Shown piece by piece: positions 1 to 64,000 of a stretch of DNA of 64,000 nt. Positions within the stretch are counted from its first letter, which is position 1, and each line of letters starts with the position of its first letter. The notes beneath the pieces are model-generated. The model did no database searches. It saw only the letters and a program-made list of their open reading frames with translations, and was not told the origin of the DNA. The stretch lies in contig CP034928.1 in NCBI GenBank assembly GCA_004102645.1, forward strand, positions 372,001-436,000. The letters are read 5' to 3'. This stretch comes from Candidatus Bipolaricaulis sibiricus. Lineage in GTDB: Bacteria; Bipolaricaulota; Bipolaricaulia; Bipolaricaulales; Bipolaricaulaceae. The position numbers were made by a program, and so were the translations under genes.

Positions 1-376
1 GGACCCACGCCTTCACGTATTCCCCTGCGGACTGGTCGAGCCTGAGCTCCTGGGACCACTCCACGTTGTACCCCTCGTCCTCCATGTCGATGCACGGGCG
101 GGGGATGTCGAGCTCGTCCATGATCTGGACGGTCTTGAGCTCGATGAACCGCCCGCCGCAGAGCCAGGCGGCGACGATGTTCTGGGCGAGCTGGGTGTGG
201 GGGCCGGCGGCGGGACCGACCGGGGTCCCGAGCGGGTGGCCGAAGAGGTCCGATCGGTACGGAACATCGGGGGCTGGAACCCAGAACGCCTCCCGGGGGA
301 TCCCGTAGATCGCCCCCGCGCGGTCGAGCTCGTCCAGGGCCCACGACAGGAGCGTCTCGGCGGGCAGCGGGCGCAT
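1..376 (-). CDS. ygfK: YgfK-like flavoprotein (putative selenate reductase subunit), N-terminal part
   Basis: The gene starts with ATG at 376, three bases after the ssnA stop, and runs off the left edge, so only about 125 N-terminal residues are visible. The stretch GTPVGPAAGPHTQLAQN followed by GGRFIELKTVQIMDELDIPRP and CIDMEDEGYNVEWS is the conserved start of the YgfK family, a large Fe-S/flavin protein related to dihydropyrimidine dehydrogenase and glutamate synthase small subunit. In enterobacteria and clostridia ygfK sits beside ssnA and molybdenum hydroxylase genes in purine-degradation clusters, as here. The selenate reductase name is historical; a redox step in purine breakdown is the more likely role. 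It is the last visible gene of a leftward operon. Confidence 0.85.
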   Translation of the reverse strand, partial: MRPLPAETLLSWALDELDRAGAIYGIPREAFWVPAPDVPYRSDLFGHPLGTPVGPAAGPHTQLAQNIVAAWLCGGRFIELKTVQIMDELDIPRPCIDMEDEGYNVEWSQELRLDQSAGEYVKAWV

Positions 377-377
377 G

Positions 378-1697
378 CTAGATCCTCCCCCACAGGGCGC
401 GGGCCGCCTCCCGGGCCGCGGCCAGCGCTGTCCGTTCGTCGAGGCCCGTCACCACCCCGTCCCGGAGGCGGGGAACCCCGGCGACGAGCACCGTCCGCGG
501 CCGGACCCCCTCAGAGATCGAACCGAACAGGAGGTGGGAGAGGAGGCTCCCCGCGTCGAGTGGGGTCGGGGGCACGTAGTCCCACACCACGAGGTCCGCC
601 GCGAACCCCGGAGTCACCTTCCCCATCGGAACCCCGAACGCCCGCTCGGCAAGGCGATAGTTCTCGCGGAGGATGCCCAGGAGTTGGGGGTCGGGGAGCG
701 TGGTCGGACTCCCCGAGGCGTGGTGGGCGAGAAGCCGGGCGGTGAGCGCCTCGGTGAGGAGGTCGGACCCGAACCCGTCCGTCCCCAGGGCGACCCGGAT
801 TCCTTTCCCGAGCATCGCCAGGACAGGTGCGGCCCCCACAGCGTTGTTCATGTTCGAACGGGGGTTGTGGACCACCGTCCCCCCCCGCGCGGCGAGGAGG
901 TCGAGCTCCGCCCCCGAGAGCTGGATCCCGTGGACCAGGAGCGACTCCTCCCCGAGGATCCCGAACCGGTCCAGCCGCTCCGCCGTGCGTACCCCGTGCT
1001 TGTGGAGGGCATCGACGGGGTCCTCCTTCCCCTCTGCGAGATGGACGTGGTACCCGAGGCCCAGTTCCTCCGCCGCGGCCCGCGCCCGGCCGAGCGTCTC
1101 GTCGGACAGGGTGAACGAGGCGTGGAGCCCCATGTGGGCGGACGTGAACCCGGGGATCCGGTCCTCGCGGGCGAACCGGACGTTTTCCGCGATCCCCGCG
1201 TCCCGCTCTCCCGATCCCCCGCGGTCGGTGACCTCGTAGCACAGGTCGGCCCGCAGCCCGACCTCGATCAGGGCCCGCTTGAGCTGGGCGAGAGACCCTT
1301 CGATCGCGGTCGGCGAGGCGTGGTGGTCGAACAGGGCCGTCACCCCAGCCCGGAGGTGCCCCAGCGCCCCCACGACTCCGGAGTGGTACACGCCGTCGAG
1401 GTCGAGGGCCCGGTCGAGCTTCCACCACAGCTGCTCCAGGATTTCCCCGAACGAGGTCGGATCGAACCGCCGGAGGGGGACTCCTCGAGCGAGGGCGGAG
1501 TAGAGGTGGGCGTGGGCGTTGACGAGCCCCGGCGTGACGAGCCGGCCGCCGGCATCGACGACCTCCGCGCCCGGGACCGCCGGGGCCGGTCCGGGCCCAG
1601 CTCGCGCGATCCGATCTCCTTCCACCACGAGGTGGCCGCTCTCCCAGTACGTACCGAACAGGTCACCGACCCGCGCGCTCGTGATCACCTGTGCCAT
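378..1697 (-). CDS. ssnA: SsnA-type amidohydrolase/deaminase
   Basis: A 439-residue metal-dependent hydrolase of the cytosine deaminase/TrzA superfamily. The first metal ligands are in the HAHLYSALARG motif (His62 and His64). Further ligands are in the HMGLHASF and HVHLAEG segments and in the late VALGTDGFGSD segment. The stretch FDHHASPTAIEGSLAQL is typical of SsnA rather than of guanine or adenosine deaminases. SsnA is one of the conserved enzymes of anaerobic purine-degradation clusters; it acts in the cytosol and its exact substrate is not settled from sequence. It follows ade by 31 bases. A TAGACT box ends six bases before the ATG and there is no Shine-Dalgarno sequence, so a second, leaderless transcript may begin here. 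The -35 region is poor. Confidence 0.85.
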   Translation of the reverse strand: MAQVITSARVGDLFGTYWESGHLVVEGDRIARAGPGPAPAVPGAEVVDAGGRLVTPGLVNAHAHLYSALARGVPLRRFDPTSFGEILEQLWWKLDRALDLDGVYHSGVVGALGHLRAGVTALFDHHASPTAIEGSLAQLKRALIEVGLRADLCYEVTDRGGSGERDAGIAENVRFAREDRIPGFTSAHMGLHASFTLSDETLGRARAAAEELGLGYHVHLAEGKEDPVDALHKHGVRTAERLDRFGILGEESLLVHGIQLSGAELDLLAARGGTVVHNPRSNMNNAVGAAPVLAMLGKGIRVALGTDGFGSDLLTEALTARLLAHHASGSPTTLPDPQLLGILRENYRLAERAFGVPMGKVTPGFAADLVVWDYVPPTPLDAGSLLSHLLFGSISEGVRPRTVLVAGVPRLRDGVVTGLDERTALAAAREAARALWGRI

Positions 1698-1728
1698 GGC
1701 CTGAGTCTACCCCCCTCTGTCCCCCAGA

Positions 1729-3507
1729 CTACACGAACGGGGAGACGATCTCCCCGCGCTCGACGTCCACCAGACCGCGGTCCGTGACCCGCAACGCGGG
1801 GATCACGGGCAGGGCGAGAAGCGATAGCGTCATCAGCCCGTCGGCGAGCCGTACCCCACACGCCCGCAGGGCGGCGTGCACCGTTGCCAGCCCGGCCGCG
1901 ACTTCCTCAGCCGGTCGGTCGGAGAGGAGCCCCGCGATCGGGAGCGGGAGGAAGGCCACCACCTCCTCGCCCCGGACGACCGCGATCCCGCCGCCCACCC
2001 GGGCGACGTGGTTTGCGGCCCGTGCCATCGCTTCGGGATTCGTTCCTACGATGAGGAGGTGGTGGCTGTCGTGGGCCACGGTGCTCGCCACCGCGCACCC
2101 CGGTTTGAGCCCCAGGCCGACGAGAAGCCCGTGTCCGATCCGACCCGATCCGCAGTGGCGCTCGACAACGGCCACCCGCGCGACCTCGGGCGGGGTCGCG
2201 ACCTGCCCGTGGTGCACGGGCAGTCGGACCCGCCTCTCCCGCGTGGGAGCCTGGTGTTCGATGAGCTCGATGGCCCGAACCTCGACGTCCCCGGTGGCGA
2301 TCGGGGCTCGGATCGCAAAGTCCGAGGCCGAGAGCGGCCGGTCTAGCCGAACCGTTCCCCGAGCCCAGTCCGGGTACGGGAACCGGGGGAGGGGGACCTG
2401 CAGCTCTCCAGCCCTGGCCACGACCCGGCCCGAGGCGATCACGGTGTCCACGGTGAACTGCTCAAGGTCGGACACGATCAGGATGTCGGCAACCCGACCC
2501 GGGGCGATCGCTCCCACGTCGCGATCCAGGCCGAAGTGCTCCGCCGTGTTTAGCGTGGCCATCGCAATGACCGTAACGGGAGGTACACCCACTGCAATCG
2601 CGGTCCGGACCACGTCGTCCATGTGCCCATTCCGGAGAAGGGTTCGCGCGTCCCGGTCATCGGTGGCGAGGAGAACGCGGCGGGGGTCGAGCCCCAGCTC
2701 TGTCACGGCCCTGAGCCCCTCGATGAGGTCCTGCCACGCCGCACCTTGGCGCAGGATCGCCCGCATCCCCTGCCGGACGCGGGCGACGGCGTCCTCGGCC
2801 CGCGTCCCCTCGTGACAGTCGGCCGGGCCGCCTGCGGCGTAGGCGTGGAACGGCCGGCCGAGGTCTGGGGATGCGTAGTGGCCCCCCACGACCTTCCCCG
2901 CCCGCAGCGCGGCGGTGATCTTCGCGTGTACGTAAGGATTTCCGCCGATCACACCGGGGTAGTCCATCACCTCCCCCAGGCCGATCACCCCGGGCCAGGA
3001 CAGGCCCTCGGTTACCTCGGCTGGCCCGACCTCCGCCCCTGGGGTGTCCAAGCCCTGCACGGCGGGGACGCACGACGGGATCTGCACGTAGACCTTGAGC
3101 GGGAGACTCCCCGCCTCCTCCAGGAACAGCTGAACCGCGCGGAGCCCGAGCACGTTCGTGATCTCGTGGGGGTCGGCGAACACCCCGGTCGTTCCCCGGG
3201 GGAGGACGGCCCGGGCGAACTCGGTTGGGGTGAGCATCGAGCTTTCGACGTGGACGTGGGCATCGAGGAGGCCGGGGACAAGGTACCGGCCCGCGGCCTC
3301 GATCACGTGTGTGTTCGGCCCGATCGCTGGGCCAGCGTCGGGGCCGCAGTACGCGATCCGATCGCCGAGGACGGCGACATCGGTTCCGGCGAGGACTTCG
3401 CCGGAGCAGACGTTGACCCACCGGCCGTTCCGGACGACGAGGTCGGCCGGCCGCCGGCCCGCGGCTACGGCCGTGAGGTCCCGCGTGACATCAGCCCAAA
3501 GAGTCAC
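1729..3507 (-). CDS. ade: Adenine deaminase
   Basis: Catalyses adenine to hypoxanthine plus ammonia in the cytosol. The amidohydrolase signature DAHVHVESSMLTPTEFAR (His84, His86) followed by RGTTGVFADPHEITNVLG is diagnostic of the Ade family. The length of about 592 residues is normal. The frame stays open to a GTG at 3555, but that start would translate through a perfect 12-bp terminator hairpin (3521-3547). I therefore prefer the GTG at 3507, directly after the hairpin tail, which gives a family-like N-terminus. Neither start has a clear ribosome binding site. The gene lies downstream of the nucleoside-binding protein gene and feeds hypoxanthine into the neighbouring purine pathway. Confidence 0.9.
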   Translation of the reverse strand: MTLWADVTRDLTAVAAGRRPADLVVRNGRWVNVCSGEVLAGTDVAVLGDRIAYCGPDAGPAIGPNTHVIEAAGRYLVPGLLDAHVHVESSMLTPTEFARAVLPRGTTGVFADPHEITNVLGLRAVQLFLEEAGSLPLKVYVQIPSCVPAVQGLDTPGAEVGPAEVTEGLSWPGVIGLGEVMDYPGVIGGNPYVHAKITAALRAGKVVGGHYASPDLGRPFHAYAAGGPADCHEGTRAEDAVARVRQGMRAILRQGAAWQDLIEGLRAVTELGLDPRRVLLATDDRDARTLLRNGHMDDVVRTAIAVGVPPVTVIAMATLNTAEHFGLDRDVGAIAPGRVADILIVSDLEQFTVDTVIASGRVVARAGELQVPLPRFPYPDWARGTVRLDRPLSASDFAIRAPIATGDVEVRAIELIEHQAPTRERRVRLPVHHGQVATPPEVARVAVVERHCGSGRIGHGLLVGLGLKPGCAVASTVAHDSHHLLIVGTNPEAMARAANHVARVGGGIAVVRGEEVVAFLPLPIAGLLSDRPAEEVAAGLATVHAALRACGVRLADGLMTLSLLALPVIPALRVTDRGLVDVERGEIVSPFV

Positions 3508-3520
3508 GAGAAGAAGAGAC

Positions 3521-3547
3521 AGGGCGGCTGCCGCAGGCAGCCGCCCT
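3521..3547 (-). terminator. Hairpin after the BMP-protein gene
   Basis: A perfect 12-bp stem with a three-base loop (AGGGCGGCTGCC / GGCAGCCGCCCT) begins 14 bases after the stop of the binding-protein gene. On the minus strand it is followed by GTCTCTTCTTCTC, a pyrimidine-rich tail rather than a pure T run. It probably ends most transcripts after the binding-protein gene and protects that message, with readthrough supplying ade. Confidence 0.75.
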
Positions 3548-3561
3548 GATGACACGTCGAT

Positions 3562-4713
3562 CTACGGTTCTCCGGGCCACGGGCCAACGACCCCGTTGGC
3601 CGCCCACTCCATGGTGATGAGGTGATCGTAGCTCATCCACATCCCCGCCGGAACGACGAGGTTGCCCTTCCGGTCGTACACCGGTCCCTCGAACGGATCG
3701 AACGTGATCCCCGGGTCCGCGAACTGGTTGTGGCGCAAGAACACGAGGTCGTAGACGGAGATCCGGCCGAAGTCGGGATGGTTGATGACGTACCCCTGGA
3801 GTGGGGCCACGTACTTCGGGTTGACCAACATCCCCATCTCTGCGCCCATCGTGGCTGCGTTCTGGGCCATCAGCCACCAGTAGTCGACATGGGCGAGGTT
3901 CTTCGTGGTGTAGGTTCCGTTGTGGACCTTGACCAGGAAGTCGTCGTAGATGACCTCCCAGTGGACGAGCTGGCCGGATACCACGTAGTCGGGCGCGAAC
4001 GCGTACATTGGGGAGTAGTGGGCGAACGAGGTGAACCCCTTCTCCGCTGCCACCTGGATCACTGTGGGGGAGTCCTCGGTAAACGCGAACACGTCACAGC
4101 CTTCGGCGATGAGGGCTTCGGTGGCCTCTTTCGCCGCCGCGGGGTTGTACCACTCGTAGATCCACCGCACGTGGACCTCAGCGGTCGGGTTGACCTCCCG
4201 CACGCCGATGGTGAACGCGCTGATGTGCCTCTTGAGCTCGGGAATCGGGAACGCACCGACGTACCCGATCTTCCCCGTCTTGGTGAGGGCTCCCGCCATG
4301 AGGCCGTTCAGGTAGTACACCTGGTAGAAGTCGGCCATGTAGGTGGCCATGTTCGGCGCACGCTTGAACCCGGACGCGTGGGCGAAGATCACGTTCGGGT
4401 ACCGCTGGGCGGCCGCGAATGTCCCGTCGATGAACCCGAAGCTCGTGGTGAAGATCACGTTGCAGCCCTGGCGCACGAGTTGGTCGATGTAGGTCTCGAC
4501 CTCGCCCTCGGGTACAGACTCCACGTACACTGTGCTCAGCCAGTCGTACTTCTCATCCACGATCCGTCGTGCCACATCGTGGGCATGGGTCCAGCCGTAG
4601 TCGCCGATCGGGCCGACATAGATGAACCCGGCCTTGATGGCCTGCGCGCCCAGGCCCAGGGAACCCACTACCGCCATCGCCACCATCAGCAACACCACTT
4701 TCCGCACGTTCAT
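3562..4713 (-). CDS. BMP-family nucleoside-binding protein of an ABC transporter
   Basis: A 383-residue exported solute-binding protein. Residues 1-25 form a Sec signal peptide (basic start, VVLLMVAMAVVGSLGLG, then AQA) with no lipobox cysteine. The mature start AIKAGFIYVGPIGDYGWTHAH is the standard opening of the Bmp/PnrA basic-membrane-protein family, whose characterised members bind purine nucleosides. It is preceded by an excellent ribosome site (AGGAGGTGA five bases before ATG). It follows the two permease genes and ATPase gene of the same system and is closed by a strong hairpin, so it is likely made in excess over the membrane parts. Confidence 0.9.
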   Translation of the reverse strand: MNVRKVVLLMVAMAVVGSLGLGAQAIKAGFIYVGPIGDYGWTHAHDVARRIVDEKYDWLSTVYVESVPEGEVETYIDQLVRQGCNVIFTTSFGFIDGTFAAAQRYPNVIFAHASGFKRAPNMATYMADFYQVYYLNGLMAGALTKTGKIGYVGAFPIPELKRHISAFTIGVREVNPTAEVHVRWIYEWYNPAAAKEATEALIAEGCDVFAFTEDSPTVIQVAAEKGFTSFAHYSPMYAFAPDYVVSGQLVHWEVIYDDFLVKVHNGTYTTKNLAHVDYWWLMAQNAATMGAEMGMLVNPKYVAPLQGYVINHPDFGRISVYDLVFLRHNQFADPGITFDPFEGPVYDRKGNLVVPAGMWMSYDHLITMEWAANGVVGPWPGEP

Positions 4714-4788
4714 CGGTCACCTCCTGAGAGATATCGCCGTCCACCGCTCACAGTAGGCCACTCGTTTTTTGCCCGTTCTCACCCCCTC

Positions 4789-5718
4789 TCACCGTTCGCC
4801 ACGTACGTAGGGAAGCCCAAGGGCGCCGGGAGCGCCCCTTCGCCGTCGAGCCCCGCCGAACCCGCTCACGGCCAACACCAGGATCGCGAACGCATAGGGC
4901 ATCATCTTCAATAGCTCGGGAGATACGTAGGCCTGGAGGCGGAACGACAGGTGGTACAGAGCGCCGAAGAAGAAGGCTCCCCAGATGGCCCGGAGCGGGT
5001 TCCAGGATGCAAAGATGGTCAGAGCAATCACGATCCATCCCATCCCCGCGGTCATCCCCTCCGTCCACGACGGGCGATAGGCCACCGACAAGTAGCCTCC
5101 ACCCACGCCGGCGAGGAGCCCGCCCACGGCGACACATAGGTAGCGCACAAGTCCGACGTGAATCCCCACTGCGTCCGCGGTGGCGGGTGACTCACCCACC
5201 GAGCGGACCACGATCCCCCATCGGGTTCGGAACAGGACAATCCAGAGCACCACTGCGGCAGCGATCCCGAGATAGGTAAGGATCGTCTGGTCGCGGAACA
5301 CCATCGGTCCGAGGACGGGGATGTCACCCAGCACGGGGACGACGATCGGACCGAGCGGAGCACGGAGCGGACGCCCTTCCCACCCCCGTCCCAGGAGCCC
5401 CGCCAGCCCCAGCCCGAACAGGGTCAGGGCGAGCCCGGATACGTACTGGTTGGCGCGGAGGGTGACGGTGAGAAACGCATGCCAGAGTGCAGCTACCATT
5501 CCCACGACGGCCGCGGCGAGAAGCCCCCACCCTGGGTGACCGTACGTCTGCGCGACGGCGAACCCGGCGTAGGCTCCGAGGATCATCATCCCCTCTACCC
5601 CCAGGTTGACCACCCCTGACCGTTCGGCGTAGATCTCACCCAGGGTTCCCCACAGGAGGGGAACCCCAAACGCAAGTGCTCGGCTCACCGTGCCTATGAG
5701 CCAGCTTGTCCAGTCCAT
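4789..5718 (-). CDS. Nucleoside ABC transporter permease (NupQ-like)
   Basis: A 309-residue polytopic membrane protein of the branched-chain amino acid/ribose/nucleoside permease class (BPD_transp_2). It contains the family opening LLWGTLGEIYAERSGVVNLG and the later segment WGIVVRSVGESPATADAVG that precedes the loop contacting the ATPase. About eight hydrophobic helices can be read. The start overlaps the upstream permease by 25 bases, which implies translational coupling. Together with the partner permease it forms the membrane channel of the BMP-type transporter. Confidence 0.88.
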   Translation of the reverse strand: MDWTSWLIGTVSRALAFGVPLLWGTLGEIYAERSGVVNLGVEGMMILGAYAGFAVAQTYGHPGWGLLAAAVVGMVAALWHAFLTVTLRANQYVSGLALTLFGLGLAGLLGRGWEGRPLRAPLGPIVVPVLGDIPVLGPMVFRDQTILTYLGIAAAVVLWIVLFRTRWGIVVRSVGESPATADAVGIHVGLVRYLCVAVGGLLAGVGGGYLSVAYRPSWTEGMTAGMGWIVIALTIFASWNPLRAIWGAFFFGALYHLSFRLQAYVSPELLKMMPYAFAILVLAVSGFGGARRRRGAPGALGLPYVRGER

Positions 5719-6800
5719 TGCCTCTCCTTGGCAGCCACCCGAACCCGCCAGTACATGAGGAGATCAGAGCTGATAAGCGAGAACAGAATCAGCCCGTTGA
5801 ACACGCCCGTGATCTGGAACGGAAGCCCGAGGGTGGTCTTCATGAGGTCGCCCGCGGCAAAGATCAGACCGAACAGGAGGGCGGTGAAGATCGCTGCCAC
5901 CGGGCTTCCCCGTGCGAGCCAGGCAACGATGATCGCCGTGTACCCATACCCCATCGAGATGTGACTCGGGCTGCGCAACCGCCAGTGAACACCGGCCACC
6001 TCGCCGACGCCAGCCAGCGCCGCCAGGCCGCCCGACACAACCAGGGCCAGGGCAAGGACGGTGGTGAAGTTGATCCCTGCGTAGCGCCCTGCGTCCGGAC
6101 TCTGACCCACAACGCGGATCTCGTACCCCAGCCGTGTCCTCGCCAAGAGGAGCGCCACGAGGATCGCGGCAGTCACACCAACAACGAGCGTCGGCCAGTG
6201 GACTCGGGTCCCACTGAGGAACGGGAGCCGAGCGGCGACCGGGAACATGTCCGTGTAGGCGAACCCCCGCATCGTCGGCCCCTTCCACGGCCCGTGGACG
6301 AGCCACTCGACGATGTAGGCCATGATGTAGTTCATCATCAAGGTGGAGATGACCTCGTTCACGCGCAGCTTCACCCGCAGGAGGGCTGGGATCACTGCCC
6401 ACAGAGCCCCGGCCCCGAAACCGGCGAGGAACATCAGTGGCAGGCGAAGCCCGTCAGGTGTTGGGACGAACAGGGCGACCCCACTCGCCGCGACCGCCCC
6501 AGCCAGAAGTTGCCCCTCGGCCCCAATGTTCCAGAACTGGGCGCGGAACGACAGGGTCAACCCCACCCCACACAGGATGAGGGGGATCGCCCGGCGGACG
6601 ATATCCGAGAGCCCCCCCACCGTCCCCAGGGTTCCCCGGCCGATCTCCGCGTACGCTCGCCATGGGCTCACCCCGTACGCCCAGAACACCAGCGCGGCCA
6701 AGAGGAGAGCCACTGCCACCGCAAGAAGTGATACCCCGAAGACCACGTGCCGGGGAGGGGTAAGCCGTCGCTCGACGATGAACGGCCCCAGGCGCTTCAT
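5694..6800 (-). CDS. Nucleoside ABC transporter permease (NupP-like)
   Basis: A 368-residue membrane protein, the second permease of the BMP/purine-nucleoside importer. Hallmarks are the segment LSFRAQFWNIGAEGQLLAGA and the stretch VNEVISTLMMNYIMAYIVEW, both conserved in permeases of this class. It starts four bases inside the end of the ATPase gene and overlaps the next permease. The arrangement ATPase, permease, permease, binding protein is typical of this family. Confidence 0.88.
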   Translation of the reverse strand: MKRLGPFIVERRLTPPRHVVFGVSLLAVAVALLLAALVFWAYGVSPWRAYAEIGRGTLGTVGGLSDIVRRAIPLILCGVGLTLSFRAQFWNIGAEGQLLAGAVAASGVALFVPTPDGLRLPLMFLAGFGAGALWAVIPALLRVKLRVNEVISTLMMNYIMAYIVEWLVHGPWKGPTMRGFAYTDMFPVAARLPFLSGTRVHWPTLVVGVTAAILVALLLARTRLGYEIRVVGQSPDAGRYAGINFTTVLALALVVSGGLAALAGVGEVAGVHWRLRSPSHISMGYGYTAIIVAWLARGSPVAAIFTALLFGLIFAAGDLMKTTLGLPFQITGVFNGLILFSLISSDLLMYWRVRVAAKERQWTGQAGS

Positions 6801-8341
6801 CGTCCATCTCCAGCGGTCGCGGGTGCCCGGCTCTCGCCGGCCATCATCAGGCCGATCTCCTCAAGCCTAGCCTCGCCCGCAGCAACAACCCCCATGATCT
6901 CGCCCCGGAACAGGACCGCTATCCGATCGGCCAGTTCTGTGATCTCCTCTAGGTCTTCGGATACGAGGAGGATCCCCGCGCCCGCCGCGCGCTGGCGAAG
7001 AAGGATCTCCCGAATCTGTTCTGTGGCGCCCACATCGAGACCATAGGTAGGGTGAGCAGCGATCACCAAGGCAGGCTCTCCTGAGAGCTCGCGGGCGAGG
7101 ATCAGCTTCTGGATGTTCCCCCCCGAGAGGAGCTTGGCCGGGGTCCGCGGGCTAGGCGTCTGAATCCGGTACTCCTCGATCGCGAGACTGGCGAAGCGGC
7201 GGACCGCAGCCAGCCGGAGGACCCCACCTCGACAGAAGGGGGGACGGTGGTGCCGCTTCAGAACCAGGTTCTCTTCTACTGACAAGCCGGGTACAATCCC
7301 CATCCGGATCCGCTCTTCGGGGATGTGGGCCACGCCCGCGTCGGACAGCCGGCGTGCGCCAGCCCGCGTCATGTCCTTCCCCAAGATGCGCACCCGACCG
7401 CGCTCAGCGCGACGCAGCCCCGTCAGGACCTCCACGAGCTCACGTTGCCCGTTCCCCGCTACGCCGGCCACCCCGAGGATCTCCCCCCGACACAGGGCGA
7501 ACGAGATTCCTCTGAGCGCGGGTGTCCCCCGGTCGGACCGGGCGTGAAGGTCGTCCACCGTGAGGGCAGCGTCGCCCGGATCGCACGCCTTCTTGGTGAG
7601 CTGGAATACGACCTCCCGGCCCACCATCATCCGTGCCAGGGCGGCCTTGTCCGTCTCCGCAGACGCGACCGTCCCCACCACCGCACCGCGACGCATCACC
7701 GTCACTCGGTCGGCCACGGACAAGACCTCGTCGAGCTTGTGGGAGATGAAGATCACCCCGTGGCCCTCCGCCTTCATCCGCTCCAGGACCTTGAACAGCT
7801 CCCTTGCCTCCTGGGGGGTGAGGACGCTCGTCGGCTCGTCGAGGATGAGGACCTCTGCCCCGCGGATGAGCGTCTTGAGGATCTCCACCCGTTGCTGTTC
7901 ACCGGCTGACAGCTCCCACACCTGCCGGTCGGGGTCCACGGGAAGGCCGTACCGTTCCGACAGTTCCCCGAGTCGGCGGCCCACGGCTCGTGCTGGAGAC
8001 CAGAACGGTGTTCCTGACAGTCCGAGGGCTACGTTCTCGGCGACGGAGTGCGGCCCGACGAGCTTGAAGTGTTGATGGACCATTCCGATCCCGAGGGCCA
8101 GCGCATGGCGTGGCGATCGGATGCTGACTCTCTTCCCCTTGACCCAGATCTCGCCCCCGTCAGGTCGATAGAGGCCGAAGAGGATGTTCATGAGGGTTGT
8201 CTTCCCGGCGCCGTTCTCCCCCAGCAGGGCATGAACCTCGCCCGCTCGGATGTCGAGTGTGACGCGATCGTTGGCCAACACTCCGGGAAACGCTTTGGTG
8301 ATGTTCTGCAGCTGGACAGCTGCCCGGGCTGCCTCCACCAT
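6797..8341 (-). CDS. Nucleoside ABC transporter ATPase with two nucleotide-binding domains
   Basis: A 514-residue fusion of two ABC domains, as in RbsA and NupO. The first half has a canonical Walker A (GENGAGKTTL), signature (LSAGEQQRVEI) and Walker B (LILDEPTS). The second half has a degenerate Walker A region (GVAGNGQRELVEVL), a clear LSGGN signature and a Walker B-like stretch ending AAHPTYGLD, a normal asymmetry in this family. The open frame extends to 8377, but the ATG at 8341 matches family N-termini and lies exactly six bases after a TATACT box, so the operon message is probably leaderless. It is the first gene of the leftward purine operon. Confidence 0.88.
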   Translation of the reverse strand: MVEAARAAVQLQNITKAFPGVLANDRVTLDIRAGEVHALLGENGAGKTTLMNILFGLYRPDGGEIWVKGKRVSIRSPRHALALGIGMVHQHFKLVGPHSVAENVALGLSGTPFWSPARAVGRRLGELSERYGLPVDPDRQVWELSAGEQQRVEILKTLIRGAEVLILDEPTSVLTPQEARELFKVLERMKAEGHGVIFISHKLDEVLSVADRVTVMRRGAVVGTVASAETDKAALARMMVGREVVFQLTKKACDPGDAALTVDDLHARSDRGTPALRGISFALCRGEILGVAGVAGNGQRELVEVLTGLRRAERGRVRILGKDMTRAGARRLSDAGVAHIPEERIRMGIVPGLSVEENLVLKRHHRPPFCRGGVLRLAAVRRFASLAIEEYRIQTPSPRTPAKLLSGGNIQKLILARELSGEPALVIAAHPTYGLDVGATEQIREILLRQRAAGAGILLVSEDLEEITELADRIAVLFRGEIMGVVAAGEARLEEIGLMMAGESRAPATAGDGR

Positions 8342-8347
8342 GGCCTC

Positions 8348-8377
8348 AGTATAGCGACGGCCCGAACCAACGGTCAA
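8348..8377 (-). promoter_or_regulatory. Promoter of the leftward purine operon, leaderless type
   Basis: On the minus strand TTGACC (8372-8377) is followed after 18 bases by TATACT (8348-8353). Six bases then separate the -10 box from the ATG of the ATPase gene at 8341, which places the predicted transcription start on the A of that ATG. There is no Shine-Dalgarno sequence. Confidence 0.6.
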
Positions 8378-8378
8378 G

Positions 8379-8408
8379 TTGCCTGACAGGATGGGCAGTG
8401 GCTATACT
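8379..8408 (+). promoter_or_regulatory. Promoter of the rightward molybdenum hydroxylase operon, leaderless type
   Basis: TTGCCT (8379-8384) is followed after 18 bases by TATACT (8403-8408). A GTG start codon lies seven bases further on, at 8416, with an ATG in frame at 8425. The -35 box sits one base from the -35 box of the opposite promoter, so the two operons are fired back to back from about 60 bp. Confidence 0.55.
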
Positions 8409-8415
8409 GCGCACG

Positions 8416-9273
8416 GTGAGCGCGATGTACGGGGGGCGGATCCAGCGGTTCCACGTGGCAAGGGACGTGGAAGAGGCGCTGTCGCTGCTCTCCGCGTACG
8501 CTGGGGCGGGGGCGCTCCTCGCGGGTGGCGTCGACCTCCTGCGTGGCCCTCTGGTTCGTGTGACTGGGTTGATCGACATCACTCGGATTGGCCTGTCTAC
8601 GGTTGCCGAGACACGGGGGGGCCTGACGGTGGGTGCCACCGCCACGTTGACGCAGCTTCTGGAGAGCCCTATGGCTGCTCGGTACGGAGGGGGGATCCTT
8701 GCCCAAGTCCTTGGCGACGTGGCCGTCCCACCGCTGCGGAACATGGCCACGATCGGAGGGGCGCTCGTGTCTGCTCACCCGTGGGGCGACATCCCCACCG
8801 CCCTCGTTGCCCTAGGGGCTGAAGCGCATCTGCACGGCGACAAAGAGGCGAAGTCCCTCGTCGAGGACCTCTACCGGGGACAGTTCCGCAAGGTCTTCCG
8901 GAGCTCGGTGGTCACGGAGATCGTGTTCCCGCCGTGGGAGGGGGCGTTCGCCCATGAGAAGGTAGGCCGCACGCGGTCCGACATCGCCCTTCTCAACGCG
9001 TGCTGCGGGGTGGGACTGCGGGATGGCTCCATTGTCTGGGCGCGCGTGGCCGTCGGGGCTCGGCCCGACCGAGGGGAACGGCTTCCAGAGGTCGAACAAG
9101 CGCTGCAGGGGAGAACACCCAGCGATGCCCTGTGGAAGGAGATCGGGGAGTTGGTGGAGGCGCGTGTGGAAGTGGGGGACGATCGTCGTGCAGGACGGGC
9201 GTGGCGTCGGAGGACAGCAGGGGTGCTCGTGTGCCGCGCCCTCAAGCGCGCGGCGCGGAGGACGGCGACGTGA
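8416..9273 (+). CDS. Molybdenum hydroxylase FAD-binding subunit (YgfM/XdhB/CoxM type)
   Basis: About 285 residues of the FAD_binding_5 plus C-terminal CO-dehydrogenase flavoprotein fold. The FAD pyrophosphate loop appears as LLAGGVDLL, and the second FAD contact as LRNMATIGGAL. It passes electrons from the Fe-S subunit to an acceptor in a cytosolic molybdenum hydroxylase. The frame is open from 8398, but the promoter overlaps that start, so GTG 8416 or ATG 8425 is preferred. Its stop overlaps the start of the Fe-S subunit gene (GTGA). In enterobacteria ygfM lies beside ssnA and ygfK; here it is divergent from them. Confidence 0.88.
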   Translation: MSAMYGGRIQRFHVARDVEEALSLLSAYAGAGALLAGGVDLLRGPLVRVTGLIDITRIGLSTVAETRGGLTVGATATLTQLLESPMAARYGGGILAQVLGDVAVPPLRNMATIGGALVSAHPWGDIPTALVALGAEAHLHGDKEAKSLVEDLYRGQFRKVFRSSVVTEIVFPPWEGAFAHEKVGRTRSDIALLNACCGVGLRDGSIVWARVAVGARPDRGERLPEVEQALQGRTPSDALWKEIGELVEARVEVGDDRRAGRAWRRRTAGVLVCRALKRAARRTAT

Positions 9274-9743
9274 AGCTCTCGTTCGAGCTCAATGGGGCCC
9301 CGCAGTATCTAGAGGTGGATCCGGGCGAGCGACTCCTGTCCCTCCTCCGTCAGTTGGGGATGAAGTCGGTCAAGGAAGGCTGCGGAACGGGTGACTGCGG
9401 TGCGTGCACGGTTCTCGTGGAGGGGCGCGCGATGCGGTCCTGCCTCATGGTGGCCCCGCAAGTTCAAGGCAGACGCGTGCTCACGTTGGAGGGGCTGGGA
9501 ACCCTGGACAAGCCGCACCCCCTACAGAAGGCGTTTCTGGAAGCGGGGGCAGTGCAGTGCGGGTTCTGCACGCCGGGGATGGTCCTTGTCGCCTACGAGC
9601 TCCTCACCCGCGATCCGAGCCCGACGCCCGAGCAAGTGAGGCAGGCGATCTCCGGCAACCTCTGCCGATGTACGGGGTACGTCAAGATCGTGGACGCGGT
9701 GCTCCTTGCTGCCCAGTGGAAGCGGGAGGGGAAATGGCGGTAG
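9270..9743 (+). CDS. Molybdenum hydroxylase [2Fe-2S] subunit
   Basis: A 157-residue small subunit with two [2Fe-2S] clusters. The N-terminal plant-ferredoxin-type cluster is in GCGTGDCGACTVL, and the C-terminal cluster uses the CGFCTPGM and CRCTGYVKI cysteines. These are the standard motifs of the xanthine dehydrogenase/CO dehydrogenase small subunit. It relays electrons from the molybdenum centre to FAD. The GTG start overlaps the previous stop and the end overlaps the large-subunit ATG by ten bases, so the three genes are translated as a unit. Confidence 0.92.
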   Translation: MKLSFELNGAPQYLEVDPGERLLSLLRQLGMKSVKEGCGTGDCGACTVLVEGRAMRSCLMVAPQVQGRRVLTLEGLGTLDKPHPLQKAFLEAGAVQCGFCTPGMVLVAYELLTRDPSPTPEQVRQAISGNLCRCTGYVKIVDAVLLAAQWKREGKWR

Positions 9744-12055
9744 AGACACGAGAGAGGTTGGCGGTCGGAAGGAGCGTGACGAAGGTCGACGGGCCGTCCC
9801 TCGTCGTCGGGAAACCCGTGTTCACCCTTGACCTTGACGTTCCCGGAGCCCTGGTGGGGAAGATCCTCCCCTCTCCTCACGCCCACGCCGAGATCGTCTC
9901 GGTCGACACCGCGGACGCCGAGGCCGTTCCTGGGGTCCGGGCGGTTCTCCACTTCGGGAACGTTCCCCGCGTTCCCCACACCACCGCCGGCCAGGGTTGG
10001 CCCGAGCCTTCCCCCTACGATACTGTCCTGTTCGACCGAAAGGTCCGGTTTGTGGGTGACCGGGTGGCGGCGGTGGCCGCGGAGACTGAGGAAGCCGCAG
10101 AGGAAGCGCTGGCGAAGATACGCGTCGAGTACAAGGTCCTTCCCGCCGTTTTCTCCCCCGAGGAAGCCCTCGCTGACGGCGCTCCCGTGATTCATGATGA
10201 GCCCGACGCTGAGGGGATCTACGACGCCAAGCACAACATCGCCGCCGCAGTCGACATCCCCGTTGGCGACGTTGCAAGCGCTCTGGCCGAGGCTCACGTC
10301 ACGGTAGAAGCCACGTGTGAGATCCCGTACTCCCAGCACGCGGCGATCGAGCCGCACTGCGTGATTGCCTACTTCGACGAAGCGGGCCGGCTCGTCCTGC
10401 GCAGCTCGACCCAGGTCCCGTTCCACGTCCGCCGGATCGTGGCCCGCGTGGCGGGTCTCGATCCAGCCCGCATTCGTGTGATCAAGCCGCGCATCGGGGG
10501 AGGCTTCGGCTCCAAACAGGAGATCCTTCTCGAACCTGTGGCGGCGCTCCTCGCCCTGCGCACCGGGCGGCCGGTGCGGATGGCCTACTCGCGGGAGGAG
10601 GTGTTCGTCGCGTCTCGGACACGGCACCCCATGCGGGTCTCTGTGAAGCTGGGGGCGGGCAAAGACGGTGTGCTTCAGGCCATCGACATGGAGGTCCTCT
10701 CGAACACCGGGGCCTACGGAGCCCACGCGTTGACCGTGCTGTCCAACGTGGGGTCGAAGACCCTGCCCCTCTACAACAAGGCGCCGCACCTTCGGTTCCA
10801 CGGGAAGGCGGTGTACACGAACCTCCCCGTCGCCGGGGCGTACCGCGGGTACGGCGCGACCCAGGGGTACTTCGCCCTCGAGGTGGCGATGGATGCACTT
10901 GCCGAGAGACTGGGAATCGATCCTGTGGAGCTTCGGCGACGCAACCACACTCGAGTTGGGGAGACGTCGCCCATCTTCGAGAAGATCGGCGAAGGCCGGG
11001 AAGGGACAGCTCAGGTCATTCGTTCGTGCGCGCTGGCGGAGTGTCTGAAGGTGGGCGCGGCGCGGATCGGATGGAAGGAGAAGCGAGGCCAGAGGCAGGA
11101 GAATGGGCCGTGGGTTCACGGAGTAGGTATGGCCTGTGCGATGCAGGGCTCGGGGATCACCGGCGTGGACATGGCCGCAGCGACTCTCGTCATGCAGGAT
11201 GACGGGAGCTTCCGCCTTCTCGTCGGGGCGACCGACCTCGGGACGGGGTCGGACACGATCCTCGCGCAGATCGCCGCCGAAGAACTGGGGGTTCCCGTGG
11301 ATCGCGTTCTCGTCTATTCCTCGGACACCGACTTCACCCCGTTCGACACGGGTGCCTATGCGTCGAGCACCACGTATGTGTCCGGCAACGCTGTCCTCCG
11401 GGCAGCGCAGAGCGTGCGCGGCCAGATCCTCGCAGTCGCTGCGGCTGCGCTCGGGGAGAGGCCCGAGGTGCTCAGGATCTCTGGCGGCATCGTGGAGAGC
11501 CGCAGGACGGGGAAGCGCCTGACGTTGAGCGAGGTTGGCCATCGCGTAACCTACGTGGTCGATCAGAAGCAGATCGCAGCCACGGAGTCGTTCCTCTGCC
11601 CGGAGTCGCCACCCCCGTTCGCCGCGTTCTTCTGCGAGGTTGCTGTGGACCGAGAGACGGGCGTCGTGCGGGTGGTGCGGTTCGTGGTTGCCGCCGACTG
11701 CGGAACGGCGATTCATCCCAAGGCAGCCGAGGGCCAGCTCGAGGGAGCGATCCTCCAAGGGATCGGCCATGCCCTGTGTGAAGAGATGCAGTTCTCCGCG
11801 AGTGGCCGCTGTGTGAACGCCGGGTTCTTCGACTACAAGCTTCCGACATCCCTCGACGCGCCCCAGATCGAGGCGATCCTCGTTCCGAGCGAGGAACCGA
11901 CGGGTCCGTGGGGGGCGAAGTCGATCTCCGAGATCGGGATCAACGGTCCGCTCCCCGCGATCTCGAATGCAATCTATGACGCGATTGGGGTGCGCTTGGT
12001 CCGCGCCCCGTTCACACCTCAGCGGGTGCGCTTTGTTCTCGGAGCAAGTCCCTAG
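9734..12055 (+). CDS. Molybdenum hydroxylase large subunit (XdhD/xanthine dehydrogenase-like)
   Basis: A 773-residue catalytic subunit that binds molybdopterin and hydroxylates an N-heterocycle, probably a purine. Visible active-site elements are the QHAAIEP substrate-side segment, the glycine loop PRIGGGFGSKQE, the AYRGYGATQ arginine segment and the late GAKSISEIGINGP segment that supplies the catalytic glutamate. The last motif resembles the XdhD/selenium-dependent hydroxylase group more than classical XdhA. The preferred start is the ATG at 9734, with GGGAGGGGA just upstream. The neighbours (ade, ssnA, ygfK, nucleoside importer) support a purine substrate; xanthine itself is not proven. 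Confidence 0.88.
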   Translation: MAVETRERLAVGRSVTKVDGPSLVVGKPVFTLDLDVPGALVGKILPSPHAHAEIVSVDTADAEAVPGVRAVLHFGNVPRVPHTTAGQGWPEPSPYDTVLFDRKVRFVGDRVAAVAAETEEAAEEALAKIRVEYKVLPAVFSPEEALADGAPVIHDEPDAEGIYDAKHNIAAAVDIPVGDVASALAEAHVTVEATCEIPYSQHAAIEPHCVIAYFDEAGRLVLRSSTQVPFHVRRIVARVAGLDPARIRVIKPRIGGGFGSKQEILLEPVAALLALRTGRPVRMAYSREEVFVASRTRHPMRVSVKLGAGKDGVLQAIDMEVLSNTGAYGAHALTVLSNVGSKTLPLYNKAPHLRFHGKAVYTNLPVAGAYRGYGATQGYFALEVAMDALAERLGIDPVELRRRNHTRVGETSPIFEKIGEGREGTAQVIRSCALAECLKVGAARIGWKEKRGQRQENGPWVHGVGMACAMQGSGITGVDMAAATLVMQDDGSFRLLVGATDLGTGSDTILAQIAAEELGVPVDRVLVYSSDTDFTPFDTGAYASSTTYVSGNAVLRAAQSVRGQILAVAAAALGERPEVLRISGGIVESRRTGKRLTLSEVGHRVTYVVDQKQIAATESFLCPESPPPFAAFFCEVAVDRETGVVRVVRFVVAADCGTAIHPKAAEGQLEGAILQGIGHALCEEMQFSASGRCVNAGFFDYKLPTSLDAPQIEAILVPSEEPTGPWGAKSISEIGINGPLPAISNAIYDAIGVRLVRAPFTPQRVRFVLGASP

Positions 12056-12077
12056 CTCTGCCGGGGGATCCCGAGCT

Positions 12078-12746
12078 GTGGGCAGCCGGGGCCGCGCCCG
12101 AACCAGTGCGAGAGGGAGCATCGGAGTTGCTCTCTTGACTGCGGCAGTGAGCCTGGCCGGCACAGTTGCCGTTGGCCGCACGTTCCTGGATGCCCCGCCC
12201 ACGCGCGGGCTCTACAGGCCGACCGCCCACAACCTCAGCCGTGGCGAGACCCAGATTCAGTTTCTTGCGTTCAGCTCACCCACCAATCCCCTCGAATTCT
12301 TCGAGTTCGAGTATGGGTTGTCCGATGTCTTCGAGGTAGGGGCGAGGCCCGTCTCCGCGCTGTTCGGCGATGTTCGGGTGTGGGCCAAGTACCACGTGGG
12401 AACGACGGGGCCTGTTTCCTTGGCGATCCCGCTTGGACTGGACGTGCGGTTTGCAGCTCCGGCATGGGCGGCCCGAGCTGGGTGGGTGCTGAGTTGGCGG
12501 GCCTTCCGGTGGGTCTCCCTACATCCCGGTCTTGAGCTCACGTTCGTGCCGGCGATGGGGATCTACCCGTATCTAGGGGCGCACTTCGACGTGTGGACGA
12601 ACCTGAAGTTGGTGCTCGAGATCGACGGCGAAGACCCGTACCTCACGGTCGGGGCGCTCGTATGGATGCTCGGGTTCGTGAGGCTCCAGATCGATACGCC
12701 GCTTCCTTCTGTTCAGCTCCGGATCAGCATCACGGGTCGGTTCTAG
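12078..12746 (+). CDS. Secreted protein of unknown function, possible outer-membrane beta-barrel
   Basis: I do not recognise this 222-residue protein. Starting at GTG 12078 (GGGGGA upstream) it has an arginine-rich start and a hydrophobic segment (IGVALLTAAVSLAGTVAVG) that reads as a signal peptide. The rest is rich in alternating hydrophobic and polar stretches with aromatics (EFFEFEYGLSDVFEVGARP, PYLGAHFDVWTNLKLVLEI, ending in ITGRF). A terminal phenylalanine after beta-like strands is common in outer-membrane barrels. It follows the large hydroxylase subunit by 22 bases in the same direction and converges on the helicase gene, so it may be cotranscribed, but no purine role can be read. Confidence 0.6.
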   Translation: MGSRGRARTSARGSIGVALLTAAVSLAGTVAVGRTFLDAPPTRGLYRPTAHNLSRGETQIQFLAFSSPTNPLEFFEFEYGLSDVFEVGARPVSALFGDVRVWAKYHVGTTGPVSLAIPLGLDVRFAAPAWAARAGWVLSWRAFRWVSLHPGLELTFVPAMGIYPYLGAHFDVWTNLKLVLEIDGEDPYLTVGALVWMLGFVRLQIDTPLPSVQLRISITGRF

Positions 12747-12757
12747 GCTTCTTACCT

Positions 12758-13981
12758 CTACTGGCGCAGGTACGTCCTCCGGCGGCCGTAGCGGGAGCGA
12801 GGAGCGCCCATTCGCGATTGGTGAGCATGGGCAGGGGAAACCTGAGCTGAGGTGGCAGCCACCCCGTAGTCGAAGCCCTCCAAGCGGCACGAGGCGATCG
12901 GTTTCCCCACGGCCTTCTCGACCCACCGGCGGAGCAGCTTGTCCGTGGGCGCAGAGAGAGTCAGTGCCTGCCCTGTCTTGGAGATCCGCCCCGTGCGCCC
13001 GACGCGGTGCGTGTAGGCATCGACGCTGTCCGGCATGTCGAAGTTGATGACGTGGGTGATGTCCTCGACATCGATCCCCCGCGCCGCGACGTCTGTGGCG
13101 ACGAGCACCGCGTACTTCCCCGAGCGAAACCCGTCGAGCGCCTCCTGCCGGTCCCGCTGGGACATGTCGCCCTCGATTGCCGCGGCGGCGAACCCGGACC
13201 TGCTGAGGTACGAGGCCAGGCTCTGCGTCCGGCTCCTGGTGCGCGTGAACACGAGCACGCGCCCCGTGGCCGGCCCCCGGAGGAGGGCGAGAAGGAGGTC
13301 GCGCTTGCGGCCCTCGGTGATGGGGTAGAACGCGTGGGACACCGTCTTCGCCGGGGCGGCAGCGTCCACCTCGACCGTGGCCGGATCGCGAAGGATGCTC
13401 CCCGCCAAGCGCCGGATCTCAGGGGGCATCGTCGCCGAAAAGAACAGGGTCTGCCGAGCCCTCGGCAGGAGCGTGAGGATGCGCCGAATGTCAGGGAGGA
13501 ACCCCATATCGCACATCCGGTCCGCCTCGTCGAGGACGAGAACCTCCACGCGCGAAAGGTCGATCGCCCGGTCCCCGTGGAGGTCAAGGAGCCGTCCCGG
13601 GCAGGCGATGACCACTTCCGCACCGCGGCGGAGCGCCATGACCTGGGGCCGCTTGTTCACCCCACCGTAGGCGGCAACGCTGCGGATGCCGAGTTCCTTT
13701 CCCAGCGCGCACACCACCTGATGGATCTGCTCGGCGAGCTCGCGCGTCGGGGCGAGGATGAGGGCTCGCACGTGGCCCCTCTCCCGTTCGGCGAGGTGCT
13801 GGAGGATGGGGAGCACGAACGCGGCGGTCTTCCCGGTTCCGGTCTGGGCAACGCCGATCAGGTCGCGGCCTGCGAGGACAACAGGGATTGCCTTCTCTTG
13901 GATCGGGGTGGGTTGAACGTAGCCAACTGCTTTGATCCCGGACTCAATCCGGGGGTGAAACGAGAACTCCTGGAACTTCAC
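12758..13981 (-). CDS. DEAD-box RNA helicase (RhlE-like)
   Basis: A 407-residue ATP-dependent RNA helicase. The motifs appear in order: Q motif (VQPTPIQEKAIP), motif I (AQTGTGKTAA), Ia (PTRELAEQI), motif II (DEAD), motif III (SAT) and motif VI (HRVGRTGR). A short basic tail (PRSRYGRRRTYLRQ) probably adds RNA affinity. The GTG start at 13981 is supported by AAGGAGG eight bases upstream; the frame is open further but nothing there looks coding. Likely roles are ribosome assembly and RNA turnover. A leader of up to about 270 bases, with no gene, precedes it. Confidence 0.93.
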   Translation of the reverse strand: MKFQEFSFHPRIESGIKAVGYVQPTPIQEKAIPVVLAGRDLIGVAQTGTGKTAAFVLPILQHLAERERGHVRALILAPTRELAEQIHQVVCALGKELGIRSVAAYGGVNKRPQVMALRRGAEVVIACPGRLLDLHGDRAIDLSRVEVLVLDEADRMCDMGFLPDIRRILTLLPRARQTLFFSATMPPEIRRLAGSILRDPATVEVDAAAPAKTVSHAFYPITEGRKRDLLLALLRGPATGRVLVFTRTRSRTQSLASYLSRSGFAAAAIEGDMSQRDRQEALDGFRSGKYAVLVATDVAARGIDVEDITHVINFDMPDSVDAYTHRVGRTGRISKTGQALTLSAPTDKLLRRWVEKAVGKPIASCRLEGFDYGVAATSAQVSPAHAHQSRMGAPRSRYGRRRTYLRQ

Positions 13982-14257
13982 TGAAAGCCTCCTTGGCCTT
14001 CGTGAGCCAAGTCGCACTCTCAGCTCAGCGTCGTTGTCGGCACCCCGCGATTGGGGTATGCGATGCGTTGTTCGGTTTTCTCGAGGGCAGTATACGCGAG
14101 GGCTCCCTCCCCTGCCAGAACCTGCTCCGCCGACTCCCCTGGCGCACGGGGTCGAGGAGCTCACTATGCGGGGCCTGGGCCGCCGAAGCGGATGCCCGCC
14201 GCATGGGACCACTCGAGGCGCGGATGGGCCAGGGCGGGGGCCGCGGCGCGGGACGAT

Positions 14258-14710
14258 CTACGGGGACGGCGCGCAGCCCTCGGCGGCGAGGCGGGCGAGG
14301 CGATCCGCGCGCTCGTTCTCCGCGTGTCCGGCGTGGCCAGCCAGCCAGTGGAAGCGAACCTTGTGGAGCCCGACCAGCTCGTCGAGCTCCCGCCACAGGT
14401 CCTCGTTCGCTACGGGGAGGAGGCGCTTCCCCTCCCGACGCCTCCAATCCTGCGCTTTCCAGCGGGGGAGCCACTCCGTGATCCCGCGCTTGAGGTAGGC
14501 GGAGTCGGTGAACAGGTCCACGTCCGCCGGCTCGCGCAACGCCCGGAGGGCCTCGATCGCGGCCCGGAGCTCCATCCGGTTGTTCGTCGTGTGCCGCTCG
14601 CCCCCGGAGATCTCCTTGCGGTGGGGTCCCGAGAGGAGAACCGCTCCCCACCCGCCGGGCCCGGGGTTCCCGATGCATGCGCCGTCCGTGTAGACCCGCA
14701 CCTTCTTCAC
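14258..14710 (-). CDS. rnhA: Ribonuclease HI
   Basis: A 150-residue RNase H that cuts RNA in RNA-DNA hybrids. The acidic active site is complete: Asp in [16 protein letters not shown], Glu in [11 protein letters not shown], Asp in [10 protein letters not shown] and Asp in [11 protein letters not shown]. The family context residues WLAGHAGH also fit. The GTG start at 14710 gives the normal N-terminus ([10 protein letters not shown]). It has no Shine-Dalgarno sequence and lies eight bases after a TATACC box, suggesting a leaderless or near-leaderless message. It is divergent from the tetR gene. Confidence 0.93.
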
Positions 14711-14718
14711 AGGACGGA

Positions 14719-14747
14719 GGTATAGCTGGTGGCTTCGGTCTTGACAA
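14719..14747 (-). promoter_or_regulatory. rnhA promoter, sharing its -35 box with tetR
   Basis: On the minus strand TTGTCA (14742-14747) is separated by 17 bases from TATACC (14719-14724), and the rnhA GTG follows eight bases later. The -35 hexamer overlaps five of the six bases of the TTGACA used on the other strand. Confidence 0.5.
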
Positions 14748-14769
14748 CATGCGCGCCACGCAGTACTGT
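14741..14769 (+). promoter_or_regulatory. tetR operon promoter
   Basis: TTGACA (14741-14746), 17 bases, then TACTGT (14764-14769). Just downstream are GTGAC half-sites: CTGTGAC at about 14767 pairs with GTCACAG at about 14796, and a GTGAC direct copy lies between them. This could be a TetR autoregulatory operator, although the spacing is wider than usual. Confidence 0.5.
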
Positions 14770-14813
14770 GACCACGTGACCATATATACATGGAGAGTCA
14801 CAGGGATCACACC

Positions 14814-15437
14814 ATGTCCCGACCGATGACGGTGGCTGAGCGGCAGGCGGTTCGGGCTCGACTGCTCCGAGCCGGCCGGGAGCTGTTTGCTCGCTATGGG
14901 CTCAAGAAGACCACGGTAGAGGAGCTGGCGCAGGCAGCGGGTGTTGCCAAGGGAACGTTCTACCTCTTCTTCCCCTCCAAGGAGGCCCTCTACGGCCAGG
15001 TTCTCCTGGACGAGGTCCCGCGGTTGGTGGCAAGGCTTGTCGAGCGATCCTTCGGGGCCACGCCCGACATCCGAGAGGCCCTGGTTCGGTTCCAGGAGGA
15101 GGTGGTGGCGCTCATCGAGAGCGACGAGATCGTGCGGGTGCTCGCTGCGGACCCCCATCAGCCGGCGGAGCTTCTCGAGGGACACCTTGACCTCCAGGAG
15201 TTCCAGGCGCGAGCGATGGAGGCGCTCCGACCGCTGTTCAGCTGCATCCGGACAGCCCAACAGGAGGGTCAGATCGTGGGGGGCGACATCGCTGAGATCT
15301 TCGCCGTGTTGGGGGTCATCAAGCTGGTTGCCTACTACAGAAAGCACATCGCTCCCGACCTGTACCCCCGCCTTGTGAAGCGACTGAGCCGGGTCATCGC
15401 CGACGGTCTGACCTGCCCGGCGGGGACCAAGACATGA
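14814..15437 (+). CDS. TetR-family transcriptional regulator
   Basis: About 207 residues. The N-terminal helix-turn-helix is typical: RLLRAGRELFARYGLKKTTV, then VEELAQAAGVAKGTFYLFFP. The C-terminal ligand domain is unassigned. The frame has an earlier ATG at 14790; ATG 14814 is preferred because AGGGA lies eight bases before it. The stop overlaps the first permease start (ATGA), so this is the first gene of a five-gene export operon that it presumably represses. The inducer cannot be told from sequence. Confidence 0.85.
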   Translation: MSRPMTVAERQAVRARLLRAGRELFARYGLKKTTVEELAQAAGVAKGTFYLFFPSKEALYGQVLLDEVPRLVARLVERSFGATPDIREALVRFQEEVVALIESDEIVRVLAADPHQPAELLEGHLDLQEFQARAMEALRPLFSCIRTAQQEGQIVGGDIAEIFAVLGVIKLVAYYRKHIAPDLYPRLVKRLSRVIADGLTCPAGTKT

Positions 15438-16648
15438 CGGGCATTGTACAGATGGCGTGGAGGAACCTGTGGCGACACAAGGTGCGCACCGGGCTGATGA
15501 TGGGGATCGTGTTCTTCGGGAGCCTGATCGTCCTTCTCATGTGGGGGTTCACCGCAGGGGTGTTCGACTCCCTGATCCGAACCCACGTCGAGCTCGACTA
15601 CGGCGCGGTCAAGATCCACCGGGCGGGATACCGCCTGGATCCCGTCCCGACCCGGGGGTTCACTCCCCCGCAGCTGGAGAGGGTCGTCGCTGCCGTGGAC
15701 GCCGTGCCTGGCGCGACGAGTGCACCGCGACTTGTGGCGTACGGGCTCCTTCGCTCGGCGTACGGGGCGACCGGTGTCGAGATCCGCGGTGTGGATCCGC
15801 AGCGCGAACCCGCGGTGACCCGCGTCGCCGAGGCCCTTGTCGAGGGCCGGTTTCTGCAGGAGCCGGCGGAGGCGCTGCTTGGCGCGCGGGCAGCACGGGC
15901 GCTCGACGTCCGGGTCGGCGAACGGATCGTCTTGCTTTCCCAAGGGCCGGCAGGCACAGCGTCGCGGGGGTTCGTGGTGGTGGGCCTTGTCGCGACCGGA
16001 CTTGCCTCGCTTGACGAGCGGACGGTGCTCGTCTCTCTCTCCGACGCGCAGGCGATGCTCGGGGTGGACGGAGCGACCGAGGTCGCCGTGGCCCTTCCCC
16101 GGGGGGGACGGCACGACCCTGCGGCTGCCACCCTCGGGGCCGAACTGGGCCCGGGGTACGAGGTCCTGACGTTCGCCCGCGGGAACCCCCTCGTCACGGG
16201 GTTCATCCAGGGCAACACCGGTGAGATGGTGCTCACGATGCTCCTCCTCGCCTTTCTCGCGGGGTTCGGGGTGGCAAACACCGTGTTGTTCAGCGTCATC
16301 GAGCGAACCCGCGAGTTCGGGGTCATGGCGGCGCTGGGCATGGGGGCCCGCCGGCTTGCCCTGCTCGTGATCACAGAGTCGGTCATCGTTTCGGCTCTCG
16401 GGTTCGCGGCCGCGGCCTTGGGGGGCTACTTCCTCGTGGGCTACTTCGCCCGCGCCGGGATCCCGCTGGGACCCCTGGCGACGATGATGGCAGAGGTCGG
16501 GATCCCCCCGCGGATCTACGCTGCGGCGGAGGGTTGGCACTGGGGAGCAAGCCTTGTGGTGGTGTTGGCAACGGGCGCCGTGGCGGCGTGGTATCCGGCG
16601 CGGCGGGCAGCGAAGTTGGATCCTGTGGAGGCGATCCGTGAGATCTAG
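15434..16648 (+). CDS. ABC exporter permease, FtsX/LolC-LolE/MacB class
   Basis: A 404-residue membrane protein with the FtsX topology: one N-terminal helix (residues about 20-45), a large periplasmic domain, and three C-terminal helices around residues 260-380. The motif SVIERTREFGVMAALGMGARR before the second helix and the terminal WYPARRAAKLDPVEAIREI are diagnostic. It pairs with the second permease and the MacB-like ATPase downstream. With a LolA-like protein encoded between them, lipoprotein release or envelope-lipid export is the likely job. Confidence 0.85.
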   Translation: MTGIVQMAWRNLWRHKVRTGLMMGIVFFGSLIVLLMWGFTAGVFDSLIRTHVELDYGAVKIHRAGYRLDPVPTRGFTPPQLERVVAAVDAVPGATSAPRLVAYGLLRSAYGATGVEIRGVDPQREPAVTRVAEALVEGRFLQEPAEALLGARAARALDVRVGERIVLLSQGPAGTASRGFVVVGLVATGLASLDERTVLVSLSDAQAMLGVDGATEVAVALPRGGRHDPAAATLGAELGPGYEVLTFARGNPLVTGFIQGNTGEMVLTMLLLAFLAGFGVANTVLFSVIERTREFGVMAALGMGARRLALLVITESVIVSALGFAAAALGGYFLVGYFARAGIPLGPLATMMAEVGIPPRIYAAAEGWHWGASLVVVLATGAVAAWYPARRAAKLDPVEAIREI

Positions 16649-17381
16649 TCGTGTGGGGATGGTCTGGGGGCTTGCGCTGGCCGTGGGCCTCGGTTCGGCC
16701 GGGGCATGGGCAGCGCCCCGGAGCGCTCAGGAGGTCTTGGAGGCTGCCCGTGTCATGTGGCGCGGGGACACGTTCCACGCATCGGTAGCCCTCGAGGTGA
16801 CGCGCGGCGGCGAGACCACGGTCTACCGCCTGGAGCTGTGGGCCGAGGGAGAGGCCCGAGCCCTGGTCCGGGTCCTGGCCCCGGAGAACGACGCCGGCTC
16901 GGGGTACCTGTTGCTGGGGGACGATCTGTGGTACTACGCTCCGGCCCTTGGACGGCCGATCCCCCTCCCGGCGATTGCCCTCCAAGAGGGCCTCTTCGGC
17001 TCGGGGCTTGATCTGGATGATGTGCTGCGAGGGACAGGAGCCGAGGACTACGACGTCGCGCTCTCGCCCGACCAGCCAGAGGACGGGTACCGGCTCGTCC
17101 TCGTGCCCCACTCGGGGGCGGCGACGGTCTATGGTCGGCTGGAGCTCGCTCTCCGCTCTGATCTCGCCCTGCGGGAGATCTGGTACTTTGACCAGCGGGG
17201 CCGGGTCGTGAAGACAGCCCGCGTGAGCGACTTTCTGGAGCTCCCCGGTCGTGTCCTTCCCCGGACAATCACGATCGAGGAGGCGTCCGGCGACCGCACG
17301 GCGGTGGTCTACGAGCGGTTGGTGATCGACGTCCCCCTCGACCCGGCCCTGTTCACCGTGGAGACCCTGGTCGGGCGATGA
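16638..17381 (+). CDS. LolA-like outer-membrane lipoprotein-sorting protein
   Basis: A 247-residue exported protein. The GTG start at 16638 has GGAGGCGAT before it and overlaps the permease end. A signal peptide (MVWGLALAVGLGSAGAWAA) is followed by the fold of the LolA/DUF4292-like family: SAQEVLEAARVMWRGDTFHA, then beta strands including SGYLLLGDDLWYYAPALGR and LREIWYFDQRGRVVKTARV. Such proteins often sit between FtsX-type permeases. It probably carries or binds a lipidated cargo in the periplasm; classical LolA is about 180-200 residues, so this is longer. Confidence 0.75.
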   Translation: MRSSRVGMVWGLALAVGLGSAGAWAAPRSAQEVLEAARVMWRGDTFHASVALEVTRGGETTVYRLELWAEGEARALVRVLAPENDAGSGYLLLGDDLWYYAPALGRPIPLPAIALQEGLFGSGLDLDDVLRGTGAEDYDVALSPDQPEDGYRLVLVPHSGAATVYGRLELALRSDLALREIWYFDQRGRVVKTARVSDFLELPGRVLPRTITIEEASGDRTAVVYERLVIDVPLDPALFTVETLVGR

Positions 17382-18610
17382 CAGCTGCCCTGCGCCACCT
17401 CCGCCGCGGCCGGCGCCGCACGGTCCTTGCAGGGCTGGCTGTGTTCGTCCCGGTGTTCCTCCTCGTTGTGTTCCTCGGGATGATCGGTGGGATGGAGAAG
17501 GAGATGTTCGCAAGTCTCACCGGGTTCGACACGGGACATTTCCAGATCCGAAGGGCTGCCGATCGCCCGAGCGGCGGGGCCCTCCCCCTCGTCCGTGACC
17601 CGGCCCCACTCCTGGCCGTGGTCGAGGGAAGCACTGAGGTGGCGTGGTACACGGTGCGGCTGGACCTTCCTGCCCTCGCCGCCGCGGGTGATCGGTCGCT
17701 GGGGGTCGTTGTGCAAGGCGTGCGCCCCGCGGACGCTGCCGCCGAGAGCCCGTTTGCGCGGGCGGTGACCTCGGGACGCTACCTCGAACCTGGGGACGAG
17801 GGCGTGGTCGTGGGGCGACAGCTCCTCGATGCGTTGGGCCTGTCCTTGGGCGACGAACTCGTCCTTCTCGGTGCCCACCCGCAGGGGGCGGCCGGGGTGG
17901 CCGTCCCGCGCATCGTCGGGGTGTTCGACCTGCCCGACCCCGCGCTCGGCCGAGGCCTTGTCCATGTGGACCTCGGGGTCGCCCAGCGGTTGGTGCGGTC
18001 GCCGGCGGTCACGGCGGTCGTCGGATACGTGCGGGGAGTGGAGGGCCCGTGGGACGCCCCGCGGATCGAGGAGGCTGTAGGCCGCCTTCGGGCACAGCTG
18101 CCCGAAGGGTACGAGGTCTTGGACTGGGCGCAGCTCGGGCCGGAGAGCCTGGTGTTCATGCGGCTCATGCGGCCGATCGTCGTCGGGTTCATGGTCGCGT
18201 TCTTCTTCCTAGGAGGGTTGGTGGTGTTGAACACGCTGTACTTGTCAGTTCTGGAACGAACGCGGGAGCTGGGGATCATCCTGGCTCTCGGCGCCCCGCG
18301 GCGATACGTGATGCGTCAGGTCCTCCTCGAGTCGGGCTTGCTCGCCACGGGCGCTGCGATGGTTGGGGCGGCGCTCGGCCTGGGATTCGTTCTCGTGGTG
18401 GAGGCCGTAGGTGGCTTCCCCCTCCCGGGAGCGTACGAAGAGGTGACCGCCCTGTTTGGCATGCAGCCGCACCTGAGGATGCGGGTTACGGCAGCAGAGG
18501 TCGGGATGGCGGCCGTGGCGATGGTGGCCGTCGCCGTGGTGGCTGCTTGGTACCCGGCGCGGCGGGCGGCGGCGCTGGAACCCCTGGAGGCGATGCGCCA
18601 TGCGGACTGA
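17378..18610 (+). CDS. ABC exporter permease, FtsX/LolC-LolE/MacB class (second)
   Basis: A 410-residue paralogue of the permease at 15434, with the same layout. The N-terminal helix is VLAGLAVFVPVFLLVVFLGM. The tail contains SVLERTRELGIILALGAPRR and ends WYPARRAAALEPLEAMRHAD. The start overlaps the LolA-like gene (ATGA) and the end overlaps the ATPase gene by 11 bases. Two unequal permeases suggest a LolCE-like heterodimer. Confidence 0.85.
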   Translation: MTAALRHLRRGRRRTVLAGLAVFVPVFLLVVFLGMIGGMEKEMFASLTGFDTGHFQIRRAADRPSGGALPLVRDPAPLLAVVEGSTEVAWYTVRLDLPALAAAGDRSLGVVVQGVRPADAAAESPFARAVTSGRYLEPGDEGVVVGRQLLDALGLSLGDELVLLGAHPQGAAGVAVPRIVGVFDLPDPALGRGLVHVDLGVAQRLVRSPAVTAVVGYVRGVEGPWDAPRIEEAVGRLRAQLPEGYEVLDWAQLGPESLVFMRLMRPIVVGFMVAFFFLGGLVVLNTLYLSVLERTRELGIILALGAPRRYVMRQVLLESGLLATGAAMVGAALGLGFVLVVEAVGGFPLPGAYEEVTALFGMQPHLRMRVTAAEVGMAAVAMVAVAVVAAWYPARRAAALEPLEAMRHAD

Positions 18611-19295
18611 AGCCGTGGTGGAAGCACGAGGGGTCCACAAGGTGTATGTCGCGGGAACCGTGCGGACTCCAGCGTTGAACGGCGTGGACGTGACGCTGTC
18701 CCTCGGCGAGTTCGCGGCGATGGCCGGGCCGTCGGGGTCCGGGAAGTCGACCCTCCTCCACCTCCTCGGGGGCCTCGACAAGCCGACCGCGGGCGAGGTC
18801 CTCCTGTCCGGGACCCCGATCTCGACTCTGTCGCGGGCCCAGCTCGCTCAGCTTCGTCTCCGCCGTGTGGGGTTTGTGTTCCAGGCCTACAACCTGCTCC
18901 CAGTGCTCACGGTGCTGGAGAACACCGCGTTCGTCCTGGAACTGCAGGGCGTCCCGTATCGAGAGAGGCTCCGACGGGCCCGAGCGATCCTCGCTGAGTT
19001 GGGGGTGGAGAAGTACGCTCACCAGTTCCCGAACCGACTCTCCGGCGGCGAGCAGCAGCGGGTGGCCGTGGCTCGGGCCGTGGTCTCGGAGCCAGCGATC
19101 GTCCTCGCCGATGAACCGACGGCGAACCTCGACACGAAGACCAGCCTCGACCTCATCGACCTCATGCGGCGGATGAACGCGGAGCACAAGACCACGTTCC
19201 TGTTCGCCACCCACGACACGCGCCTTCTGGACCGGGTCGACCGGGTGATCGGCCTCGAGGACGGCCGCGTTGTCCGCGACGAGCGGGTACGATAG
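18600..19295 (+). CDS. ABC exporter ATPase, LolD/MacB type
   Basis: A 231-residue ATPase with Walker A (GPSGSGKSTLLHLLGGLD), Q loop (FVFQAYNLLPVLTVLEN), signature (LSGGEQQRVAVARA), Walker B (IVLADEPTANLD) and switch histidine (FATHD). The sequence QAYNLLPVLTVLENT and the length are typical of LolD/MacB-family energisers of FtsX-type permeases. It is the last gene of the tetR operon. A small GC hairpin (GGCCCG-GAG-CGGGCC) near 19310-19325 may weakly end the transcript. Confidence 0.9.
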   Translation: MRTEAVVEARGVHKVYVAGTVRTPALNGVDVTLSLGEFAAMAGPSGSGKSTLLHLLGGLDKPTAGEVLLSGTPISTLSRAQLAQLRLRRVGFVFQAYNLLPVLTVLENTAFVLELQGVPYRERLRRARAILAELGVEKYAHQFPNRLSGGEQQRVAVARAVVSEPAIVLADEPTANLDTKTSLDLIDLMRRMNAEHKTTFLFATHDTRLLDRVDRVIGLEDGRVVRDERVR

Positions 19296-19347
19296 GGGGT
19301 ATCGTTCTTGGCCCGGAGCGGGCCTTCGCATCCGGTCGAGGAGAGAC

Positions 19348-20115
19348 ATGAGAAGATGGGCTTTGTTCGTGTTGCTGACAGTGATTGGGCTTGTGCCCTC
19401 TGCATCCGAGATCGGTCAGGACCCCCCATTCGATCTCACGGGTACGTGGGCCGTGATGCAGGTGACCTCGGACATCGTTGTCTACCCGTTCGTGGGCGAG
19501 AAGACGCGCACCACGACCCTCATCCTTCGCGTCGAGATGAGGCAGCAGGGAACGGAAGTCCAGGTCTACGAGTCCCACTGCCTGGTGGACACCGACACCG
19601 GAACAACCATGGTCACAATGGAGATCCCCGAGGCGTTCCTGCGTTCTCTGGGCGTTGTCCACCGGACGGCGACCCTCACGCCGACCGCGGACGGGTGGCG
19701 GTTCGTTGAACCCTGGCCGACCGAGGTCCACGGGGCGCGTCTCGCCGATCCAGTGAACGACCTCCTCCCCACCGCGGCCGATGATCCCCGTGTGTTCGAT
19801 CAGGATGGGGACGGCAAGCCAGGGATCACAGTGCGAGTGACCGTCCTGGGTCTCATCTCGGGAGAGGTGTACGCAGTGCAACGCCTGTCGAAGCTCCTCG
19901 AGGGGCAGGTGGTGAGCTCTGATCTCATCCGTGGCCTGATCACGTGGTCCAACGAGCAGGTCACGATCGGGGCGAGCAACCCCTTCCTCAACACGAGCGG
20001 CGACGCCAAGATCGACCCGGTGCGCGAACGGAGCTACTTCGTGGCGATTCGGGTTCCGGCGGGCACGACCTGCGATGACCTGAAGGAGAACTGGCGCGCC
20101 CTGTTCGGACGATAG
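19348..20115 (+). CDS. Secreted protein of unknown function
   Basis: A 255-residue protein that I cannot assign. The ATG at 19348 has GAGGAG eight bases upstream. A clear signal peptide (MRRWALFVLLTVIGLVPSAS) leads into a beta-rich mature chain. A calcium-like loop, DQDGDGKPGITVRV, lies near residue 155. The ending (IRVPAGTTCDDLKENWRALFGR) contains one cysteine, with another near residue 74 (ESHCLVD), which could form a disulfide. It lies 52 bases after the exporter ATPase, so it may be cargo of that system or an independent gene. Confidence 0.65.
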   Translation: MRRWALFVLLTVIGLVPSASEIGQDPPFDLTGTWAVMQVTSDIVVYPFVGEKTRTTTLILRVEMRQQGTEVQVYESHCLVDTDTGTTMVTMEIPEAFLRSLGVVHRTATLTPTADGWRFVEPWPTEVHGARLADPVNDLLPTAADDPRVFDQDGDGKPGITVRVTVLGLISGEVYAVQRLSKLLEGQVVSSDLIRGLITWSNEQVTIGASNPFLNTSGDAKIDPVRERSYFVAIRVPAGTTCDDLKENWRALFGR

Positions 20116-20141
20116 CCGCCTGCGTGAGGGATGGATCGTAG

Positions 20142-20162
20142 CGTCGGGGTTCATCCCCGACG
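20142..20162. terminator. Bidirectional hairpin between convergent genes
   Basis: An 8-bp stem CGTCGGGG / CCCCGACG with a five-base loop lies between the convergent secreted-protein and glycosyltransferase genes. Outer repeats (GTAGCG near 20138 and CGCTAC near 20208) could lengthen the structure. There is no long T run on either side. Confidence 0.5.
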
Positions 20163-20208
20163 GCTGTGGGCGCTTCAGGGAAGCTCCTCTGACTGATGGG
20201 CTGCAACG

Positions 20209-21354
20209 CTACGCGACCCCGTCTCCCTGAACGTGAATTCCCCGCCCCTTCCAGGTGCCCCTCTGCCGGAGGTGCCAGAGGAGCGACCGGAACGCGATCC
20301 CCGTTACGAGGAGGACCGTCACCGGATAGAGGGGGACCTGAACGAGGGGTAGTCGAAACCGCACTGCGGCAAGCGCCCACGTGAGGAGCGACAACCCGAC
20401 TGTCACCGCCGCTGGCGCCAGAATCTCCTCGGGCAGGGCGTTGTTCGCCAGGCGCAGACCAAGGACGACGAGCGGTTGCCACGCCAGCCACAGGAGCCAC
20501 GTCCACACGAACAGGAACAGGGGGATGTTGTAGTGGAACACGGGAAACAGGTTCTTCGCTAGTCCTCGCGCCGTCTCCCTCCACCCGTGGTACATCCGCG
20601 TCGTCACCCGCCGCGAGCCGTCGAGGAACGCCCAGCCGAGGCCCGCCCGGTGCACGTTGTGGGCCAAGGCGAGATCGTCCAACACCTCCGCCCTCACCGC
20701 CTTGTGTCCGCCCACCGCTGCATAGACGTCCCGGCGGAACAGCATGAACTGCCCGACCGCGGTCGGTGTCCGCCGCGGGAGGACAAACGGCACGAACGTG
20801 TGAAGGGTCCAGCTCAGGATCGGGATCACGAGAGTCTCGCCCCAGCTCCCGACCACCTGCCGGGGGAGGACGCTCAGTGCACCGGCGCCCTCGGCCTCCA
20901 ACGCGGCCACGGCGTCCTGCAGAGCGGATGGGTGGTGCACGGTGTCTGCATCCGTGAACAGGAGGAGTTTGCCTTGGGCCTCCCCGGCGAGCTGGTGACA
21001 GGCCCAGTGTTTGCCGAGCCAGCCTGGAGGCACGGGCGCGCCGCGGATCACCCTCAGACGGCCTTGGGACCGCGCCTCGATCGCCTGGAGAAGCCGACCC
21101 GTCCCATCGTGGGAGTCATCGTCGAGCACGATCACCTCGAACTGGGGGTAGTCCTGGCGCAGAAGCGACTCCACGCAGGTCACGATGTTCCGTTCCTCAT
21201 CGCGGGCGGGGACGAGGACCGAGACCGCGGGGGATTCGCGCAGAACAGGGTGCCTGCCGAGCCGCCGCATCGCCACCAAGTTCGTGAGGGCGATCGCGCT
21301 GATCACCCCCATGAACACGACCAAGCTCCACTCGTGGGAGACGAGGAAGCTCAC
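20209..21354 (-). CDS. Membrane glycosyltransferase family 2 (HpnB/CrtQ-like)
   Basis: A 381-residue GT-A glycosyltransferase anchored by an N-terminal helix (LVVFMGVISAIALTNLVAM) and three or more C-terminal helices. Visible GT2 elements are SVLVPARDEERNI, the acidic run VIVLDDDSHDGTGRLL, the DXD-like FTDADTVHHPSALQD and the late LDDLALAHNVHRAG. The combination resembles hopanoid- or carotenoid-associated glycosyltransferases, but the acceptor is unknown. The GTG start at 21354 overlaps the plsY stop (GTGA) and is preceded by AAAGAGGT. Coupling to plsY suggests a glycolipid product. Confidence 0.8.
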   Translation of the reverse strand: MSFLVSHEWSLVVFMGVISAIALTNLVAMRRLGRHPVLRESPAVSVLVPARDEERNIVTCVESLLRQDYPQFEVIVLDDDSHDGTGRLLQAIEARSQGRLRVIRGAPVPPGWLGKHWACHQLAGEAQGKLLLFTDADTVHHPSALQDAVAALEAEGAGALSVLPRQVVGSWGETLVIPILSWTLHTFVPFVLPRRTPTAVGQFMLFRRDVYAAVGGHKAVRAEVLDDLALAHNVHRAGLGWAFLDGSRRVTTRMYHGWRETARGLAKNLFPVFHYNIPLFLFVWTWLLWLAWQPLVVLGLRLANNALPEEILAPAAVTVGLSLLTWALAAVRFRLPLVQVPLYPVTVLLVTGIAFRSLLWHLRQRGTWKGRGIHVQGDGVA

Positions 21355-21941
21355 CGGGACCTCTTTCTGGGGCGCCACCGCGGGGGCGAGCGGAGGTCCC
21401 GGCGATGCGTCCACACGAGGAGAACGAAGTTCGCCCCCCAGGTGGCAAGAAGCCACGGTTCCGCTCCCCGGAGGCCAAGGAACAGGACCACGACGGGGAG
21501 GGCGAGGACGACCGTCCACGCGTCCGCGGCCTGGACCGTTCGGAGGAGGGCGAACGATAGACCGAGCACGGTCGGGACTTCCCAGTACGTGAGGGCAGAC
21601 CACACGCCGAAGGTCGACGCGACCCCCTTCCCGCCACGAAAGCGAAGCCACGGTGAGAACGCATGGCCGAGGACGGGGGCGATGGCCACGGGAAGAAGTG
21701 CCCATCCCCAGAGGTCTCCCAGCGTCCGGGCAAGCGCCACGGGCAGAGCGCCCTTGGTCACGTCGAGGATGAGAGAGAGAAGCCCAACCCACCACCCCCC
21801 GGCTCGCCAGGCGTTCGCCGCACCGGGGTTCCCGTCGCCGTGGCGGCGGATGTCATCCCTGGCTCCGATCTTCCCCAACCAGAAGGCGAACGGGAGCGAC
21901 CCCAGTGCGAAGCCGAGGACAGAGAACAAGAAGGGCGTCAC
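21351..21941 (-). CDS. plsY: Acyl-phosphate:glycerol-3-phosphate acyltransferase
   Basis: A 196-residue integral membrane enzyme that makes lysophosphatidate, the first step of phospholipid synthesis. The three PlsY motifs are visible: GSLPFAFWLGK near the N-terminus, GDGNPGAANAWRAGG near residue 36, and RFRGGKGVASTFG near residue 100. It starts with GTG, preceded by GGAG, and this start overlaps the stop of a short upstream reading frame. It is translationally coupled to the glycosyltransferase gene. Confidence 0.93.
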   Translation of the reverse strand: MTPFLFSVLGFALGSLPFAFWLGKIGARDDIRRHGDGNPGAANAWRAGGWWVGLLSLILDVTKGALPVALARTLGDLWGWALLPVAIAPVLGHAFSPWLRFRGGKGVASTFGVWSALTYWEVPTVLGLSFALLRTVQAADAWTVVLALPVVVLFLGLRGAEPWLLATWGANFVLLVWTHRRDLRSPPRWRPRKRSR

Positions 21942-21985
21942 GGGCTCTCCACGAGGGGTAAGGGCGACGACGGGTCAGGGGCCAT
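21938..21985 (-). CDS. Putative 15-residue leader peptide of plsY
   Basis: An ATG at 21985 lies exactly six bases after a TAGACT box, and the frame reads MAPDPSSPLPLVESP before a TGA at 21938-21940. That stop overlaps the plsY GTG start (21939-21941). The geometry suggests a leaderless mini-gene whose translation delivers ribosomes to the plsY start. No homology supports it; the case rests on position only. Confidence 0.35.
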   Translation of the reverse strand: MAPDPSSPLPLVESP

Positions 21986-21991
21986 CGCCGG

Positions 21992-22019
21992 AGTCTACGC
22001 GATGGTGCCCGGCGGACAA
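21992..22019 (-). promoter_or_regulatory. plsY operon promoter
   Basis: On the minus strand TTGTCC (22014-22019), 16 bases, then TAGACT (21992-21997). The predicted start point coincides with the ATG of the 15-codon leader frame at 21985. Confidence 0.45.
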
Positions 22020-22023
22020 ACCC

Positions 22024-22052
22024 TTGTCGGCTGCGGAGTGGGGGGCTATGCT
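22024..22052 (+). promoter_or_regulatory. tRNA-Gln promoter
   Basis: TTGTCG (22024-22029), 17 bases, then TATGCT (22047-22052), about 12 bases before the mature 5' end of the tRNA. Confidence 0.5.
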
Positions 22053-22063
22053 CATTGCGCAAC

Positions 22064-22135
<72 letters not shown>

Positions 22136-22373
22136 CAAATGCTGTTCCAGTCTGTCTCGCGACCACATCATCACACCGCGAGCGGCCGTATGTCTTGGCG
22201 TTCATCACCTCGGTGTGGCACAAGGTCTGGCAGGATCGTCTCGTCCTCCGACCATCTTGATGCCAACCTGTCCATGCTGCGCGTGCGCACGGAGGGCGCT
22301 TCCCAGGCCGACACGGCTCTCCCACTCGGGCCTTGGAACAGGCGGAGGATCGAGGTTCGGCAGAGCGCGTGTT
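22136..22373. other. Non-coding gap after tRNA-Gln
   Basis: No supported gene. Short open frames on both strands have no ribosome site and no recognisable product. I looked for a second copy of the tRNA 3' end that would mark an integrated element and did not find one in the following 9 kb. Confidence 0.5.
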
Positions 22374-24727
22374 TCAGTCTGTCGGCGATCCGAGCCACTT
22401 CTTGACCACGGCCTCAGCGGGCTTGTTCCGAATGCTCCCCTCGAGATCCATTCGCGACAGAGCGGGAACGCCCAAATCAGGTCCAAAAGGGTCGTCCCAA
22501 TGGTACTTGTAGGAGATGAGGCCATCGATTGCGGTAGTTCGCCTCACCGCTTGGAAGAGAGCCTCGTAGATGCGTGCTTGTTCGAAGAAGTCGGGGCCTG
22601 TTGGCCCGACCTTTCCGATCGCGGCGTCAAACCACCCGTGAGTAAGATAACCGTCATAGCTCTGGACCGATACCTCAAGGAGCATGGGTCTCTGTAGGAC
22701 AGCCTTGAGACGAGCCAAGTCCGAGAGCCACGTCTCGAAGTAGTGGTAGATCTTGTCCACGGAGTCGTCGTCACTCCGGATCTGTGGGTTCCACTGGCTG
22801 TACAGAAATGATCCTACCCCGGAGTAACTGTGCACAGGAACACGGCCAGTCAAGATGTTCTCTATGTCCTCCCACGACACTATGTTGTACTCGATCATCC
22901 CCGAGAACACGTTGCTGACGCTCCGGATGATCTGCTCCCATCGACCTCCCCAAAGCCCCTCATGCCCACGGTATGACACGGTCCCGTCCTGCCATCCGAG
23001 TACGAAGGAGTCAACGCCACACCGTTCTGCCATCGCCGCCTCGCCGATGATGATCTCCTCATACTGATCAAGCAGTGACTCAATCCATGTACTGGGTTTG
23101 TCCTCTCTCCACAGGTAGTCCCTACTGACTCCATGCTCGTAGGCGTTGTACATGAGATGAAACCTGAGGCCGTAGCGATGAGCAGTCTCTACAAGCCTCC
23201 GAAGGTCATCTTCCCTGATCGCGCAGGCGCCGGGGCTGTGCTCTTCCTGTGTCAGGCACAGCAGAGGCATCGGTTCGAGCCTGAGGTAGGATAGGAAGCT
23301 CGTTACGTATACGTCGGTGAAGCCGGCGCGCGCCAGTCTCGCACAGGTGGAGTCGAAATAATCTCTAAGATGCACGGTGCGCCACTCGTCATGGGCCCCA
23401 TACAGGTAGATGCCCCAGATATCCGTGACCGCAGCGGCTCGGATGAAGTCGCTGGGCATGGGCGCACATGACTCGACTCCATGAAGATACGGAAGCCCGA
23501 TTGAGATGGCCTCATAGCCATTCCAGACAGGGTACTCGGGTACGTCCAGTACCACTCGCCCGTTGTGTCTGACCTGGACTCTCAGGCTGCGGGGCAGTCC
23601 CTGGATAGGTGCTACGCCCACGAGGTTGACCTCGTCTACCCTGGACATCCTCACAATTGTCTGCTCGTCTATGACAACCTCAAACACGTCTGACGCAGGA
23701 GTCAGATACGGAACACCCAGGTACACGGGGGTCTCGTAAACCAGTATGCCGGTACGGCTCCGTGCTGTTCGGGCCAGCCCATAGACGGTCTTCACTACCT
23801 CAGCTGTCGTCTCAGGGTGCGGAAAGCTGGGTGCTTTCGCGCTGGTCCGCGGCGGACAGCCTGCGCGAAGCAAACGCGTGGACAGCAGATGGCCTTCACA
23901 GGTCTTCAACCCAGGAAACGCAAACCACTCGTGAGGGGGCTCTGCGTAGTACAGGAGATGAAGCTGAACATGCCACGTCTTCAGCTCCAATGGAGAGAGA
24001 GCGCGCGGGAGGTCTGCTGGGCGGAGGATGACAGTGATGGCCGAAGTCCCAATGGCCAAGCAGCTTGGGGGAGCAGTCCCTAGGTCAGACCACTTGGAGC
24101 CATCGCTGTACCCAAGACCTACGGCGCGATCCTTCGGGTAGACGTTGATGTGGAACCCTTCAGCCCCCCGCGAGAAGCGGATGTTGTAGCTGTATTCGGT
24201 TGCGGTACCGCTCCCTATGACGAGCTGGATAGCAAGTATGTGTTCGTCAATGTGAACCTTGAGGCCCCGAACATCATGACCGTCCCTGCCCCAGAACCGC
24301 GCGGCACCCAAGGGCTGAGGTCCGTTGCTCCAGAAGCTGACTTCTTCGTACGACCTGTACTCAAGGAACCAGGGAATGGAGTCCCACAGAACGCCAGATC
24401 CATCTGATCCCGCCGGCGTTGGCGAGGCGGATGCCAGCCATTGCACTGCTACGACCCGAGCTTCAGGTGGCCTCCAGGCAAAGCTGAACCAGCCCCCGGC
24501 AGTACCTCGCCACCGCTGAGGACGATCACCTTGGCTGGGCCTTGGGGATCGCGCTGGGGGAAGCTCGGGTACATCGAGGTGAGCTCGGCGGGCTCGGAGA
24601 ACTCGATCCGGATCGCTCGGGCCACTGCCCCAGAGGTGTTCTGGTACATTGCTCCCGCCAGACACGTCACGGCTACCCCGAACACCGCAACCAGACCCAC
24701 CAGCGTCACCCTGCACCCTCGGCTCAT
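22374..24727 (-). pseudogene. Exported glycosidase-like protein (GH113-like barrel), interrupted by a frameshift
   Basis: The gene begins at ATG 24727 with a strong AAGGAGGA site and a signal peptide (RVTLVGLVAVFGVAVTCLAG). The first frame continues with IRIEFSEPAELTSMYPSFP and VIVLSGGEV, then the reading passes to another frame at a run of five C (24493-24497 on the plus strand) and continues with GWFSFAWRPPEARVVAV to the end. The C-terminal half reads like a glycoside hydrolase TIM barrel: FVLGWQDGT, then WEQIIRSVSNVFSGMIEYNI, RPMLLEVSVQSYDG, QARIYEALFQAV and the terminal IRNKPAEAVVKKWL, as in GH113 mannanases. The usual acid/base position (NE) appears as WQ. A sequencing slip in the C run, a decaying gene or true frameshifting are all possible. 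GC is visibly lower than in neighbours. Confidence 0.55.
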
Positions 24728-25094
24728 GGCTCCTCCTTGGCAGGCACTGTAGCCTGCGGAGTCGCCGCCGGGCAACTCCGAGCGACCTGGGAGGGCGACT
24801 TGAAATGGCTACCTGTCGGCATGACAGGCTCTGAGAACCCTCGAACGCACTCATGCTCCGCCGCACTCCTCACTTCGTCTGGCAGTATCGGGCCATGCGG
24901 AGTCTCAGAGTAGTTCTCTAGGGGTAGCACACCCTGGGACGACCTTCATCACAGGGGGAGGAATCCCAGAGAACTCAGACGCCCCACGAGATGCCCGGCA
25001 CCGGTCAACCTCTTTCCTTCTGACCCTTTATGTGGCCGAGCTCAGCCGAGGGACTCTCTGGGCAATCCGCCCTTGCTCAGTTCTTGGGTTCTGA
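24728..25094. other. 367-bp intergenic region
   Basis: It holds the promoter of the glycosidase-like gene at its left end. The rest lies after the iron-type ATPase gene. I see no gene and no strong terminator hairpin in it. Confidence 0.5.
24746..24775 (-). promoter_or_regulatory. Promoter of the glycosidase-like gene
   Basis: On the minus strand TTGCCC (24770-24775), 18 bases, then TACAGT (24746-24751), followed by GCCTGCC and the AAGGAGGA ribosome site. Confidence 0.45.
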
Positions 25095-26180
25095 TTAGGA
25101 GGTGCGAGGGATGACCCACGCGCTCTCCGCAGAGAAGAAGAGCTCGAGTTCCTCTCCGGCAACAGGCAGTTGCTGCTCGACTGGGTTGAACATAACCGCG
25201 TTCACCCGTTGGCCGGCCACGAGTTGCAGCTCGTACTCCACGTGCGACCCGAGGAACACGTACTTCAAGACCTCTCCCCGTAGGCTGTTCGGGCGCCCAT
25301 CCTTGGTCTCGAAGAGCGACTCCGGTCTGAGGACGATGCTGGCCGGATCTCCAGGCGACAGGGGGCCAGAAGGGATTCCCGTCAGGGCCTTGCCCAGCGC
25401 CTCGCATGCCAAGGTCACCGTGCGGCCCTGTGCAGACACCACTGTTCCGTGGAGGAAGTTGACCCGTCCGATGAAGGCAGCCACGAAGCTGTTCTGCGGC
25501 CGTGCATAGATCTCAAACGGGCTCCCGATCTGCATCACCTTGCCCTGATCCATCACCACGATGAGGTCGGAGATGCTCATGGCTTCCGCCTGGTCGTGGG
25601 TGACGTAGACGCTCGTGATCGAGACCTCCTGCTGAATGCGGCGGATCTCAAGCCTCATCGACTCTCTGAGCCTCGCATCGAGGTTCGACAGCGGCTCATC
25701 GAACAGAAGGACGCGTGGCTCCATGACTAGACTTCGTGCGAGGGCTACTCGCTGCTGTTGACCACCAGACAGCTGCTCGGGGCGGCGTCGCTCCAGTCCT
25801 TCGAGTCCTACGAGCGAGACCATCTCTGCGATCTTTGCGCGCATGACCCTTCGGTTCAGTCCTCTCAGCTTCAAGCCGAACGCGATGTTGCCTTCTACGG
25901 TGAGGTGGGGGAACAGCGCGTAGCTCTGGAACACCATCGAGATGTTCCTTTTGTTGGGCGGCATGTTCGTGACATCGACCCCGTCCAGCAGGACACGACC
26001 GCTTGTAGGCACCTCGAATCCGGCGATGATCCGGAGGGTCGTTGTCTTCCCGCAGCCTGACGGCCCAAGGAGGGTTACGAACTGACCTCGGCTGATCGTC
26101 TGGTTGAACCGCTCGACGGCGACCGTCTCCACCCCGTAGGATGTGAAGACCTTCCGCACATCGCGAAGCACAAGGCTCAT
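25095..26180 (-). CDS. Iron(III)/polyamine-type ABC transporter ATPase
   Basis: A 361-residue ATPase of the CUT1/FbpC/PotA class with Walker A (GPSGCGKTTTLRI), signature (LSGGQQQRVALARS), Walker B (LLFDEPLSNLD) and a C-terminal TOBE domain from about residue 240 (NFLHGTVVSAQGRTVTL onward). A GAGGTGAT site precedes the ATG. It starts seven bases after the permease gene and energises uptake with the two upstream gene products. The substrate follows the binding protein, most likely ferric iron. Confidence 0.88.
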   Translation of the reverse strand: MSLVLRDVRKVFTSYGVETVAVERFNQTISRGQFVTLLGPSGCGKTTTLRIIAGFEVPTSGRVLLDGVDVTNMPPNKRNISMVFQSYALFPHLTVEGNIAFGLKLRGLNRRVMRAKIAEMVSLVGLEGLERRRPEQLSGGQQQRVALARSLVMEPRVLLFDEPLSNLDARLRESMRLEIRRIQQEVSITSVYVTHDQAEAMSISDLIVVMDQGKVMQIGSPFEIYARPQNSFVAAFIGRVNFLHGTVVSAQGRTVTLACEALGKALTGIPSGPLSPGDPASIVLRPESLFETKDGRPNSLRGEVLKYVFLGSHVEYELQLVAGQRVNAVMFNPVEQQLPVAGEELELFFSAESAWVIPRTS

Positions 26181-26186
26181 CTCACA

Positions 26187-27881
26187 TCACCTCTGCCCAA
26201 GGCCGCCACTGCGGGCCAAGCTCACCTGGTTCCGAAGGAAGATCTTCAGCAGACCGACGAAGCCCATGATGATCCCAATCAGAACCACTGAGAACGCGCA
26301 CGCCTCCGACAGCCGGCCCGAGTCGCTCTGGCTCAGGATCTGTACGGTGATCAGGTTCCAGCGAGCCGAAACGAGGAAGATCGCGGCGCTGATCGCCGTC
26401 ATCGCGCGGACGAATGCAAACACCAACGCTGAGAAGAAGGCAGGGATGATGAGAGGGAGTGTGACCTTGGCAAACACCTGCCGGCTGTTGGCTCCCAGCG
26501 TGTACGCGGCTTCCTCAATCGCCGGGTCGACTTGGTTCAGAAGCGCGACCCCCGCCTGGATTCCCACGGGCATGTAGCGAAAAACGAAGTTCAACACGAT
26601 GATCGCGAGTGTTCCCGTCAGAAGCAGGGGCGGGCTGTTGAACGCGAGGATGTACCCGATCCCTATCACTGTGCCTGGGATAGCAAAGCTGAGTAGGGAT
26701 GTGAATTCCATCAGCCTGCGGCCCGGGAACACCTTCCGCACAAGCAGGAACGCCATGATCATCCCCAACAGCGCCGATATCGGGGTTGAGGTGAACGCGA
26801 CGACCAGGGTGTCGCGGATCGCCTTCATCCCGACGTCGAAGACGTACACGAAGTTCTGCAGGGTGAGCGTGTTGTTCATCCCCCACGCCCGAACGAAGGC
26901 TCCCCAGAAGATCGTCCCGTAGATGGCCAGGATGAAGGCGGCGAGGAGCATACACAGTGCGAACAGAATCCACTTCACTGGGGTGCTCACGCTCTTCAGG
27001 ACCGAGGTTGTCGGCTTGCCAGTCACGGTGACGTATCGCTTGCGGCTCACCCAGTACTTCTGCAGGAGGAACGCGATTGCTGATGGAATGAGAAGCCAGA
27101 CGGCGAGCGCTGCACCACCGCGTGTGTCGAACATCCCCGTGATCTGAAGATACGCCTGCACAGACAGCACGGGAAACTTGCTGCCAGCGAGGATGAGCGG
27201 ATTACCGAAGTCGGCTAGCGACTCAATGAACAGGACGAGCATCGTGCTGGCGATGCCAGGAATGGACATCGGGAGGATCACCTTGCGGAACGCCTGCCAC
27301 CGGTTCGCTCCGAGGTTCAGGGCAGCATCCTCGAGGGTAGGGCTAATTGTACTGATCACGCCGTCGAGCGTGATGAACGCCACCGGGAAGAAGCACATCA
27401 CTTGCGCAATCATGAGGCCCCACAGTCCGTACACCGGGAAGTTGCGTATCCCGAAGATCCCCGCAGTGATCAGACCGTTGAAGCCGAACAGCATGATGAT
27501 CGAGAGTGCGCCAACGAACGGGGGGAAGACGATGGGTAGAACTGCGATCGCTCTAAGGAAGCCTTTGAGTGGGGAATCGGTGCGGTTGACGGTGTAGGCG
27601 AACAGGTACCCCACAAGCATGCCGAACACCGCTGTCAGCCCGCCCACGAGAAGGCTGTTGAAGAACCCCTGTCGCATGTACCGATTGGAGAACGCCCGTG
27701 TGTAGGCGCCTACGTCGAACTGCCCCTGTCGGTCGGTGAGGCTGATCACGAACACGCGCACCACGGGGAATACGATGAACACGGCGAGCAAAGCGAAGAT
27801 GAGGAGGATGATCGTCAGCAGTAGGGGGTCCTTGAGGAGGTTCACAAGACGATTGCGGCTCTCCTCGCTGCGCATGGGCAT
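26187..27881 (-). CDS. Iron(III)-type ABC transporter permease, fused double permease
   Basis: A 564-residue FbpB-like protein in which two BPD_transp_1 permease halves are fused, giving about twelve membrane helices. The EAA loops that touch the ATPase are seen as LEDAALNLGANRWQAFRKV (residues about 195-213) and IEEAAYTLGANSRQVFAKV (about 455-473). This fused form is characteristic of ferric iron importers; related phosphonate systems share it. It is separated from the binding-protein gene by a strong hairpin, so it is probably less expressed. Confidence 0.9.
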   Translation of the reverse strand: MPMRSEESRNRLVNLLKDPLLLTIILLIFALLAVFIVFPVVRVFVISLTDRQGQFDVGAYTRAFSNRYMRQGFFNSLLVGGLTAVFGMLVGYLFAYTVNRTDSPLKGFLRAIAVLPIVFPPFVGALSIIMLFGFNGLITAGIFGIRNFPVYGLWGLMIAQVMCFFPVAFITLDGVISTISPTLEDAALNLGANRWQAFRKVILPMSIPGIASTMLVLFIESLADFGNPLILAGSKFPVLSVQAYLQITGMFDTRGGAALAVWLLIPSAIAFLLQKYWVSRKRYVTVTGKPTTSVLKSVSTPVKWILFALCMLLAAFILAIYGTIFWGAFVRAWGMNNTLTLQNFVYVFDVGMKAIRDTLVVAFTSTPISALLGMIMAFLLVRKVFPGRRLMEFTSLLSFAIPGTVIGIGYILAFNSPPLLLTGTLAIIVLNFVFRYMPVGIQAGVALLNQVDPAIEEAAYTLGANSRQVFAKVTLPLIIPAFFSALVFAFVRAMTAISAAIFLVSARWNLITVQILSQSDSGRLSEACAFSVVLIGIIMGFVGLLKIFLRNQVSLARSGGLGQR

Positions 27882-27905
27882 CGGTCGTCTCCCCGGGACA
27901 AGAGA

Positions 27906-27930
27906 AGGGGAGGGGGGTACCCCCTCCCCT
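27906..27930 (-). terminator. Hairpin between binding-protein and permease genes
   Basis: An 11-bp stem (AGGGGAGGGGG / CCCCCTCCCCT, loop of three) starts a dozen bases after the binding-protein stop. On the minus strand the tail is TCTCTTGTCC. It probably acts as a partial terminator and mRNA stabiliser that sets the binding protein above the permease and ATPase. Confidence 0.7.
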
Positions 27931-27941
27931 GTACGCCCAAG

Positions 27942-28946
27942 CTAGTACGGCAGAACCTCGTTGATCCAGCGCTCCACTAGCCGTGCCTTGTTCTGGGCTG
28001 CCCACGCACTGTCGACCGGAAGCAGGCGGATCGTTGACAGGGGCTGCAGGCTGCCGAAGTCCACGTCAGACCGGATAGGGTAGAAGTACGTTTTCACATC
28101 CACGATTGTCTGCTGCCCGGCAGGCGAAACGATCCAGTCGATCAGCTGCTGGGCCGCAGCGAGGTTCTTTGCGCCCTTCAGGATCGAAACGGACGCAACC
28201 TCGTACGGCACCCCCTCCTTCGGGAAGACGACGGTTACTGGGTAGCCCTGTTCCATGAACTGGAAGAATGCTGGTGTGAACTGGATCCCGACTGCGCACT
28301 GCCCCGGCCCAACCGCCTTCGAGGGACCCGTCCCGCTCTGGGTGTAGGTCTGGATGTTCGGAGCCAAGTTCCGCAGGTACTGGAAAGCTCCATCCTCACC
28401 GTACACCTGGATGAGACCCGTGATGAAGCTGTAGGCCGTCCCCGAGGCCTGTGGGTTCGGATACTGAATCATCTTTGCGAACGCGGGGTTCAGAAGATCG
28501 TCCCACGACTCCGGCATGGGAGCGCCGATCTGTTTGAGTACGTTTGTGTTGATCCCGATGCCCAAGGGGTTCATATAGATCGGGTGATAGTACCCATCTA
28601 CATCGTAGAACTCCGGAGACACACCGTAGACCGCCAGGGTCTTGTAAGGCTGGGTGAACCCGCGCTCCTTGGCGATGACATGGTTCTCCAGAGGTGCCCC
28701 GAACCAGACGTCGGCTTGCGGGTTGGCGAGTTCGGCCTCGATTCGAGCCAGAGCCGGCCCGGACGAGAGGAACACGAAGTCAACGGCGATGCCTGTCGCT
28801 TTTGAGAACGCGTTGAGAATGAGGCGCGCATTGGCTTCGTCCACGCTGGAGTAGACCACGAGCCTCTGTGCGAAGCCAGCGATGCCGACGGCCGCGACCA
28901 CTAGCGCCGCAACCAACAGGTTGAACCACTTCCTCCGTACGTACAT
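27942..28946 (-). CDS. Periplasmic Fe(III)-type solute-binding protein
   Basis: A 334-residue binding protein. The signal peptide (LLVAALVVAAVGIAGFAQ) is followed by RLVVYSSVDEANARLILNAF, the opening strand of the FbpA/FutA ferric-binding class. Later segments such as NPLGIGINTNVLKQIG and PESWDDLLNPAFAKMIQYPN belong to the same family. There is no lipobox. AGGAGG lies seven bases before the ATG at 28946. Related proteins bind 2-aminoethylphosphonate or other anions, so iron is likely but not proven. Confidence 0.87.
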   Translation of the reverse strand: MYVRRKWFNLLVAALVVAAVGIAGFAQRLVVYSSVDEANARLILNAFSKATGIAVDFVFLSSGPALARIEAELANPQADVWFGAPLENHVIAKERGFTQPYKTLAVYGVSPEFYDVDGYYHPIYMNPLGIGINTNVLKQIGAPMPESWDDLLNPAFAKMIQYPNPQASGTAYSFITGLIQVYGEDGAFQYLRNLAPNIQTYTQSGTGPSKAVGPGQCAVGIQFTPAFFQFMEQGYPVTVVFPKEGVPYEVASVSILKGAKNLAAAQQLIDWIVSPAGQQTIVDVKTYFYPIRSDVDFGSLQPLSTIRLLPVDSAWAAQNKARLVERWINEVLPY

Positions 28947-29618
28947 AGATTCCTCCTGGTGATACTCTGGCGATGCAAGGAATCGTACCCGGGGCAACGC
29001 GGCGAGGCAACGAGCAAAGGCTTGCACGTTGCCCAGGGCGGCGGCATGAGAGCCACCAGCGCGCTTGGGGGCTTGGCTTGCCAACGCTACCCTGCGGTTG
29101 CTTGCACGCGGCGCTGTCACAGGTTCGAAAGGAGAGGCGGGGAGACCATGAGAACAGTGAACGGTGATCTGAGCTTCGCCGCCTCCTGCTGAGCGCTCTA
29201 GCCTCACTCTGCACCCTCTTCCGGTACGGTAGCCGTAACCCTCGCGCTCCCAAGCGGGCATCCATCGCGATGTTCGGGACGGAACTCGGACGTGCCCTCC
29301 CGCGGGGGAACCCTCAGCACGAGGGACATGAACAAGAGATGGGCTGACGAGGATTGGGGCGGTACCCCGAAGAGCGAATCGAGGAGCATGCGATCCGCTG
29401 GCTGCGTTCGCGGATGAGGGCCACATCAGCGCTGTGGTCTGCACAGTGAAGAGCGGGGGGGGTGCACGACCAGGCCACTGGCACCCCGATGCGGGTACCA
29501 GCTGGCTTCCGCTGCGCCTCGCAGCCACGACGGAGGTAGCCCGGGGGAAGTGCCTCTCCCACGGATGGGACGCCCACGCTGGGGTCTGTCCTGGGAACGG
29601 TCCAGCGTGGAGCCCTGG
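28947..29618. other. 672-bp region without a convincing gene
   Basis: Apart from the ABC-operon promoter at the left end I see no supported gene. A 14-codon frame at 29147-29191 (MRTVNGDLSFAASC) has an AAGGAG-type site but nothing downstream to regulate. Other short frames lack ribosome sites. The stretch may be decayed sequence, like the pseudogene 1 kb to the right. Confidence 0.4.
28982..29010 (-). promoter_or_regulatory. Promoter of the iron-type ABC operon
   Basis: On the minus strand TTGCCT (29005-29010), 17 bases, then TACGAT (28982-28987), giving a leader of about 30 bases that carries the AGGAGG site. No clear Fur-box palindrome was recognised. Confidence 0.5.
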
Positions 29619-29723
29619 TTACGCCTTCGCTTCGCGTTTCTCTTTCTTTGCCGCGCGCTTCTCCTTCAGCGTCTTCTGTGGCGGTTTCTTCTTGTCCTTT
29701 CGCGTATCCAATGACTTCGCCAT
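29619..29723 (-). CDS. Small Lys/Arg-rich protein, 34 residues
   Basis: Minus-strand ATG at 29723 with a good site (GGGAGGT six bases upstream) opens a 34-codon frame ending TAA. It starts MAKSLDTRKDKKKPP and ends KRAAKKEKREAKA, with about half the residues basic. Very similar short basic proteins (MAKS.DT.KD.KK pattern, from memory) occur as conserved hypotheticals in many bacteria. A nucleic-acid or ribosome partner is plausible; no function is established. It stands alone with no neighbour in operon. Confidence 0.65.
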   Translation of the reverse strand: MAKSLDTRKDKKKPPQKTLKEKRAAKKEKREAKA

Positions 29724-30119
29724 CGTGGACCTCCCAGTGAAGACCGTGGCTTTGGAGTGGCCTCATGCAGCGCCAGAGCTGGAGGATACACGTCGGCTGG
29801 GCACGAGGGCAACTCGCGGGCTGGCAGGCCGGGTGAGGGTCCGGTGAGCCCCAGATCTGGCGCACGTGGCCCGGCGGCAAGCAGCTCCGCAATCGGTGGA
29901 CCGGGATTCGCTGTCCGTGATCGTTCGGCCCACGGACAGCGGACGGCCACCACGGTTCGTGCCACGGGTCCCGGGCTCCGTGGCGGTGGCTACGCCGCTA
30001 GCTGTGTCCGGTGCGTCACGGGCTCCACGGATCTCTTGGGCCGACCGGAGCGGTCGTTGGGCGGGGGTGGCTGACGCATCTCGGGGTGGCCGGAGCCGCC
30101 TGCAACCCCAGCGTGGCGG
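29724..30119. other. 396-bp region without a recognised gene
   Basis: High-GC sequence between the small basic protein and the S66 pseudogene. Open frames on both strands translate to low-complexity Arg/Gly/Ser/Pro strings without ribosome sites. It may include eroded sequence upstream of the pseudogene. Confidence 0.4.
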
Positions 30120-31160
30120 TTGGCTGTCCAGTCTCCGAAGCCCCTCGGTTCCGGGGATCTCAGCGCGATCACGGCCCCGTCGTCGGGTGTGGGGAACGTT
30201 GAGATCCCTAGATTGGAACTTGTTTTGGAGCATCTACGCGGTCAGGGGTTCGAGGTGATCGAAGGGGAGTGCCTCCGCAAGGAGTGGACAGGTGCCAGCG
30301 TGCCCAGCGATCGCCGTGCACGGGAGTTGGCTCGCTTCCTCACCGATCCGCGGGCGGCCGCGGTGTCCCCTCCGTGAGAAGGAGAACTGGCGATCGAGCT
30401 CCTTGCCAGGTCGACTTTGAGGGGCTGCGGCTGGCGACGCCGAAGTGGCTCCTTGGCCACTCGGATCTGAGCACGCCCCAGATGGCCTTGACCATTGTCT
30501 CAGGCTGGGCGACGGCCCACGGACCCAACCTGATGGATCTTGCCCCGAGCCAGACTGACTCCCTGATCGCGTCGGCAGTGAGAATCCTGGGCTCCGATCT
30601 CTCTGCTCCGGTTACGCAGCGTGGGTCGACGCGCCACCAGGTCGACGGGAGCGATGTCCGGATCCGTCCGCATGTTCCCTTGAACCTGACGGAGCCGACG
30701 GTGTGGAAAAGGTTGGACAGGTCGGGTCAGCGAACCGGTTCGCCGGCCGGTTGATTGGGGACGGTCTGGATACGCTCCTCCACCTGGTAGGAACGACCTA
30801 TGGGGACATCCCCCGTTTCGGTCGCGAGTTCGCGCATGATGGAACGATCCTGTACCCTGAAGACGCCAAGATGGCCCCTGTGGCCCTGATCCGTACGCTT
30901 GGGGGCGGTGGTTCGAAGGGCTGTCTGGGTTGATGTTCGGAAGGAGTGGTGGCCCCCATCCTCACGATCCCGAACACCTCACGTACGTCGAGGCCCTCCA
31001 CGCCGTTCTCGCTGGCGCTCCGTATCCGGTCCTGGATGACGTTGACATCGGTCATCGGCCACCGCAGCTCACGTTGATCAATGGCCCGTTCGCGCAGGTT
31101 GTCTTTGAGGCGGGGGGAGGTCGGGTTGTCCAGACAAGGCACGCACCGGGATCGTCGTGA
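30120..31160 (+). pseudogene. Decayed S66-family LD-carboxypeptidase/MccF-like gene
   Basis: Four consecutive pieces in changing frames together spell one S66 peptidase. Piece 1 (from a TTG at 30120) contains SGDLSAITAPSSGVG and LELVLEHLRGQGFEVIEG and ends at a TGA (30375-30377) where PPW is expected before the GELAIELL segment. Piece 2 (about 30410-30700) has FEGLRLATPKWLLGHSDLST, TAHGPNLMDLAP and LNLTEPTVWKRLD. Piece 3 (about 30710-30905) has FAGRLIGDGLDTLLHLVGT. Piece 4 (about 30906-31160) has RWFEGLSGLMFGRS and DVDIGHRPPQLTLINGP with the catalytic histidine region. One nonsense codon and at least three frameshifts make it inactive. The family cleaves LD bonds in murein peptides or microcin C-type conjugates. 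Confidence 0.8.
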
Positions 31161-31304
31161 GACAGCGGAGTCTGTCGACGAAATGTCCTGTCCCGCGGCC
31201 GTTGGGAGCTCGGCTCGCAACTCGGCGCGGCACCTAGACGCGTGCCCCCGCGTGGGAGTTGCCCTCGGTGCGGGGGCACGGTCCGAAACAGCGAATCGAG
31301 CGGC

Positions 31305-31904
31305 CTACTTGCCTCCACCGATGATGTAGTATGGCTGAAGGCAGCACGGGTCGCAGCAGGGATCGCAGCACGGGCCGATCACGGGAAGCGCAGACAGCTT
31401 GAGGTGGGGATCGCAGATCGGGACACCGCACGGCTTGGAGGGTCGGGAGCATAGGGAAGAACGGCAGTACGACCTATCCGCAATCCTAACGTAGGACTGA
31501 AGAGCCTTCCCATCTGATGTCCGCACCGTGATGAGATAGAACCCTGGGCCCACCTGTATGCCGGCGGAGGTCTTCTGATGCCACAGGATGACGGTGGTCG
31601 CACTCACCGGTATGGCGTAGGTGTGCTCGTGGACAACCGCTCCTCCCAACGCCTGCACTGACCAACCCGTGATCTGCAGGGTGACCGGGCAGCAGCAGCC
31701 GCGGCCCACGGGTACCACCACTTCGATCACGATGGGCTCACCGAGCCAGAACCCGTCGTAGCACGACGGCTCGGGTGGTGAAGGGGGACAACACGGGGGC
31801 GGAGGACATACTGCAGGAGGAGGACACGACTGGACCCACTGCCCCCACACCAACCCCCCGCCCAGCACAAGACCTGCAAGGATCAACAGAGCCACCCGGT
31901 TCAT
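31305..31904 (-). CDS. Secreted Cys/Pro-rich protein of unknown function
   Basis: A 199-residue exported protein that I do not recognise. The signal peptide is MNRVALLILAGLVLGGGLVWG. It is followed by a Pro/Cys block (SCPPPAVCPPPPCCPPSPPE). The middle is beta-like: EPIVIEVVVPVGRGCCCPV and VGPGFYLITVRTSDGKALQS. The tail is a cysteine cluster (GPCCDPCCDPCC) then LQPYYIIGGGK. More than 20 cysteines suggest heavy disulfide cross-linking or metal binding at the cell surface. GAGGTGAT precedes the ATG. It stands alone between the S66 pseudogene and a metallo-hydrolase gene. Confidence 0.65.
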   Translation of the reverse strand: MNRVALLILAGLVLGGGLVWGQWVQSCPPPAVCPPPPCCPPSPPEPSCYDGFWLGEPIVIEVVVPVGRGCCCPVTLQITGWSVQALGGAVVHEHTYAIPVSATTVILWHQKTSAGIQVGPGFYLITVRTSDGKALQSYVRIADRSYCRSSLCSRPSKPCGVPICDPHLKLSALPVIGPCCDPCCDPCCLQPYYIIGGGK

Positions 31905-32044
31905 GCGGTATCACCTCGGGATCATTGTAGCGAGACGGGGGTGCGGAGTTCGTGATGCAGGCTACGCTCGACCAGGCGACCGGCCAGGGTCGATGGCGGG
32001 CGGTGTCGGCGCGCGGAGGTTGGGATTTCACGGAGCGCAGCCTG

Positions 32045-32725
32045 TTAGGCCAAGTTCCGGATCCGGACCTCGATCTCAGGGTGGTCCTTCAGCAGCTCGA
32101 CGAGGCGAGACGTGACGGTTGCCCCGTAGTGGTATGGGTAGAGGATGCGAGGGCGTATCGCCGCGGCGACCTCGGCCACCATCTCCGGCGTCATCGTGTA
32201 GGGGAGGTTCATGGGCAGGAACGCGACGTCGATACCCCGCAGGGTTCTCAGTTCGGGCGTGTTCTCGGTATCACCCGCGACCAACACGCGTAGGTCTCCG
32301 AAGTCGATCACGTACCCATTGCCATCTCCTCGAGGATGGAACGGATGGCCGTTCTCCCGCAGGTGCAGGATGTTGTATGCCGGGATGGCCTCGATCGCCA
32401 CGCCCTGGACGACGCGCCGTTCTCCGTTGCGCAGAGGGGTCCCTCCTGGAACTCGCTCCAGGCAGTGCTCGGGGCAGACGACTCTCGTGGCAGAGGTTCG
32501 CACGTCCGCCAGCGCCTCGGGATCAAGATGGTCGCGGTGGTCGTGGGTGATCAGGATGAGGTCGGCTTTGGGCAGCGTCGCGTAATTGGCGACCCGGCTG
32601 AACGGGTCTACGTAGATCCGCTTCCCTCGATAGGTGAACAGCAGGGAGCCGTGGCCGAGGAAGGTGATCCGCAGCTCCCCCGCTGCTGTCGAGAAGACGT
32701 CGGTCTGGAAGGCCTGTTCGCTCAT
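32045..32725 (-). CDS. Metallo-beta-lactamase-fold hydrolase (UPF0173-like)
   Basis: A 226-residue cytosolic hydrolase. The metal site is visible as THDHRDHLD (residues about 60-68), with FLGHGSLLFTYRGKRIYVDP near the N-terminus, the AGDTENTPEL aspartate and the late YPYHYG histidine. These match the UPF0173/UlaG-like branch of the superfamily, whose substrates are mostly unknown. The ATG at 32725 has GGAGGGG just upstream; the frame remains open far upstream without coding character. Confidence 0.82.
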   Translation of the reverse strand: MSEQAFQTDVFSTAAGELRITFLGHGSLLFTYRGKRIYVDPFSRVANYATLPKADLILITHDHRDHLDPEALADVRTSATRVVCPEHCLERVPGGTPLRNGERRVVQGVAIEAIPAYNILHLRENGHPFHPRGDGNGYVIDFGDLRVLVAGDTENTPELRTLRGIDVAFLPMNLPYTMTPEMVAEVAAAIRPRILYPYHYGATVTSRLVELLKDHPEIEVRIRNLA

Positions 32726-32929
32726 GTCCCCTCCGTGGCCGCCGGTGGGGCCCTCTGGGGCCTGCCAGGGCGGGCGGCCCCCATCGTAGCAGCTGCCCTC
32801 ACCGGTCTGCCACGCCCGACCCGGCCCGCGGCTCGGCCGGACGGCCCTGCCCTGCCCACCGGCTGCGGCGCACTGCCCCTCACCTCGATGCCGAACGGTG
32901 TGTCGCGGAGGGGGGCGGGAACCTTCCTC

Positions 32930-32952
32930 AGGCGGGGAGGGCCTCCCCGCCT
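32930..32952 (-). terminator. GC-rich hairpin downstream of the thioredoxin gene
   Basis: A perfect 10-bp stem AGGCGGGGAG / CTCCCCGCCT with a three-base loop lies 67 bases after the thioredoxin stop. Further GC inverted repeats (GGGCTCCCCGGGGAGGC region) lie between the two. The whole 32726-33018 gap carries no gene. Confidence 0.45.
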
Positions 32953-33018
32953 CCGCGGGCCCGGCCCCGGGCTCCCCGGGGAGGCTTCCCGGAGCGAGGG
33001 CGTGGGGTGGGTGGCGCC

Positions 33019-33618
33019 CTACAGCCAGGGGGAGAGGATGTCGTCGGTTAGGGTGTCGGGATGCCCGATGAACCGGATGACCCCCATCCGGTCTAGGAAC
33101 ACGGTTCTCGGTATGGACTCGATGCCGTACTGATGGGCGATGGCCCGCGTCTCGTTGAACGGGGCCCACAGGTTGATGAAACCGTGAATGCCGAACGAGT
33201 CGAGGAATCGCGCTGCATCCTCCCTCCGGTAGTCAAGGCTCACCGCGATGACCTTCAGCCCCGTTGCCGCGTGCCTTTGGCGGAGTGCCTCGAGCTTGGG
33301 TACGGAGGCTTGGCACGGCCTACACCAGCTGGCCCAGAAGTCGAGGATGACCGGACATCCACGAAACGAGGACAAGCTCACCGCTGCCCCGGAGAAGTCA
33401 GGAAGGGAGAAGTCGGGGGCCCGCTGCCCGACCTTCGCTCCGACCTCGACCCCGGCCCCGACCGCGGTCACGGGGGGGCAGCTGGGCTCCGACGCCCGGA
33501 CGAGCGGCGACGACCCTCTCCACCCAGCAGAGATGGCCAGACCTGCTCCGACCCCGACCGCGACCGCTGCGAACACGATCTTGAGTGGTGTGACCCGTGC
33601 TGATCGCCGCGCGTTCAT
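33019..33618 (-). CDS. Membrane-anchored TlpA-type thioredoxin
   Basis: A 199-residue thiol-disulfide oxidoreductase of the TlpA/ResA/AhpC-TSA type. An N-terminal hydrophobic segment (IVFAAVAVGVGAGLAISAG, residues 14-32) anchors it outside the membrane. The active site is FWASWCRPCQAS (Cys-Arg-Pro-Cys, residues about 98-101) and the cis-proline is in ESIPRTVFLD. It probably keeps extracytoplasmic cysteines reduced, for example in cytochrome or Cys-rich proteins. A TAGCGT box six bases before the ATG and no Shine-Dalgarno sequence hint at a leaderless message, though the -35 is weak. Confidence 0.87.
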   Translation of the reverse strand: MNARRSARVTPLKIVFAAVAVGVGAGLAISAGWRGSSPLVRASEPSCPPVTAVGAGVEVGAKVGQRAPDFSLPDFSGAAVSLSSFRGCPVILDFWASWCRPCQASVPKLEALRQRHAATGLKVIAVSLDYRREDAARFLDSFGIHGFINLWAPFNETRAIAHQYGIESIPRTVFLDRMGVIRFIGHPDTLTDDILSPWL

Positions 33619-33754
33619 GGGGCAACGCTACCCGAGGGACCGTGGACTTCCCATGAATCGCCGGCGGAATCGTGGTGGATGCGGTGATCAGACCGGCCCA
33701 TTGCAGAGTGGGACCCTCGGGGCGAGAATGAACCGCCCCCGTGGGGGCACCGTG

Positions 33755-33842
33755 GGAGGGATGGGTGAGCGGACGAAACCGCCGGTCTTGAAAACCGGTG
33801 AGCCGAAAGGCTCCGTGGGTTCGAATCCCACTCCCTCCGCCA
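33755..33842 (+). tRNA. tRNA-Ser (anticodon TGA)
   Basis: Class II tRNA: acceptor GGAGGGA / TCCCTCC, anticodon stem CCGGT / ACCGG with loop CTTGAAA (anticodon TGA), a long variable arm GAGCC-GAAA-GGCTC, and T arm GTGGG-TTCGAAT-CCCAC. Discriminator G33839 is followed by an encoded CCA (33840-33842), unlike the tRNA-Gln at 22064. Confidence 0.95.
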
Positions 33843-33929
33843 AGGGGACAGCCGCAAGTCCCAAGTTGCCGGTCGGGTCTGAGGGGCCCAGGCTTCGTAG
33901 CGACAGGGTGCCCGGTATCATCAAGGACG

Positions 33930-34535
33930 ATGCGCCTGAGGGCGGCGTTGATCGACTTGGACGGGACGATCTGGGACAACCCGGTGCAGATCGCCGCCGT
34001 CCGCGCGGAGCTCGGGCTCGCCCAGGATGGCCGGCCAATCTTGCACGCGATCGCCGAGCTGCCCCGTTCCCAGCGGGCGCAGGCGATCGCGATCCTCGAG
34101 TCCCACGAGCGGGCGGGGGTCGAGCAGGGCACCCTCCGGCCCGGGACGCACGAGCTGCTCGGCTTCCTCCGCGAGAGGAACGTGAAGTCGGTGCTCGTCA
34201 CGAACAACTCCCGGGCGAGCACGGACGCGGTCCTCTTCCGCCACGGCCTCCGGTTCGATCTGGTCCGCACGCGAGATGAAGGCCCGCTCAAGCCAGACCC
34301 CGCGGCGTTCCTCGGCCCGCTGGGCCAGCTCGGGGTTCATCCCGAGGAAGCGCTCGTCCTCGGGGACTCGCACTTCGACCTCCAGGCGGCGGTCGGGGCC
34401 GGGATCCGAGAGGTCATCCTCGTCCATCCAGCGGAATGGATGCGCGGGTTCTTCCCCCCGGGGGCGCGCCCGCGGGAGGTCCCCACCCTCGGGGAAGCGC
34501 AGGCCCTCATCGCGAGCCTTGTGGACGGAAGGTGA
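33930..34535 (+). CDS. HAD-superfamily phosphatase
   Basis: A 201-residue HAD hydrolase with motif I (DLDGTIWDN), motif II (SVLVTNNSR), motif III lysine (GPLKPDPAAF) and motif IV (VLGDSHFDLQAA). The small helical cap suggests a phosphoglycolate phosphatase or nucleotidase-like enzyme; the substrate is open. The ATG at 33930 lies eight bases after a TATCAT box. The frame upstream crosses the tRNA and is not coding. Confidence 0.82.
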   Translation: MRLRAALIDLDGTIWDNPVQIAAVRAELGLAQDGRPILHAIAELPRSQRAQAIAILESHERAGVEQGTLRPGTHELLGFLRERNVKSVLVTNNSRASTDAVLFRHGLRFDLVRTRDEGPLKPDPAAFLGPLGQLGVHPEEALVLGDSHFDLQAAVGAGIREVILVHPAEWMRGFFPPGARPREVPTLGEAQALIASLVDGR

Positions 34536-34536
34536 A

Positions 34537-34556
34537 GGGGCGCCGAGCGGCGCCCC
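34537..34556. terminator. Bidirectional terminator between convergent genes
   Basis: An 8-bp stem GGGGCGCC / GGCGCCCC with a four-base loop begins one base after the HAD stop and precedes the convergent nucleotidyltransferase stop. Tails are CCTCCCAATC (plus strand) and TTCACCTTCC (minus strand). Confidence 0.65.
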
Positions 34557-34581
34557 CCTCCCAATCGCCTGCACGACCGTT

Positions 34582-35082
34582 CTACCTACGCCACAGGCAC
34601 ACGGGAGCGGTCCACACGGAGCGGATGACCGAACCGTAGCCGCGCCCCAGCTCAACGTCCTCGTTGTCCACAAGGTGGATATCGAACAGACTCCGGAGGG
34701 AAGTGCAGCCGGTGAGGGTCCGGTATCCCTGGGTCAGGAGGCGGTTCAGTCGCCAGAGGAGGCTCTCCACGGTATCGGACTTTCGCTCTACCCAGGCGAT
34801 GATGTCCACGTCCGAACTCGGGCGAGTGCGGCCATCCATCGTGCTCCCGTAGACGTACACCGCCTGGAACGCGGACCCAAGGCCAGAGACGTACGTACAG
34901 AACTCCTGGGCCAACGCGTACCGGAATGCGGAGTGAGCCCCCGGGTCGCCAGCGCGAAGATCGGCTAGGAACCGCTGCGCACTGCAACCCTCACGGGCCC
35001 CCGCGGTCCCCAGCGCTCGCGCGAGGATCCCGTCGTGGCGAACCGTCGGACCGAGGAGCAGGCTCGGGGTGCTCTCGATCAC
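34582..35082 (-). CDS. MNT-type nucleotidyltransferase-fold protein
   Basis: A 166-residue protein with the minimal nucleotidyltransferase signature VYVYGSTMDGRTRPSSDVDI (GS, then two Asp spaced D-x-D) at residues about 78-97. The flanking sequence is helical and the third acidic residue may be in LFDIHLVDNED. Its GTG start overlaps the glutamate dehydrogenase stop by four bases (GTGA), so it is translated with that gene. Related domains modify proteins or small molecules, or serve in toxin-antitoxin pairs. No HEPN partner is adjacent, so regulation of the dehydrogenase is possible but unproven. Confidence 0.68.
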   Translation of the reverse strand: MIESTPSLLLGPTVRHDGILARALGTAGAREGCSAQRFLADLRAGDPGAHSAFRYALAQEFCTYVSGLGSAFQAVYVYGSTMDGRTRPSSDVDIIAWVERKSDTVESLLWRLNRLLTQGYRTLTGCTSLRSLFDIHLVDNEDVELGRGYGSVIRSVWTAPVCLWRR

Positions 35083-36392
35083 GGGAACACCCCCCTCAGC
35101 CGGATCGCCTCGACAATGCGCTCCAACCCCAGCATGAACGCCGAGGTCCGGAGCGACACATCGTGCTTTGCCGCGTTGTCCCACACCCCCTGGAATGCAC
35201 GGCGAAGGAGGGTGCCGAGGCGGTCGTTGGTCTCCTCCTCCTCCCAGTAGAAGTTCTGCAGGTTCTGCACCCACTCGAAGTAGGACACGATGACGCCACC
35301 CGCGTTGGCAAGGATGTCGGGTGCGACAACCCGGCCCCGTTCCTCAAGGATGAGGTCGGCCTCAGGGGTGGTGGGTCCATTGGCTCCCTCGACGATGACC
35401 TGAGCCTTGATCCGGCCCGCGTTGTCTGCGGTGATCTGGCCTTCGAGCGCAGCGGGCACGAGCACGTCCACGTCGAGGGTCAGGACATCAGGCCCAGGAA
35501 GAGCCTGCACGCCGGGCGCGGCGTAGCCGGCGATCAGCCTCTGGGGTGAACGCGCCACGTGGGTGAGCAGAGCGGGGATGTCCAGACCGTTGGGGTTGTA
35601 CAGGGTTCCCGAGACGTCGGACACACCCACGACCCGCGCCCCCTTCTCGTGGAGAAGCTGGGCAGCCACAGATCCCACGTTGCCGAACCCTTGCACGGCG
35701 ACCTTGGTGCCGGCGATCCGCCTTCCGAGCCGGGCCAGAAGCTCCTCGATCACGATCACCACGCCCCGGCCGGTCGCCTCCCGTCGACCGCGCGCCCCAC
35801 CAACGGCCAGATCCTTTCCGGTGACAATGCCGTACATCGGCTCGCCCCGGAGGGCCGTCGCTGTATCCATCACCCAGTTCATGATCCGGGAGTTCGTGTT
35901 CACATCGGGCGCGGGAATGTCGTGCTGGGGGCCAATGAGAGGGAGGATCATCGCCGTGTAGCGCCGGGTCAGTCGCTCCAACTCGCCGTCGGACATCTTC
36001 GTGGGGTCACAGACGATCCCGCCCTTCCCACCACCCAATGGAATGTCGACGACGGCGCACTTCCAGGCCATCCAGCCCGCTAGGGCCTTCACCTCGTCCA
36101 TCGTGACCCCTAGGCTGTAGCGAATCCCACCCTTGTACGGCCCTCGCGCAGAGGAGTGCTGGACACGGTACCCCGTGAACACCTCGATCCGGCCATCGTC
36201 CATCCGTACCGGAAGGGAGACCTCGATCACACGCTCAGGGCGTTTCACCATCTCCAAGGTGTCCGCCGGGTACCCCAGCTTCTCTCCGGCCAGGTCCACT
36301 TGGGCCCGGAACATCTCGTACGGGTTGACTTCGGCCCCGTGCAGAGCCCGCTCGACTGTCGCTTGCGCTTGCCTTGCTTGCTCAGGCGTCAT
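35079..36392 (-). CDS. gdhA: Glutamate dehydrogenase (first copy)
   Basis: A 437-residue Glu/Leu/Phe/Val dehydrogenase. The substrate site is visible in SARGPYKGGIRYSLGVT and the catalytic lysine in [15 protein letters not shown]. The nucleotide-binding Rossmann turn is VQGFGNVGSVAAQLL (about residue 220) followed by VVGVSDVSGTLYNP. It interconverts glutamate with 2-oxoglutarate plus ammonia in the cytosol; NAD versus NADP preference is not clear. AAGGAGGGCGG lies before the ATG. A second copy lies 1.8 kb upstream on the same strand. Confidence 0.93.
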   Translation of the reverse strand: MTPEQARQAQATVERALHGAEVNPYEMFRAQVDLAGEKLGYPADTLEMVKRPERVIEVSLPVRMDDGRIEVFTGYRVQHSSARGPYKGGIRYSLGVTMDEVKALAGWMAWKCAVVDIPLGGGKGGIVCDPTKMSDGELERLTRRYTAMILPLIGPQHDIPAPDVNTNSRIMNWVMDTATALRGEPMYGIVTGKDLAVGGARGRREATGRGVVIVIEELLARLGRRIAGTKVAVQGFGNVGSVAAQLLHEKGARVVGVSDVSGTLYNPNGLDIPALLTHVARSPQRLIAGYAAPGVQALPGPDVLTLDVDVLVPAALEGQITADNAGRIKAQVIVEGANGPTTPEADLILEERGRVVAPDILANAGGVIVSYFEWVQNLQNFYWEEEETNDRLGTLLRRAFQGVWDNAAKHDVSLRTSAFMLGLERIVEAIRLRGVFP

Positions 36393-36696
36393 CTGATCCG
36401 CCCTCCTTGGGTCTGAGCCTAGGGAAGACAGAGGACTGCCACATTGCCACGATCAGAGGATGTCGCCTTCTGTTTGGCGTCCCTTCCCGTCCGCCGTGCG
36501 AAGCCACCCGCTGTCGGGGGGCAACCGGCGCATAGTCGCCGCGAAGATCACAATGATGTCAGGCGACAGTCCCGAACGGATCCACGCGACACGCCGCCAC
36601 GTTTGCTGTAGGGACGCCCCGCCTGTCAGAGTCCGGTCTGAGCGTGTGTCAGGCTTGGTTTACCCTGCTCGTCGCCTGGTCCATCCTCAGGCGAAT
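36393..36696. other. 304-bp divergent regulatory region
   Basis: Lies between gdhA and the first Crp/Fnr gene. It has no gene. It holds an inverted repeat TGTC-AGGC-GACA (36557-36568) and two more TGTCAG copies (36624 and 36647), which could be binding sites for one of the nearby Crp/Fnr-type regulators. Confidence 0.4.
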
Positions 36697-37359
36697 ATGG
36701 AGAGCCTGGGTCGCCGAAGAGAGCGCCTGATCGCCGAGGTTGCGGGTCTGCCTGGAACACTTGTTGTTCCTCACCGCGCGGGCGACCTCATCTTCCAGGA
36801 CGGTGCGTTCGCCGCCGGGGTCTACCTCGTCTCCCAGGGGCTGGTTGTGGTTGGCGGCTACCTCTCCGAAGAGCCGCGGGCCGTGGCGCTGGCGGGGCGC
36901 GGCGACCTCCTTGGCCTAGAGGCATGGCATTCGATCACCCCACCTCGCTACGAGGGCTTCGCCCGTGCCCTCACCGAGACTGAGCTTCTCTTTGCCACGG
37001 CTGACGCCTGGTCGCGGGCTCTTGATCGACCGGCGTTTCGCGAGCTTGCTCTGGCATCCCTCGCGGATCTCGTTCTTGACCAGCGAAGGCTCGCACTCCA
37101 CCGCGACTGCCCCGACCGTGCCCTGGCGTGGGCGCTCGTTCGGTGGGGTCAGCCTGTGGCCGGACAAGGTCAGGTGCGTTTGGAGATCCCAGCGGGAACC
37201 CTTGCCTCGATCCTCGGTGTGTCCCGAGGCGCGCTTCGACAGGCGGTGACCTGTCTGGCCGATCAAGGAGCTGCACAGCAAGAGAACGGGTACATCGCGG
37301 GCCACCTCGCCCGTCTGCAGGATCTCCTGGAGAGAACCCTTACAGCGTCTGCTCGATGA
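36697..37359 (+). CDS. Crp/Fnr-family regulator (first)
   Basis: About 220 residues: an N-terminal cyclic-nucleotide-binding-like barrel (GDLIFQDGAFAAGVYLVSQG and GRGDLLGLEAWHS) and a C-terminal winged helix (TLASILGVSRGALRQAVTCL). It lacks the four-cysteine set of an O2-sensing Fnr and the arginine-serine phosphate-binding motif of Crp, so its signal is unknown. The ATG at 36697 is chosen as the start of the barrel; the frame is open from 36460 but the extra part is not family-like. Its 3' end overlaps the convergent regulator by 20 bases. Confidence 0.8.
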   Translation: MESLGRRRERLIAEVAGLPGTLVVPHRAGDLIFQDGAFAAGVYLVSQGLVVVGGYLSEEPRAVALAGRGDLLGLEAWHSITPPRYEGFARALTETELLFATADAWSRALDRPAFRELALASLADLVLDQRRLALHRDCPDRALAWALVRWGQPVAGQGQVRLEIPAGTLASILGVSRGALRQAVTCLADQGAAQQENGYIAGHLARLQDLLERTLTASAR

Positions 37360-38131
37360 TTGTGCGGTACAGCTCAGGAGTACGAGCGATCTCCTCGAGT
37401 TTGCCCCGCGCGAGAATCTCGAACCCCCAGCGATGGGTGTCGATCAACCCGCGCTCACGGAACCGACGCAACATGCGCATCAAGGTCTCCAGCGAGATAC
37501 CGAGGAGCTCGGCCATCGTCTGCCGGGTAACCGGGAACTCCAGATGCACGATTCCGTCGGCGCCCGCCACGCCGTACTTGTTGGCCAGGGCGAGGAGGAG
37601 AAGTGCCAGGTTGCGGTCGACCGACTCGGTGGCCTCGCGGGTGAGCTTGAACTCGAGCATGGTTACCTCGCGGGCAAACCATCGGCATAGGTCGAACAGG
37701 ACCTGGGGGTGGTGCTGAAGGAACGCCCGCAGTCGGGCGGTCTCGAAGAACAGGAGAGAGCTGTCGACGATCGTCCGCGCGTACTGCAGGTTGATGGGGT
37801 TCCCGCCCAGGAAGAACGCTTCGAGGCCGTACCACTCTCCAGGTGCCAGAAACCGCAGCACACGCTTCTCGTGGCTCTGTGGGGCGTACTTCCCGATCGC
37901 CACCAACCCATCACACACGAGGTACACGCCAGAGGAGTACGAGTTCTCCTGGGCGATGAGCTCATCCGCGTCGTATCTCAGGACAAGAGCCAAGTCTTGA
38001 AGGGACTTCCGGTCTGACTCGGGCAGTCCCGGGAGAGCCTTCACCACACACCCAGCGGGGGAGTCCTTAGCGAGGATCTTTGGCATGCGTAGGTTCGCCC
38101 TAGTGTAGACGGTTGCGAGTGAGTTCTCCAT
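37340..38131 (-). CDS. Crp/Fnr-family regulator (second)
   Basis: A protein of up to 263 residues with a cNMP-binding-like domain (YDADELIAQENSYSSGVYLV, then APGEWYGLEAFFLGG) and a C-terminal winged helix (TRQTMAELLGISLETLMRML). An in-frame ATG at 38086 would remove 15 residues and also fits. As in its convergent partner, the Crp arginine-serine ligand motif and Fnr cysteine set are missing. It lies between the two glutamate dehydrogenase genes and after the gdh terminator, so control of ammonia or redox metabolism is plausible. Confidence 0.83.
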   Translation of the reverse strand: MENSLATVYTRANLRMPKILAKDSPAGCVVKALPGLPESDRKSLQDLALVLRYDADELIAQENSYSSGVYLVCDGLVAIGKYAPQSHEKRVLRFLAPGEWYGLEAFFLGGNPINLQYARTIVDSSLLFFETARLRAFLQHHPQVLFDLCRWFAREVTMLEFKLTREATESVDRNLALLLLALANKYGVAGADGIVHLEFPVTRQTMAELLGISLETLMRMLRRFRERGLIDTHRWGFEILARGKLEEIARTPELYRTIIEQTL

Positions 38132-38140
38132 GACACAGCA

Positions 38141-38168
38141 AAGGGGGGCGCCTGCGCAGCGCCCCCTT
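38141..38168 (-). terminator. Terminator after the second glutamate dehydrogenase gene
   Basis: Stem GGGGGCGC / GCGCCCCC with a seven-base loop, extendable by A-T pairs, starts 17 bases after the stop. The minus-strand tail is CTTTGCTGTG. Confidence 0.65.
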
Positions 38169-38185
38169 GCCCGTGCTCCTTCCGA

Positions 38186-39442
38186 CTAAGCCCAGCCCCG
38201 CAGTCGTACCGCTTCGGCCACCCGCTGCACCGAGACAAGGTAAGCGCCGAGACGGTTGTGGACCTTGTGCTCTGTTGCCGACTTGTGCACGGCGTGGAAC
38301 GCAGTGGTCATCTTCTGATCGAGGCGTTGGTGAACCTCGGCCACGTCCCAGTAGAAGTTGTAGGCGTTCTGAACCTGCTCGAAGTAGGAAACGGTGACCC
38401 CTCCGGCGTTGCACAGGAAGTCGGGGATCACGTACACCTTGTTCTTGTGCAGGATCTCGTCCGCCTCCGGTGTGGTCGGGCCGTTGGCCAACTCGGCAAC
38501 GATCTTCGCCTTGATCCGGCCGGCGTTGGCCGCGGTGATCTGGTTCTCAAGGGCGGCGGGGAAGAGGACCACCACGTCAAGCTCCAGGAGTTCAGCATTG
38601 GTCACGGGTCGGGCCTTCGGGAACCCCTTGACGGACCCCGTCCGGTCCTTGTGGGCGATGACCTCCTTGGAGGAGAGACCGTCCGGGTTGTAGATCCCCC
38701 CCTGGGAGTCCGACACGGCGACGACCTTCAGCCCCAACAGCTCCTCGCCCAAGGCATGCGCGAACTGCCCGGCGTTGCCGTACCCTTGGACCGCTGCCGA
38801 TGCGCCCCGGAGATTGATCCCGAGGACCTTGCCGGCCTCTCGGGTGCAGTACATTCCGCCTCGCGCTGTGGCGTCCCCCCGTCCCGCGGATCCACCCAAC
38901 GAGAGGGGCTTGCCCGTGATCACCCCCGGCGCGCTGTGGCCCACGATCCTCTCGTACTCATCCAGCATCCACGCCATGACTTGGGGGTTCGTGTACACGT
39001 CCGGCGCGGGAACGTCCACATCCGGACCAAGGTAGTGCCCCAGCGCGCGGATGTACGCGCGCGACAGACGCTCCAGCTCCCGCGCCGAGAGCTCCTTGGG
39101 GTTGCAGACGACCCCTCCTTTCCCGCCGCCCAGTGGGAGGTCCACGACCGCGGTCTTCCACGTCATCCATGCCGCCAGGGCGCGCACCGTGTCCACGGTC
39201 TCCTCGGGGTGAAACCGGATCCCGCCCTTGCAGGGTCCACGGGCGTTGTTGTACTGAACGCGGAACCCGGGGAAGACCCTCACCGATCCATCGTCCATCC
39301 TCACCGGGATGCGAACGTGGAACTCCCGCATCGGCCACCGCAGGAGCTCGTGAAGTCCTGGATCGAGGTCTAGTCGCTTCGCTGCCTCGTCCAGCTGACG
39401 CTGAGCGATCTCGAAAGGATTGAGGCTTGTCTGCGCCGGCAT
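38186..39442 (-). CDS. Glutamate dehydrogenase (second copy)
   Basis: A 418-residue paralogue of the enzyme at 35079. Conserved parts are [20 protein letters not shown], the catalytic-lysine segment [15 protein letters not shown], and the Rossmann turn [17 protein letters not shown] followed by [17 protein letters not shown] cysteine replaces the usual residue before KGGIRF. The ATG at 39442 is chosen over upstream starts because AGGAGG lies eight bases before it and the protein then begins [14 protein letters not shown] as in the family. The divergence between the copies suggests different coenzyme use or direction. Confidence 0.92.
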
Positions 39443-39749
39443 CCTTGACTCCTCCTTTTGCGGCGGATTGCCCTCCGCCGGCCCAATGGTAGACGGAACG
39501 CCTGTCGTTTGCCAGCAACAACGGTCCTTCATCGACACCACACGACTGTCGAATGACCGAGGTCGGGCGCTGCCATCGAGCGGAGGGTTGCGTGATCTGA
39601 CGTTGGAAGCTAACCTAGGGCCACAAAGGAAGAAGCGGACCCGTGATCACGCCGACGAACACTTGCCCAGGGTTGCCCGTCCACTGCAGCCCTTCCCTCC
39701 CCGCAGCGCGCAGGGCCGCGCGTGGGGATCCCATCGCCCCAAGGGGACC
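39443..39749. other. 307-bp divergent intergenic region
   Basis: No gene. It contains the gdh ribosome site, a 7-bp hairpin CGGCGGA-TTGCCC-TCCGCCG just upstream of it (about 39462-39481), and a candidate promoter for the Stn operon on the plus strand. Confidence 0.45.
39588..39616 (+). promoter_or_regulatory. Candidate promoter of the Stn operon
   Basis: TTGCGT (39588-39593), 17 bases, then TAACCT (39611-39616), about 135 bases upstream of the first ATG. The -10 match is modest. Confidence 0.35.
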
Positions 39750-40238
39750 ATGACCCCACCGTCCCTCGATCCCAAGGGACACTCCTCCCTCCGCGCCCTC
39801 ATCGCGAGGTACCGCGATCGCCGGGGCGTCGCGATTCCCCTTCTGGCCGATATCCAGCGCCAGTTCGGCTACCTACCGCACGACGTGGTGGAGGAGGCGG
39901 CGCGGGCGCTCGACATCCCGGCGGCGGAGCTGTTCGGCGTGGCCACGTTCTACTCCATGTTCCGCCTCAAACCGTTGGGGAAGCACGTGATCCGCCTGTG
40001 CCGGGGAACGGCATGCCACGTCCAAGGGTCGTTGCGGATCGCCGAGGAGCTCCAGCGGCGTTTGGGCGTAGCTGAAGGGGACACCACGGAGGACGGCCTG
40101 TTCACCCTCCAGTTCGTGGCGTGCCTGGGGTGCTGCAGCCTGGCCCCGGTGATGATGGTCGGGGAGGACGTCCACGGCCGGCTGACCCCGGAGAAAGCGA
40201 TCAAGGTCCTCGACGGGTACCGGGAGGGGAAGGGGTAG
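39750..40238 (+). CDS. stnA: StnA-like [2Fe-2S] subunit (NuoE/HydC family)
   Basis: A 162-residue thioredoxin-fold Fe-S protein. The N-terminal helical part (VAIPLLADIQRQFGYLPHDV, VATFYSMF) and the four cluster cysteines (LCRGTACHVQGS and VACLGCCSLAPVMMV) are typical of NuoE/HydC. The ATG at 39750 follows AAGGGGA. In HydABC- and Stn-type complexes this subunit sits beside the FMN subunit and carries electrons. It is the first of three tightly spaced genes; the third gene decides the Stn assignment, so the symbol is by context. Confidence 0.85.
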   Translation: MTPPSLDPKGHSSLRALIARYRDRRGVAIPLLADIQRQFGYLPHDVVEEAARALDIPAAELFGVATFYSMFRLKPLGKHVIRLCRGTACHVQGSLRIAEELQRRLGVAEGDTTEDGLFTLQFVACLGCCSLAPVMMVGEDVHGRLTPEKAIKVLDGYREGKG

Positions 40239-40239
40239 G

Positions 40240-42015
40240 ATGTCCGAGCACACCGTGTTCCGGGTCGGCCTTGCCAGCTGTGGGATCGCCAGCGGAGCGG
40301 GGCCGGTCTACGATCGGCTACGGTCCATCCTTGCGGAGCGCGAGGGTGTCGAGCTCCAGCAGGTGGGGTGCATCGGGCTCTGCTTCCACGAGCCCCTCGT
40401 CGAGGTGGAGGCGGGCGGGAAGCGCCACCTCTACGGGGAGGTCACTCCGGAGGCGGTCGAGGCGATCGTGGCGTTCCATCTGCGGGGGGAGGGCGACGTC
40501 AAGGGGAATCTGGTGTTCACAACCGATGGCGACGCCCCCGAGAACGGGATGCTTGCCCGGCAGGTCCGCATCGTTCTCCGCAACTGCGGGCTCGTTGACC
40601 CGGAGCGGATCGAGGATTCCCTCGCCCGCAGCGGGTACGGGGGGTTGACCCGAGCGCTCCAGATGAAGCCCGAGGAGATCATCGCCGAGGTGGAGAAGAG
40701 CGGTCTCCGCGGGCGGGGTGGTGCGGGGTTCTCCACGGGCCTCAAGTGGAAGTTCACCCGGAGCGCCCCCGGAGACGTGAAGTACGTGGTGTGCAACGCC
40801 GACGAGGGTGACCCCGGCGCGTTCATGGACCGCTCCGTTCTGGAAGGGGATCCCCACTCCGTGCTCGAGGGGATGGCGATCTGCGCCCGGGCGGTGGGGG
40901 CAACCGAGGGCGTGATCTACTGCCGGGCCGAGTACCCTCTCGCCGTGCGCCGCCTGGAGATCGCGATTGCCCAGGCTCGGGCTGCAGGCTACCTCGGGGA
41001 GAACATCCTCGGTTCCGGGTTCTCGTTCGAGGTGCACGTGAAAGAGGGGGCCGGGGCGTTCGTGTGCGGGGAAGAGACGGCACTGCTGGCTTCGATCGAG
41101 GGTCGGCGGGGGATGCCCCGCCCGCGGCCCCCGTTCCCGGCCCAGAGGGGGCTGTGGGGGAAGCCGACGGTCATCAACAACGTGGAGACGTTCGCCAACG
41201 TGCCGTGGATCCTCGTCCACGGGGCCGATGCGTTCGCGCGCCACGGGATCGGGAGGAGCCGGGGGACGAAGGTGTTCGCGCTCGCCGGCAAGGTGCGCAA
41301 GGGGGGCCTCGTCGAGGTTCCGATGGGGATGCCCCTCCGGGAGTTGGTGGAGGGGATCGGCGGGGGGGTGGCGGAGGGGCACACGATCAAGGCCGTCCAG
41401 ATGGGCGGCCCGTCCGGCGGGTGCATCCCCGCCGAGCTCCTCGACACGCCGGTGGACTACGAGTCGATCACCGCCACCGGCGCGATCATGGGCTCGGGGG
41501 GGATGGTCGTCCTCGACGACACGAGCTGCATGGTGGACGTGGCGCGATTCTTCCTCCACTTCACCCAGGGCGAATCCTGCGGGAAGTGCCCGTTCTGTCG
41601 GATCGGGACGCGGCGGATGCTGGAGATCCTGGAGCGGATCTGCCGCGGCGAGGGAGAGACCGAGGACCTGGCGCGCCTCGAGGAGCTGTCCGTTCAGGTG
41701 AAGGATGGTTCGCTGTGCGGCCTGGGCCAGACCGCCCCCAATCCCGTCCTCACCACCCTCCGCTACTTCCGGAACGAGTACGAGGCCCACATCCGGGACA
41801 AGCGCTGCCCAGCCAAGGTGTGCACCGCGCTCGTCCACTACCGGATCGACCCTGGGACGTGCATCGGGTGCACCCTGTGCGCCCGCCAGTGTCCGGTGAG
41901 AGCGATTGCCGGCGAGCGGCGGAAGGTCCACACGATTGCGGACGAGACCTGTGTCCGCTGTGGGCAGTGCGTGGCGGTGTGCCCGGTGGGAGCCATCACG
42001 GTGGAGTCGCCATGA
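40240..42015 (+). CDS. stnB: StnB-like NADH-binding flavoprotein (NuoF/HydB family)
   Basis: A 591-residue protein with four parts: an N-terminal thioredoxin-like [2Fe-2S] domain (cysteines in LASCGIAS and GCIGLC), the FMN site (GLRGRGGAGFSTGLKWKF), the NADH site (EGAGAFVCGEETALL), the [4Fe-4S] N3 cluster (ESCGKCPFCRIG), and a C-terminal 2x[4Fe-4S] ferredoxin (CIGCTLCARQCP and CVRCGQCVAVCP). This is the HydB/StnB layout of bifurcating complexes, where FMN splits electrons between NAD and ferredoxin pathways. It starts one base after the previous stop, and its end overlaps the third gene (ATGA). Confidence 0.9.
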   Translation: MSEHTVFRVGLASCGIASGAGPVYDRLRSILAEREGVELQQVGCIGLCFHEPLVEVEAGGKRHLYGEVTPEAVEAIVAFHLRGEGDVKGNLVFTTDGDAPENGMLARQVRIVLRNCGLVDPERIEDSLARSGYGGLTRALQMKPEEIIAEVEKSGLRGRGGAGFSTGLKWKFTRSAPGDVKYVVCNADEGDPGAFMDRSVLEGDPHSVLEGMAICARAVGATEGVIYCRAEYPLAVRRLEIAIAQARAAGYLGENILGSGFSFEVHVKEGAGAFVCGEETALLASIEGRRGMPRPRPPFPAQRGLWGKPTVINNVETFANVPWILVHGADAFARHGIGRSRGTKVFALAGKVRKGGLVEVPMGMPLRELVEGIGGGVAEGHTIKAVQMGGPSGGCIPAELLDTPVDYESITATGAIMGSGGMVVLDDTSCMVDVARFFLHFTQGESCGKCPFCRIGTRRMLEILERICRGEGETEDLARLEELSVQVKDGSLCGLGQTAPNPVLTTLRYFRNEYEAHIRDKRCPAKVCTALVHYRIDPGTCIGCTLCARQCPVRAIAGERRKVHTIADETCVRCGQCVAVCPVGAITVESP

Positions 42016-45000
42016 ACCGGACGGTGCGGGTTCTCCTCGACGGGCATGAGGCCCACGGCTTCCCGGGGCAGACGATCCTCTCGCTGTGCGCTGACTGTGG
42101 CATCGAGATACCCACGCTCTGCCACGATCCCCACCTTTCCCCCCACGGCGGGTGCTCGCTGTGCCTGGTCGACGTGAAGGGGGCCCGGACCCTTGTCCGC
42201 GCTTGTGTGACCGAGCTCACCCCCGGCATGGAGATCCGAACGAACACGGACCGCGTGCGCCGGGCCCGGAAGACGGACCTCGAGCTCCTCCTCTCGGATC
42301 ACGTCGGTGACTGCCGACCACCGTGCACGCTCGCCTGCCCGGCGCGGGGCGATGTCCAGGGGTACGTGAACCTCGCCGCCCAGGGCAAGTACACAGAGTC
42401 CCTGGCCGCCCTCCACGAGAACGTGACCCTTCCCGCCTCGATCGGGCGGGTGTGCCCTGCCCCGTGCGAGGAGGTCTGTCGCCGGAACTTCGTGGATGAC
42501 GAACCCGTGTCGATCCGGGAGATCAAGCGCTTCGTCGGGGACTGGTGTCTGGCCCACGGGGACCTCGGGACGATCCCTCTGGCCGCGGACAACGGCCGGT
42601 CCGTGGCGATCGTCGGCGGCGGGCCCGCCGGACTGTCCGCGGCCTACTACCTCCGGCGGCTGGGGTACGCGGTGACCCTCTACGAGAAGGAGGCGCACCT
42701 CGGAGGGATGATGCGGTACGGGATACCCGACTACCGCCTGCCCCCGGCCGTCCTCCAGGCGGAGATCGACTGGATCCTCGCCCACGGGATTGGGGTTCGC
42801 ACGGGGACCGCCCTCGGCCGGGATGTGACCCTCGACGAGCTTCGGGAGGGTTACGACGCGGTCCTCCTCGCCCTCGGGTGCTGGCGGTCCTCTTCCCTAC
42901 GCGTGCCGGGAGAGGACCTCCCGGGAGTTCTCCCGGGGATCGGGTTTCTCTACGAGGTGAACGCGGGCCGTCCCCCGCACATCGGCCGTCGGGTGGCGGT
43001 GATCGGGGGAGGGAACACGGCGATGGACGCCGCCCGCTGCGCCCGCCGCCTCGGGGCAGACGAGGTCACCGTCGTCTACCGCCGGTCGCGGGCGGAGATG
43101 CCGGCCCAGCCGATCGAGGTCGAGGAGGCGATGGAGGAAGGGATCGAGTTCGCGTTCCTTGCCGCGCCGAAGGCGATCGAGGGCACTGGCAAGGTCGAAC
43201 GGCTCCTGTGCGAGCGGATGGAGCTCGGGGAGCCGGACGCGTCGGGCCGTCGCCAGCCCGTGCCCACGGGCGAGACGTTCCAGCTCGTGGTGGACACGGT
43301 GATCGCCGCGGTGGGACAGGCGGCGGACCTGTCCGCGCTCCCGAGGGAGCTCCACGACGGCCGGTGGCCCAAGGTGGATGACCACTACGCGACGCCAATC
43401 CCCGGCGTGTTCGCCTGCGGCGACCTCCGCACCGGGCCCGACATCGCGATCGGCGCGATCGGTGAGGGGCACTGGGCGGCCCTCTCGATCCACCGCTACC
43501 TCACGGTAGGGGAACCCCGACGCCCCTACGAGTGCGATGTGGTCCAGAGGGACCTCGGGCCGAAGGACTTCGCGGATCGGCCAAGGATCCCCCGGGAGCA
43601 CCCCGGGGTGGCCTCCGCCGCGGACCGCCTTGGGGCACCGTGGGGCGAGTTCAACGCCGGCCTCGCCGAGGACCAGGTCCTCCGCGACGCCGCGCGGTGC
43701 ATGGAGTGCGGGTGCCCCGACCTCCACGAGTGCAAGCTCCGTCGGTACAGCGTGGAGTACGAGGCGTCCCCGGACCGCTACGCCGGGGCCCACGTCCCGC
43801 GCCTCGCGGAGGCCAACCCGTTCTACGACCGGAACATGGACAAGTGCGTCCTGTGTGGCCGCTGCGTGCGGGCGTGCGACGAGATCGCGGGGTTCCACGC
43901 CATCGACTTCGTCCGCCGGGGGTTCGAGGGGACGATCGGCGCGGAGTTCCTGCGGCCGATCGAGACCGCGGAGTGCACCGGTTGTGGGATGTGCGTCCAG
44001 CTCTGCCCGGTGGGAGCGCTGGTCGAGAAGCGCCTCCCACGCCGCGTTCACAGCGCCCGGCTCCGGGCGGTGGCCACCCACTGCGGGGAGTGCCCGGTGG
44101 GGTGTGACCTTCTTCTCGATGTCGAACCCCTGTCGGGACGGATCGTTCGGGTTCGGACGGACCTCGACGCAGTCCGCGGGGTGAGCTTCGGGAACGCCTG
44201 CGCCCGCGGGCGGCTTGCTCCATTCAACCTGCACGAAGGCCGGCTTGAGCAGCCCCTGCTTCGGTTGCGCGGGCGGGCGCGCGAGGTGGGGTGGAGCGAG
44301 TTCTTGGACAAGGTTTCTTCCTTCGTGCGAGGGGGAATCCCGGGAACCGCGATTCTTGCTGCAGCAGATCTGGCAAGTGAGGACTACCGGGCTCTGCACG
44401 ACCTCGTGGGCACCCTTCCCGGCCCGTGCCTGGTCGCTGTGGATGAGGTGGCGACAACAGCGCCGCTGTGGGCAGGACTTGCCGAGCGTGGAGAGGGGGC
44501 GCAGGCAGGGTTGGCGGAGTTGCGTGAGGCGGACCTCGTTCTTCTTCTTGGTGCGCACCTCGAGGAGGAGCAGCCCGTGCTCGCGTCGTGGATCCGCCTG
44601 TCGATGCGTCGGTCGAGGTTGCGTGTTGTCGCTGTGGGAGGCAACCTCGGGCGACTCGCGAGGGGCGACACCTTGTGGTTCGACGCCTCTCCTGCTGACC
44701 AGGCGCGGGTTCTTGCCGCACTCCGTGATTGTCTGCACGGGGAGAGGTCCTCTTCGAGTGAGCCCGGTCTCGGTCGGGCGGCTGATCGGCTCAAGGAGGG
44801 GAAGCGGATCGTGGTCCTCATCGGATCGGAGCTTGCCGCAGACGAATCGGGACGGCGGGCACTGGCGGATCTCCTCGAATCAGTGGGACAGCCCAAGCTC
44901 ATCCCTCTCTACCGCGGAGCGAACGTCCGCGGTGCTCGGGCTCTTGCCGAGCGCGGTGTCTCGGCCGCCGACGTGGCAGCCGCGGTGAGGGCCGGTACCG

Positions 45001-45299
45001 TGAGGACGCTGTTCGCCGTTGGTGCAGATCCGCTCGACCACGGCCTCACCGAGGAGGACCTTCGCAAGCTGGACTGCTACGTGCTGCTCCACTCCTTCCG
45101 AACAAGGTCGCTTTCGGTGGCCCGCGCCGCGGCTCCGTCTGCCCGGTGGCTGGAGCGGGATGGGACCTTCGAGAACCTCACCGGGGCGACCCTGTCATGG
45201 AAAGCGGCCGCGGTTCCGCCTGGTGCAGCGAAGCCGCTGCCCTGGATCGTCGCTGGCCTGGTGCGGCGTCTGGGGGCATCTGCTGCGCCGAGGGGTTAG
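42012..45299 (+). CDS. stnC: StnC-like subunit: NuoG-like Fe-S domains fused to a GltD/NfnB-like NADPH flavodomain
   Basis: A 1095-residue multidomain protein. In order: a NuoG-type [2Fe-2S] domain (residues 1-80, cysteines 26-51); a cysteine-rich adaptor (about 100-160); an FAD/NADPH flavodomain like GltD and NfnB (about 195-490, dinucleotide turns VGGGPAG at 201 and IGGGNTA at 331); two [4Fe-4S] clusters (CVLCGRCVRAC at 612 and CTGCGMCVQLC at 655); then a molybdopterin-oxidoreductase-like region opening CGECPVGC (691) and CARG (about 734) that ends early, with no formate-dehydrogenase active-site Sec/Cys seen. No [FeFe]-hydrogenase H-cluster motif is present. This fusion is the hallmark of StnC, which links NADPH to the StnAB core in ferredoxin-dependent transhydrogenases. 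Confidence 0.85.
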   Translation: MNRTVRVLLDGHEAHGFPGQTILSLCADCGIEIPTLCHDPHLSPHGGCSLCLVDVKGARTLVRACVTELTPGMEIRTNTDRVRRARKTDLELLLSDHVGDCRPPCTLACPARGDVQGYVNLAAQGKYTESLAALHENVTLPASIGRVCPAPCEEVCRRNFVDDEPVSIREIKRFVGDWCLAHGDLGTIPLAADNGRSVAIVGGGPAGLSAAYYLRRLGYAVTLYEKEAHLGGMMRYGIPDYRLPPAVLQAEIDWILAHGIGVRTGTALGRDVTLDELREGYDAVLLALGCWRSSSLRVPGEDLPGVLPGIGFLYEVNAGRPPHIGRRVAVIGGGNTAMDAARCARRLGADEVTVVYRRSRAEMPAQPIEVEEAMEEGIEFAFLAAPKAIEGTGKVERLLCERMELGEPDASGRRQPVPTGETFQLVVDTVIAAVGQAADLSALPRELHDGRWPKVDDHYATPIPGVFACGDLRTGPDIAIGAIGEGHWAALSIHRYLTVGEPRRPYECDVVQRDLGPKDFADRPRIPREHPGVASAADRLGAPWGEFNAGLAEDQVLRDAARCMECGCPDLHECKLRRYSVEYEASPDRYAGAHVPRLAEANPFYDRNMDKCVLCGRCVRACDEIAGFHAIDFVRRGFEGTIGAEFLRPIETAECTGCGMCVQLCPVGALVEKRLPRRVHSARLRAVATHCGECPVGCDLLLDVEPLSGRIVRVRTDLDAVRGVSFGNACARGRLAPFNLHEGRLEQPLLRLRGRAREVGWSEFLDKVSSFVRGGIPGTAILAAADLASEDYRALHDLVGTLPGPCLVAVDEVATTAPLWAGLAERGEGAQAGLAELREADLVLLLGAHLEEEQPVLASWIRLSMRRSRLRVVAVGGNLGRLARGDTLWFDASPADQARVLAALRDCLHGERSSSSEPGLGRAADRLKEGKRIVVLIGSELAADESGRRALADLLESVGQPKLIPLYRGANVRGARALAERGVSAADVAAAVRAGTVRTLFAVGADPLDHGLTEEDLRKLDCYVLLHSFRTRSLSVARAAAPSARWLERDGTFENLTGATLSWKAAAVPPGAAKPLPWIVAGLVRRLGASAAPRG

Positions 45300-45411
45300 A
45301 AGAGCTTTCAGACTTGGGTCCTCCCGCAGCGGTCTCATGCGGGCGCACGGCAGTCCCGTTCGGATGGAGAAAACGGATCGAAGTGTACATGTGCACGAGA
45401 TTCTCTGCCTC

Positions 45412-45440
45412 TTCACAGCGGGGCACATTCGTGGTATAGT
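45412..45440 (+). promoter_or_regulatory. Sigma factor gene promoter
   Basis: TTCACA (45412-45417), 17 bases, then TATAGT (45435-45440), about 80 bases before the ATG. Confidence 0.55.
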
Positions 45441-45524
45441 GGCGTTCGGGAAGTGAGGATATCGGTTGCGTTTCCTCTTTTCACAAGCGCATCTGTGCGG
45501 AACAGAGGCCCAAGGAGTGACCCC

Positions 45525-46469
45525 ATGGAAGTCGTGAGGTTTGGGAGTGAAGTGACTGAAGATCAGGACACCGCGGAAGAGGAGGTCATGTGGTGGGATG
45601 CCGAGCGGGAGAGCCGGCGCAGCCCGGAGAACCCGATTCGGACCTACTTCGACGAGATCTCCCGCGTTCCTCTGCTGACGAAGGAGGAGGAGGTGTCCCT
45701 CGCCCAGCGCGTCGAGGCGGGCGAGAAGGAGGCCAAGGAGAAGCTTGCCGAGGCCAACCTACGCTTGGTGGTCTCGATCGCCAAGAAGTACCGCGGATGT
45801 GGGCTTCCGTTCCTCGACCTGATCCAGGAGGGGAACCTCGGCCTGATGAAGGCGGTCGAGAAGTTCGACTGGCGCAAGGGCTACAAGTTCTCGACGTATG
45901 CCACGTGGTGGATCCGCCAGGCGATCCTGCGCGCGATCACCAACCGCTCGCGCACGATTCGGGTGCCGACGCACATCAACGAGCTCATCCGCAAGATCCA
46001 CCAGGCGGAGCGTGAGCACCTCAAGGAGCACGGCACCGGACCCAGTCTGGAGGAGCTGGCGGAGGGTCTGGAGACAACGGTCGACAACATCGTGAAGGCG
46101 AAGAAGACATCCCAGTACACCGCTTCGCTCGACACCCCGATCGGCTATGAAGACGAAGGGGCGGTCCTCGGCGACTTCATCGAAGACGAGGGTGCGATCT
46201 CTCCGACCCGGGAGACGTTCAAGGAGCTTCTCCAGCAGGAGCTGCAGAAGGCCCTCAAGGACCGGCTGACCCCTCGTGAGCGGCGAGTGATCGAGCTTCG
46301 CTACGGTCTGGATGGGACTGCACCCAAGACGCTTGACGACGTGGGTGACATCTTCGGGATCTCGCGTGAGCGGGTTCGGCAGATTCAGAAAGAAGGTCTG
46401 GAGAAGCTACGGGACTCGTCTGTGTTGCGCAAACTCGAGCAGTTCAGACAGATCCTCGAGGAGAGCTGA
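45525..46469 (+). CDS. Sigma-70 factor, primary type (RpoD/SigA-like), short form
   Basis: A 314-residue RNA polymerase sigma factor with region 1.2 ([20 protein letters not shown]), 2.1-2.4 ([20 protein letters not shown], then [18 protein letters not shown]), region 3, and 4.1-4.2 ([17 protein letters not shown], then [18 protein letters not shown]). Region 1.1 and the non-conserved insert are absent. All primary-sigma contacts for -10 and -35 recognition look intact, so it may be the housekeeping factor or a close alternative. ATG 45525 has CAAGGAGTG upstream and is preferred to the open frame start at 45453. It converges with topA, ten bases apart. Confidence 0.88.
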
Positions 46470-46479
46470 ACCGCACGGT

Positions 46480-48750
46480 CTACGATTTGCGCTTCTTTGC
46501 AGTGCCCCGCTTTGGGCGCTTGGCGGCCGGAGCGGGGCTCTCTTCTGCCCTCGTCGGGCAGTCGGCGTTCGAACAGCGCTGTCCTCGGCGCGGGTCGTCG
46601 TAGACCACGCCTTCTCCACACGCGGGGCAGGGCTCGATCGGGAGCCCAGGAACGCGAAACCTGCAGTCCGGGTACCGCGAGCAGGCGTAGAACGTTCCGT
46701 AGCGGTTCCCGAAACGCTCCACAAGGTTGCCCTCGCCACACTGGGGGCACGGTACGCCGCTCGGTACGGGAGCGGTCGCCCTGCAGCTCGGGCAGGCGAG
46801 ATAGCGGCCGTAACGGCCGTGACGGAGGACCATCGCGGTTCCGCACTTCGGGCAGGAGGTCGCCGGCGCGGCATCGACTGCGGCCAAGCTCGCGCTGAGC
46901 TCGACGCGGTCGGCTGAATAGCGGAACGGAGCGGTGGGGGGGATGTTCTTCGTGGTGCGGCACTCGGGGTACCGCGAGCATCCGAGGTAGAGACTTCCCT
47001 TCCAGACCCGTACCTCCATCGGTGCCCCGCACGATGGGCAGGCCACATCACTGAGCGCCCGGAACGGCTTTTCGCCCCGCGACAGCGTCTCCTCCACCGT
47101 GTGCAGCTTGGGAGAGAACCAACGGTAGAACGAGCGCAGGAGCTCTCCACGCCCGAGGGCGCCTTCCTGAACGCGATCGAGGTCTTCCTCCATTTTGGCG
47201 GTGAACTCGGCCTCCACGGTCTCCGGGAAGTACAGGCGCAGGAGGTCGGTCACAAGGTGCCCGAGAAGGGTCGGCCGGAGCGAACTCCCCTCTCGCACGA
47301 CGTACCCCCGGTCCTGGATGACAGACACGATCTGCGCATAAGTGCTGGGACGACCGATTCCCTCCTGTTCGAGCTTGCGCACGATTCCTGCCTCGGTGAA
47401 ACGCTTCGGCGGCTCCGTCTGGTGCTCTTCGACCTCGATCTCCGGGCGGGGAAGCTCCTGGCCCGGGGTCAGCGCCGTGGGGAGAGGCGCGTCCTCGTCC
47501 TCGAGCTGCGCCACGGGGAGCACAGAGGAGAACCCTGGCGACTTCATCCGTGACGAGGACGTGCGGAACAACTGGTCGCCGGCGCGGATGGAGACCTTCC
47601 GGCGTACCCAGACGCCATCGGCCATCTGGGTGGCGACGAACCGTCGCCAGATGAGATCGTAGAGCTTCCGCTGCTCCGGGGTGAGATGGGGGGCCACCTC
47701 GTCAGGGGTGCGCGCGACCTGTGTCGGCCGGATCGCCTCGTGGGCGTCCTGCGCCCGGCGCCTGTTCCGGAAGTGCCGAGGCTTGGGAGAGAGCGCCTTG
47801 GGGCCGAACGTGTCCCTCACGAACGCCCGCGCGGCCGCGATCGCCGAATCGGCTACTCGCACGGAGTCGGTGCGCATGTACGTGATGAGCCCGACCATTT
47901 CGCCGCCAATGGATACCCCCTCGTAGAGGCTCTGGGCGATCTGCATCGTGCGCCGGGGGGAGAACCCGAGCTCGCTCGACGCTGCCTGCTGGAGGGTCGA
48001 GGTGATGAACGGGGCCGAGGGACGACGGACGACCTCCTCCTCCTCCACCGCGTCCACCGTGAACCGCGCCTGGGCGAGCGCATGAACAAGCGCCTCTACT
48101 TCACCCCGAGCGGTGAGCCGGCTGTCGAGCCGCGCGGTGAACGGGGGCTCGGTGGGGAACGACGCCGTCACCTCCCAGTACGACTCGGGGACGAACTCCT
48201 GGATCTCGATCTCGCGATCGCAGATGAACCGCAGGGCCACAGACTGCACGCGGCCAGCCGACAGGCCTTCAAACCTGCGCCCGGCCAGAACCCGCGACAG
48301 GAGCGGGCTGATCTGGTACCCCACGAGCCGGTCGAGGATCCGCCGCGCCCGCTGAGCCTCAACCTTGGCGAGGTCAATCGGACCGGGATGGCCAAGCGCC
48401 TCGCGCACGGCTTGGGGGGTGATCTCATGCAGTAGAACCCGTGCATAGCGATCGCCGTCGCCAAGGAGTTCCATCAGGTCATACGCGATCGCTTCGCCCT
48501 CCCGGTCCGGGTCGGTGGCGAGGTAGATACGAGGAGCGTCCTGGGCCCTCTTGCGAAGCTCGGCCAGCAGCTTGCGGTCGCGCACGACCCACTTTGGCGT
48601 GAACTCATCATTCAGCTCCACGCCCAGCTCCTTGGCGGGGAGGTCCCGAACGTGCCCCTTCGACGAGAGAACCACAAACTCCTTGCCGAGGTAGGACGAG
48701 AGGGTACGGGCTTTTGTCGGCGACTCGACGATCACGAGGTCTTTGGGCAT
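46480..48750 (-). CDS. topA: DNA topoisomerase I
   Basis: A 756-residue type IA topoisomerase that relaxes negative supercoils. The TOPRIM domain opens with IVESPTKARTLSSYLG and has YLATDPDREGEAIAYDL. The nucleophilic tyrosine is in GLITYMRTDSVR (about residue 292). The C-terminus carries several four-cysteine zinc ribbons: CPSCGAPMEVR with LGCSRYPECR, CPKCGTAMVLR with LACPSC, CPQCGEGNL with YACSRYPDC, and a last CPACGEG. A basic tail (KRPKRGTAKKRKS) follows. No Shine-Dalgarno sequence precedes the ATG and the predicted leader is about nine bases. Confidence 0.95.
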   Translation of the reverse strand: MPKDLVIVESPTKARTLSSYLGKEFVVLSSKGHVRDLPAKELGVELNDEFTPKWVVRDRKLLAELRKRAQDAPRIYLATDPDREGEAIAYDLMELLGDGDRYARVLLHEITPQAVREALGHPGPIDLAKVEAQRARRILDRLVGYQISPLLSRVLAGRRFEGLSAGRVQSVALRFICDREIEIQEFVPESYWEVTASFPTEPPFTARLDSRLTARGEVEALVHALAQARFTVDAVEEEEVVRRPSAPFITSTLQQAASSELGFSPRRTMQIAQSLYEGVSIGGEMVGLITYMRTDSVRVADSAIAAARAFVRDTFGPKALSPKPRHFRNRRRAQDAHEAIRPTQVARTPDEVAPHLTPEQRKLYDLIWRRFVATQMADGVWVRRKVSIRAGDQLFRTSSSRMKSPGFSSVLPVAQLEDEDAPLPTALTPGQELPRPEIEVEEHQTEPPKRFTEAGIVRKLEQEGIGRPSTYAQIVSVIQDRGYVVREGSSLRPTLLGHLVTDLLRLYFPETVEAEFTAKMEEDLDRVQEGALGRGELLRSFYRWFSPKLHTVEETLSRGEKPFRALSDVACPSCGAPMEVRVWKGSLYLGCSRYPECRTTKNIPPTAPFRYSADRVELSASLAAVDAAPATSCPKCGTAMVLRHGRYGRYLACPSCRATAPVPSGVPCPQCGEGNLVERFGNRYGTFYACSRYPDCRFRVPGLPIEPCPACGEGVVYDDPRRGQRCSNADCPTRAEESPAPAAKRPKRGTAKKRKS

Positions 48751-48765
48751 GGGTTTCAGGCGCGC

Positions 48766-48794
48766 ATTATCGGAGGGAGAGCGGATGGACGCAA
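48766..48794 (-). promoter_or_regulatory. topA promoter
   Basis: On the minus strand TTGCGT (48789-48794), 17 bases, then GATAAT (48766-48771). It lies just after the groEL terminator and gives topA its own start about nine bases before its ATG. Confidence 0.55.
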
Positions 48795-48807
48795 GGAGCC
48801 GAGAACA

Positions 48808-48833
48808 GAGCCCCGGCCGTTGGGCCGGGGCTC
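48808..48833 (-). terminator. groEL terminator
   Basis: A perfect 11-bp stem GAGCCCCGGCC / GGCCGGGGCTC with a four-base loop begins 19 bases after the groEL stop. The minus-strand tail is TGTTCTCGG. Confidence 0.75.
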
Positions 48834-48852
48834 GTTGGCACGCTCGCGCGGC

Positions 48853-50755
<1,903 letters not shown>

Positions 50756-50776
50756 CGGCACCTCCTTGGTGTGGGT

Positions 50777-50803
50777 TTAGCACTCCGAGGTATTGGCTGC
50801 TAA
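50777..50803 (-). promoter_or_regulatory. CIRCE operator (HrcA site) of groESL
   Basis: TTAGCACTC, nine bases, GGCTGCTAA. The left arm is a perfect match to the CIRCE consensus and the right arm matches seven of nine positions of GAGTGCTAA. It lies between the predicted transcription start and the groES ribosome site, the normal place for HrcA repression. No hrcA gene is in the window. Confidence 0.85.
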
Positions 50804-50812
50804 CCGGGAGAG

Positions 50813-50840
50813 ATTGTACCGGTCCCCTCGGCCAGGTCAA
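50813..50840 (-). promoter_or_regulatory. groESL promoter
   Basis: On the minus strand TTGACC (50835-50840), 16 bases, then TACAAT (50813-50818). The start point falls just before the CIRCE element. Confidence 0.6.
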
Positions 50841-50842
50841 GG

Positions 50843-50871
50843 TTGGCCCCTCGTCCTGAGCCGGGTACAGT
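50843..50871 (+). promoter_or_regulatory. Promoter of the DUF2227 gene, leaderless type
   Basis: TTGGCC (50843-50848), 17 bases, then TACAGT (50866-50871). The GTG start codon follows five bases later with no Shine-Dalgarno sequence. It is back to back with the groESL promoter. Confidence 0.45.
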
Positions 50872-50876
50872 GAACC

Positions 50877-51344
50877 GTGCCCCGAGGAAGAGCACACCTC
50901 GCGTTTGAGCTGGGAACGCTTCCCGGATGGGTCGCTATTGGGGCAACGCTCCATGTGGGTCGCACGTCGCTCGTGATCTTCACGGGCGCATACACGGTGG
51001 CCAGCTTGTTCCTGTCCCCTGATCTCGATCTGGCACGGAGTGATCCGGCCCGGCGATGGCGAGGGGCCAGGTTCCTGTGGCGGCCGTACGCGGCCTTGTT
51101 TCGACATCGAGGGATGTCACACTCCCCTCTGCTCGGTCCACTGACCCGCATCCTGTATCTCGCTGCCATCGGGGCCGGGCTCTGGTTCGTCCTCCGTGAG
51201 GTGGTCGGCCTGCCATCGCTACAGCCCGTTACGTGGCATCTTGCGCTGCCGGTGCTGGCCGGCCTGTACCTACCTCATCTTCTGCATGTGGTCTTGGACA
51301 GAGCGGTCAGCCTCGGCAGGCGGGCTGGCCTTCACCGAGGCTGA
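50877..51344 (+). CDS. DUF2227 putative metal-binding membrane protein
   Basis: A 155-residue protein matching the DUF2227 pattern: histidine in RGRAHLAFELGTL, the acidic SPDLDLARSDPARRW, FLWRPYAALFRHRGMSHSPL with two histidines, and HLLHVVLD near the end. The His/Asp set suggests a metal site close to the membrane; helices near residues 30-48, 92-110 and 123-140 are hydrophobic. The function of the family is unknown. The GTG start is five bases after a -10 box. It converges with a surface-protein gene. Confidence 0.75.
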   Translation: MPRGRAHLAFELGTLPGWVAIGATLHVGRTSLVIFTGAYTVASLFLSPDLDLARSDPARRWRGARFLWRPYAALFRHRGMSHSPLLGPLTRILYLAAIGAGLWFVLREVVGLPSLQPVTWHLALPVLAGLYLPHLLHVVLDRAVSLGRRAGLHRG

Positions 51345-51365
51345 CGAGTCGAGCCTTGTCCTGCG

Positions 51366-53936
51366 CTAGCGTTGGATGTAGACGAACCCCTTGAACTCCC
51401 ACGCCCGCGCCTGGGGGATGGTTGTCTCCACTCGCGCAACATAGATGTAGGCGCCGTTGCGAAGGTTGGCACCGTCCCAGGACACGGATGCCGTATCGGT
51501 TCCCAGGATTTCTCCCACCCGCCTGCCGGTGAGGTCGTACACCGACACGCGGATCCTGCCGGCGCTGGCCGCAACGGGCTCGGAGATGAGGGAGAACGTC
51601 GTCTGAATGGAGAAGGGGTTGGGTGTGATCGCGATTCCGGTGACCTTGTCCGGTCCCACGGCTACCACCTGCGCCGCAGCTTGTCCTGTACGGCGAGCAT
51701 CGCCGGGGTCTGTATAGACTGCCCGCAAGGTGCCCAGGAGAACGTCGCTGGGCAGGGTCCAGGTGACGCGGAACCGCGCAGTTTCTCCGGCCACGGTAGC
51801 GATCACGTCCCAGGTCTTGATCGTCCTTCCCTGAGCGTCGATCAGCGCAAGGATGCCCGCCCCGCGGATCTCCGGCAGCGTGGCGTAGAGGGGATCGGTC
51901 ACAGTGACCATGAGCGGCGCTCCGGGGTAGTACGTAGTGCGGTCGAAGGCCACGGTGATGCCAGGCGTAGGCGGAACCCCACCCGCGCCGCCTTCGGCGA
52001 CCTTCACCGTCGCGATCGCGATGTCGGAGTGGTTCGACGGGTCCTGGTAGAAGGCGATGATCGTATCGCCCGGCGACGAGCTGAGCGTTCCCGTTCCCGA
52101 GACGGGGATGCAGGTCGTCGAGCGGAACACCCCGGATCCCACGGCTGTCTCGCGCAGCGACAGCATCTCCCACGAGCCGTTCTGCGCGTTCCAGAGGAAG
52201 ATCTTCGCTGTAGGGACGACACCGCTGATGCTCGCGGCGGCCAGCATCCTTGCCCCCGGGGTCAACCGGTCATCTGTCGTCTCTGTGCGGGACTGAGGCC
52301 AGATCGGGTAGCTGTGCTCACTGCGTGGGTCGCTGAGGGTGTTGTCGGCAGAAGAGGAGTCCCGGTTCCACGCGCCGAAGATGAGCTCCCTCAAGCGAGG
52401 ATCTTCGTTTTGGTCAGGATCCTCTACTTCTACGTACAGGGTCCCCGACATCGGGATCTCGGTGACGGGTTGGTAGTTGCCGTCGAGAATGCGAAGCCGA
52501 CACTCCGCCCCATCGAGGACCTGGGTGTCGAACAGCTTCACCTGGGCGAACGACACGTCCCATGGCTGGCGCGGGTTCGGCCGGCCAGGGTTGGTCCCTA
52601 GGTAGACCACGCGCACCCGAACCTCGGCGATCAGCTCGCCTGTCCCGTTCTTGGGGCGGAGCGTCACAACGTTGATCACAGGATTGGGCGCCCCTTCGGG
52701 AATCGTGTAGGTGAACGACTCAGTCCAGGTCTGCCCCCCGGCTAGGGTCAGTTCCCGCTCGATCCCCAGGAGTGGGTCGGACAAGCGGAACGTTCGTCGG
52801 GCTGTATCTCCGTTCGTCACCGTGATCGTGAATTCGACGGTCTCCCCGGGAAACGCCTGGTCGGGGGCGACGGTCTTCTCGAGGGTGATCCGCTCCATCC
52901 CCGGCGGAACAACGCGCACTGAGGCGTCGTCCTGGGCCCCGATCTCGCGCGGGCCGCTTGTCCCCGTGTACGTCCCGCGGACCACGGCGATGTTCGCCAC
53001 CGGACCCGGCAGATCGGCCTCGGTCACGGTGTACGTGGCCGTTCCCTCGGTCGTCTCGTCGGGATCGAGAGCGGTCTTTCCCAGCGTGATCGCGCCGAGC
53101 TTGTCGTCGCTGAGAGCGAGCCCGCTGAGGGCGAACGTCCCGTCGTTGGTGACGGTGTACCGATAGGTGATCGTCTCGCCGAGACGAGCGCTCGGCCGAT
53201 CCGCGGTCTTGTCGAGGTGAATCGAGGGTCGCATCAACCGGACCGTTGCCGTGGCACTCGCGGTGACCGCCGCCGAATCGCCCGCCACTTGGGCAGTCCC
53301 GTAGACGACGGCCGTGTTCACGACCCTCCCGCTCGGATCGTCGGGAAGGGCGTGGGTTCGCGTGACCCCCTGGGACGCTCCCACCGCCAGCGCCGCGTCT
53401 TGGAGCGGGATCGTACCGAGTTTGTCGTCCGAGATCTGGTCCAGCACGAGCGACGTGCTTCCCGTGTTCCGAATCGTGAACGTGTAGGTGATGGTGGCTC
53501 CCACCTCGGCTTGCGTGGGATTCGCCTCTTTGGCGAGCGCGACGGCAGCGGTTGGGATGTGTGTGTAGGCGTTCGCGACCACGGAGCGGTTGTACTTGTC
53601 CTTGCCCTGGGCTGTTACATCCACCGGGAAGGGACCGGGGAGGTCGGCGAGGGTGAGGGTGTACGTCCGCGATCCTGTTGCGGTCTCGCCGGGATCGAGG
53701 ATCGTCTTGGCCAAGGTGATGGACGCGCCGTAGTTATCGTTCAGAAGGAGGTTCTCGATTCTGAGGTCCCCCGTGTTCTGCACGGAGAACTGACAGGTCA
53801 CCGTCTCTCCCACGCCGAACACCTGCCGGTTCGGCGAGATCGTCACCAGGATGCTCGACTGCTCCGTGGTCTGTCCCCACCCCACCCACCACAGAGCGCC
53901 CGCCATCCCCAGAGCCAACACCTGTCTGATCTTCAT
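51366..53936 (-). CDS. Large secreted surface protein with DUF11-like repeats
   Basis: An 856-residue exported protein. Signal peptide MKIRQVLALGMAGALWWVGWG is followed by four or five DUF11/CARDB-like beta domains (about residues 30-460), each with a phrase like GETITYRYTVTNDGTFALS and DPDETTEGTATYTVTEADLPG. A different module follows (about 470-640) with SGTLYVEVEDPDQNEDPRLR, GSGVFRSTTCIPVSGTG and GDTIIAFYQDPSNHSDIA. The C-terminus has a FlgD-like fold (AITPNPFSIQTTFSL, VSVYDLTGRRVGEI, SWDGANLRNGAYIYVARVE), as in sorted or anchored surface proteins. It lies nine bases after the neighbouring secreted-protein gene, so the two are cotranscribed. Role: envelope structure or adhesion, inferred. 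Confidence 0.78.
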   Translation of the reverse strand: MKIRQVLALGMAGALWWVGWGQTTEQSSILVTISPNRQVFGVGETVTCQFSVQNTGDLRIENLLLNDNYGASITLAKTILDPGETATGSRTYTLTLADLPGPFPVDVTAQGKDKYNRSVVANAYTHIPTAAVALAKEANPTQAEVGATITYTFTIRNTGSTSLVLDQISDDKLGTIPLQDAALAVGASQGVTRTHALPDDPSGRVVNTAVVYGTAQVAGDSAAVTASATATVRLMRPSIHLDKTADRPSARLGETITYRYTVTNDGTFALSGLALSDDKLGAITLGKTALDPDETTEGTATYTVTEADLPGPVANIAVVRGTYTGTSGPREIGAQDDASVRVVPPGMERITLEKTVAPDQAFPGETVEFTITVTNGDTARRTFRLSDPLLGIERELTLAGGQTWTESFTYTIPEGAPNPVINVVTLRPKNGTGELIAEVRVRVVYLGTNPGRPNPRQPWDVSFAQVKLFDTQVLDGAECRLRILDGNYQPVTEIPMSGTLYVEVEDPDQNEDPRLRELIFGAWNRDSSSADNTLSDPRSEHSYPIWPQSRTETTDDRLTPGARMLAAASISGVVPTAKIFLWNAQNGSWEMLSLRETAVGSGVFRSTTCIPVSGTGTLSSSPGDTIIAFYQDPSNHSDIAIATVKVAEGGAGGVPPTPGITVAFDRTTYYPGAPLMVTVTDPLYATLPEIRGAGILALIDAQGRTIKTWDVIATVAGETARFRVTWTLPSDVLLGTLRAVYTDPGDARRTGQAAAQVVAVGPDKVTGIAITPNPFSIQTTFSLISEPVAASAGRIRVSVYDLTGRRVGEILGTDTASVSWDGANLRNGAYIYVARVETTIPQARAWEFKGFVYIQR

Positions 53937-53945
53937 CGCTCCCCC

Positions 53946-55610
53946 CTACGGCAGGACCTTCACCGAGTTGTACCGGATGAGGATCGTGTCCCCGTTGTAC
54001 GCCTCGAACGTGCCAGAGTGCCAGACCAACTGGTACCCCGCGACCGCATCCCAGACCGGCAGCAGCCGCATCCCCGACTGCGAGAAGAAGATGCCCGAGT
54101 TGTTGCCGACTTCGGGGATTCCGAACCACCACTCGCAGTCGTCCTCGCCGTGGGGGTTGCAGAGGTGGACGGCGACCTCGTCAGGGCAGCACGCGCTCTT
54201 GTTCGCGTCGGCATCGAGCACTTTCACGTACAGCGCGTCGCCGATGCGAACCACGCTCACTGGCGTGCCATTGGCGTCTGCAACGTACGTGCGCGAGCGC
54301 GGCCGGTTCCCCACCTCTGCCCAGCCCATCGTCAGGTCGCTGAAGTCGTTGGGGTCGATGTAGTAGAACGCGATCGTCGTCCCGGGGATGAAGGTACGGA
54401 AGCCAAGGGCCCGCTGAAGCTGGTCCAGGCTCCCAAACTTGTGTTCGAACACGCCCGTGTTGACGCCCGTCTCGTAGGCGTAGAACAAGACGCGACCGAG
54501 CCCGACGCCCCCATTGGCGATGGCCGCAACAACCTCAGGGTCGAGCCAGTTGTTGGGGTAGTCGATGTACCGAGACCAGGTGGGTGCCGCGTCCAGTCTG
54601 CCGGTCGAGATGTTCTTCAGCGTGTAGGGGACCGGCGCGTCGTAGATGTTGTACCAGCGGATCGGCTGGTAGATGGGGTCCCCGGGCACAAGATGCTCGG
54701 CCCATCGGGTCTGGCCAGGGCCCAGCACTCCACCAAAGCTCATCAGAGCGCAGAACTCGGTCACACGGTCCGTGGAGGAGTCGAGGGATCCGTCGTCAGT
54801 GTCGAACCCGCCGGGGTTGACGATCACGAAGAACGGAACCGCATCCACCTTGTTGCAGTCGAGGTTCTCGTCGGGATCGCGGATCGTGACGGTGATCGTC
54901 TCGCACGACGACCCACACCCATAGGCAAAGCGCGTGGGGGTCACCGAGACTGTGGCTACCGTCGAGAAGACCTTCATCTGGGTTGCGGCGATATTCCGCC
55001 GGTCGGTCTGATCAGCCACGATGGCGATCAAGGTATCGTTGTTCGTGAACCGCCCCTCGATCGGCTTCTCAGCCGTGTTCCCACTGAGATCGCCATCGTA
55101 GTGGGTGTACTGGAACCGGACCGCCCTCTTGTTCGCCGGGTACCCGGCCTGGGGGGACGTGGCGAGGTCGCCCATCAGACCGATCCCGAGTGCGGCTTCC
55201 GCGTCTTCGTCGACGTACTCCCAGTTTCCCTCCTGCCACAGGGGAGACCCGAGGCTGTGTTCCATCTCCGTGACCTCGGAGTAGCTCCTCCGCCCGCCCA
55301 CGGGCACGGCTCGCTTGCGACCGCTCTCGTCCACCCAGAAGAAGAGGCCGCTGCCGATTCCGAACTCGCGGAACGTCTCGTCTTCGCGGTCGATGTATGC
55401 CCCCGTCTTGAGGTCGAACACCGTCACGTCGGCTTTGAACGTCGAGATCCCGCACGCCCCCTTGTCGGGGGCGTGGACGACGAGGTGGAACGACTCCCCC
55501 TCCCGGATGACGGTCATCGCCTGCCCGTCGGACTGTGCGAACTTCAGCGTGAACCCCGAGGCGCCGACGGCGACGCTCAGCACAAGCGTGATCGCCAATG
55601 AGTTCCTCAT
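53946..55610 (-). CDS. Secreted surface protein sharing modules with its neighbour
   Basis: A 554-residue exported protein (signal peptide NSLAITLVLSVAVGASG). I do not recognise the whole, but it contains copies of a module also present downstream: ETITVTIRDPDENLDCNKVD with NTGVFEHKFG and TTIAFYYIDPNDFSDLT; then IGDALYVKVLDADANKSACC with NNSGIFFSQSG and DTILIRYNSVKV. The Asp-rich loops (D-x-D-x-N) suggest calcium binding. Cysteine pairs lie in the loops. AAGGGGGA lies upstream of the ATG. It is the first gene of a two-gene surface-protein operon. Confidence 0.72.
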   Translation of the reverse strand: MRNSLAITLVLSVAVGASGFTLKFAQSDGQAMTVIREGESFHLVVHAPDKGACGISTFKADVTVFDLKTGAYIDREDETFREFGIGSGLFFWVDESGRKRAVPVGGRRSYSEVTEMEHSLGSPLWQEGNWEYVDEDAEAALGIGLMGDLATSPQAGYPANKRAVRFQYTHYDGDLSGNTAEKPIEGRFTNNDTLIAIVADQTDRRNIAATQMKVFSTVATVSVTPTRFAYGCGSSCETITVTIRDPDENLDCNKVDAVPFFVIVNPGGFDTDDGSLDSSTDRVTEFCALMSFGGVLGPGQTRWAEHLVPGDPIYQPIRWYNIYDAPVPYTLKNISTGRLDAAPTWSRYIDYPNNWLDPEVVAAIANGGVGLGRVLFYAYETGVNTGVFEHKFGSLDQLQRALGFRTFIPGTTIAFYYIDPNDFSDLTMGWAEVGNRPRSRTYVADANGTPVSVVRIGDALYVKVLDADANKSACCPDEVAVHLCNPHGEDDCEWWFGIPEVGNNSGIFFSQSGMRLLPVWDAVAGYQLVWHSGTFEAYNGDTILIRYNSVKVLP

Positions 55611-55786
55611 CTGTCCCCCTTGTACGCCGCCGAGCAGCGTCTGTAGCGTAGATTACTGACAACGATTCCAGCCACCGATGTAGGCGGTCGCCCCTTCAGG
55701 GGATTCCCGGGGCACCCGTAGCACACCTTCTTCCTCCCCACGGCGGTCGCCTGTCAGGGGGCACTCGCTTGTCCCAAGCACAGCGG

Positions 55787-55815
55787 TTGTCTGCGCCGGA
55801 GAGGCCGGGTATAAA
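55787..55815 (+). promoter_or_regulatory. efp operon promoter
   Basis: TTGTCT (55787-55792), 17 bases, then TATAAA (55810-55815), about 16 bases upstream of a GAGGAGG ribosome site. Confidence 0.6.
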
Positions 55816-55838
55816 AGGTCGATCTGAGGAGGCGTTGA

Positions 55839-56402
55839 ATGGGCATTTCCATTGGCGAGATCTCGCGAGGGATGACCCTCATCTTCGACGGTGAGCTGTA
55901 CGAGGTGACCGAGTTCGAGCACGTCAAGCTCGGCCGGGGTGGGGCGTTCGTTCGAGCGAAGATGAAGAACCTGCGTTCCGGTCAGGTCATCTCCAAGACC
56001 CTGAAGGACTCGGACAACCTCGAGACGGCGTACCTTGATACCCGTATCCTCCAGTACCTGTACCAGGCCGGGGGCAAGTACACGTTCATGGACAAGGAGA
56101 CCTTCGAGCAACATGAGCTGTCCGCGGAGGTGGTGGAACCGTTTCGCGGCTATCTGCTGGAGGGCATTGATTTTACGGGCCTGTTCTACCAGGATCGCAT
56201 GGTGAAGGTGATACCGCCGAACTTCGTGGACCTGCGGGTCGTCGAAGCTCCGCCCGGGACGAAGGGTGATACAGCCACCGGGGGGCAGAAACCGGTGACT
56301 CTGCAGACAGGGCTTGTGGTGAAGGTGCCGTTGTTCGTGACCGCGGGCGAGGTGATCCGGGTGGACACGCGCACCGGCGCCTATGTGGAGCGGGTGAGCT
56401 AA
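55839..56402 (+). CDS. efp: Elongation factor P
   Basis: A 187-residue translation factor that rescues ribosomes stalled on polyproline. All three beta-barrel domains are present, ending VKVPLFVTAGEVIRVDTRTG. The tip loop reads HVKLGRGGAFVR: arginine 33 stands where lysine is usual (PGKGGA), and leucine replaces the preceding proline. Arginine-type EF-P is rhamnosylated by EarP in some proteobacteria; no earP gene is in view. GAGGAGG precedes the ATG. It heads an operon with two Asp23 genes, an AmaP-like gene, nusB and a PHP gene. Confidence 0.95.
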   Translation: MGISIGEISRGMTLIFDGELYEVTEFEHVKLGRGGAFVRAKMKNLRSGQVISKTLKDSDNLETAYLDTRILQYLYQAGGKYTFMDKETFEQHELSAEVVEPFRGYLLEGIDFTGLFYQDRMVKVIPPNFVDLRVVEAPPGTKGDTATGGQKPVTLQTGLVVKVPLFVTAGEVIRVDTRTGAYVERVS

Positions 56403-56795
56403 GTGGCTGAGCAACGGTGGGAGACCCCGCAACCGCTCGGGCGTGTGGTGGTGCGACAGGAAGTGCTGTCCGCCATTGCTGCCCGCGCGGTGGAGGGCGT
56501 CGAAGGGGTCCGCCCGTTGCGCGGCGGGGGCGGCATCATCGGTATCCTGGGTGGGGGCGAGGAAGGGGTGCAGATCACCCTGCGGGGGGATGTGGCCGAC
56601 GTGGCGCTCCGCATCGCGGTGGTATTGGGCTACTCCGTGCACAACATCGCCCAAGCTGCGCAGCGACGCGTGCGTGAGGACCTGGAGGCGATGGTGGGGA
56701 TCACGGTGGGACGGGTGGATGTACATGTGCGCCACGTGATCCCGCCCGAGGAGATCCTGATGCTCGACGAGAGGGGAGACGATGCCGAGGGATGA
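56403..56795 (+). CDS. Asp23/Gls24 family protein (first)
   Basis: A 130-residue DUF322/Asp23 protein starting with GTG directly after the efp stop. The family pattern is visible: VVVRQEVLSAIAARAVEGVEGV, then QITLRGDVADVALRIAVVLGYSVHNIAQAAQRRV and VGRVDVHVRHV. A glycine-rich turn (GGGGIIGILGGGEEG) fills the usual loop. Members associate with the membrane through AmaP and affect envelope stress. It overlaps the second Asp23 gene by 14 bases. Confidence 0.82.
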   Translation: MAEQRWETPQPLGRVVVRQEVLSAIAARAVEGVEGVRPLRGGGGIIGILGGGEEGVQITLRGDVADVALRIAVVLGYSVHNIAQAAQRRVREDLEAMVGITVGRVDVHVRHVIPPEEILMLDERGDDAEG

Positions 56796-57159
56796 AGAAC
56801 TGATCGGACAGAACCCCGAAGAAGGTCAGATCTCGATTTCCCGTGACGTCATCGCCACGATCGCTGGACTGGCGGCGACGGAGGTGGCGGGCGTTGCACC
56901 TCCCAAGGGTGGGGCGATGCCTCGAGGCGAGGCGGTACGCCGGCTCGTCGAGGTCGAGCTTACGGAAGGTCGAGTGAAGCTCGTGCTGAGGGTCGGTGTT
57001 CACTACGGCCATGCTGTGCAGGAGGTCGCTCAGAATCTGCAGACAAAGGTCAAGAACGAGGTAGAGAAGATGACCGCCCTCCCCGTGGACGAGGTGGATG
57101 TGGACGTGGTACGGGTGGTGTTCCCCGAGGAGGGGCGGCGAAAGGAGAGGTCGTCATGA
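56782..57159 (+). CDS. Asp23/Gls24 family protein (second)
   Basis: A 125-residue paralogue of the previous gene: ISISRDVIATIAGLAATEVAGV, then VKLVLRVGVHYGHAVQEVAQNLQTKVKNEVEK and VDEVDVDVVRVVFPEE. The end overlaps the AmaP-like gene (ATGA). Tandem Asp23 genes next to nusB are common in Gram-positive-type lineages. Confidence 0.85.
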   Translation: MPRDEELIGQNPEEGQISISRDVIATIAGLAATEVAGVAPPKGGAMPRGEAVRRLVEVELTEGRVKLVLRVGVHYGHAVQEVAQNLQTKVKNEVEKMTALPVDEVDVDVVRVVFPEEGRRKERSS

Positions 57160-57689
57160 GCGCGTACCTGTTCTGGGCCGGTGCGGCGTCTCTCATTCTT
57201 GCCGCGGCAGCGATGGTGGTTGCGGTGGTCGCACTTGCGTCGGGGAACCTGGAACTGGCCATTCCCGGGGGGACGACGCTCACGTCGGCGGCGGTGCAGG
57301 TGGTATTGGCGTTGTGGGCCCTCACCTTCCTCGCGGCGGCAGCCGTGTTCGGCCGCATCGCAGTCAGCCGCCTCACGGTGCGGCGGGCACTTCGGCGCCA
57401 GGGGCCGAAGGGGATGATCCTCATCACACCTGAGACGGTGCGCGAGCTGGCAGGGGTCCTCCTTCGCGAGGAGCTTGGGCTGCACCGATTCCGCGTTCAC
57501 ATCCACCCCATGGGTGAGGGCCTCGCCCTGCGGGTGGCGCTCCACCTTCCCCCTGGCGAGGAAGTCCCTGTTCTGGCGGAGCGGCTGCAGAGCTTGCTTG
57601 CCCAGGAAGTGTCGGCGAAGACAGGGCTCGAGGTCCCCGAAGTGCGCATGGTTGTGGTGGGGACGGCCAGGCCCAGCCGGCATCGGTAG
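57156..57689 (+). CDS. AmaP-like membrane anchor for Asp23
   Basis: A 177-residue protein with two N-terminal membrane helices (LFWAGAASLILAAAAMVVAV and AAVQVVLALWALTFLAAAAV). A cytosolic domain (about 90-175) follows that itself resembles Asp23 (ELGLHRFRVHIHPMGEGLAL and EVPEVRMVVVGTARP). AmaP tethers Asp23 to the membrane in staphylococci; the position directly after two Asp23 genes supports the same role here. Confidence 0.7.
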   Translation: MSAYLFWAGAASLILAAAAMVVAVVALASGNLELAIPGGTTLTSAAVQVVLALWALTFLAAAAVFGRIAVSRLTVRRALRRQGPKGMILITPETVRELAGVLLREELGLHRFRVHIHPMGEGLALRVALHLPPGEEVPVLAERLQSLLAQEVSAKTGLEVPEVRMVVVGTARPSRHR

Positions 57690-57690
57690 C

Positions 57691-58089
57691 GTGCGGCGGC
57701 AGGCTCGAGAGGCCGTGTTGCGGTCGTTGTACCGCCAGGAGTACCTGTCGGCTACATCCAACGGCCTGTGGCAGGAAGACGAGGGGGCAGACGAGGTTCT
57801 GTTCGCCCGAGACCTTCTGCGTGGTGTGCGTGATCACCGGGCGGAGATCGACGAGATCATCGATCGCCGCGCGGTGGGATGGGGCGTGGACCGGCTCCCG
57901 GTGGTGGATCGCAACATCCTCCGCCTTTCCTTGTATGAACTCCTGTACACCGACACCCCGCCGGAAGTGGTGATCAACGAGGCGGTGGAGCTGGCCAAGG
58001 CGTACGGGACGGAGCAAGCCCCTGCCGTGGTCAATGGGATCCTCGATCGGGTCTGGAAGGAGCGCCGTGGGCACCGTGAGATGGGCTGA
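57691..58089 (+). CDS. nusB: Transcription antitermination factor NusB
   Basis: A 132-residue all-helical RNA-binding protein that acts with NusE on rRNA leader transcripts. Family parts are RRQAREAVLRSLYRQEYL, the helix FARDLLRGVRDHRAEIDEII and the long signature RLPVVDRNILRLSLYELLYT followed by INEAVELAKAYGTEQAPAVV. The GTG start at 57691 is one base after the previous stop. Confidence 0.92.
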   Translation: MRRQAREAVLRSLYRQEYLSATSNGLWQEDEGADEVLFARDLLRGVRDHRAEIDEIIDRRAVGWGVDRLPVVDRNILRLSLYELLYTDTPPEVVINEAVELAKAYGTEQAPAVVNGILDRVWKERRGHREMG

Positions 58090-58918
58090 CCTCCACCTCC
58101 ACACACGGTGGTCCGACGGTACGCTGGATCTGGAAGGGGTGGCGAAGCGTGCGGCGGCGGTGGGTCTCTCGGCCATCGCGATCACCGACCACGATAGGAT
58201 CGGGCCTGAGCTTCGCGAGTCCGTGACCTTCGTGCATGGGGTTGAGGTCATCTGTGGGGTCGAGGTGAAGGCGGATGTGGGGGGGCAACGGGGAGAGATC
58301 CTCGGGTACTTTCTGGCACCGGGCCACCCCGCGCTAGGGGACCTGTTCCGGTGGATGGCCGACGCACGCCAGCGGCGAATGGAGGCCATGGTCCACCGCT
58401 GTGAGGAGATCATCGGTGAAGAGATCTCGTTCGCCGAGGTGGCGGCTGGTGCCGCCGGGTCTGTCGGCCGGCCGCACCTGGCAGCCGTCCTGGTCGGACG
58501 CGGCATCGCTCGGGACTACGCGGATGCGTTTCAGCGATATCTCGCCTCTGGGGCACCGTGCTATGTCCCCCTCCCCCGGGCGACCAGCCGGGACGTCATC
58601 GCGGCGATACGGGCCGCGGGTGGGGTGGCAGCGCTTGCCCACCCGTGCTTTCTGTCATCGGATGACTGGGAAGCGCTCTTGACCGCACTCGTTGGAGAGG
58701 GGTTGGCCGGAGTGGAGGTCCACTACCCATACGAGGTCACGCGGCAACCGCTGCGGGCCGACCCAGCGCACGTGGAGGCCGTTGTTCGGCGATTGGGGCT
58801 CATCCCCACTGGTGGGTCTGACGACCACGGACCGGGATCGGTGAAGGACGCGATCGGAGCGGTGCGGATTCCCTACGCAGTCGTGGAGAGGCTGCGCGCC
58901 TTGTCGTCCGTCAGGTAG
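58067..58918 (+). CDS. PHP-domain phosphatase (RnmV/TrpH-like)
   Basis: A 283-residue metallo-phosphoesterase. Metal ligands are in ADLHLHTRWSDGT, AIAITDHDRIG, GVEVICGVEVKADV, the AALAHPCF histidine and GGSDDHGPGS. This matches the TrpH/YciV family, which removes phosphates from nucleoside 3',5'-bisphosphates or short RNA 5' ends. GTG 58067 lies four bases after GGAAGGAG, inside the end of nusB; GTG 58076 is an alternative. The 3' end overlaps the convergent DUF1385 gene by 46 bases. Confidence 0.85.
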   Translation: MGTVRWADLHLHTRWSDGTLDLEGVAKRAAAVGLSAIAITDHDRIGPELRESVTFVHGVEVICGVEVKADVGGQRGEILGYFLAPGHPALGDLFRWMADARQRRMEAMVHRCEEIIGEEISFAEVAAGAAGSVGRPHLAAVLVGRGIARDYADAFQRYLASGAPCYVPLPRATSRDVIAAIRAAGGVAALAHPCFLSSDDWEALLTALVGEGLAGVEVHYPYEVTRQPLRADPAHVEAVVRRLGLIPTGGSDDHGPGSVKDAIGAVRIPYAVVERLRALSSVR

Positions 58919-59733
58919 CGGAGTGCTGCCAGGGCAACCTCGATCTGGTCATCGGAGGGCTGCCGCGTCGTGAATCGCTGCAGGAGGAGTCCCGGCACGA
59001 GCAGGGGCTGCAGCCACCAAGCCCGGGGATGACGCGATCCGAAGCGCAGAATCTCGTAGGTGAGACCAGCTACCACCGGGAGAAGGAGGACGCGTCCGAG
59101 GAGACGGACCCCCAGGTTGGTGGTGGGGAGGAGCGAGAACACCAGGATCGCCACGACCACGAACAGCAGGAGGAAGCTCGTTCCGCAACGGGGGTGAATG
59201 GGACTTCGCCCACGGGCACCCTGGACGGATGCATCGCCTTCCTCATGAGCGTGGACGACCTTGTGCTCTGCTCCATGGTACTGGAACACCCGCCGGATGT
59301 CCGGGAGGAACGAAATCGCTCCCAGATACCCCAGGAACAGAGTGACCCGAACTCCGCCCTCGACCAGGTTGAACACGATGCGGTTCCCAATGTTCGCCAG
59401 CCCGACGAGGTATGCGGGGAGGAGCATGAACCCACCCACGAGGATCACCACGACAAACAGGATGACCGTCAGGAACTCCCACCGGGAAGCCGGAGCCTCC
59501 TCTGGATGGGCGAGCGAAGCCGATCGCTGCAGCGCTGCCCAGCCCAATGCAAGCATCTGGACGAGCTTGATCGGGCCGCGGATGAACGGGATCGACTCAA
59601 GCCGGGGGAGAGACAACGTGGTCGGCAAGGGTTCGACTGCGACCTGCCCCTGGGGCGTTCGCACGGCCACCACTGCCCGCTGGCCATCGTGGAGCATCAC
59701 TCCCTCGATGACCGCCTGCCCTCCGATCGGCAT
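58873..59733 (-). CDS. DUF1385 membrane protein (YqhQ-like)
   Basis: A 286-residue polytopic membrane protein with the family start GGQAVIEGVMLHDG and the stretch FQYHGAEHKVVHAHEEGD, then HPRCGTSFLLLFVVVAILVF. The His-rich loop and cysteine suggest a metal or redox site; the function is unknown. It begins on the last base of the rpmE stop region, and rpmE-DUF1385 pairing is frequent in bacteria. Confidence 0.87.
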   Translation of the reverse strand: MPIGGQAVIEGVMLHDGQRAVVAVRTPQGQVAVEPLPTTLSLPRLESIPFIRGPIKLVQMLALGWAALQRSASLAHPEEAPASRWEFLTVILFVVVILVGGFMLLPAYLVGLANIGNRIVFNLVEGGVRVTLFLGYLGAISFLPDIRRVFQYHGAEHKVVHAHEEGDASVQGARGRSPIHPRCGTSFLLLFVVVAILVFSLLPTTNLGVRLLGRVLLLPVVAGLTYEILRFGSRHPRAWWLQPLLVPGLLLQRFTTRQPSDDQIEVALAALRYLTDDKARSLSTTA

Positions 59734-59999
59734 CAGGCGCGCTTCTTCGTTGTTCTGCGCGCGGGCTTCTTCTCCTCCGGTGGCTTCTTCGGTGTCTCCT
59801 GCCAGTTGCCGTACTTGCGGGCGAACCGCTCCACACGGCCCTCTGCGTCAACGAGGCGTGTCTCGCCCGTGAAGAACGGATGACACTGGGAGCAGACGTC
59901 CACGCGGAGATCCTTCTTTGTGGACACCGTCTCGAACTCCGCCCCGCAGCTGCAGCGGATGACTGTCTGGTGGATCTGGGGATGAATGCCCTGTTTCAT
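59733..59999 (-). CDS. rpmE: Ribosomal protein bL31
   Basis: An 88-residue zinc-binding L31. The cysteines are in IRCSCGAEF and [12 protein letters not shown], so this is the C+ form. A basic tail of about 20 residues ([15 protein letters not shown]) extends beyond the usual 66-75 residues. It lies directly after rpsI. Confidence 0.95.
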
Positions 60000-60003
60000 T
60001 GCA

Positions 60004-60459
60004 TCACCGCTTGGAGTACTGCTCCTTCTTCCGTGCCTTGCGATGCCCGTACTTCTTGCGCTCGACGGCGCGCGAGTCGCGGGTGAGGAGTCCGGCGTCC
60101 TTGAGGGGTTTCTTGAACTCGGGCGTCATCTCGACCAAGGCTCGGGCGATCCCGAGTCGAACCGCCTCCAGCTGTCCCGTGGGACCTCCCCCGTCCACGC
60201 GAGCGCGCACCGCGTACCGTCCAATCGTCCCCGTGGCGTAGAACGGCGACAGGAGATGACGGTTGAGGTGATCGGTCCCAAACGCAAACGCCGAGAAGTA
60301 CTCCTCGGCAGGACGACCGTTCACGGTGATCCGGCCATCGCCCTCCTTGAGGTACACCCGGGCCACCGCCTCTTTCCGCCTTCCGACGCCATGGAAGGCG
60401 ACCGTGCCCGGCACGGCACGACGAGTCTCTTCAGCTACCTGCTCCAAGGGGATCGCCAC
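60004..60459 (-). CDS. rpsI: Ribosomal protein uS9
   Basis: A protein of up to 151 residues with the S9 landmarks [45 protein letters not shown] and the C-terminal [15 protein letters not shown] that reaches the P site. AGGAGGTG overlaps the GTG at 60459, so an in-frame TTG at 60447 may be the true start. rplM, the usual partner gene, is not upstream. Confidence 0.95.
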
Positions 60460-60784
60460 CTCCTAGGTCATGCTACGGCGAAATCCGAGGGGAATGCTAT
60501 CCGAGGGTTCCGGGGCCGTCAACCAGTCTCTCTTGGCACGGTCAGGAACCCGAGCGGGGCCAACCAGGCCCGGGAAACGCCGGAGGGACTTCTCTCAGCT
60601 GGTCCGCCCGCGCTCGCACCTCTGGCGAGCGTCGGCCCGCACCGTGATCTGTAGCCCCCCTTCGCTCGGAGGGAGACCAATCCCGAAAGCGTCCGCGAGG
60701 GCCGCCCTGCTCAGGGGAGTTGGGTTCGGGGAGCGCGTCAACTGCGTGCATCCCCGCGCGCGGCACGATCGCCCAACGCTCCTC
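60460..60784. other. 325-bp intergenic region before rpsI
   Basis: It contains the rpsI promoter and leader near its left end and the 3' side of the scpB gene at its right. No gene or known RNA structure was recognised in the rest, which is GC-rich. Confidence 0.45.
60494..60522 (-). promoter_or_regulatory. rpsI-rpmE promoter
   Basis: On the minus strand TTGACG (60517-60522), 17 bases, then TAGCAT (60494-60499), giving a leader of about 28 bases. Confidence 0.6.
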
Positions 60785-61291
60785 TCAATCAGAAGTGGGG
60801 GATGGGTCTACCGGGCCGAGTTGGGTCCGCAGCTCGTCGAGGGACGACACGCCGAAGTAGGCGAGCAGAGCTGGGGTCACGGTGAGAACCTTCGTTGGAC
60901 CCTGGACCTCGGCGGCGACGAACCCGCGAGCGATCAGCTCCCCGATTTGCCCGTAGGCGCGTTGCCCCCGCATCTTCACGACCTGGGATTGGAGGACGGG
61001 GGCGTGGTAGGCGATCACGGCGAGGGTGCGCAGGGTCTGCTCGGGGATGTCCTGGTGCGGAGCGAACGGACGAACGGCAGAGGCGAGCTCGCCCTTCACC
61101 CGCAACACGTACCCGCCGCCCTCGCTGATCAGCTCCACCCCCCGATCTGGAGTGGCGTACTCGTCAGCGAGGGCTTGGACCAGCCGGGCCACGGCCTGTT
61201 CGGATAGGTTGAGCACAGCGGCCAGCCGGGCCAGGGACAACGGCCGGTCTGCCACGAACAGCGCCGCCTCAACGAGTGCTTTGGTTTCCAT
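60785..61291 (-). CDS. scpB: Condensin accessory protein ScpB
   Basis: A 168-residue kleisin partner with two winged helices: ALVEAALFVADRPLSLARLA at the start and LRTLAVIAYHAPVLQSQVVK then GQIGELIARGFVAAEVQGP in the middle, all typical. ATG 61291 lies inside the end of scpA, so the pair is coupled. It works with Smc and ScpA in chromosome compaction and segregation. Confidence 0.9.
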   Translation of the reverse strand: METKALVEAALFVADRPLSLARLAAVLNLSEQAVARLVQALADEYATPDRGVELISEGGGYVLRVKGELASAVRPFAPHQDIPEQTLRTLAVIAYHAPVLQSQVVKMRGQRAYGQIGELIARGFVAAEVQGPTKVLTVTPALLAYFGVSSLDELRTQLGPVDPSPTSD

Positions 61292-61967
61292 CCAGAACTT
61301 CAACGAGGATCTCCCCCAGGAACTCCTCCTGGGAGAGCCGAACCTCGCCCTGGGCGTCGAGGTGAAGGAGCTCCATCAGTCGGGCCACCTTGTCCTGGGG
61401 GTCTGCGCCGGTCACAGCGCGGAACGGGACCACTCTCTTGCCGTTCACGAGCGACAGCAGCACCTTGAGCAGGTTGCGCGCACGATCGGTGAACGTCTCC
61501 TCCTCCAGGTCAAACCCGAGCTCCTCCGGGGAGAAGTCCCGCTTGGCGGAGGATCGGCGACGCTCGGAGGCCACGGCAGCCCGCAGCGCCCGACCGAGAT
61601 CGCCCACGGTTACGCGTCCCCGGGGAACCCGCCGCAGGGGAAGACGCAACTCGGGGGCGATGTAGACGGTCGGCTCCTCGTTCGCGAGCTCGGCTGCAAC
61701 CTCCTCAACTGCCGCCTCCACGGTGGGGGGGGCGCCTCCGTTTCTGACCCAGTCGGACTTCATCCGCAGAAGGATCGAACTTGCAAGCACCATCCGGCCC
61801 GGGACGGCGAACGCCGGGTTGCGCTCGGCCACGTAGGAACGGAATCGAGCGATGAGCTCGACCAGATCGAACGCCCACGGGTCGAGATCTGCGGTCAGAC
61901 TGCGGAACAGACCTTCCCAGTCGGCCTTGGTGAACGCCTGTGGTTCCAGCAGCTCAAGCTCGGGCAT
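61269..61967 (-). CDS. scpA: Condensin kleisin ScpA
   Basis: A 232-residue kleisin. The middle AVPGRMVLASSILLRMKSDW and the C-terminal winged helix (VARLMELLHLDAQGEVRLSQ) match ScpA; the N-terminal Smc-neck-binding part (WEGLFRSLTADLDPWAFDLVEL) is somewhat divergent. ATG 61967 overlaps the end of smc by 14 bases. The gene order smc-scpA-scpB gives the whole complex in one operon. Confidence 0.85.
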   Translation of the reverse strand: MPELELLEPQAFTKADWEGLFRSLTADLDPWAFDLVELIARFRSYVAERNPAFAVPGRMVLASSILLRMKSDWVRNGGAPPTVEAAVEEVAAELANEEPTVYIAPELRLPLRRVPRGRVTVGDLGRALRAAVASERRRSSAKRDFSPEELGFDLEEETFTDRARNLLKVLLSLVNGKRVVPFRAVTGADPQDKVARLMELLHLDAQGEVRLSQEEFLGEILVEVLDGNQSTR

Positions 61968-64000
61968 GTTCCAGCTCCATTCCCAGCACCTCGGAGGATC
62001 CATCCCGCAGGAGGACTCCGTAGACGCGATCCGCATAGCGAACGACCTCTTCATTGTGGGAGATCATGATGACCTGGGCCTCCCGCGCGAACTCCCGTAG
62101 AAGACGTGCCAGCCGTTCGGAATTGGCGCGATCGAGGGCCGCGTCCACCTCGTCAAGGAAGTAGAACGGCGCGGGTTTCCCTGCCGCCAACGCCAGCACG
62201 AACGCGATCGCGACGAGCGTCTTCTCCCCGCCCGACAGCGAGTCGAGCAATCGTGCCTCCTTCCCCGGGGGGCGTGCCTCCACGAGAAGGCCCGACCCGA
62301 TGTTCCCCGGTTCGGCCAGGGCGAGACCAGCCTGTCCGCCCCCAAACAGGATCTTGAACAGCCGGTCCAGTTCGGCGGAGACCGTCTCCATGGTAGCGAG
62401 GAACTTCTCCTTCTTCTTGACTTCGATCTCGCCGATGAACCGCTCGATCTCGTGCTTTTCGGTCTCCAGCGTCGCCACGCGGTCCTTCAGTTCCTGGAAC
62501 TCGGCGAGGAACGCATCGTAGTCGGCGATCGCGCGCAGGTTGACCGTCCCTAGCTCGGCTTGGCGGCGCTCGGCTTGACGGAGGCGTGTCTGGAGAACCT
62601 CAAGCGATCCCGGCTCGCCACCGCCCTCCGGCTCCGCCACGTCGCCAATCGCCGCCAGCTCGCCCTGGATCTCTGCTACTTCGCGCTCGGAACGGGCGAG
62701 GCTTGCGCGATGACGTTCGAGCTCGCGGTATGCGTCGCGTCGCCGATCGCGCTGGGCGTGGAGGTCGCTCTCCTCGGTTGCGCGCGCGGTCTGGGCTTTG
62801 GCGGCGGCCCGGGACCGATCCGCAAGTGCTGCTTCGGCACTGGCCAGCTCGGCACTCAACGCCTCCATCTCCTTGCGCAGGCGGGCCAGGGTCTGTTCTC
62901 GAGAGCGAAGCTGGGCCTGTCGGGGGGATAGGTCCACGCTCGATCGTCGAACCTGCGATCCGCCAACGATCGCCCCGCCGCGCTCCAGAAGGTCGCCATC
63001 GAGGGTAACCACGCGCACTCCCAGCGCGTCTCGCACGGCCTCGAGCGACTCAGCGATGAGGGTGTCGCCTAGGACGTACGCCACGGCGGGGCGTGCTTCC
63101 GGCGGGCAGTCCACAAACTCCGCGGCGAGACCAAGGACACCTGGCAATCGGGCCGCGGCACGGGCCTTCGCTGACACGGTGGGAACGACGAGGCGGTCGA
63201 GGGGGAGAAACCGCGCCCGCCCTGCCTTGCGCTCCTTGAGATGCTGCACGGCCTTCAGAGCGAGGTCCCGTGTCTCGACAACAAGGTCATGGACGTGGCC
63301 CCCTACTGCCGTGGCGAACGCCACCTCCATCCCCTCCTTGGGGGTGGCGAGCTGCCCCAAGGTTCCCTTGATCCCGGTCCATCCTAAGTTGAGCAGGGTC
63401 TCGACCGCATCCGGCGGTCGGTCCTGTCGCGAGGCGAGGTCCCGCATGTCGCGGATGGTCTCCTGGAGCGACGTGATCTCCCGTTCAGTGAGGCGAGCCT
63501 CGGCCTCCTTCGTCGCAAGCATCCCTCGGAGCCGTTCTACGCTGCGGACGAGATCCGCAAGGCCGTCGTCTCCGGCGGGGCGCTCCCCGCTCTTGCGCTC
63601 GCGGATCTCGATTTCCCGGTCCAGGCGATCGACTTCGGCAGCCAACTCGTCTACCGTGTCCCGGAGCCGTGCCGCCTGGGCCTGGGCTCGATCGAGGGCG
63701 GCCTTCCGGCTCTGCAGACGACGCCAGGCGAGTGTGGCTCCGATCCGATCCCGCTCTGCGGACAGGGCTTGGTACTCCAGGGCGGCCTCCCGCTCGCGGT
63801 ACAGGGCGGCGAGTCGCTGCCGACGTTCGGCAAGGAGGATCCGGCTTGTATTCAGGCGTTCCTTGACCTCTCCCAACTCCTCGATGGCCCGGGCCTTTCG
63901 CTCTTCGTAGGCGGCGATCCCCGCTACCTCGTCCAGGATCTCCCTCCGCTCGCGGGGGGAACGCTCCAGGACATCGATGACCATCCCCTGCTCCACGATG
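61954..64000 (-). CDS. smc: Chromosome condensin Smc, C-terminal two-thirds
   Basis: The reading frame enters from the right edge; about 682 residues are visible and the Walker A head lies outside. The visible part starts in the conserved QGMVIDVLERSPRERREILD segment. A first coiled coil of only about 170 residues follows, then the hinge (GIKGTLGQLATPKEGMEVAF to GGAIVGGSQVRR), a second coil of similar length, the signature LSGGEKTLVAIAFVLAL, Walker B FYFLDEVDAALD and the ending ISHNEEVVRYADRVYGV. By extrapolation the whole protein is near 830 residues, against about 1150-1190 in most bacteria, with arms about half the usual length. Confidence 0.92.
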   Translation of the reverse strand, partial: IVEQGMVIDVLERSPRERREILDEVAGIAAYEERKARAIEELGEVKERLNTSRILLAERRQRLAALYREREAALEYQALSAERDRIGATLAWRRLQSRKAALDRAQAQAARLRDTVDELAAEVDRLDREIEIRERKSGERPAGDDGLADLVRSVERLRGMLATKEAEARLTEREITSLQETIRDMRDLASRQDRPPDAVETLLNLGWTGIKGTLGQLATPKEGMEVAFATAVGGHVHDLVVETRDLALKAVQHLKERKAGRARFLPLDRLVVPTVSAKARAAARLPGVLGLAAEFVDCPPEARPAVAYVLGDTLIAESLEAVRDALGVRVVTLDGDLLERGGAIVGGSQVRRSSVDLSPRQAQLRSREQTLARLRKEMEALSAELASAEAALADRSRAAAKAQTARATEESDLHAQRDRRRDAYRELERHRASLARSEREVAEIQGELAAIGDVAEPEGGGEPGSLEVLQTRLRQAERRQAELGTVNLRAIADYDAFLAEFQELKDRVATLETEKHEIERFIGEIEVKKKEKFLATMETVSAELDRLFKILFGGGQAGLALAEPGNIGSGLLVEARPPGKEARLLDSLSGGEKTLVAIAFVLALAAGKPAPFYFLDEVDAALDRANSERLARLLREFAREAQVIMISHNEEVVRYADRVYGVLLRDGSSEVLGMELEHARA

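Follow-up and report, generated by a model that had tools for sequence, protein, structure and literature searches.

Gene content of the divergent locus

The window, that is, the whole 64,000-nt stretch of DNA analyzed here, covers positions 372001-436000 of the single-contig 1.70-Mb genome of Candidatus Bipolaricaulis sibiricus. Two divergent operons meet in it, with the following genes:

6797-8341, minus strand: ABC transporter ATPase (nucleoside-type), first gene of the minus operon (PF00005 twice), predicted leaderless; its ATG (8341-8339) lies 6 nt past the -10 box, a spacing class that is the same in relatives
378-6800, minus strand: remaining minus-operon genes inside the window, namely two BPD_transp_2 permeases, a PnrA-like binding protein, adenine deaminase and SsnA (domain/profile matches)
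8425-9273, plus strand: xanthine-dehydrogenase-type FAD subunit (PF00941, PF03450), from the likelier start ATG 8425, chosen by comparison
9000-12055, plus strand: 2Fe-2S and molybdopterin subunits (in open frames at 9000-9743 and 9404-12055, with the true starts lying further inside; PF00111/PF01799 and PF02738/PF20256/PF01315)

In the profile search of the minus-operon proteins, TIGR01178, NF005540 and TIGR03315 scored above cut-off. The operon continues outside the window with YgfK, and at this far end YgfK is accompanied by further FAD and 2Fe-2S subunits of xanthine-dehydrogenase type, the second such set (L092, G000:C1:353001-373000, about 12969-19448), pointing to a reductive uric-acid route in Bipolaricaulota. 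Judged by its domains, the plus operon encodes the three subunits of a putative xanthine-dehydrogenase-family enzyme; for the 2Fe-2S and molybdopterin frames the nearest NCBIfam model is XdhA, below cut-off. An earlier note on this DNA had called both operons purine operons, and the domain and family matches do place purine-related genes on each side. Most genomes of the same family encode an orthologue of the plus FAD subunit, and the ABC ATPase gene is usually divergent to it. Domain annotation of the purine cluster recognized no regulator gene within it.

Two promoters with neighboring -35 boxes

Four promoter boxes were identified by direct reading, consensus scan and conservation:

8372-8377, minus strand: -35 box TTGACC, which doubles as the extra half-site of the predicted operator described below
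8348-8353, minus strand: -10 box TATACT, its first T 12 nt ahead of the ATG
8379-8384, plus strand: -35 box TTGCCT
8403-8408, plus strand: -10 box TATACT

On the minus strand TTGACC (8377-8372) is followed by 18 nt, TATACT (8353-8348), 6 nt and the ATG; on the plus strand TTGCCT (8379-8384) is followed by 18 nt, TATACT (8403-8408), 7 nt and a GTG (8416-8418). A single base (8378) separates the two -35 boxes, so both promoters fit in about 75 bases and their predicted starts are about 74 bp apart. A consensus scan of 20 kb returned three promoter-like sites, two of which are these, against a shuffle mean of 0.9, a count that is weak by itself. In the tabulated relatives the minus -35 box is TTGACC or TTGACA, and both -10 boxes are TATA-like at 17-19 nt. 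We judged the promoters to be real because of this conservation, which is family-wide and rules out chance promoters. The proposal of the earlier note, two sigma70-type promoters with -35 boxes one base apart, is therefore borne out by direct reading and by conservation in the Bipolaricaulota family. A 9-bp inverted repeat (CAGTATAGC/GCTATACTG), considered as a separate element, turned out to be merely the two -10 boxes. The note had also seen no room for a purine riboswitch, and this holds: no Rfam family was found at the promoter region, where the predicted leaders are 0 to ~10 nt, and in the whole window Rfam gathering scores were reached by two tRNAs only, with no riboswitch or structured aptamer.

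Similar arrangements were seen elsewhere in the genome. At L055:7144 (minus) and L055:7224 (plus), about G000:C1:1387144-1387224, ruvB is divergent to a gene for a PD40 beta-propeller protein, with -10-like boxes 7-8 nt ahead of both ATGs and starts about 80 bp apart. A third divergent pair, at L042:10554 (minus) and L042:10663 (plus), encodes an NfeD-type protein and an MnhE-type antiporter subunit and has -10 boxes 7-8 nt ahead of the ATG. Back-to-back leaderless arrangements may be common in this genome.

Translation starts of the first genes

A TANNNT box some 12 bp ahead of the start codon has been described for leaderless genes (Zheng et al., 2011, PMC3160421). The minus ABC ATPase gene has its -10 box at this distance and no Shine-Dalgarno sequence, and the layout is conserved: in those tabulated species whose minus gene is clear, 5-11 nt separate the -10 box from the ATG (14 in one), mostly without Shine-Dalgarno. 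In 464 kb of this genome (about a quarter of it, with genes called by a crude finder), a TATAAT-like hexamer stands 6-8 nt ahead of an in-frame ATG in 14 cases where about 2 were expected (Poisson P about 2e-8), while GTG starts in the same 464 kb have no such excess. From these data the minus gene looks leaderless or nearly so, and the comparative evidence points to regular use of leaderless ATG genes by Bipolaricaulota, a phylum for which our literature search found no paper on leaderless genes.

The plus gene presents a different picture, which centers on one further feature:

8415-8419, plus strand: GGTGA, predicted Shine-Dalgarno sequence, inside which GTG 8416 falls; it is kept in relatives where that GTG cannot be a start

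GGTGA stands 5 nt before ATG 8425 and can pair with the 3' end of the genome's 16S rRNA (GGATCACCTCCTTT). Read from GTG 8416, the frame meets a stop in two relatives (G005 and G008), and in two others (G018 and G013) this GTG is not in frame, whereas most relatives have GGTGA or AAGGAGG 4-7 nt ahead of an ATG or GTG start located 16-21 nt past the -10 box. A leaderless plus gene starting at GTG 8416 was rejected on the comparative evidence, since that start is not conserved and GTG codons show no leaderless spike; the FAD subunit gene lacks the combination of a conserved start at the predicted 5' end and no Shine-Dalgarno sequence. Because GTG 8416 fails in relatives, the Shine-Dalgarno sequence before the downstream start is conserved and the 16S tail can pair with it, the plus gene most likely starts at ATG 8425 with a ~10-nt Shine-Dalgarno mini-leader. 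The earlier note held that both promoters are leaderless and that neither gene has a Shine-Dalgarno sequence. For the minus gene both statements are supported, given the ATG spacing kept in relatives and the genome-wide ATG spike; for the plus gene the first is not supported, and the second would hold only with GTG 8416 as the start. The plus gene of G019 and G012 starts at an ATG 8-9 nt past the -10 box and looks leaderless, in contrast to the Shine-Dalgarno-led relatives; therefore both modes are found at this promoter within one family, the same promoter having shifted between the two forms among relatives.

A conserved element over both -35 boxes

The earlier reader missed a near-invariant element of 17-19 bp that spans both -35 boxes:

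8371-8389, no strand assigned: conserved element, CTGTCAGGCAACTTGACCG in the minus-strand reading, predicted GntR/FadR-type operator on the basis of conservation and recurrence at gntR
8379-8389, no strand assigned: 11-bp palindromic core TTGCCTGACAG, the portion common to gntR promoters

A 17-bp core, GTCAAGTTG[TC]CT[TG]ACAG, is common to 28 non-redundant sites, with most columns close to 2 bits, although most of these sites were collected by a one-mismatch pattern and the absolute conservation values are hence flattering. The -35/-10 spacers are poorly conserved across the same 28 sites, and nearly all loci chosen by protein similarity alone also have the core. About one site per genome was found in 29 of the 40 family genomes, against one match in 40 genomes for the reversed-pattern control. 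Among the loci chosen by protein similarity, the exceptions are three genomes of genus g13, in which other genes have entered on the xdh side and the core is retained next to the ABC gene, with G035 on a separate contig. The inserted genes (L093, L094, L101) encode an extra permease, a Bmp-like protein and ABC components between the shared promoter and xdh, and the plus promoter in this genus now reads into a second transporter set.

In two genomes of another family (G048 and G091), the element recurs in closely similar form (TGTCAAGTTGTCTTACTG) at L127:2579 and L128:2152, just upstream of the same type of ABC ATPase gene and overlapping the end of a thymidine-kinase-like gene; at L127, TTGACA-17-TAGGAT-6-ATG reads as a leaderless promoter too.

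The element at a distant gntR gene

When the pattern was loosened over 100 genomes of the class, second sites appeared in several family members, at the promoters of divergent GntR-family and PLP-enzyme genes. The second copy in the own genome, CTGTCTGACAGGTTGACAA, is directly upstream of a GntR gene (G000:C1:904270-904983) about 524 kb from the divergon, and lies between the likely -10 box of gntR and its start codon. The encoded regulator has a GntR helix-turn-helix and an FCD effector domain (PF00392 and PF07729 were found in the G006 orthologue, to which the own gene is 84% identical). Carbamate kinase follows gntR, whose divergent neighbor encodes a PALP-family enzyme. The divergent gntR/PLP promoter itself (L121 around 1738-1760 and orthologues) contains a nearly symmetric ATGCTAGCAT that could be a -10 box both ways.

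In the own-genome sample, a weight matrix built from xdh-locus sites only had its best independent match at the gntR promoter (15.7, against 14.0 for the next match). For the 23 closest gntR loci, the top match fell in the gntR promoter in every case, with scores of 8-22 compared to control maxima with a mean of 1.7 and sd of 4.1. After splitting of the matrix, the 11-bp palindrome carried the signal (23/23), whereas the -35 half was on top in 8/23 with control-like scores. The idea that the element is just the two -35 boxes was rejected, as it is the palindrome, not the -35 half, that finds the gntR promoter. An extended motif, itself built from the divergon and gntR sites and those orthologous to them, matches perfectly at exactly two places in the 1.7 Mb of the whole genome, namely these two sites; three-mismatch matches at 576738, 1075383 and 1261189 were treated as chance since the reversed control gave as many. 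Several family genomes with an xdh site show no close GntR match, possibly due to genome incompleteness, and GntR homologues of other families are mostly without the site. Our literature search found no GntR regulator of this gene set. The element over both -35 boxes and its copy at gntR suggest joint control of the two operons by this regulator.

A single-operator divergon as the preferred model

We propose a compact divergon in which one GntR/FadR-type operator (8371-8389) controls both operons as well as the gene for its own regulator, with a leaderless minus mRNA and a Shine-Dalgarno-led plus mRNA; we give this reading a probability of roughly 0.7. From the promoters, the conserved element, its recurrence at gntR, the -10/ATG spacing and the Shine-Dalgarno sequence, all given by the sequence, we infer binding, repression rather than activation, an effector and the transcription start points. 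A dimer of the FCD-type GntR on the operator would overlie the two -35 boxes and deny RNA polymerase access to them, so that the importer/deaminase/SsnA/YgfK operon and the xanthine-dehydrogenase-type operon would be switched together. At gntR, the bound protein would cover the start-point region, which amounts to predicted autoregulation because the site copy lies between the gntR -10 box and start codon. A purine-pathway metabolite may release GntR; import, deamination, xanthine-dehydrogenase-type chemistry and the SsnA/YgfK steps would then be induced. The minus mRNA would begin at its AUG or at most a few nt before it, and the plus mRNA would use GGTGA as Shine-Dalgarno sequence in its ~10-nt leader.

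A rival reading, built on the earlier note, has two leaderless promoters that exclude each other's polymerases and put the operons in competition, with no dedicated operator. The single base between the -35 boxes and the roughly 74 bp between the predicted starts leave little room for two polymerases, and in G019 and G012 an ATG lies 8-9 nt past the -10 box for both genes; yet the plus GTG start is not conserved while the Shine-Dalgarno sequence is, conservation extends past the -35 boxes, and the part shared with gntR is the palindrome and not the -35 half. We consider this explanation improbable as a whole. Polymerase exclusion between the promoters is possible, being feasible from their spacing, and the single-operator model does not need it. 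A slightly smaller chance goes to a shared site that is real and bound by some other regulator, which would control xdh/transporter and gntR alike: sequence cannot tell which protein binds, and some site-bearing genomes show no close GntR match, but the site is at the GntR gene itself in all 23 close orthologues and has the FadR-subfamily form, and no other regulator was recognized in the cluster. It is quite unlikely that GntR acts at this site as an activator or dual regulator instead of a plain repressor; the weak plus -35 box (TTGCCT) makes aid from a bound factor conceivable, but the site overlaps both -35 boxes and the gntR start-point region, positions usually linked with repression.

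The single-operator model turns a promoter layout into a testable regulon of one FadR-type regulator in a little-studied anaerobic phylum, with importer, adenine deaminase, SsnA/YgfK, xanthine-dehydrogenase-type and carbamate-kinase genes as candidate members. A broader picture is tentative, and we hold it somewhat below even odds: regular leaderless ATG expression in Bipolaricaulota would go together with a minimal two-way switch, about 86 bp long, in which the two -35 boxes and the operator of a hitherto undescribed purine/urate GntR share their bases. The regulon of that GntR would link the two halves of an anaerobic uric-acid pathway, which lie far apart.

Comparison with known systems

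A reductive uric acid degradation pathway, including SsnA/YgfK steps, is described for an E. coli gene cluster in the searched text of PMC12507026, which mentions neither Bipolaricaulota nor GntR. The genome studied here likewise has SsnA, YgfK, homologues of xanthine dehydrogenase, carbamate kinase and an enzyme of the PALP family. As differences, the genes are here at two loci, apparently tied by one operator, and the PALP protein matches cysK-type models weakly and not YgeX.

The minus gene resembles the leaderless TANNNT genes (PMC3160421), also reported in Deinococcus-Thermus (PMC12340547), in the distance of TATACT from the ATG, the missing Shine-Dalgarno sequence and the genome-wide ATG spike. 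It differs from them in belonging to Bipolaricaulota, in having a full -35 box and in having a divergent partner that is apparently Shine-Dalgarno-led.

The closest likeness in control is to the FadR subfamily, whose sites have a GT-N3-AC core with an extra half-site 7-12 nt from the center, and in which a single mid-divergon site can serve both operons (Suvorova et al., 2015, PMC4494728). The phylum is absent from the table of that study. Here most copies of the palindrome have the GT-N3-AC form, with an extra half-site about 9 nt from the center. Many relatives (TTGTCTTACAG/A) and the copy at the own gntR (CTGTCTGACAG) follow the rule, while the window copy is one base off, with GC for GT in the left half of its core. 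Unlike the described divergons, the regulator gene is about half a megabase away and the site coincides with both -35 boxes. As in those divergons, a single site lies near the middle of the divergent intergenic region (palindrome center 8384, between the starts 8341 and 8425) and a second at the regulator's own gene. The divergon would be a compact example of an already known type of control, in which only one of the two operons looks leaderless.

Follow-up and report, generated by a model that had tools for sequence, protein, structure and literature searches.

Three genes at positions 39750-45299 of a 64,000-nucleotide stretch of the Candidatus Bipolaricaulis sibiricus genome (contig CP034928.1; the whole stretch is hereafter the window) encode a complete transhydrogenase of the Stn (Sporomusa) type, predicted to be electron-bifurcating, and at least two or three separate Stn lineages in the Bipolaricaulota have replaced nfnAB in place. 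We consider it very probable that StnABC is an NADPH/NAD+/ferredoxin bifurcating transhydrogenase in the role and slot of Nfn, and that it displaced nfnAB next to the glutamate dehydrogenase (gdh) genes; the likeliest flow of electrons would run from glutamate through NADPH and Stn to H2. The complex itself is of a known kind, and the new point is genomic: a recurrent in-place swap of nfnAB for stnABC. An earlier note on this DNA had pointed to Stn outside classical acetogens, which is not new: Kremp et al. 2020 (PMC7483475) had already recorded the enzyme in groups that include the Synergistetes and Proteobacteria.

Results

All three genes lie on the forward strand. stnA (39750..40238) encodes a NuoE/HydC-like [2Fe-2S] subunit of 162 aa (2Fe-2S_thioredx, PF01257, E 1.6e-52) with cluster cysteines C84, C89, C125 and C129, and its PDB matches are 7t2r_C, 9n5u_C, 9bov_C and 8oh5_A. 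Starting one base after the stop of stnA, stnB (40240..42015) encodes a NuoF/HydB-like FMN/NAD(H) subunit of 591 aa with a C-terminal two-[4Fe-4S] ferredoxin domain (Complex1_51K, NADH_4Fe-4S and two C-terminal Fer4). Its top solved match, far above chance, is StnB of the Sporomusa ovata complex (8oh5_B, E 1e-253), with which it shares 62.9% identity and 24 of 25 cysteines, and PDB 9bov is also among its best; the FMN/NADH domain is present, the ligands of the C-terminal clusters are all retained, and the S. ovata loop residues E184/D186 are kept as E189/D191. In the S. ovata structure, StnB, with its FMN, is the bifurcating site (PMC10482914).

stnC (42012..45299) overlaps stnB by ATGA and encodes 1095 aa combining Fer2, GltD/NfnB-like FAD-NADP(H) and NuoG/FdhF-like domains (Fer2_4, Fer4_20, Pyr_redox_2, Fer4_Nqo3, Molybdop_Fe4S4 and Molybdopterin). 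The best solved matches are 9bov_A (E 7e-213) and 8oh5_C (E 4e-208); the match to 8oh5_C spans the whole protein (residues 6-1088). Relative to S. ovata, StnC retains the full set of ligands of its single [2Fe-2S] cluster and its six [4Fe-4S] clusters (26 cysteines and the conserved K170, here K172) as well as R239 of the FAD site (as R242), and the NADP-type Rossmann motif GGGNTAMDAAR...YRRSRAEMPA aligns with its counterpart. At the position of C114, the S. ovata cysteine that tunes cluster C7, StnC has V115, a point against the assignment, although Val or Ile also occurs there in other homologs (PMC10482914). The NuoG/FdhF part keeps its Fe-S cysteines and has no Molydop_binding C-terminal domain in Pfam searches. 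The earlier description of a truncated molybdopterin-type region that still carries its Fe-S cysteines was right about the cysteines, but the length of StnC is ordinary: most Bipolaricaulota copies have ~1050-1140 aa, and StnC proteins of 1071-1073 aa had already been listed (Kremp et al. 2020, PMC7483475).

Domains, solved matches, StnC ligands and the StnB tree all agree on the Stn assignment. In a quick tree, the window StnB falls inside a 54-row Stn clade (SH-aLRT 100), apart from the hydrogenase HydB proteins of Thermotoga maritima, of the 7t2r [NiFe] enzyme and of the host's own hydrogenase. Compared with S. ovata StnABC (Kremp 2020, PMC7483475; Kumar 2023, PMC10482914; PDB 8oh5), subunits and domain order are alike, and the two share all StnC Fe-S ligands, the K170/R239 equivalents, the ferredoxin-like C-terminus of StnB and the StnB clade; in contrast, the window StnC is ~77 aa shorter and has Val for C114, the host lacks a detectable acetyl-CoA synthase, and the neighbours of stn are gdh and rpoD, whereas the S. 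ovata genes lie after metVF.

The earlier inference that the absence of an H-cluster excludes a HydABC [FeFe] hydrogenase held up, since the 1.70 Mb genome, which is one contig, contains no Fe_hyd_lg_C (PF02906) domain, with T. maritima as a positive control. HydABC and the 7t2r-type [NiFe] bifurcating hydrogenases have the StnA/StnB-like bifurcating module in common with Stn, but carry H-cluster or [NiFe] catalytic subunits where Stn has the NADPH-binding StnC. NfnAB itself was rejected as an identity for the trio, as the window genome has no TIGR01316 match over the cut-off and no PyrK-like NfnA beside stn.

Kinship of StnC with formate dehydrogenases, or a separate catalytic subunit elsewhere, had been named in advance as grounds for abandoning the assignment, and neither appeared in comparisons of matches and gene neighbourhoods. 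Both bear on the alternative that the trio is a diaphorase/NADPH module whose formate dehydrogenase or hydrogenase catalytic subunit is encoded elsewhere, to which the FdhF/NuoG-like domain of StnC lends some colour. Yet an FdhA would be incomplete here, with PF00384 and PF04879 only and no Molydop_binding domain, which also speaks against an NAD-dependent formate dehydrogenase; matches to formate dehydrogenases are partial and much weaker (3.5e-47 vs 4e-208 for the end-to-end match with S. ovata StnC); and formate was not oxidised by S. ovata StnC (PMC7483475). Apart from stnB, NuoF-type genes occur only at ~1.12 Mb, beside a [NiFe] hydrogenase that already has its own NuoE-, NuoF- and HoxU-type subunits. 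We regard a diaphorase module as extremely improbable.

Another rival is a relative of the Nso complex of Thermococcus, an NADPH-dependent sulfur oxidoreductase. Such a complex would reduce sulfur, or oxidise NADPH in some other way without bifurcation, and would not serve as a transhydrogenase. The three-subunit architecture with its GltD-NuoG fusion is the same, Nso has been termed highly similar to Stn (PMC7483475), and the Thermococcales NfnABC structure 9n5u is the third-best solved match of StnC. However, the C-terminal domain is shorter in the Thermococcales NsoABC/NfnABC, and several of the ferredoxin-like cysteines are lost from 9n5u chain A in the alignment, whereas the window StnC keeps all eight and aligns with S. 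ovata StnC end to end; the one-for-one swap with NfnAB described below also speaks against an Nso-like function, which we consider very unlikely.

The stn genes lie in a chromosomal slot that nfn occupies in sister species. Divergent from stnA is gdh2 (38186..39442, reverse strand), a glutamate dehydrogenase gene whose product has Thermococcales-type enzymes as its nearest solved relatives. The conserved block beside the slot holds a Crp/Fnr-type regulator (37340..38131, reverse; PF00027 and PF13545), a second Crp-type regulator of uncertain start codon (36460..37359, forward; PF00027) and a second glutamate dehydrogenase, gdh1 (35079..36392, reverse). On the right, an rpoD-type sigma factor gene (45453..46469, forward) forms the border and is common to the Nfn-positive sister species G004, G006 and G011, and topA (46480..48750, reverse) and groEL (48853..50472, reverse) complete the flank, all three being named by sequence. 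Several relatives have gdh2 directly after nfnB or stnC on the same strand; in the window's family gdh genes adjoin the slot, and in some relatives they lie 18-132 bp downstream on the same strand.

The proposed link to glutamate dehydrogenase is real in the window's family, but it is not seen in Synergistota, where flanks of up to 8 kb around stn contain no such gene, and adjacency to gdh was rejected as a general feature of Stn. The Synergistota proteins are the closest relatives outside the Bipolaricaulota in the StnB tree, and a StnC of ~1070-1130 aa is common there; identity to the window StnC is only ~50-55% over the full length.

Stn and Nfn exclude each other across the phylum. With NfnB detected as a TIGR01316 match over the cut-off, 26 of 100 Bipolaricaulota genomes, most of them incomplete MAGs (G000 and G004 each form one contig), encode Stn, 40 encode NfnB and none encodes both, where ~11 joint genomes would be expected (P 1e-7, a value that ignores shared ancestry). 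Adding fragments at contig edges gives 27 Stn and 42 Nfn genomes among the 100, again with none in common (P 1.4e-8, likewise ignoring shared ancestry). Similarly, none of the 20 Stn-positive Synergistota genomes tested had NfnB over the cut-off. A better measure than the co-occurrence P is the count of genera: in all nine that contain both types of species, stnABC sits where sister species have nfnAB, and under the limits on length and identity applied in the flank comparison, the left and right flanks are both shared in every case in which the contigs reach far enough. In genus g34 (G079/G082), nucleotide identity of the flanks is 95-98% right up to the point of exchange; in g39 (G097/G099), this holds for the upstream flank. 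The nfn genes of the slot encode proteins that match T. maritima NfnAB (4ylf).

These loci might represent a positional coincidence, in which a recombination hotspot beside gdh and rpoD receives genes whose jobs differ. The slot does accept cargo, as the g34 stn allele brought extra genes including a glutamate dehydrogenase and Crp regulators, but the exclusion of Stn and Nfn is genome-wide in the 100 genomes, other families show the exchange too, at loci without the rpoD/gdh2 flanks, and in genera other than the window's the incoming stn has the orientation of nfn, with StnA at the NfnA end. We judge coincidence quite unlikely, and a functional replacement remains the preferred reading.

The direction of the replacement is indicated by decayed nfnB remnants beside stnC in G015, G097 and G098 (two genera), those of g39 grouping with the intact NfnB of the same genus. 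Stn lineage II roughly tracks host family and genus and so may be old in the phylum, which would suit an ancestral Stn with nfnAB inserted later. Against this order, which we hold to be unlikely, stand the remnants, with no stn remnant noticed beside nfn, the phylum-wide grouping of NfnB by family and genus, and the division of the Stn copies into two to three separate lineages, their monophyly being rejected. Replacement of nfnAB by stnABC thus remains the favoured direction, and we infer that it took place in the window's own genus as well, where stnABC is inverted relative to nfnAB; the intergenic regions of the window hold nothing above chance that resembles nfn.

Discussion

Our data suggest a model whereby NADPH would donate a hydride to the GltD-like FAD of StnC, and electrons would pass along the StnC Fe-S chain to the FMN of StnB, where the StnA-StnB module may divide them between NAD+ and ferredoxin in a reversible reaction. 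Stn would thereby fill both the role and the chromosomal slot held by NfnAB in sister species. The likeliest flow in the cell would run from glutamate oxidation, with a presumably NADP-dependent glutamate dehydrogenase, to NADPH and through Stn to NADH and reduced ferredoxin, which may then yield H2 via the [NiFe] hydrogenase. Nfn exclusion and replacement lend indirect support to the transhydrogenase function.

Known NfnAB members (T. maritima, PDB 4ylf) catalyse the same reaction, but they have two subunits, share only the GltD-like domain with Stn and bifurcate at the FAD of NfnB instead of the FMN of StnB (PMC10482914). The recurrent swap amounts to natural genetic evidence that two complexes predicted to bifurcate with different flavins are interchangeable in vivo. 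We are evenly divided on a broader reading, in which NfnAB and StnABC are mutually exclusive alternative alleles of one locus in the Bipolaricaulota, repeatedly exchanged, partly via recombination in the flanks, with one kept per species and the locus of one family tied to glutamate dehydrogenase. The close species pairs with 95-98% identical flanks let one ask what, if anything, selects Stn or Nfn.

Among acetogens, Kremp et al. (PMC7483475) saw Stn and Nfn exclude each other almost completely and found nothing in phylogeny or physiology to account for the distribution. This exclusion recurs in the Bipolaricaulota, a phylum in which the majority of the genomes sampled have no acetyl-CoA synthase. 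The search for Wood-Ljungdahl genes proposed in the earlier note did not detect acetyl-CoA synthase (ACS/CdhC) in the host, and family searches of the same genome detected no RnfC, PntB or NfnB either; the host is therefore probably not an acetogen. Across the phylum, ACS is present in 5 of 26 genomes with Stn and in 17 of 40 with Nfn (P 0.06), which indicates at most a weak tendency of Stn away from acetogens. As a separate observation, the host genome encodes one Prismane-family protein, whose length (554 aa) suggests a hybrid cluster protein over a CO dehydrogenase.

Results and Discussion

The three tightly packed plus-strand genes reported in the earlier note are correctly placed and described: stnA (39750-40238, +) is separated by one base from stnB (40240-42015, +), which shares an ATGA overlap with stnC (42012-45299, +), and a Pfam scan found the expected domains in all three products. 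Among solved structures, StnB had S. ovata StnB as its top match (8oh5_B, E 1e-253), 8oh5_C aligned with StnC over its full length (E 4e-208), and StnA matched the HydC/StnA group. Compared with S. ovata, StnC keeps all ligands of one [2Fe-2S] and six [4Fe-4S] clusters; K170, an unusual lysine ligand, corresponds to K172 and R239 to R242, and the C114 position is Val, as described for some homologs (PMC10482914). StnB retains 24 of 25 cysteines, plus the loop residues E184 and D186. The molybdopterin-type region of StnC had been called truncated with its Fe-S cysteines preserved; the cysteines are kept, but a protein about 77 residues shorter than S. ovata StnC is ordinary, because full-type lengths span 1071-1241 aa (PMC7483475) and most full-length Bipolaricaulota copies have about 1050-1140 aa.

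The proposed comparison of StnB with HydB, run as a quick 65-row tree without bootstraps, placed the window StnB together with S. ovata in an Stn clade of 54 rows (SH-aLRT 100), with T. maritima HydB, the [NiFe]-HydB 7t2r and the genome's own hydrogenase HydB outside. Within this tree it shared a starred clade with three further Bipolaricaulota, followed by Synergistota. The nearest StnC relatives (71-76%) came mostly from Acetothermia/Bipolaricaulota records, with Synergistota next, for the most part at about 50-65%. A family search of the whole genome (a single 1.70 Mb contig) found no H-cluster, in agreement with the view that this is not a HydABC hydrogenase.

Across 100 phylum genomes, mostly MAGs, an StnC-type match (one extending past the GltD domain) was present in 26 and NfnB (TIGR01316 over its cut-off, a proxy for the differently built bifurcating transhydrogenase NfnAB) in 40. 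None had both, against 10.4 expected (P 1e-7); since relatedness makes these genomes non-independent, a better measure is the number of genera in which both states occur in different species, namely nine (codes as assigned by the analysis tool). Contig-edge fragments in three genomes (G007 and G008, Nfn; G017, Stn) brought the totals to 42 Nfn and 27 Stn, still without overlap, and none of 20 Stn-positive Synergistota genomes had NfnB over the cut-off. Near-exclusion of Stn and Nfn in acetogens was previously described by Kremp et al. (PMC7483475). The G017 StnC frame (L189:6796-9386) is seemingly broken, with a longest ORF of 630 aa, by sequencing error or decay.

The two systems occupy the same chromosomal slot. 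Across the window's family the genes run gdh1(-) crp(+) crp(-) gdh2(-) [slot] rpoD(+) topA(-) groEL(-), where gdh and crp denote glutamate dehydrogenase and Crp-type regulator genes. The slot holds nfnB-nfnA (-) in G006, G019, G023, G024, G025 and G026 (also at the rpoD side in G004 and G011), stnABC oriented like nfn in G018, G020 and G022, and inverted stnABC in G000, G012 and G014. Under strict limits, Nfn and Stn species had common flanks in all nine genera with both states, on both sides in g1, g6, g28, g32, g34 and g39 and on one side, where contigs end, in g2, g14 and g35. At the nucleotide level, the upstream flanks of G079 and G082 were 97% identical over 5.1 kb, up to 116 bp from stnA, and those of G097 and G099 98% over 4.1 kb, up to 150 bp from stnA. 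In g34, the stn allele has about 10.9 kb (G079, L140:2001-12891) in place of a 2.5 kb nfn segment (G082, L174:2403-4891); Crp-type regulators and a glutamate dehydrogenase are also encoded there, as though Stn and GDH had moved together.

Fragments of nfnB, in nfnB orientation, adjoin stnC in G015 (frame-shifted, residues 147-461) and in G097 and G098 (3' fragment, residues 288-460), the latter clustering with the intact NfnB of G099 from the same genus; these remnants show that stnABC displaced nfnAB in place in two genera. The window contains no nfnB remnant, so we infer displacement in its own genus from the shared slot. In the open-access literature we found no report of in-place nfn/stn replacement and no mention of NfnAB in Bipolaricaulota. 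NfnB of the displaced operon matched 4ylf, the Nfn of T. maritima, at E 5e-182 and NfnA at E 5e-92, and by its sequence this operon is a genuine Nfn. Its one-for-one replacement supports the predicted transhydrogenase function of the window complex.

NfnB grouped by family, and largely by genus, across the phylum. For the Stn copies, by comparison, a one-clade topology was rejected, both for all copies (AU p 4e-69) and for the window lineage with the g6/f9 lineage (p 0.006), and Stn was therefore gained at least two to three times. The StnB of G040 (L142) paired with full support with an archaeal StnB (L048; Thermoplasmatota archaeon, GSL isolate), which suggests transfer between domains.

In several nfn relatives the transhydrogenase genes are followed on their own strand by gdh2, 18-132 bp from the last of them or overlapping it (distances depend on uncertain start codons), and in three stn relatives the distance is 47-68 bp; the common strand and short gap suggest co-transcription in those relatives. 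In the window itself, gdh2 and stnA are divergently oriented. The closest solved relatives of GDH2 are 1bvu, 1euz and 1gtm, presumably Thermococcales enzymes with NADP preference. Whereas gdh1 and gdh2 lie beside the slot in the window's family, no GDH was found in the fetched flanks of Synergistota stn genes. We infer a flow in which glutamate would yield NADPH, Stn would convert NADPH to NADH and ferredoxin, and these would yield H2.

Published work separates those members of the phylum that have the Wood-Ljungdahl pathway from those that lack it (PMC9992828), and B. anaerobius has been described as fermenting amino acids and producing H2 (PMC6092417). Of the Wood-Ljungdahl genes that the earlier note proposed to look for, FTHFS was found and CdhC/ACS was not, nor did family searches of the genome find RnfC or PntB; as far as ACS shows, the host belongs with members lacking the pathway. 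A 554-aa Prismane-family protein (C1:718658-720283) is probably not a CO dehydrogenase but a hybrid cluster protein. The other NuoF-type genes, at about 1.12 Mb, adjoin NuoE-, HoxU- and [NiFe] hydrogenase-type subunits; this operon (L084:10072-17396; C1 ~1118071-1125395) encodes, besides HoxU-like and NuoE-like subunits, two NuoF-like ones that differ from each other, of which the second is very divergent in the StnB tree. Besides StnC, YgfK alone among the GltD-like proteins of the genome passes the family cut-off, and the YgfK-type GltD fusion lies with apparent molybdenum hydroxylase (xanthine dehydrogenase-like) genes at window 1-376 and just left of it (L089:7293-14376), suggesting purine breakdown. 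Elsewhere in the window, 51366-53936 (-) encodes a likely cell-surface protein of 856 aa with repeated DUF7507/DUF11/CARDB domains, followed at 53946-58506 by large proteins without a Pfam match.

Follow-up and report, generated by a model that had tools for sequence, protein, structure and literature searches.

Proteins built from arrays of Ig-like domains that resemble surface-layer (S-layer) proteins are already known. In the accessible part of its description, the S-layer of N. maritimus is reported to be Asp-rich and to be disrupted by EGTA (PMC11153153). For F. johnsoniae, the available extracts of an account of the type IX secretion system (T9SS) state that type B substrates are often encoded beside their shuttle (PMC12618676). 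For the Bipolaricaulota, the first closed-genome study left open, in the sections available, both the number of membranes (one or two) and the outer cover (PMC6092417). In the retrieved portions of the open-access literature on Bipolaricaulota (S-layer, type IX secretion, envelope, surface protein) and Acetothermia (S-layer, type IX secretion), including PMC6092417, PMC8857248, PMC8542988 and PMC6146748, no coat protein is described.

Here, we analyse two adjacent genes of this phylum, located in a 64,000-nucleotide stretch of DNA (the window), whose products, P2 and P1, correspond to consecutive halves of a single Ig-array protein. The first-pass annotation of this region had noticed a module shared by the two proteins; it had overlooked the total of five modules, the array of DUF11 domains in P1 and the origin of the two genes as halves of one. 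The new part is this split pair with its gain of DUF11 domains.

Organization of the split locus

The locus comprises the following elements:

53946..55610, minus strand: P2, 554 aa, N-terminal half of the split surface protein with modules M1-M3 (open reading frame and alignment)
55554..55610, minus strand: signal-peptide-like start of P2, residues 1-19 (by eye from the sequence)
53936..53948, minus strand: fission junction, comprising the TAG of P2, a G-rich SD-like stretch and the first base of the P1 ATG (identical site in 5/5 split loci)
51366..53936, minus strand: P1, 856 aa, with a signal-peptide-like start, four DUF11 domains, modules M4 and M5 and a C-terminal tail (open reading frame, Pfam, NCBIfam)
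53865..53936, minus strand: signal-peptide-like start of P1, residues 1-24 (by eye from the sequence; absent in one-piece proteins)
52608..53864, minus strand: four DUF11/DUF7507 domains, P1 residues ~25-443 (Pfam, NCBIfam, AF2 model)

The stop codon of P2 and the start codon of P1 lie on the same strand and are separated by 9 nt, an arrangement that is compatible with the cotranscription assumed earlier; a scan for promoters and terminators returned no more matches than expected by chance. The locus is flanked by an EF-P cluster on one side and a DUF2227 gene on the other (both identified by Pfam), the latter side also carrying genes that we take to be groES, groEL and topA. Within the stretches compared, the same flanking genes recur at the split locus of the other four genomes that contain one.

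P2 has no match in Pfam, NCBIfam or the PDB sequences. Its predicted pI is 4.65, and its Asp content reaches 7.9 percent, compared with 4.7 percent in 15 pooled neighbours. The sum of Asp and Glu is not raised (13.1 versus 13.8 percent in the same neighbours), and the low pI is explained by the small number of basic residues. P1, by contrast with the one-piece proteins described below, starts with an additional region: its first 455 residues have no counterpart in 12 aligned one-piece proteins. The DUF11/DUF7507 domains in this region score over cut-off, with 133.7 bits for PF24346 and 54.5 bits for PF01345 (four stretches each) and 83.8 bits for TIGR01451. No close donor of the array turned up in the same genome, where the nearest other DUF11 matches are ~30 percent identical.

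A module present in five copies

The first-pass annotation had proposed a two-part unit common to P1 and P2, composed of a strand with an acidic loop followed by two further conserved segments. We located its motifs in both proteins and delimited the modules as follows:

54957..55553, minus strand: module M1 (A2 alignment and hhalign)
54309..54956, minus strand: module M2 (motifs and hhalign)
54864-54878, minus strand: DPDEN loop of M2
54447-54473, minus strand: ETGVNTGVF segment of M2
54336-54383, minus strand: GTTIAFYYIDPNDFSD segment of M2
53955..54308, minus strand: module M3 (motifs and hhalign; conserved H/C/D/E cluster)
54201-54215, minus strand: DADAN loop of M3
51993..52565, minus strand: module M4 (motifs and hhalign)
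52407-52421, minus strand: DPDQN loop of M4
52125-52151, minus strand: ETAVGSGVF segment of M4
52023-52070, minus strand: GDTIIAFYQDPSNHSD segment of M4
51651..51977, minus strand: module M5, MG2-like (hhalign to M4 82 percent; PF01835 below cut-off)

In protein coordinates, the DPDxN loops are found at P2 245 and P1 506 and the DADAN loop at P2 466; the further segments are ETGVNTGVF at P2 380, ETAVGSGVF at P1 596, GTTIAFYYIDPNDFSD at P2 410 and GDTIIAFYQDPSNHSD at P1 623. A DNA pattern for DPDxNxD matches the 1.70-Mb genome only twice, once in each gene, and the same pattern read backwards has no match.

Single-sequence BLAST detects no internal repeat in P2 and only a weak similarity between P1 and P2 (best E 0.003), which we dropped as an argument. 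The self-alignment suggested earlier as a check thus gave no result at this level; the comparison of profiles, on the other hand, linked most of the modules. Using module profiles taken from a 51-row family alignment, hhalign returned probabilities of 96 percent for M1-M4, 94 percent for M1-M3 and M2-M4, and 82 percent for M3-M4 and M4-M5, with lower values for M3-M5 (59 percent), M1-M5 (47 percent), M1-M2 (44 percent) and M2-M5 (19 percent) and a non-significant one for M2-M3 (2.5 percent). Reversed and shuffled controls (six per pair) did not exceed 3.7 percent, and the tail (M6) reached at most 4.3 percent with any module. Because most modules are linked far above the controls, the unit is present in five copies, M1-M3 in P2 and M4-M5 in P1. 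The initial count of one copy in P1 and at least two in P2 was therefore right in placing copies in both proteins and too low in total, P1 containing two.

Several positions of the module are nearly invariant. The first Asp of the loop is conserved to 97-100 percent in all five modules (key Asp, 95-100 percent per module), the Phe of the TG-x-F segment to 100 percent in M2-M5, with M1 as the exception, and the Y-D-P at the module end to 95-100 percent in M2, M4 and M5. The acidic loops may be binding sites for divalent cations. M3 (53955-54308) additionally contains a cluster that is near-invariant across the family (consensus CC...VHICDPHxEDDxE; VAVHLCNPHGEDDCE in P2) and, judged by its residues, looks like a putative metal or disulfide site.

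Fission of one ancestral gene

P2 aligns with the N-terminal part and P1 residues 456-856 with the C-terminal part of ~1000-aa proteins from Bipolaricaulota. One such one-piece copy is retained in the same genome (991-aa frame, C1:1500699-1503584) and shares 44 percent identity with P2 and 50 percent with the C-terminal part of P1. Since the two segments are consecutive in these long frames, including the one in the same genome, they represent halves of one ancestral protein, and P2 and P1 are almost certainly the products of a single gene that was split. The cut falls into the M3-M4 linker, a region with pLDDT values of 58-74 in the model of a one-piece protein. The modules flanking it are the best conserved ones when the window is compared with the one-piece copy of locus L039 (M1 42, M2 50, M3 62, M4 55, M5 40 and tail 46 percent identity).

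Within the genus (12 genomes, including that of the window), the split form occurs in five genomes (G000, G001, G002, G009, G010) and the one-piece form in eight, in fragments in one of them (G011); two genomes have both forms (G000, which is the genome of the window, and G009), and one has neither (G006). G010 (95 percent complete), G001 and G002 yielded no one-piece copy. Separate N-part and C-part trees of 26 chosen rows group the five split copies in a single clade (100/100 and 100/99) on a long branch; all five loci have the junction at an identical residue position. The C tree unites this clade with ten one-piece copies of the family to the exclusion of L049 (96/94); the position relative to L049 is not fixed in the N tree, and a warning of long branches was issued by the program.

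As P1 continues the frame of P2 in the window and in L050 and L054, with TAG and only a few codons in between, readthrough of the stop codon could in principle yield one protein of ~1430 residues. The frames differ, however, in L052 and L053, making separate translation of P2 and P1 likely, and the stop is followed by a G-rich SD-like stretch and a signal-peptide-like segment. We regard readthrough as extremely improbable and set it aside on account of the frame difference in two of the five loci.

It is also conceivable that the split copy is a degenerating paralogue, in which a stop codon arose and the halves now drift with little function. The long branch of the split clade would fit this scenario, as would the finding that the P1 frame is broken in two of the five assemblies (L053 and L054), a point that also counts against a functional coat. 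However, the dN/dS ratios of P2, the DUF11 part and the C-terminal part of P1 range from 0.12 to 0.22 in three split loci, so that both halves and the DUF11 part are under purifying selection. Moreover, P1 is equipped with a start signal of its own, three loci are intact, and three of the genomes with the split form yielded no one-piece copy, as noted above. Degeneration is thus an improbable explanation. In-frame TAG codons also occur inside one-piece family members elsewhere (L051, 4971-4973; G027:C81; G087:C202), those of G027 and G087 being a further point in favour of decay; they may reflect sequencing error, a pseudogene or an independent split.

Distribution of the family

A search with P2 gave a match in 36 of 60 genomes, including its own. 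A profile search reached E values of 1e-10 or better in 60 of 100 genomes of the phylum and in 29 of the 38 good-quality ones, with several of the matches being partial. A scan of named genomes with two peptide patterns of this family, whose reach excludes remote relatives, identified 57 loci, mostly labelled Bipolaricaulota, Bipolaricaulis or Acetothermia. Some family records carry the labels Thermotoga, Atribacteria, Deltaproteobacteria and Terraquivivens (L054, L064, L060 and L048) or uncultured bacterium. Four loci (L054, L047, L061, L064) match genomes placed in the genus, family or class of the window; the assignment of the matching genomes to its genus or class suggests that the labels of L054 and L064 are wrong.

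Predicted fold and similarity to an archaeal S-layer protein

An AF2 model was obtained for the one-piece protein of L039 (pLDDT 83.6, pTM 0.74); together with hhalign and Foldseek, it identifies the protein and its modules as an array of Ig-like domains, which is one common type of S-layer architecture. The beta-sandwich proposed for the shared module is borne out by hhalign and the model, and the matching segments did not turn out to have unrelated folds. With this model, Foldseek returned the N. maritimus S-layer (8c8m) as the best PDB match (E 2.2e-22), followed by a C3 convertase complex (E 2.5e-12). When superposed globally, the model and 8c8m agree poorly (TM 0.15/0.10, rmsd 49.7), and VIA aligned 226 residues of 8c8k over M3-M4 (Z 12.6, rmsd 6.6). 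For M5 and the tail, VIA returned complement domains (Z up to 11.9) and PorU (Z 9.9), and since complement and other Ig proteins fill the VIA list for this region, the fold leaves the nature of the tail unsettled.

At the sequence level, a profile based on M4 (M4 plus five M2 rows) has the N. maritimus S-layer protein (NmSLP) as its sole significant match in the PDB (E 7e-7), obtained through several weak repeats, the best single stretch having an i-E-value of 0.29. NmSLP was not found in the PDB with whole-protein, M2-only or M3-only profiles, and the whole-family profile gave nothing significant there; the failure of the M2-only and M3-only profiles weakens the sequence side of the link. The surface-layer assignment of the first-pass annotation therefore gains from the Foldseek and VIA results and the M4-based profile, whereas the other profiles do not bear it out. 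Taken together, we consider an S-layer-like coat fairly probable; its modules would form a lattice.

Adhesins and exoenzymes commonly carry DUF11 arrays and FlgD/T9SS-like tails. The pair could function as an adhesin or stalk that does not build a lattice, with the DUF11 and Ig-like modules projecting P2 as a binding head used in attachment or in capturing nutrients. The P1 model (pLDDT 78.7, pTM 0.38), which rests on a shallower alignment and is good for the DUF11 domains, M5 and the tail but only poor to moderate for M4, retrieves generic Ig arrays in Foldseek, and family f2 comprises several unequal paralogues per genome. Conversely, in the search with the one-piece model an S-layer protein leads all other matches by ten orders of magnitude in E, and P2 has no ligand-binding domain recognized by Pfam or NCBIfam. 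We therefore regard an adhesin as possible, if rather unlikely.

The C-terminal tail and its PorV-like neighbour

The final segment of P1 was previously read as a FlgD-like anchor or sorting signal:

51369..51650, minus strand: FlgD/T9SS-type-A-like C-terminal tail of P1 (TIGR04183)

It scores just over the TIGR04183 cut-off of 23 (24.0 bits; 27.1 bits in a second run), and a PorV-like gene adjoins many of the one-piece genes, both of which favour this reading. On the other side, the tail of the one-piece copy in the same genome stays below the cut-off (19.7 bits), 13 of 14 control genomes also contain weak TIGR04183 matches (E up to 1), one of these genomes having a match over the cut-off, and no convincing SprA translocon was found.

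The neighbouring gene, a frame of ~295-365 aa of the PorV/PorQ type, lies directly 3' of the one-piece gene. All three frames scanned match NF033709 (E 1.1e-15 to 1.1e-24) with 58.1-87.6 bits, against a cut-off of 90, and score far below the cut-off of the PorV equivalog model NF033710. When only non-split copies with a C-terminal end and at least 400 nt of downstream sequence are counted, the gene directly follows 18 of 37; the first copy of L061, where the frames overlap, is a nineteenth. The one-piece gene in the genome of the window has such a neighbour, and in JAPLGD, CAIOGO, JANQGM and RXOA, each with several copies, it accompanies only one of the copies with downstream sequence. No PorV-like gene follows the split loci (0/4) and none was found in the window, which, together with the absence of a tail from P2, counts against a coat with regard to P2 export.

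An Omp85 protein is found above cut-off in the same genome, which argues for an outer membrane. The SprA model TIGR04189 gave 22.9 and 20.5 bits over ~50 of its 2319 positions (cut-off 200), and PF14349 had no match, with the control being silent as well; no convincing SprA was found in this genome. The passages available from PMC8857248 and PMC8542988 contain no description of a T9SS in Bipolaricaulota.

Another region of the same genome (L097, G000:C1:1163000-1172500) is a possible divergent T9SS-like locus. It encodes a subtilase that ends in a FlgD-like segment, and it contains two frames whose PorV-like matches stay below cut-off (NF033709, E 1.1e-10 and 4e-6). A protein of 1287 aa matches SprA over 49 residues (20.5 bits against a cut-off of 200), and a PKD protein of 1002 aa has a FlgD_ig tail over cut-off (35.0 versus 27). 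Near the one-piece gene of this genome, in L096, a 322-aa frame (3284-4249) combines Endonuclease V with an O6-methylguanine-methyltransferase-type DNA-binding domain and has relatives in L043, L099 and L040, and an IS200-like transposase (PF01797; 4641-5456) lies ~2.2 kb past the one-piece gene, beyond the PorV-like neighbour.

Discussion

Our results show that P2 and the C-terminal part of P1 derive from one five-module protein that was split in part of one genus and whose second half gained DUF11 domains. As an overall explanation, we lean towards a two-component coat built from the halves of an ancestral S-layer-like protein. The ancestor would have possessed five Ig-like modules in tandem, their acidic loops conserved, and a FlgD/T9SS-like tail, and a diverged paralogue would then have acquired, in the M3-M4 linker, a stop codon, a second signal-peptide-like start and an array of four DUF11 domains, so that each half came to be made and exported separately. 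Both proteins may cross the inner membrane by Sec. P1 could be retained at the outer membrane through its tail, the probable attachment point being a PorV-like barrel whose gene lies elsewhere, and act as an anchored stalk composed of tail, M5, M4 and the DUF11 array. P2 would dock on M4, the former point of chain continuity, a contact whose chances we judge to be evenly balanced, and its modules would form the coat, in which the acidic loops would bind divalent cations.

On a broader scale, it is tempting to speculate, with considerable reserve, that the Bipolaricaulota have an S-layer akin to that of ammonia-oxidising archaea, carried by a FlgD-like tail on a PorV-like barrel in a setting that lacks a canonical type IX translocon, and that one lineage turned this layer into a two-component system by gene fission. 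The main interest of the finding lies in how little is known about the envelope of this phylum: it provides a concrete candidate for a surface-coat protein and a candidate for its outer-membrane partner. If the proposal is true, the module type of the N. maritimus S-layer extends to a bacterial phylum, and the split locus represents a natural experiment in which a one-piece coat protein becomes two-component.

Among described systems, as far as the available part of its structural description goes, NmSLP (Nmar_1547; PDB 8c8k, 8c8m, 8c8r; PMC11153153) shares with the present family the tandem Ig-like domains and a two-part unit, consisting of an acidic loop after a strand, ETG-x-x-TG-x-F and GDT-x-x-x-x-Y-x-D, that was aligned several times. 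It is archaeal and has ten domains, whereas the Bipolaricaulota family is bacterial and has five modules, a FlgD/T9SS-like tail, conserved cysteines and, next to many copies, a PorV-like gene; the version in the window further differs by its two genes and the DUF11 insert. Proteins with DUF11/DUF7507 repeats (PF01345, PF24346, TIGR01451) resemble P1 in its four such repeats, which are fused here to the second half of a different surface protein. The pairs of T9SS substrate and shuttle, represented by the type B substrates of F. johnsoniae with PorP/SprF, offer a parallel, on the evidence of the extracts at hand, in that the gene for a surface protein with an Ig-like tail precedes a gene for a barrel-like protein (PMC12618676). 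Unlike these pairs, the barrel is PorV-like rather than PorP/SprF, SprA was not found in the genome of the window, the tails score near or below the cut-off, and the split pair has no adjacent barrel gene. Finally, the two-protein S-layers of Sulfolobus, formed by SlaA and SlaB, are similar in their working, as outlined in the accessible sections of PMC12175726: coat and anchor or stalk are separate proteins in both cases, but P1 and P2 derive from one protein.
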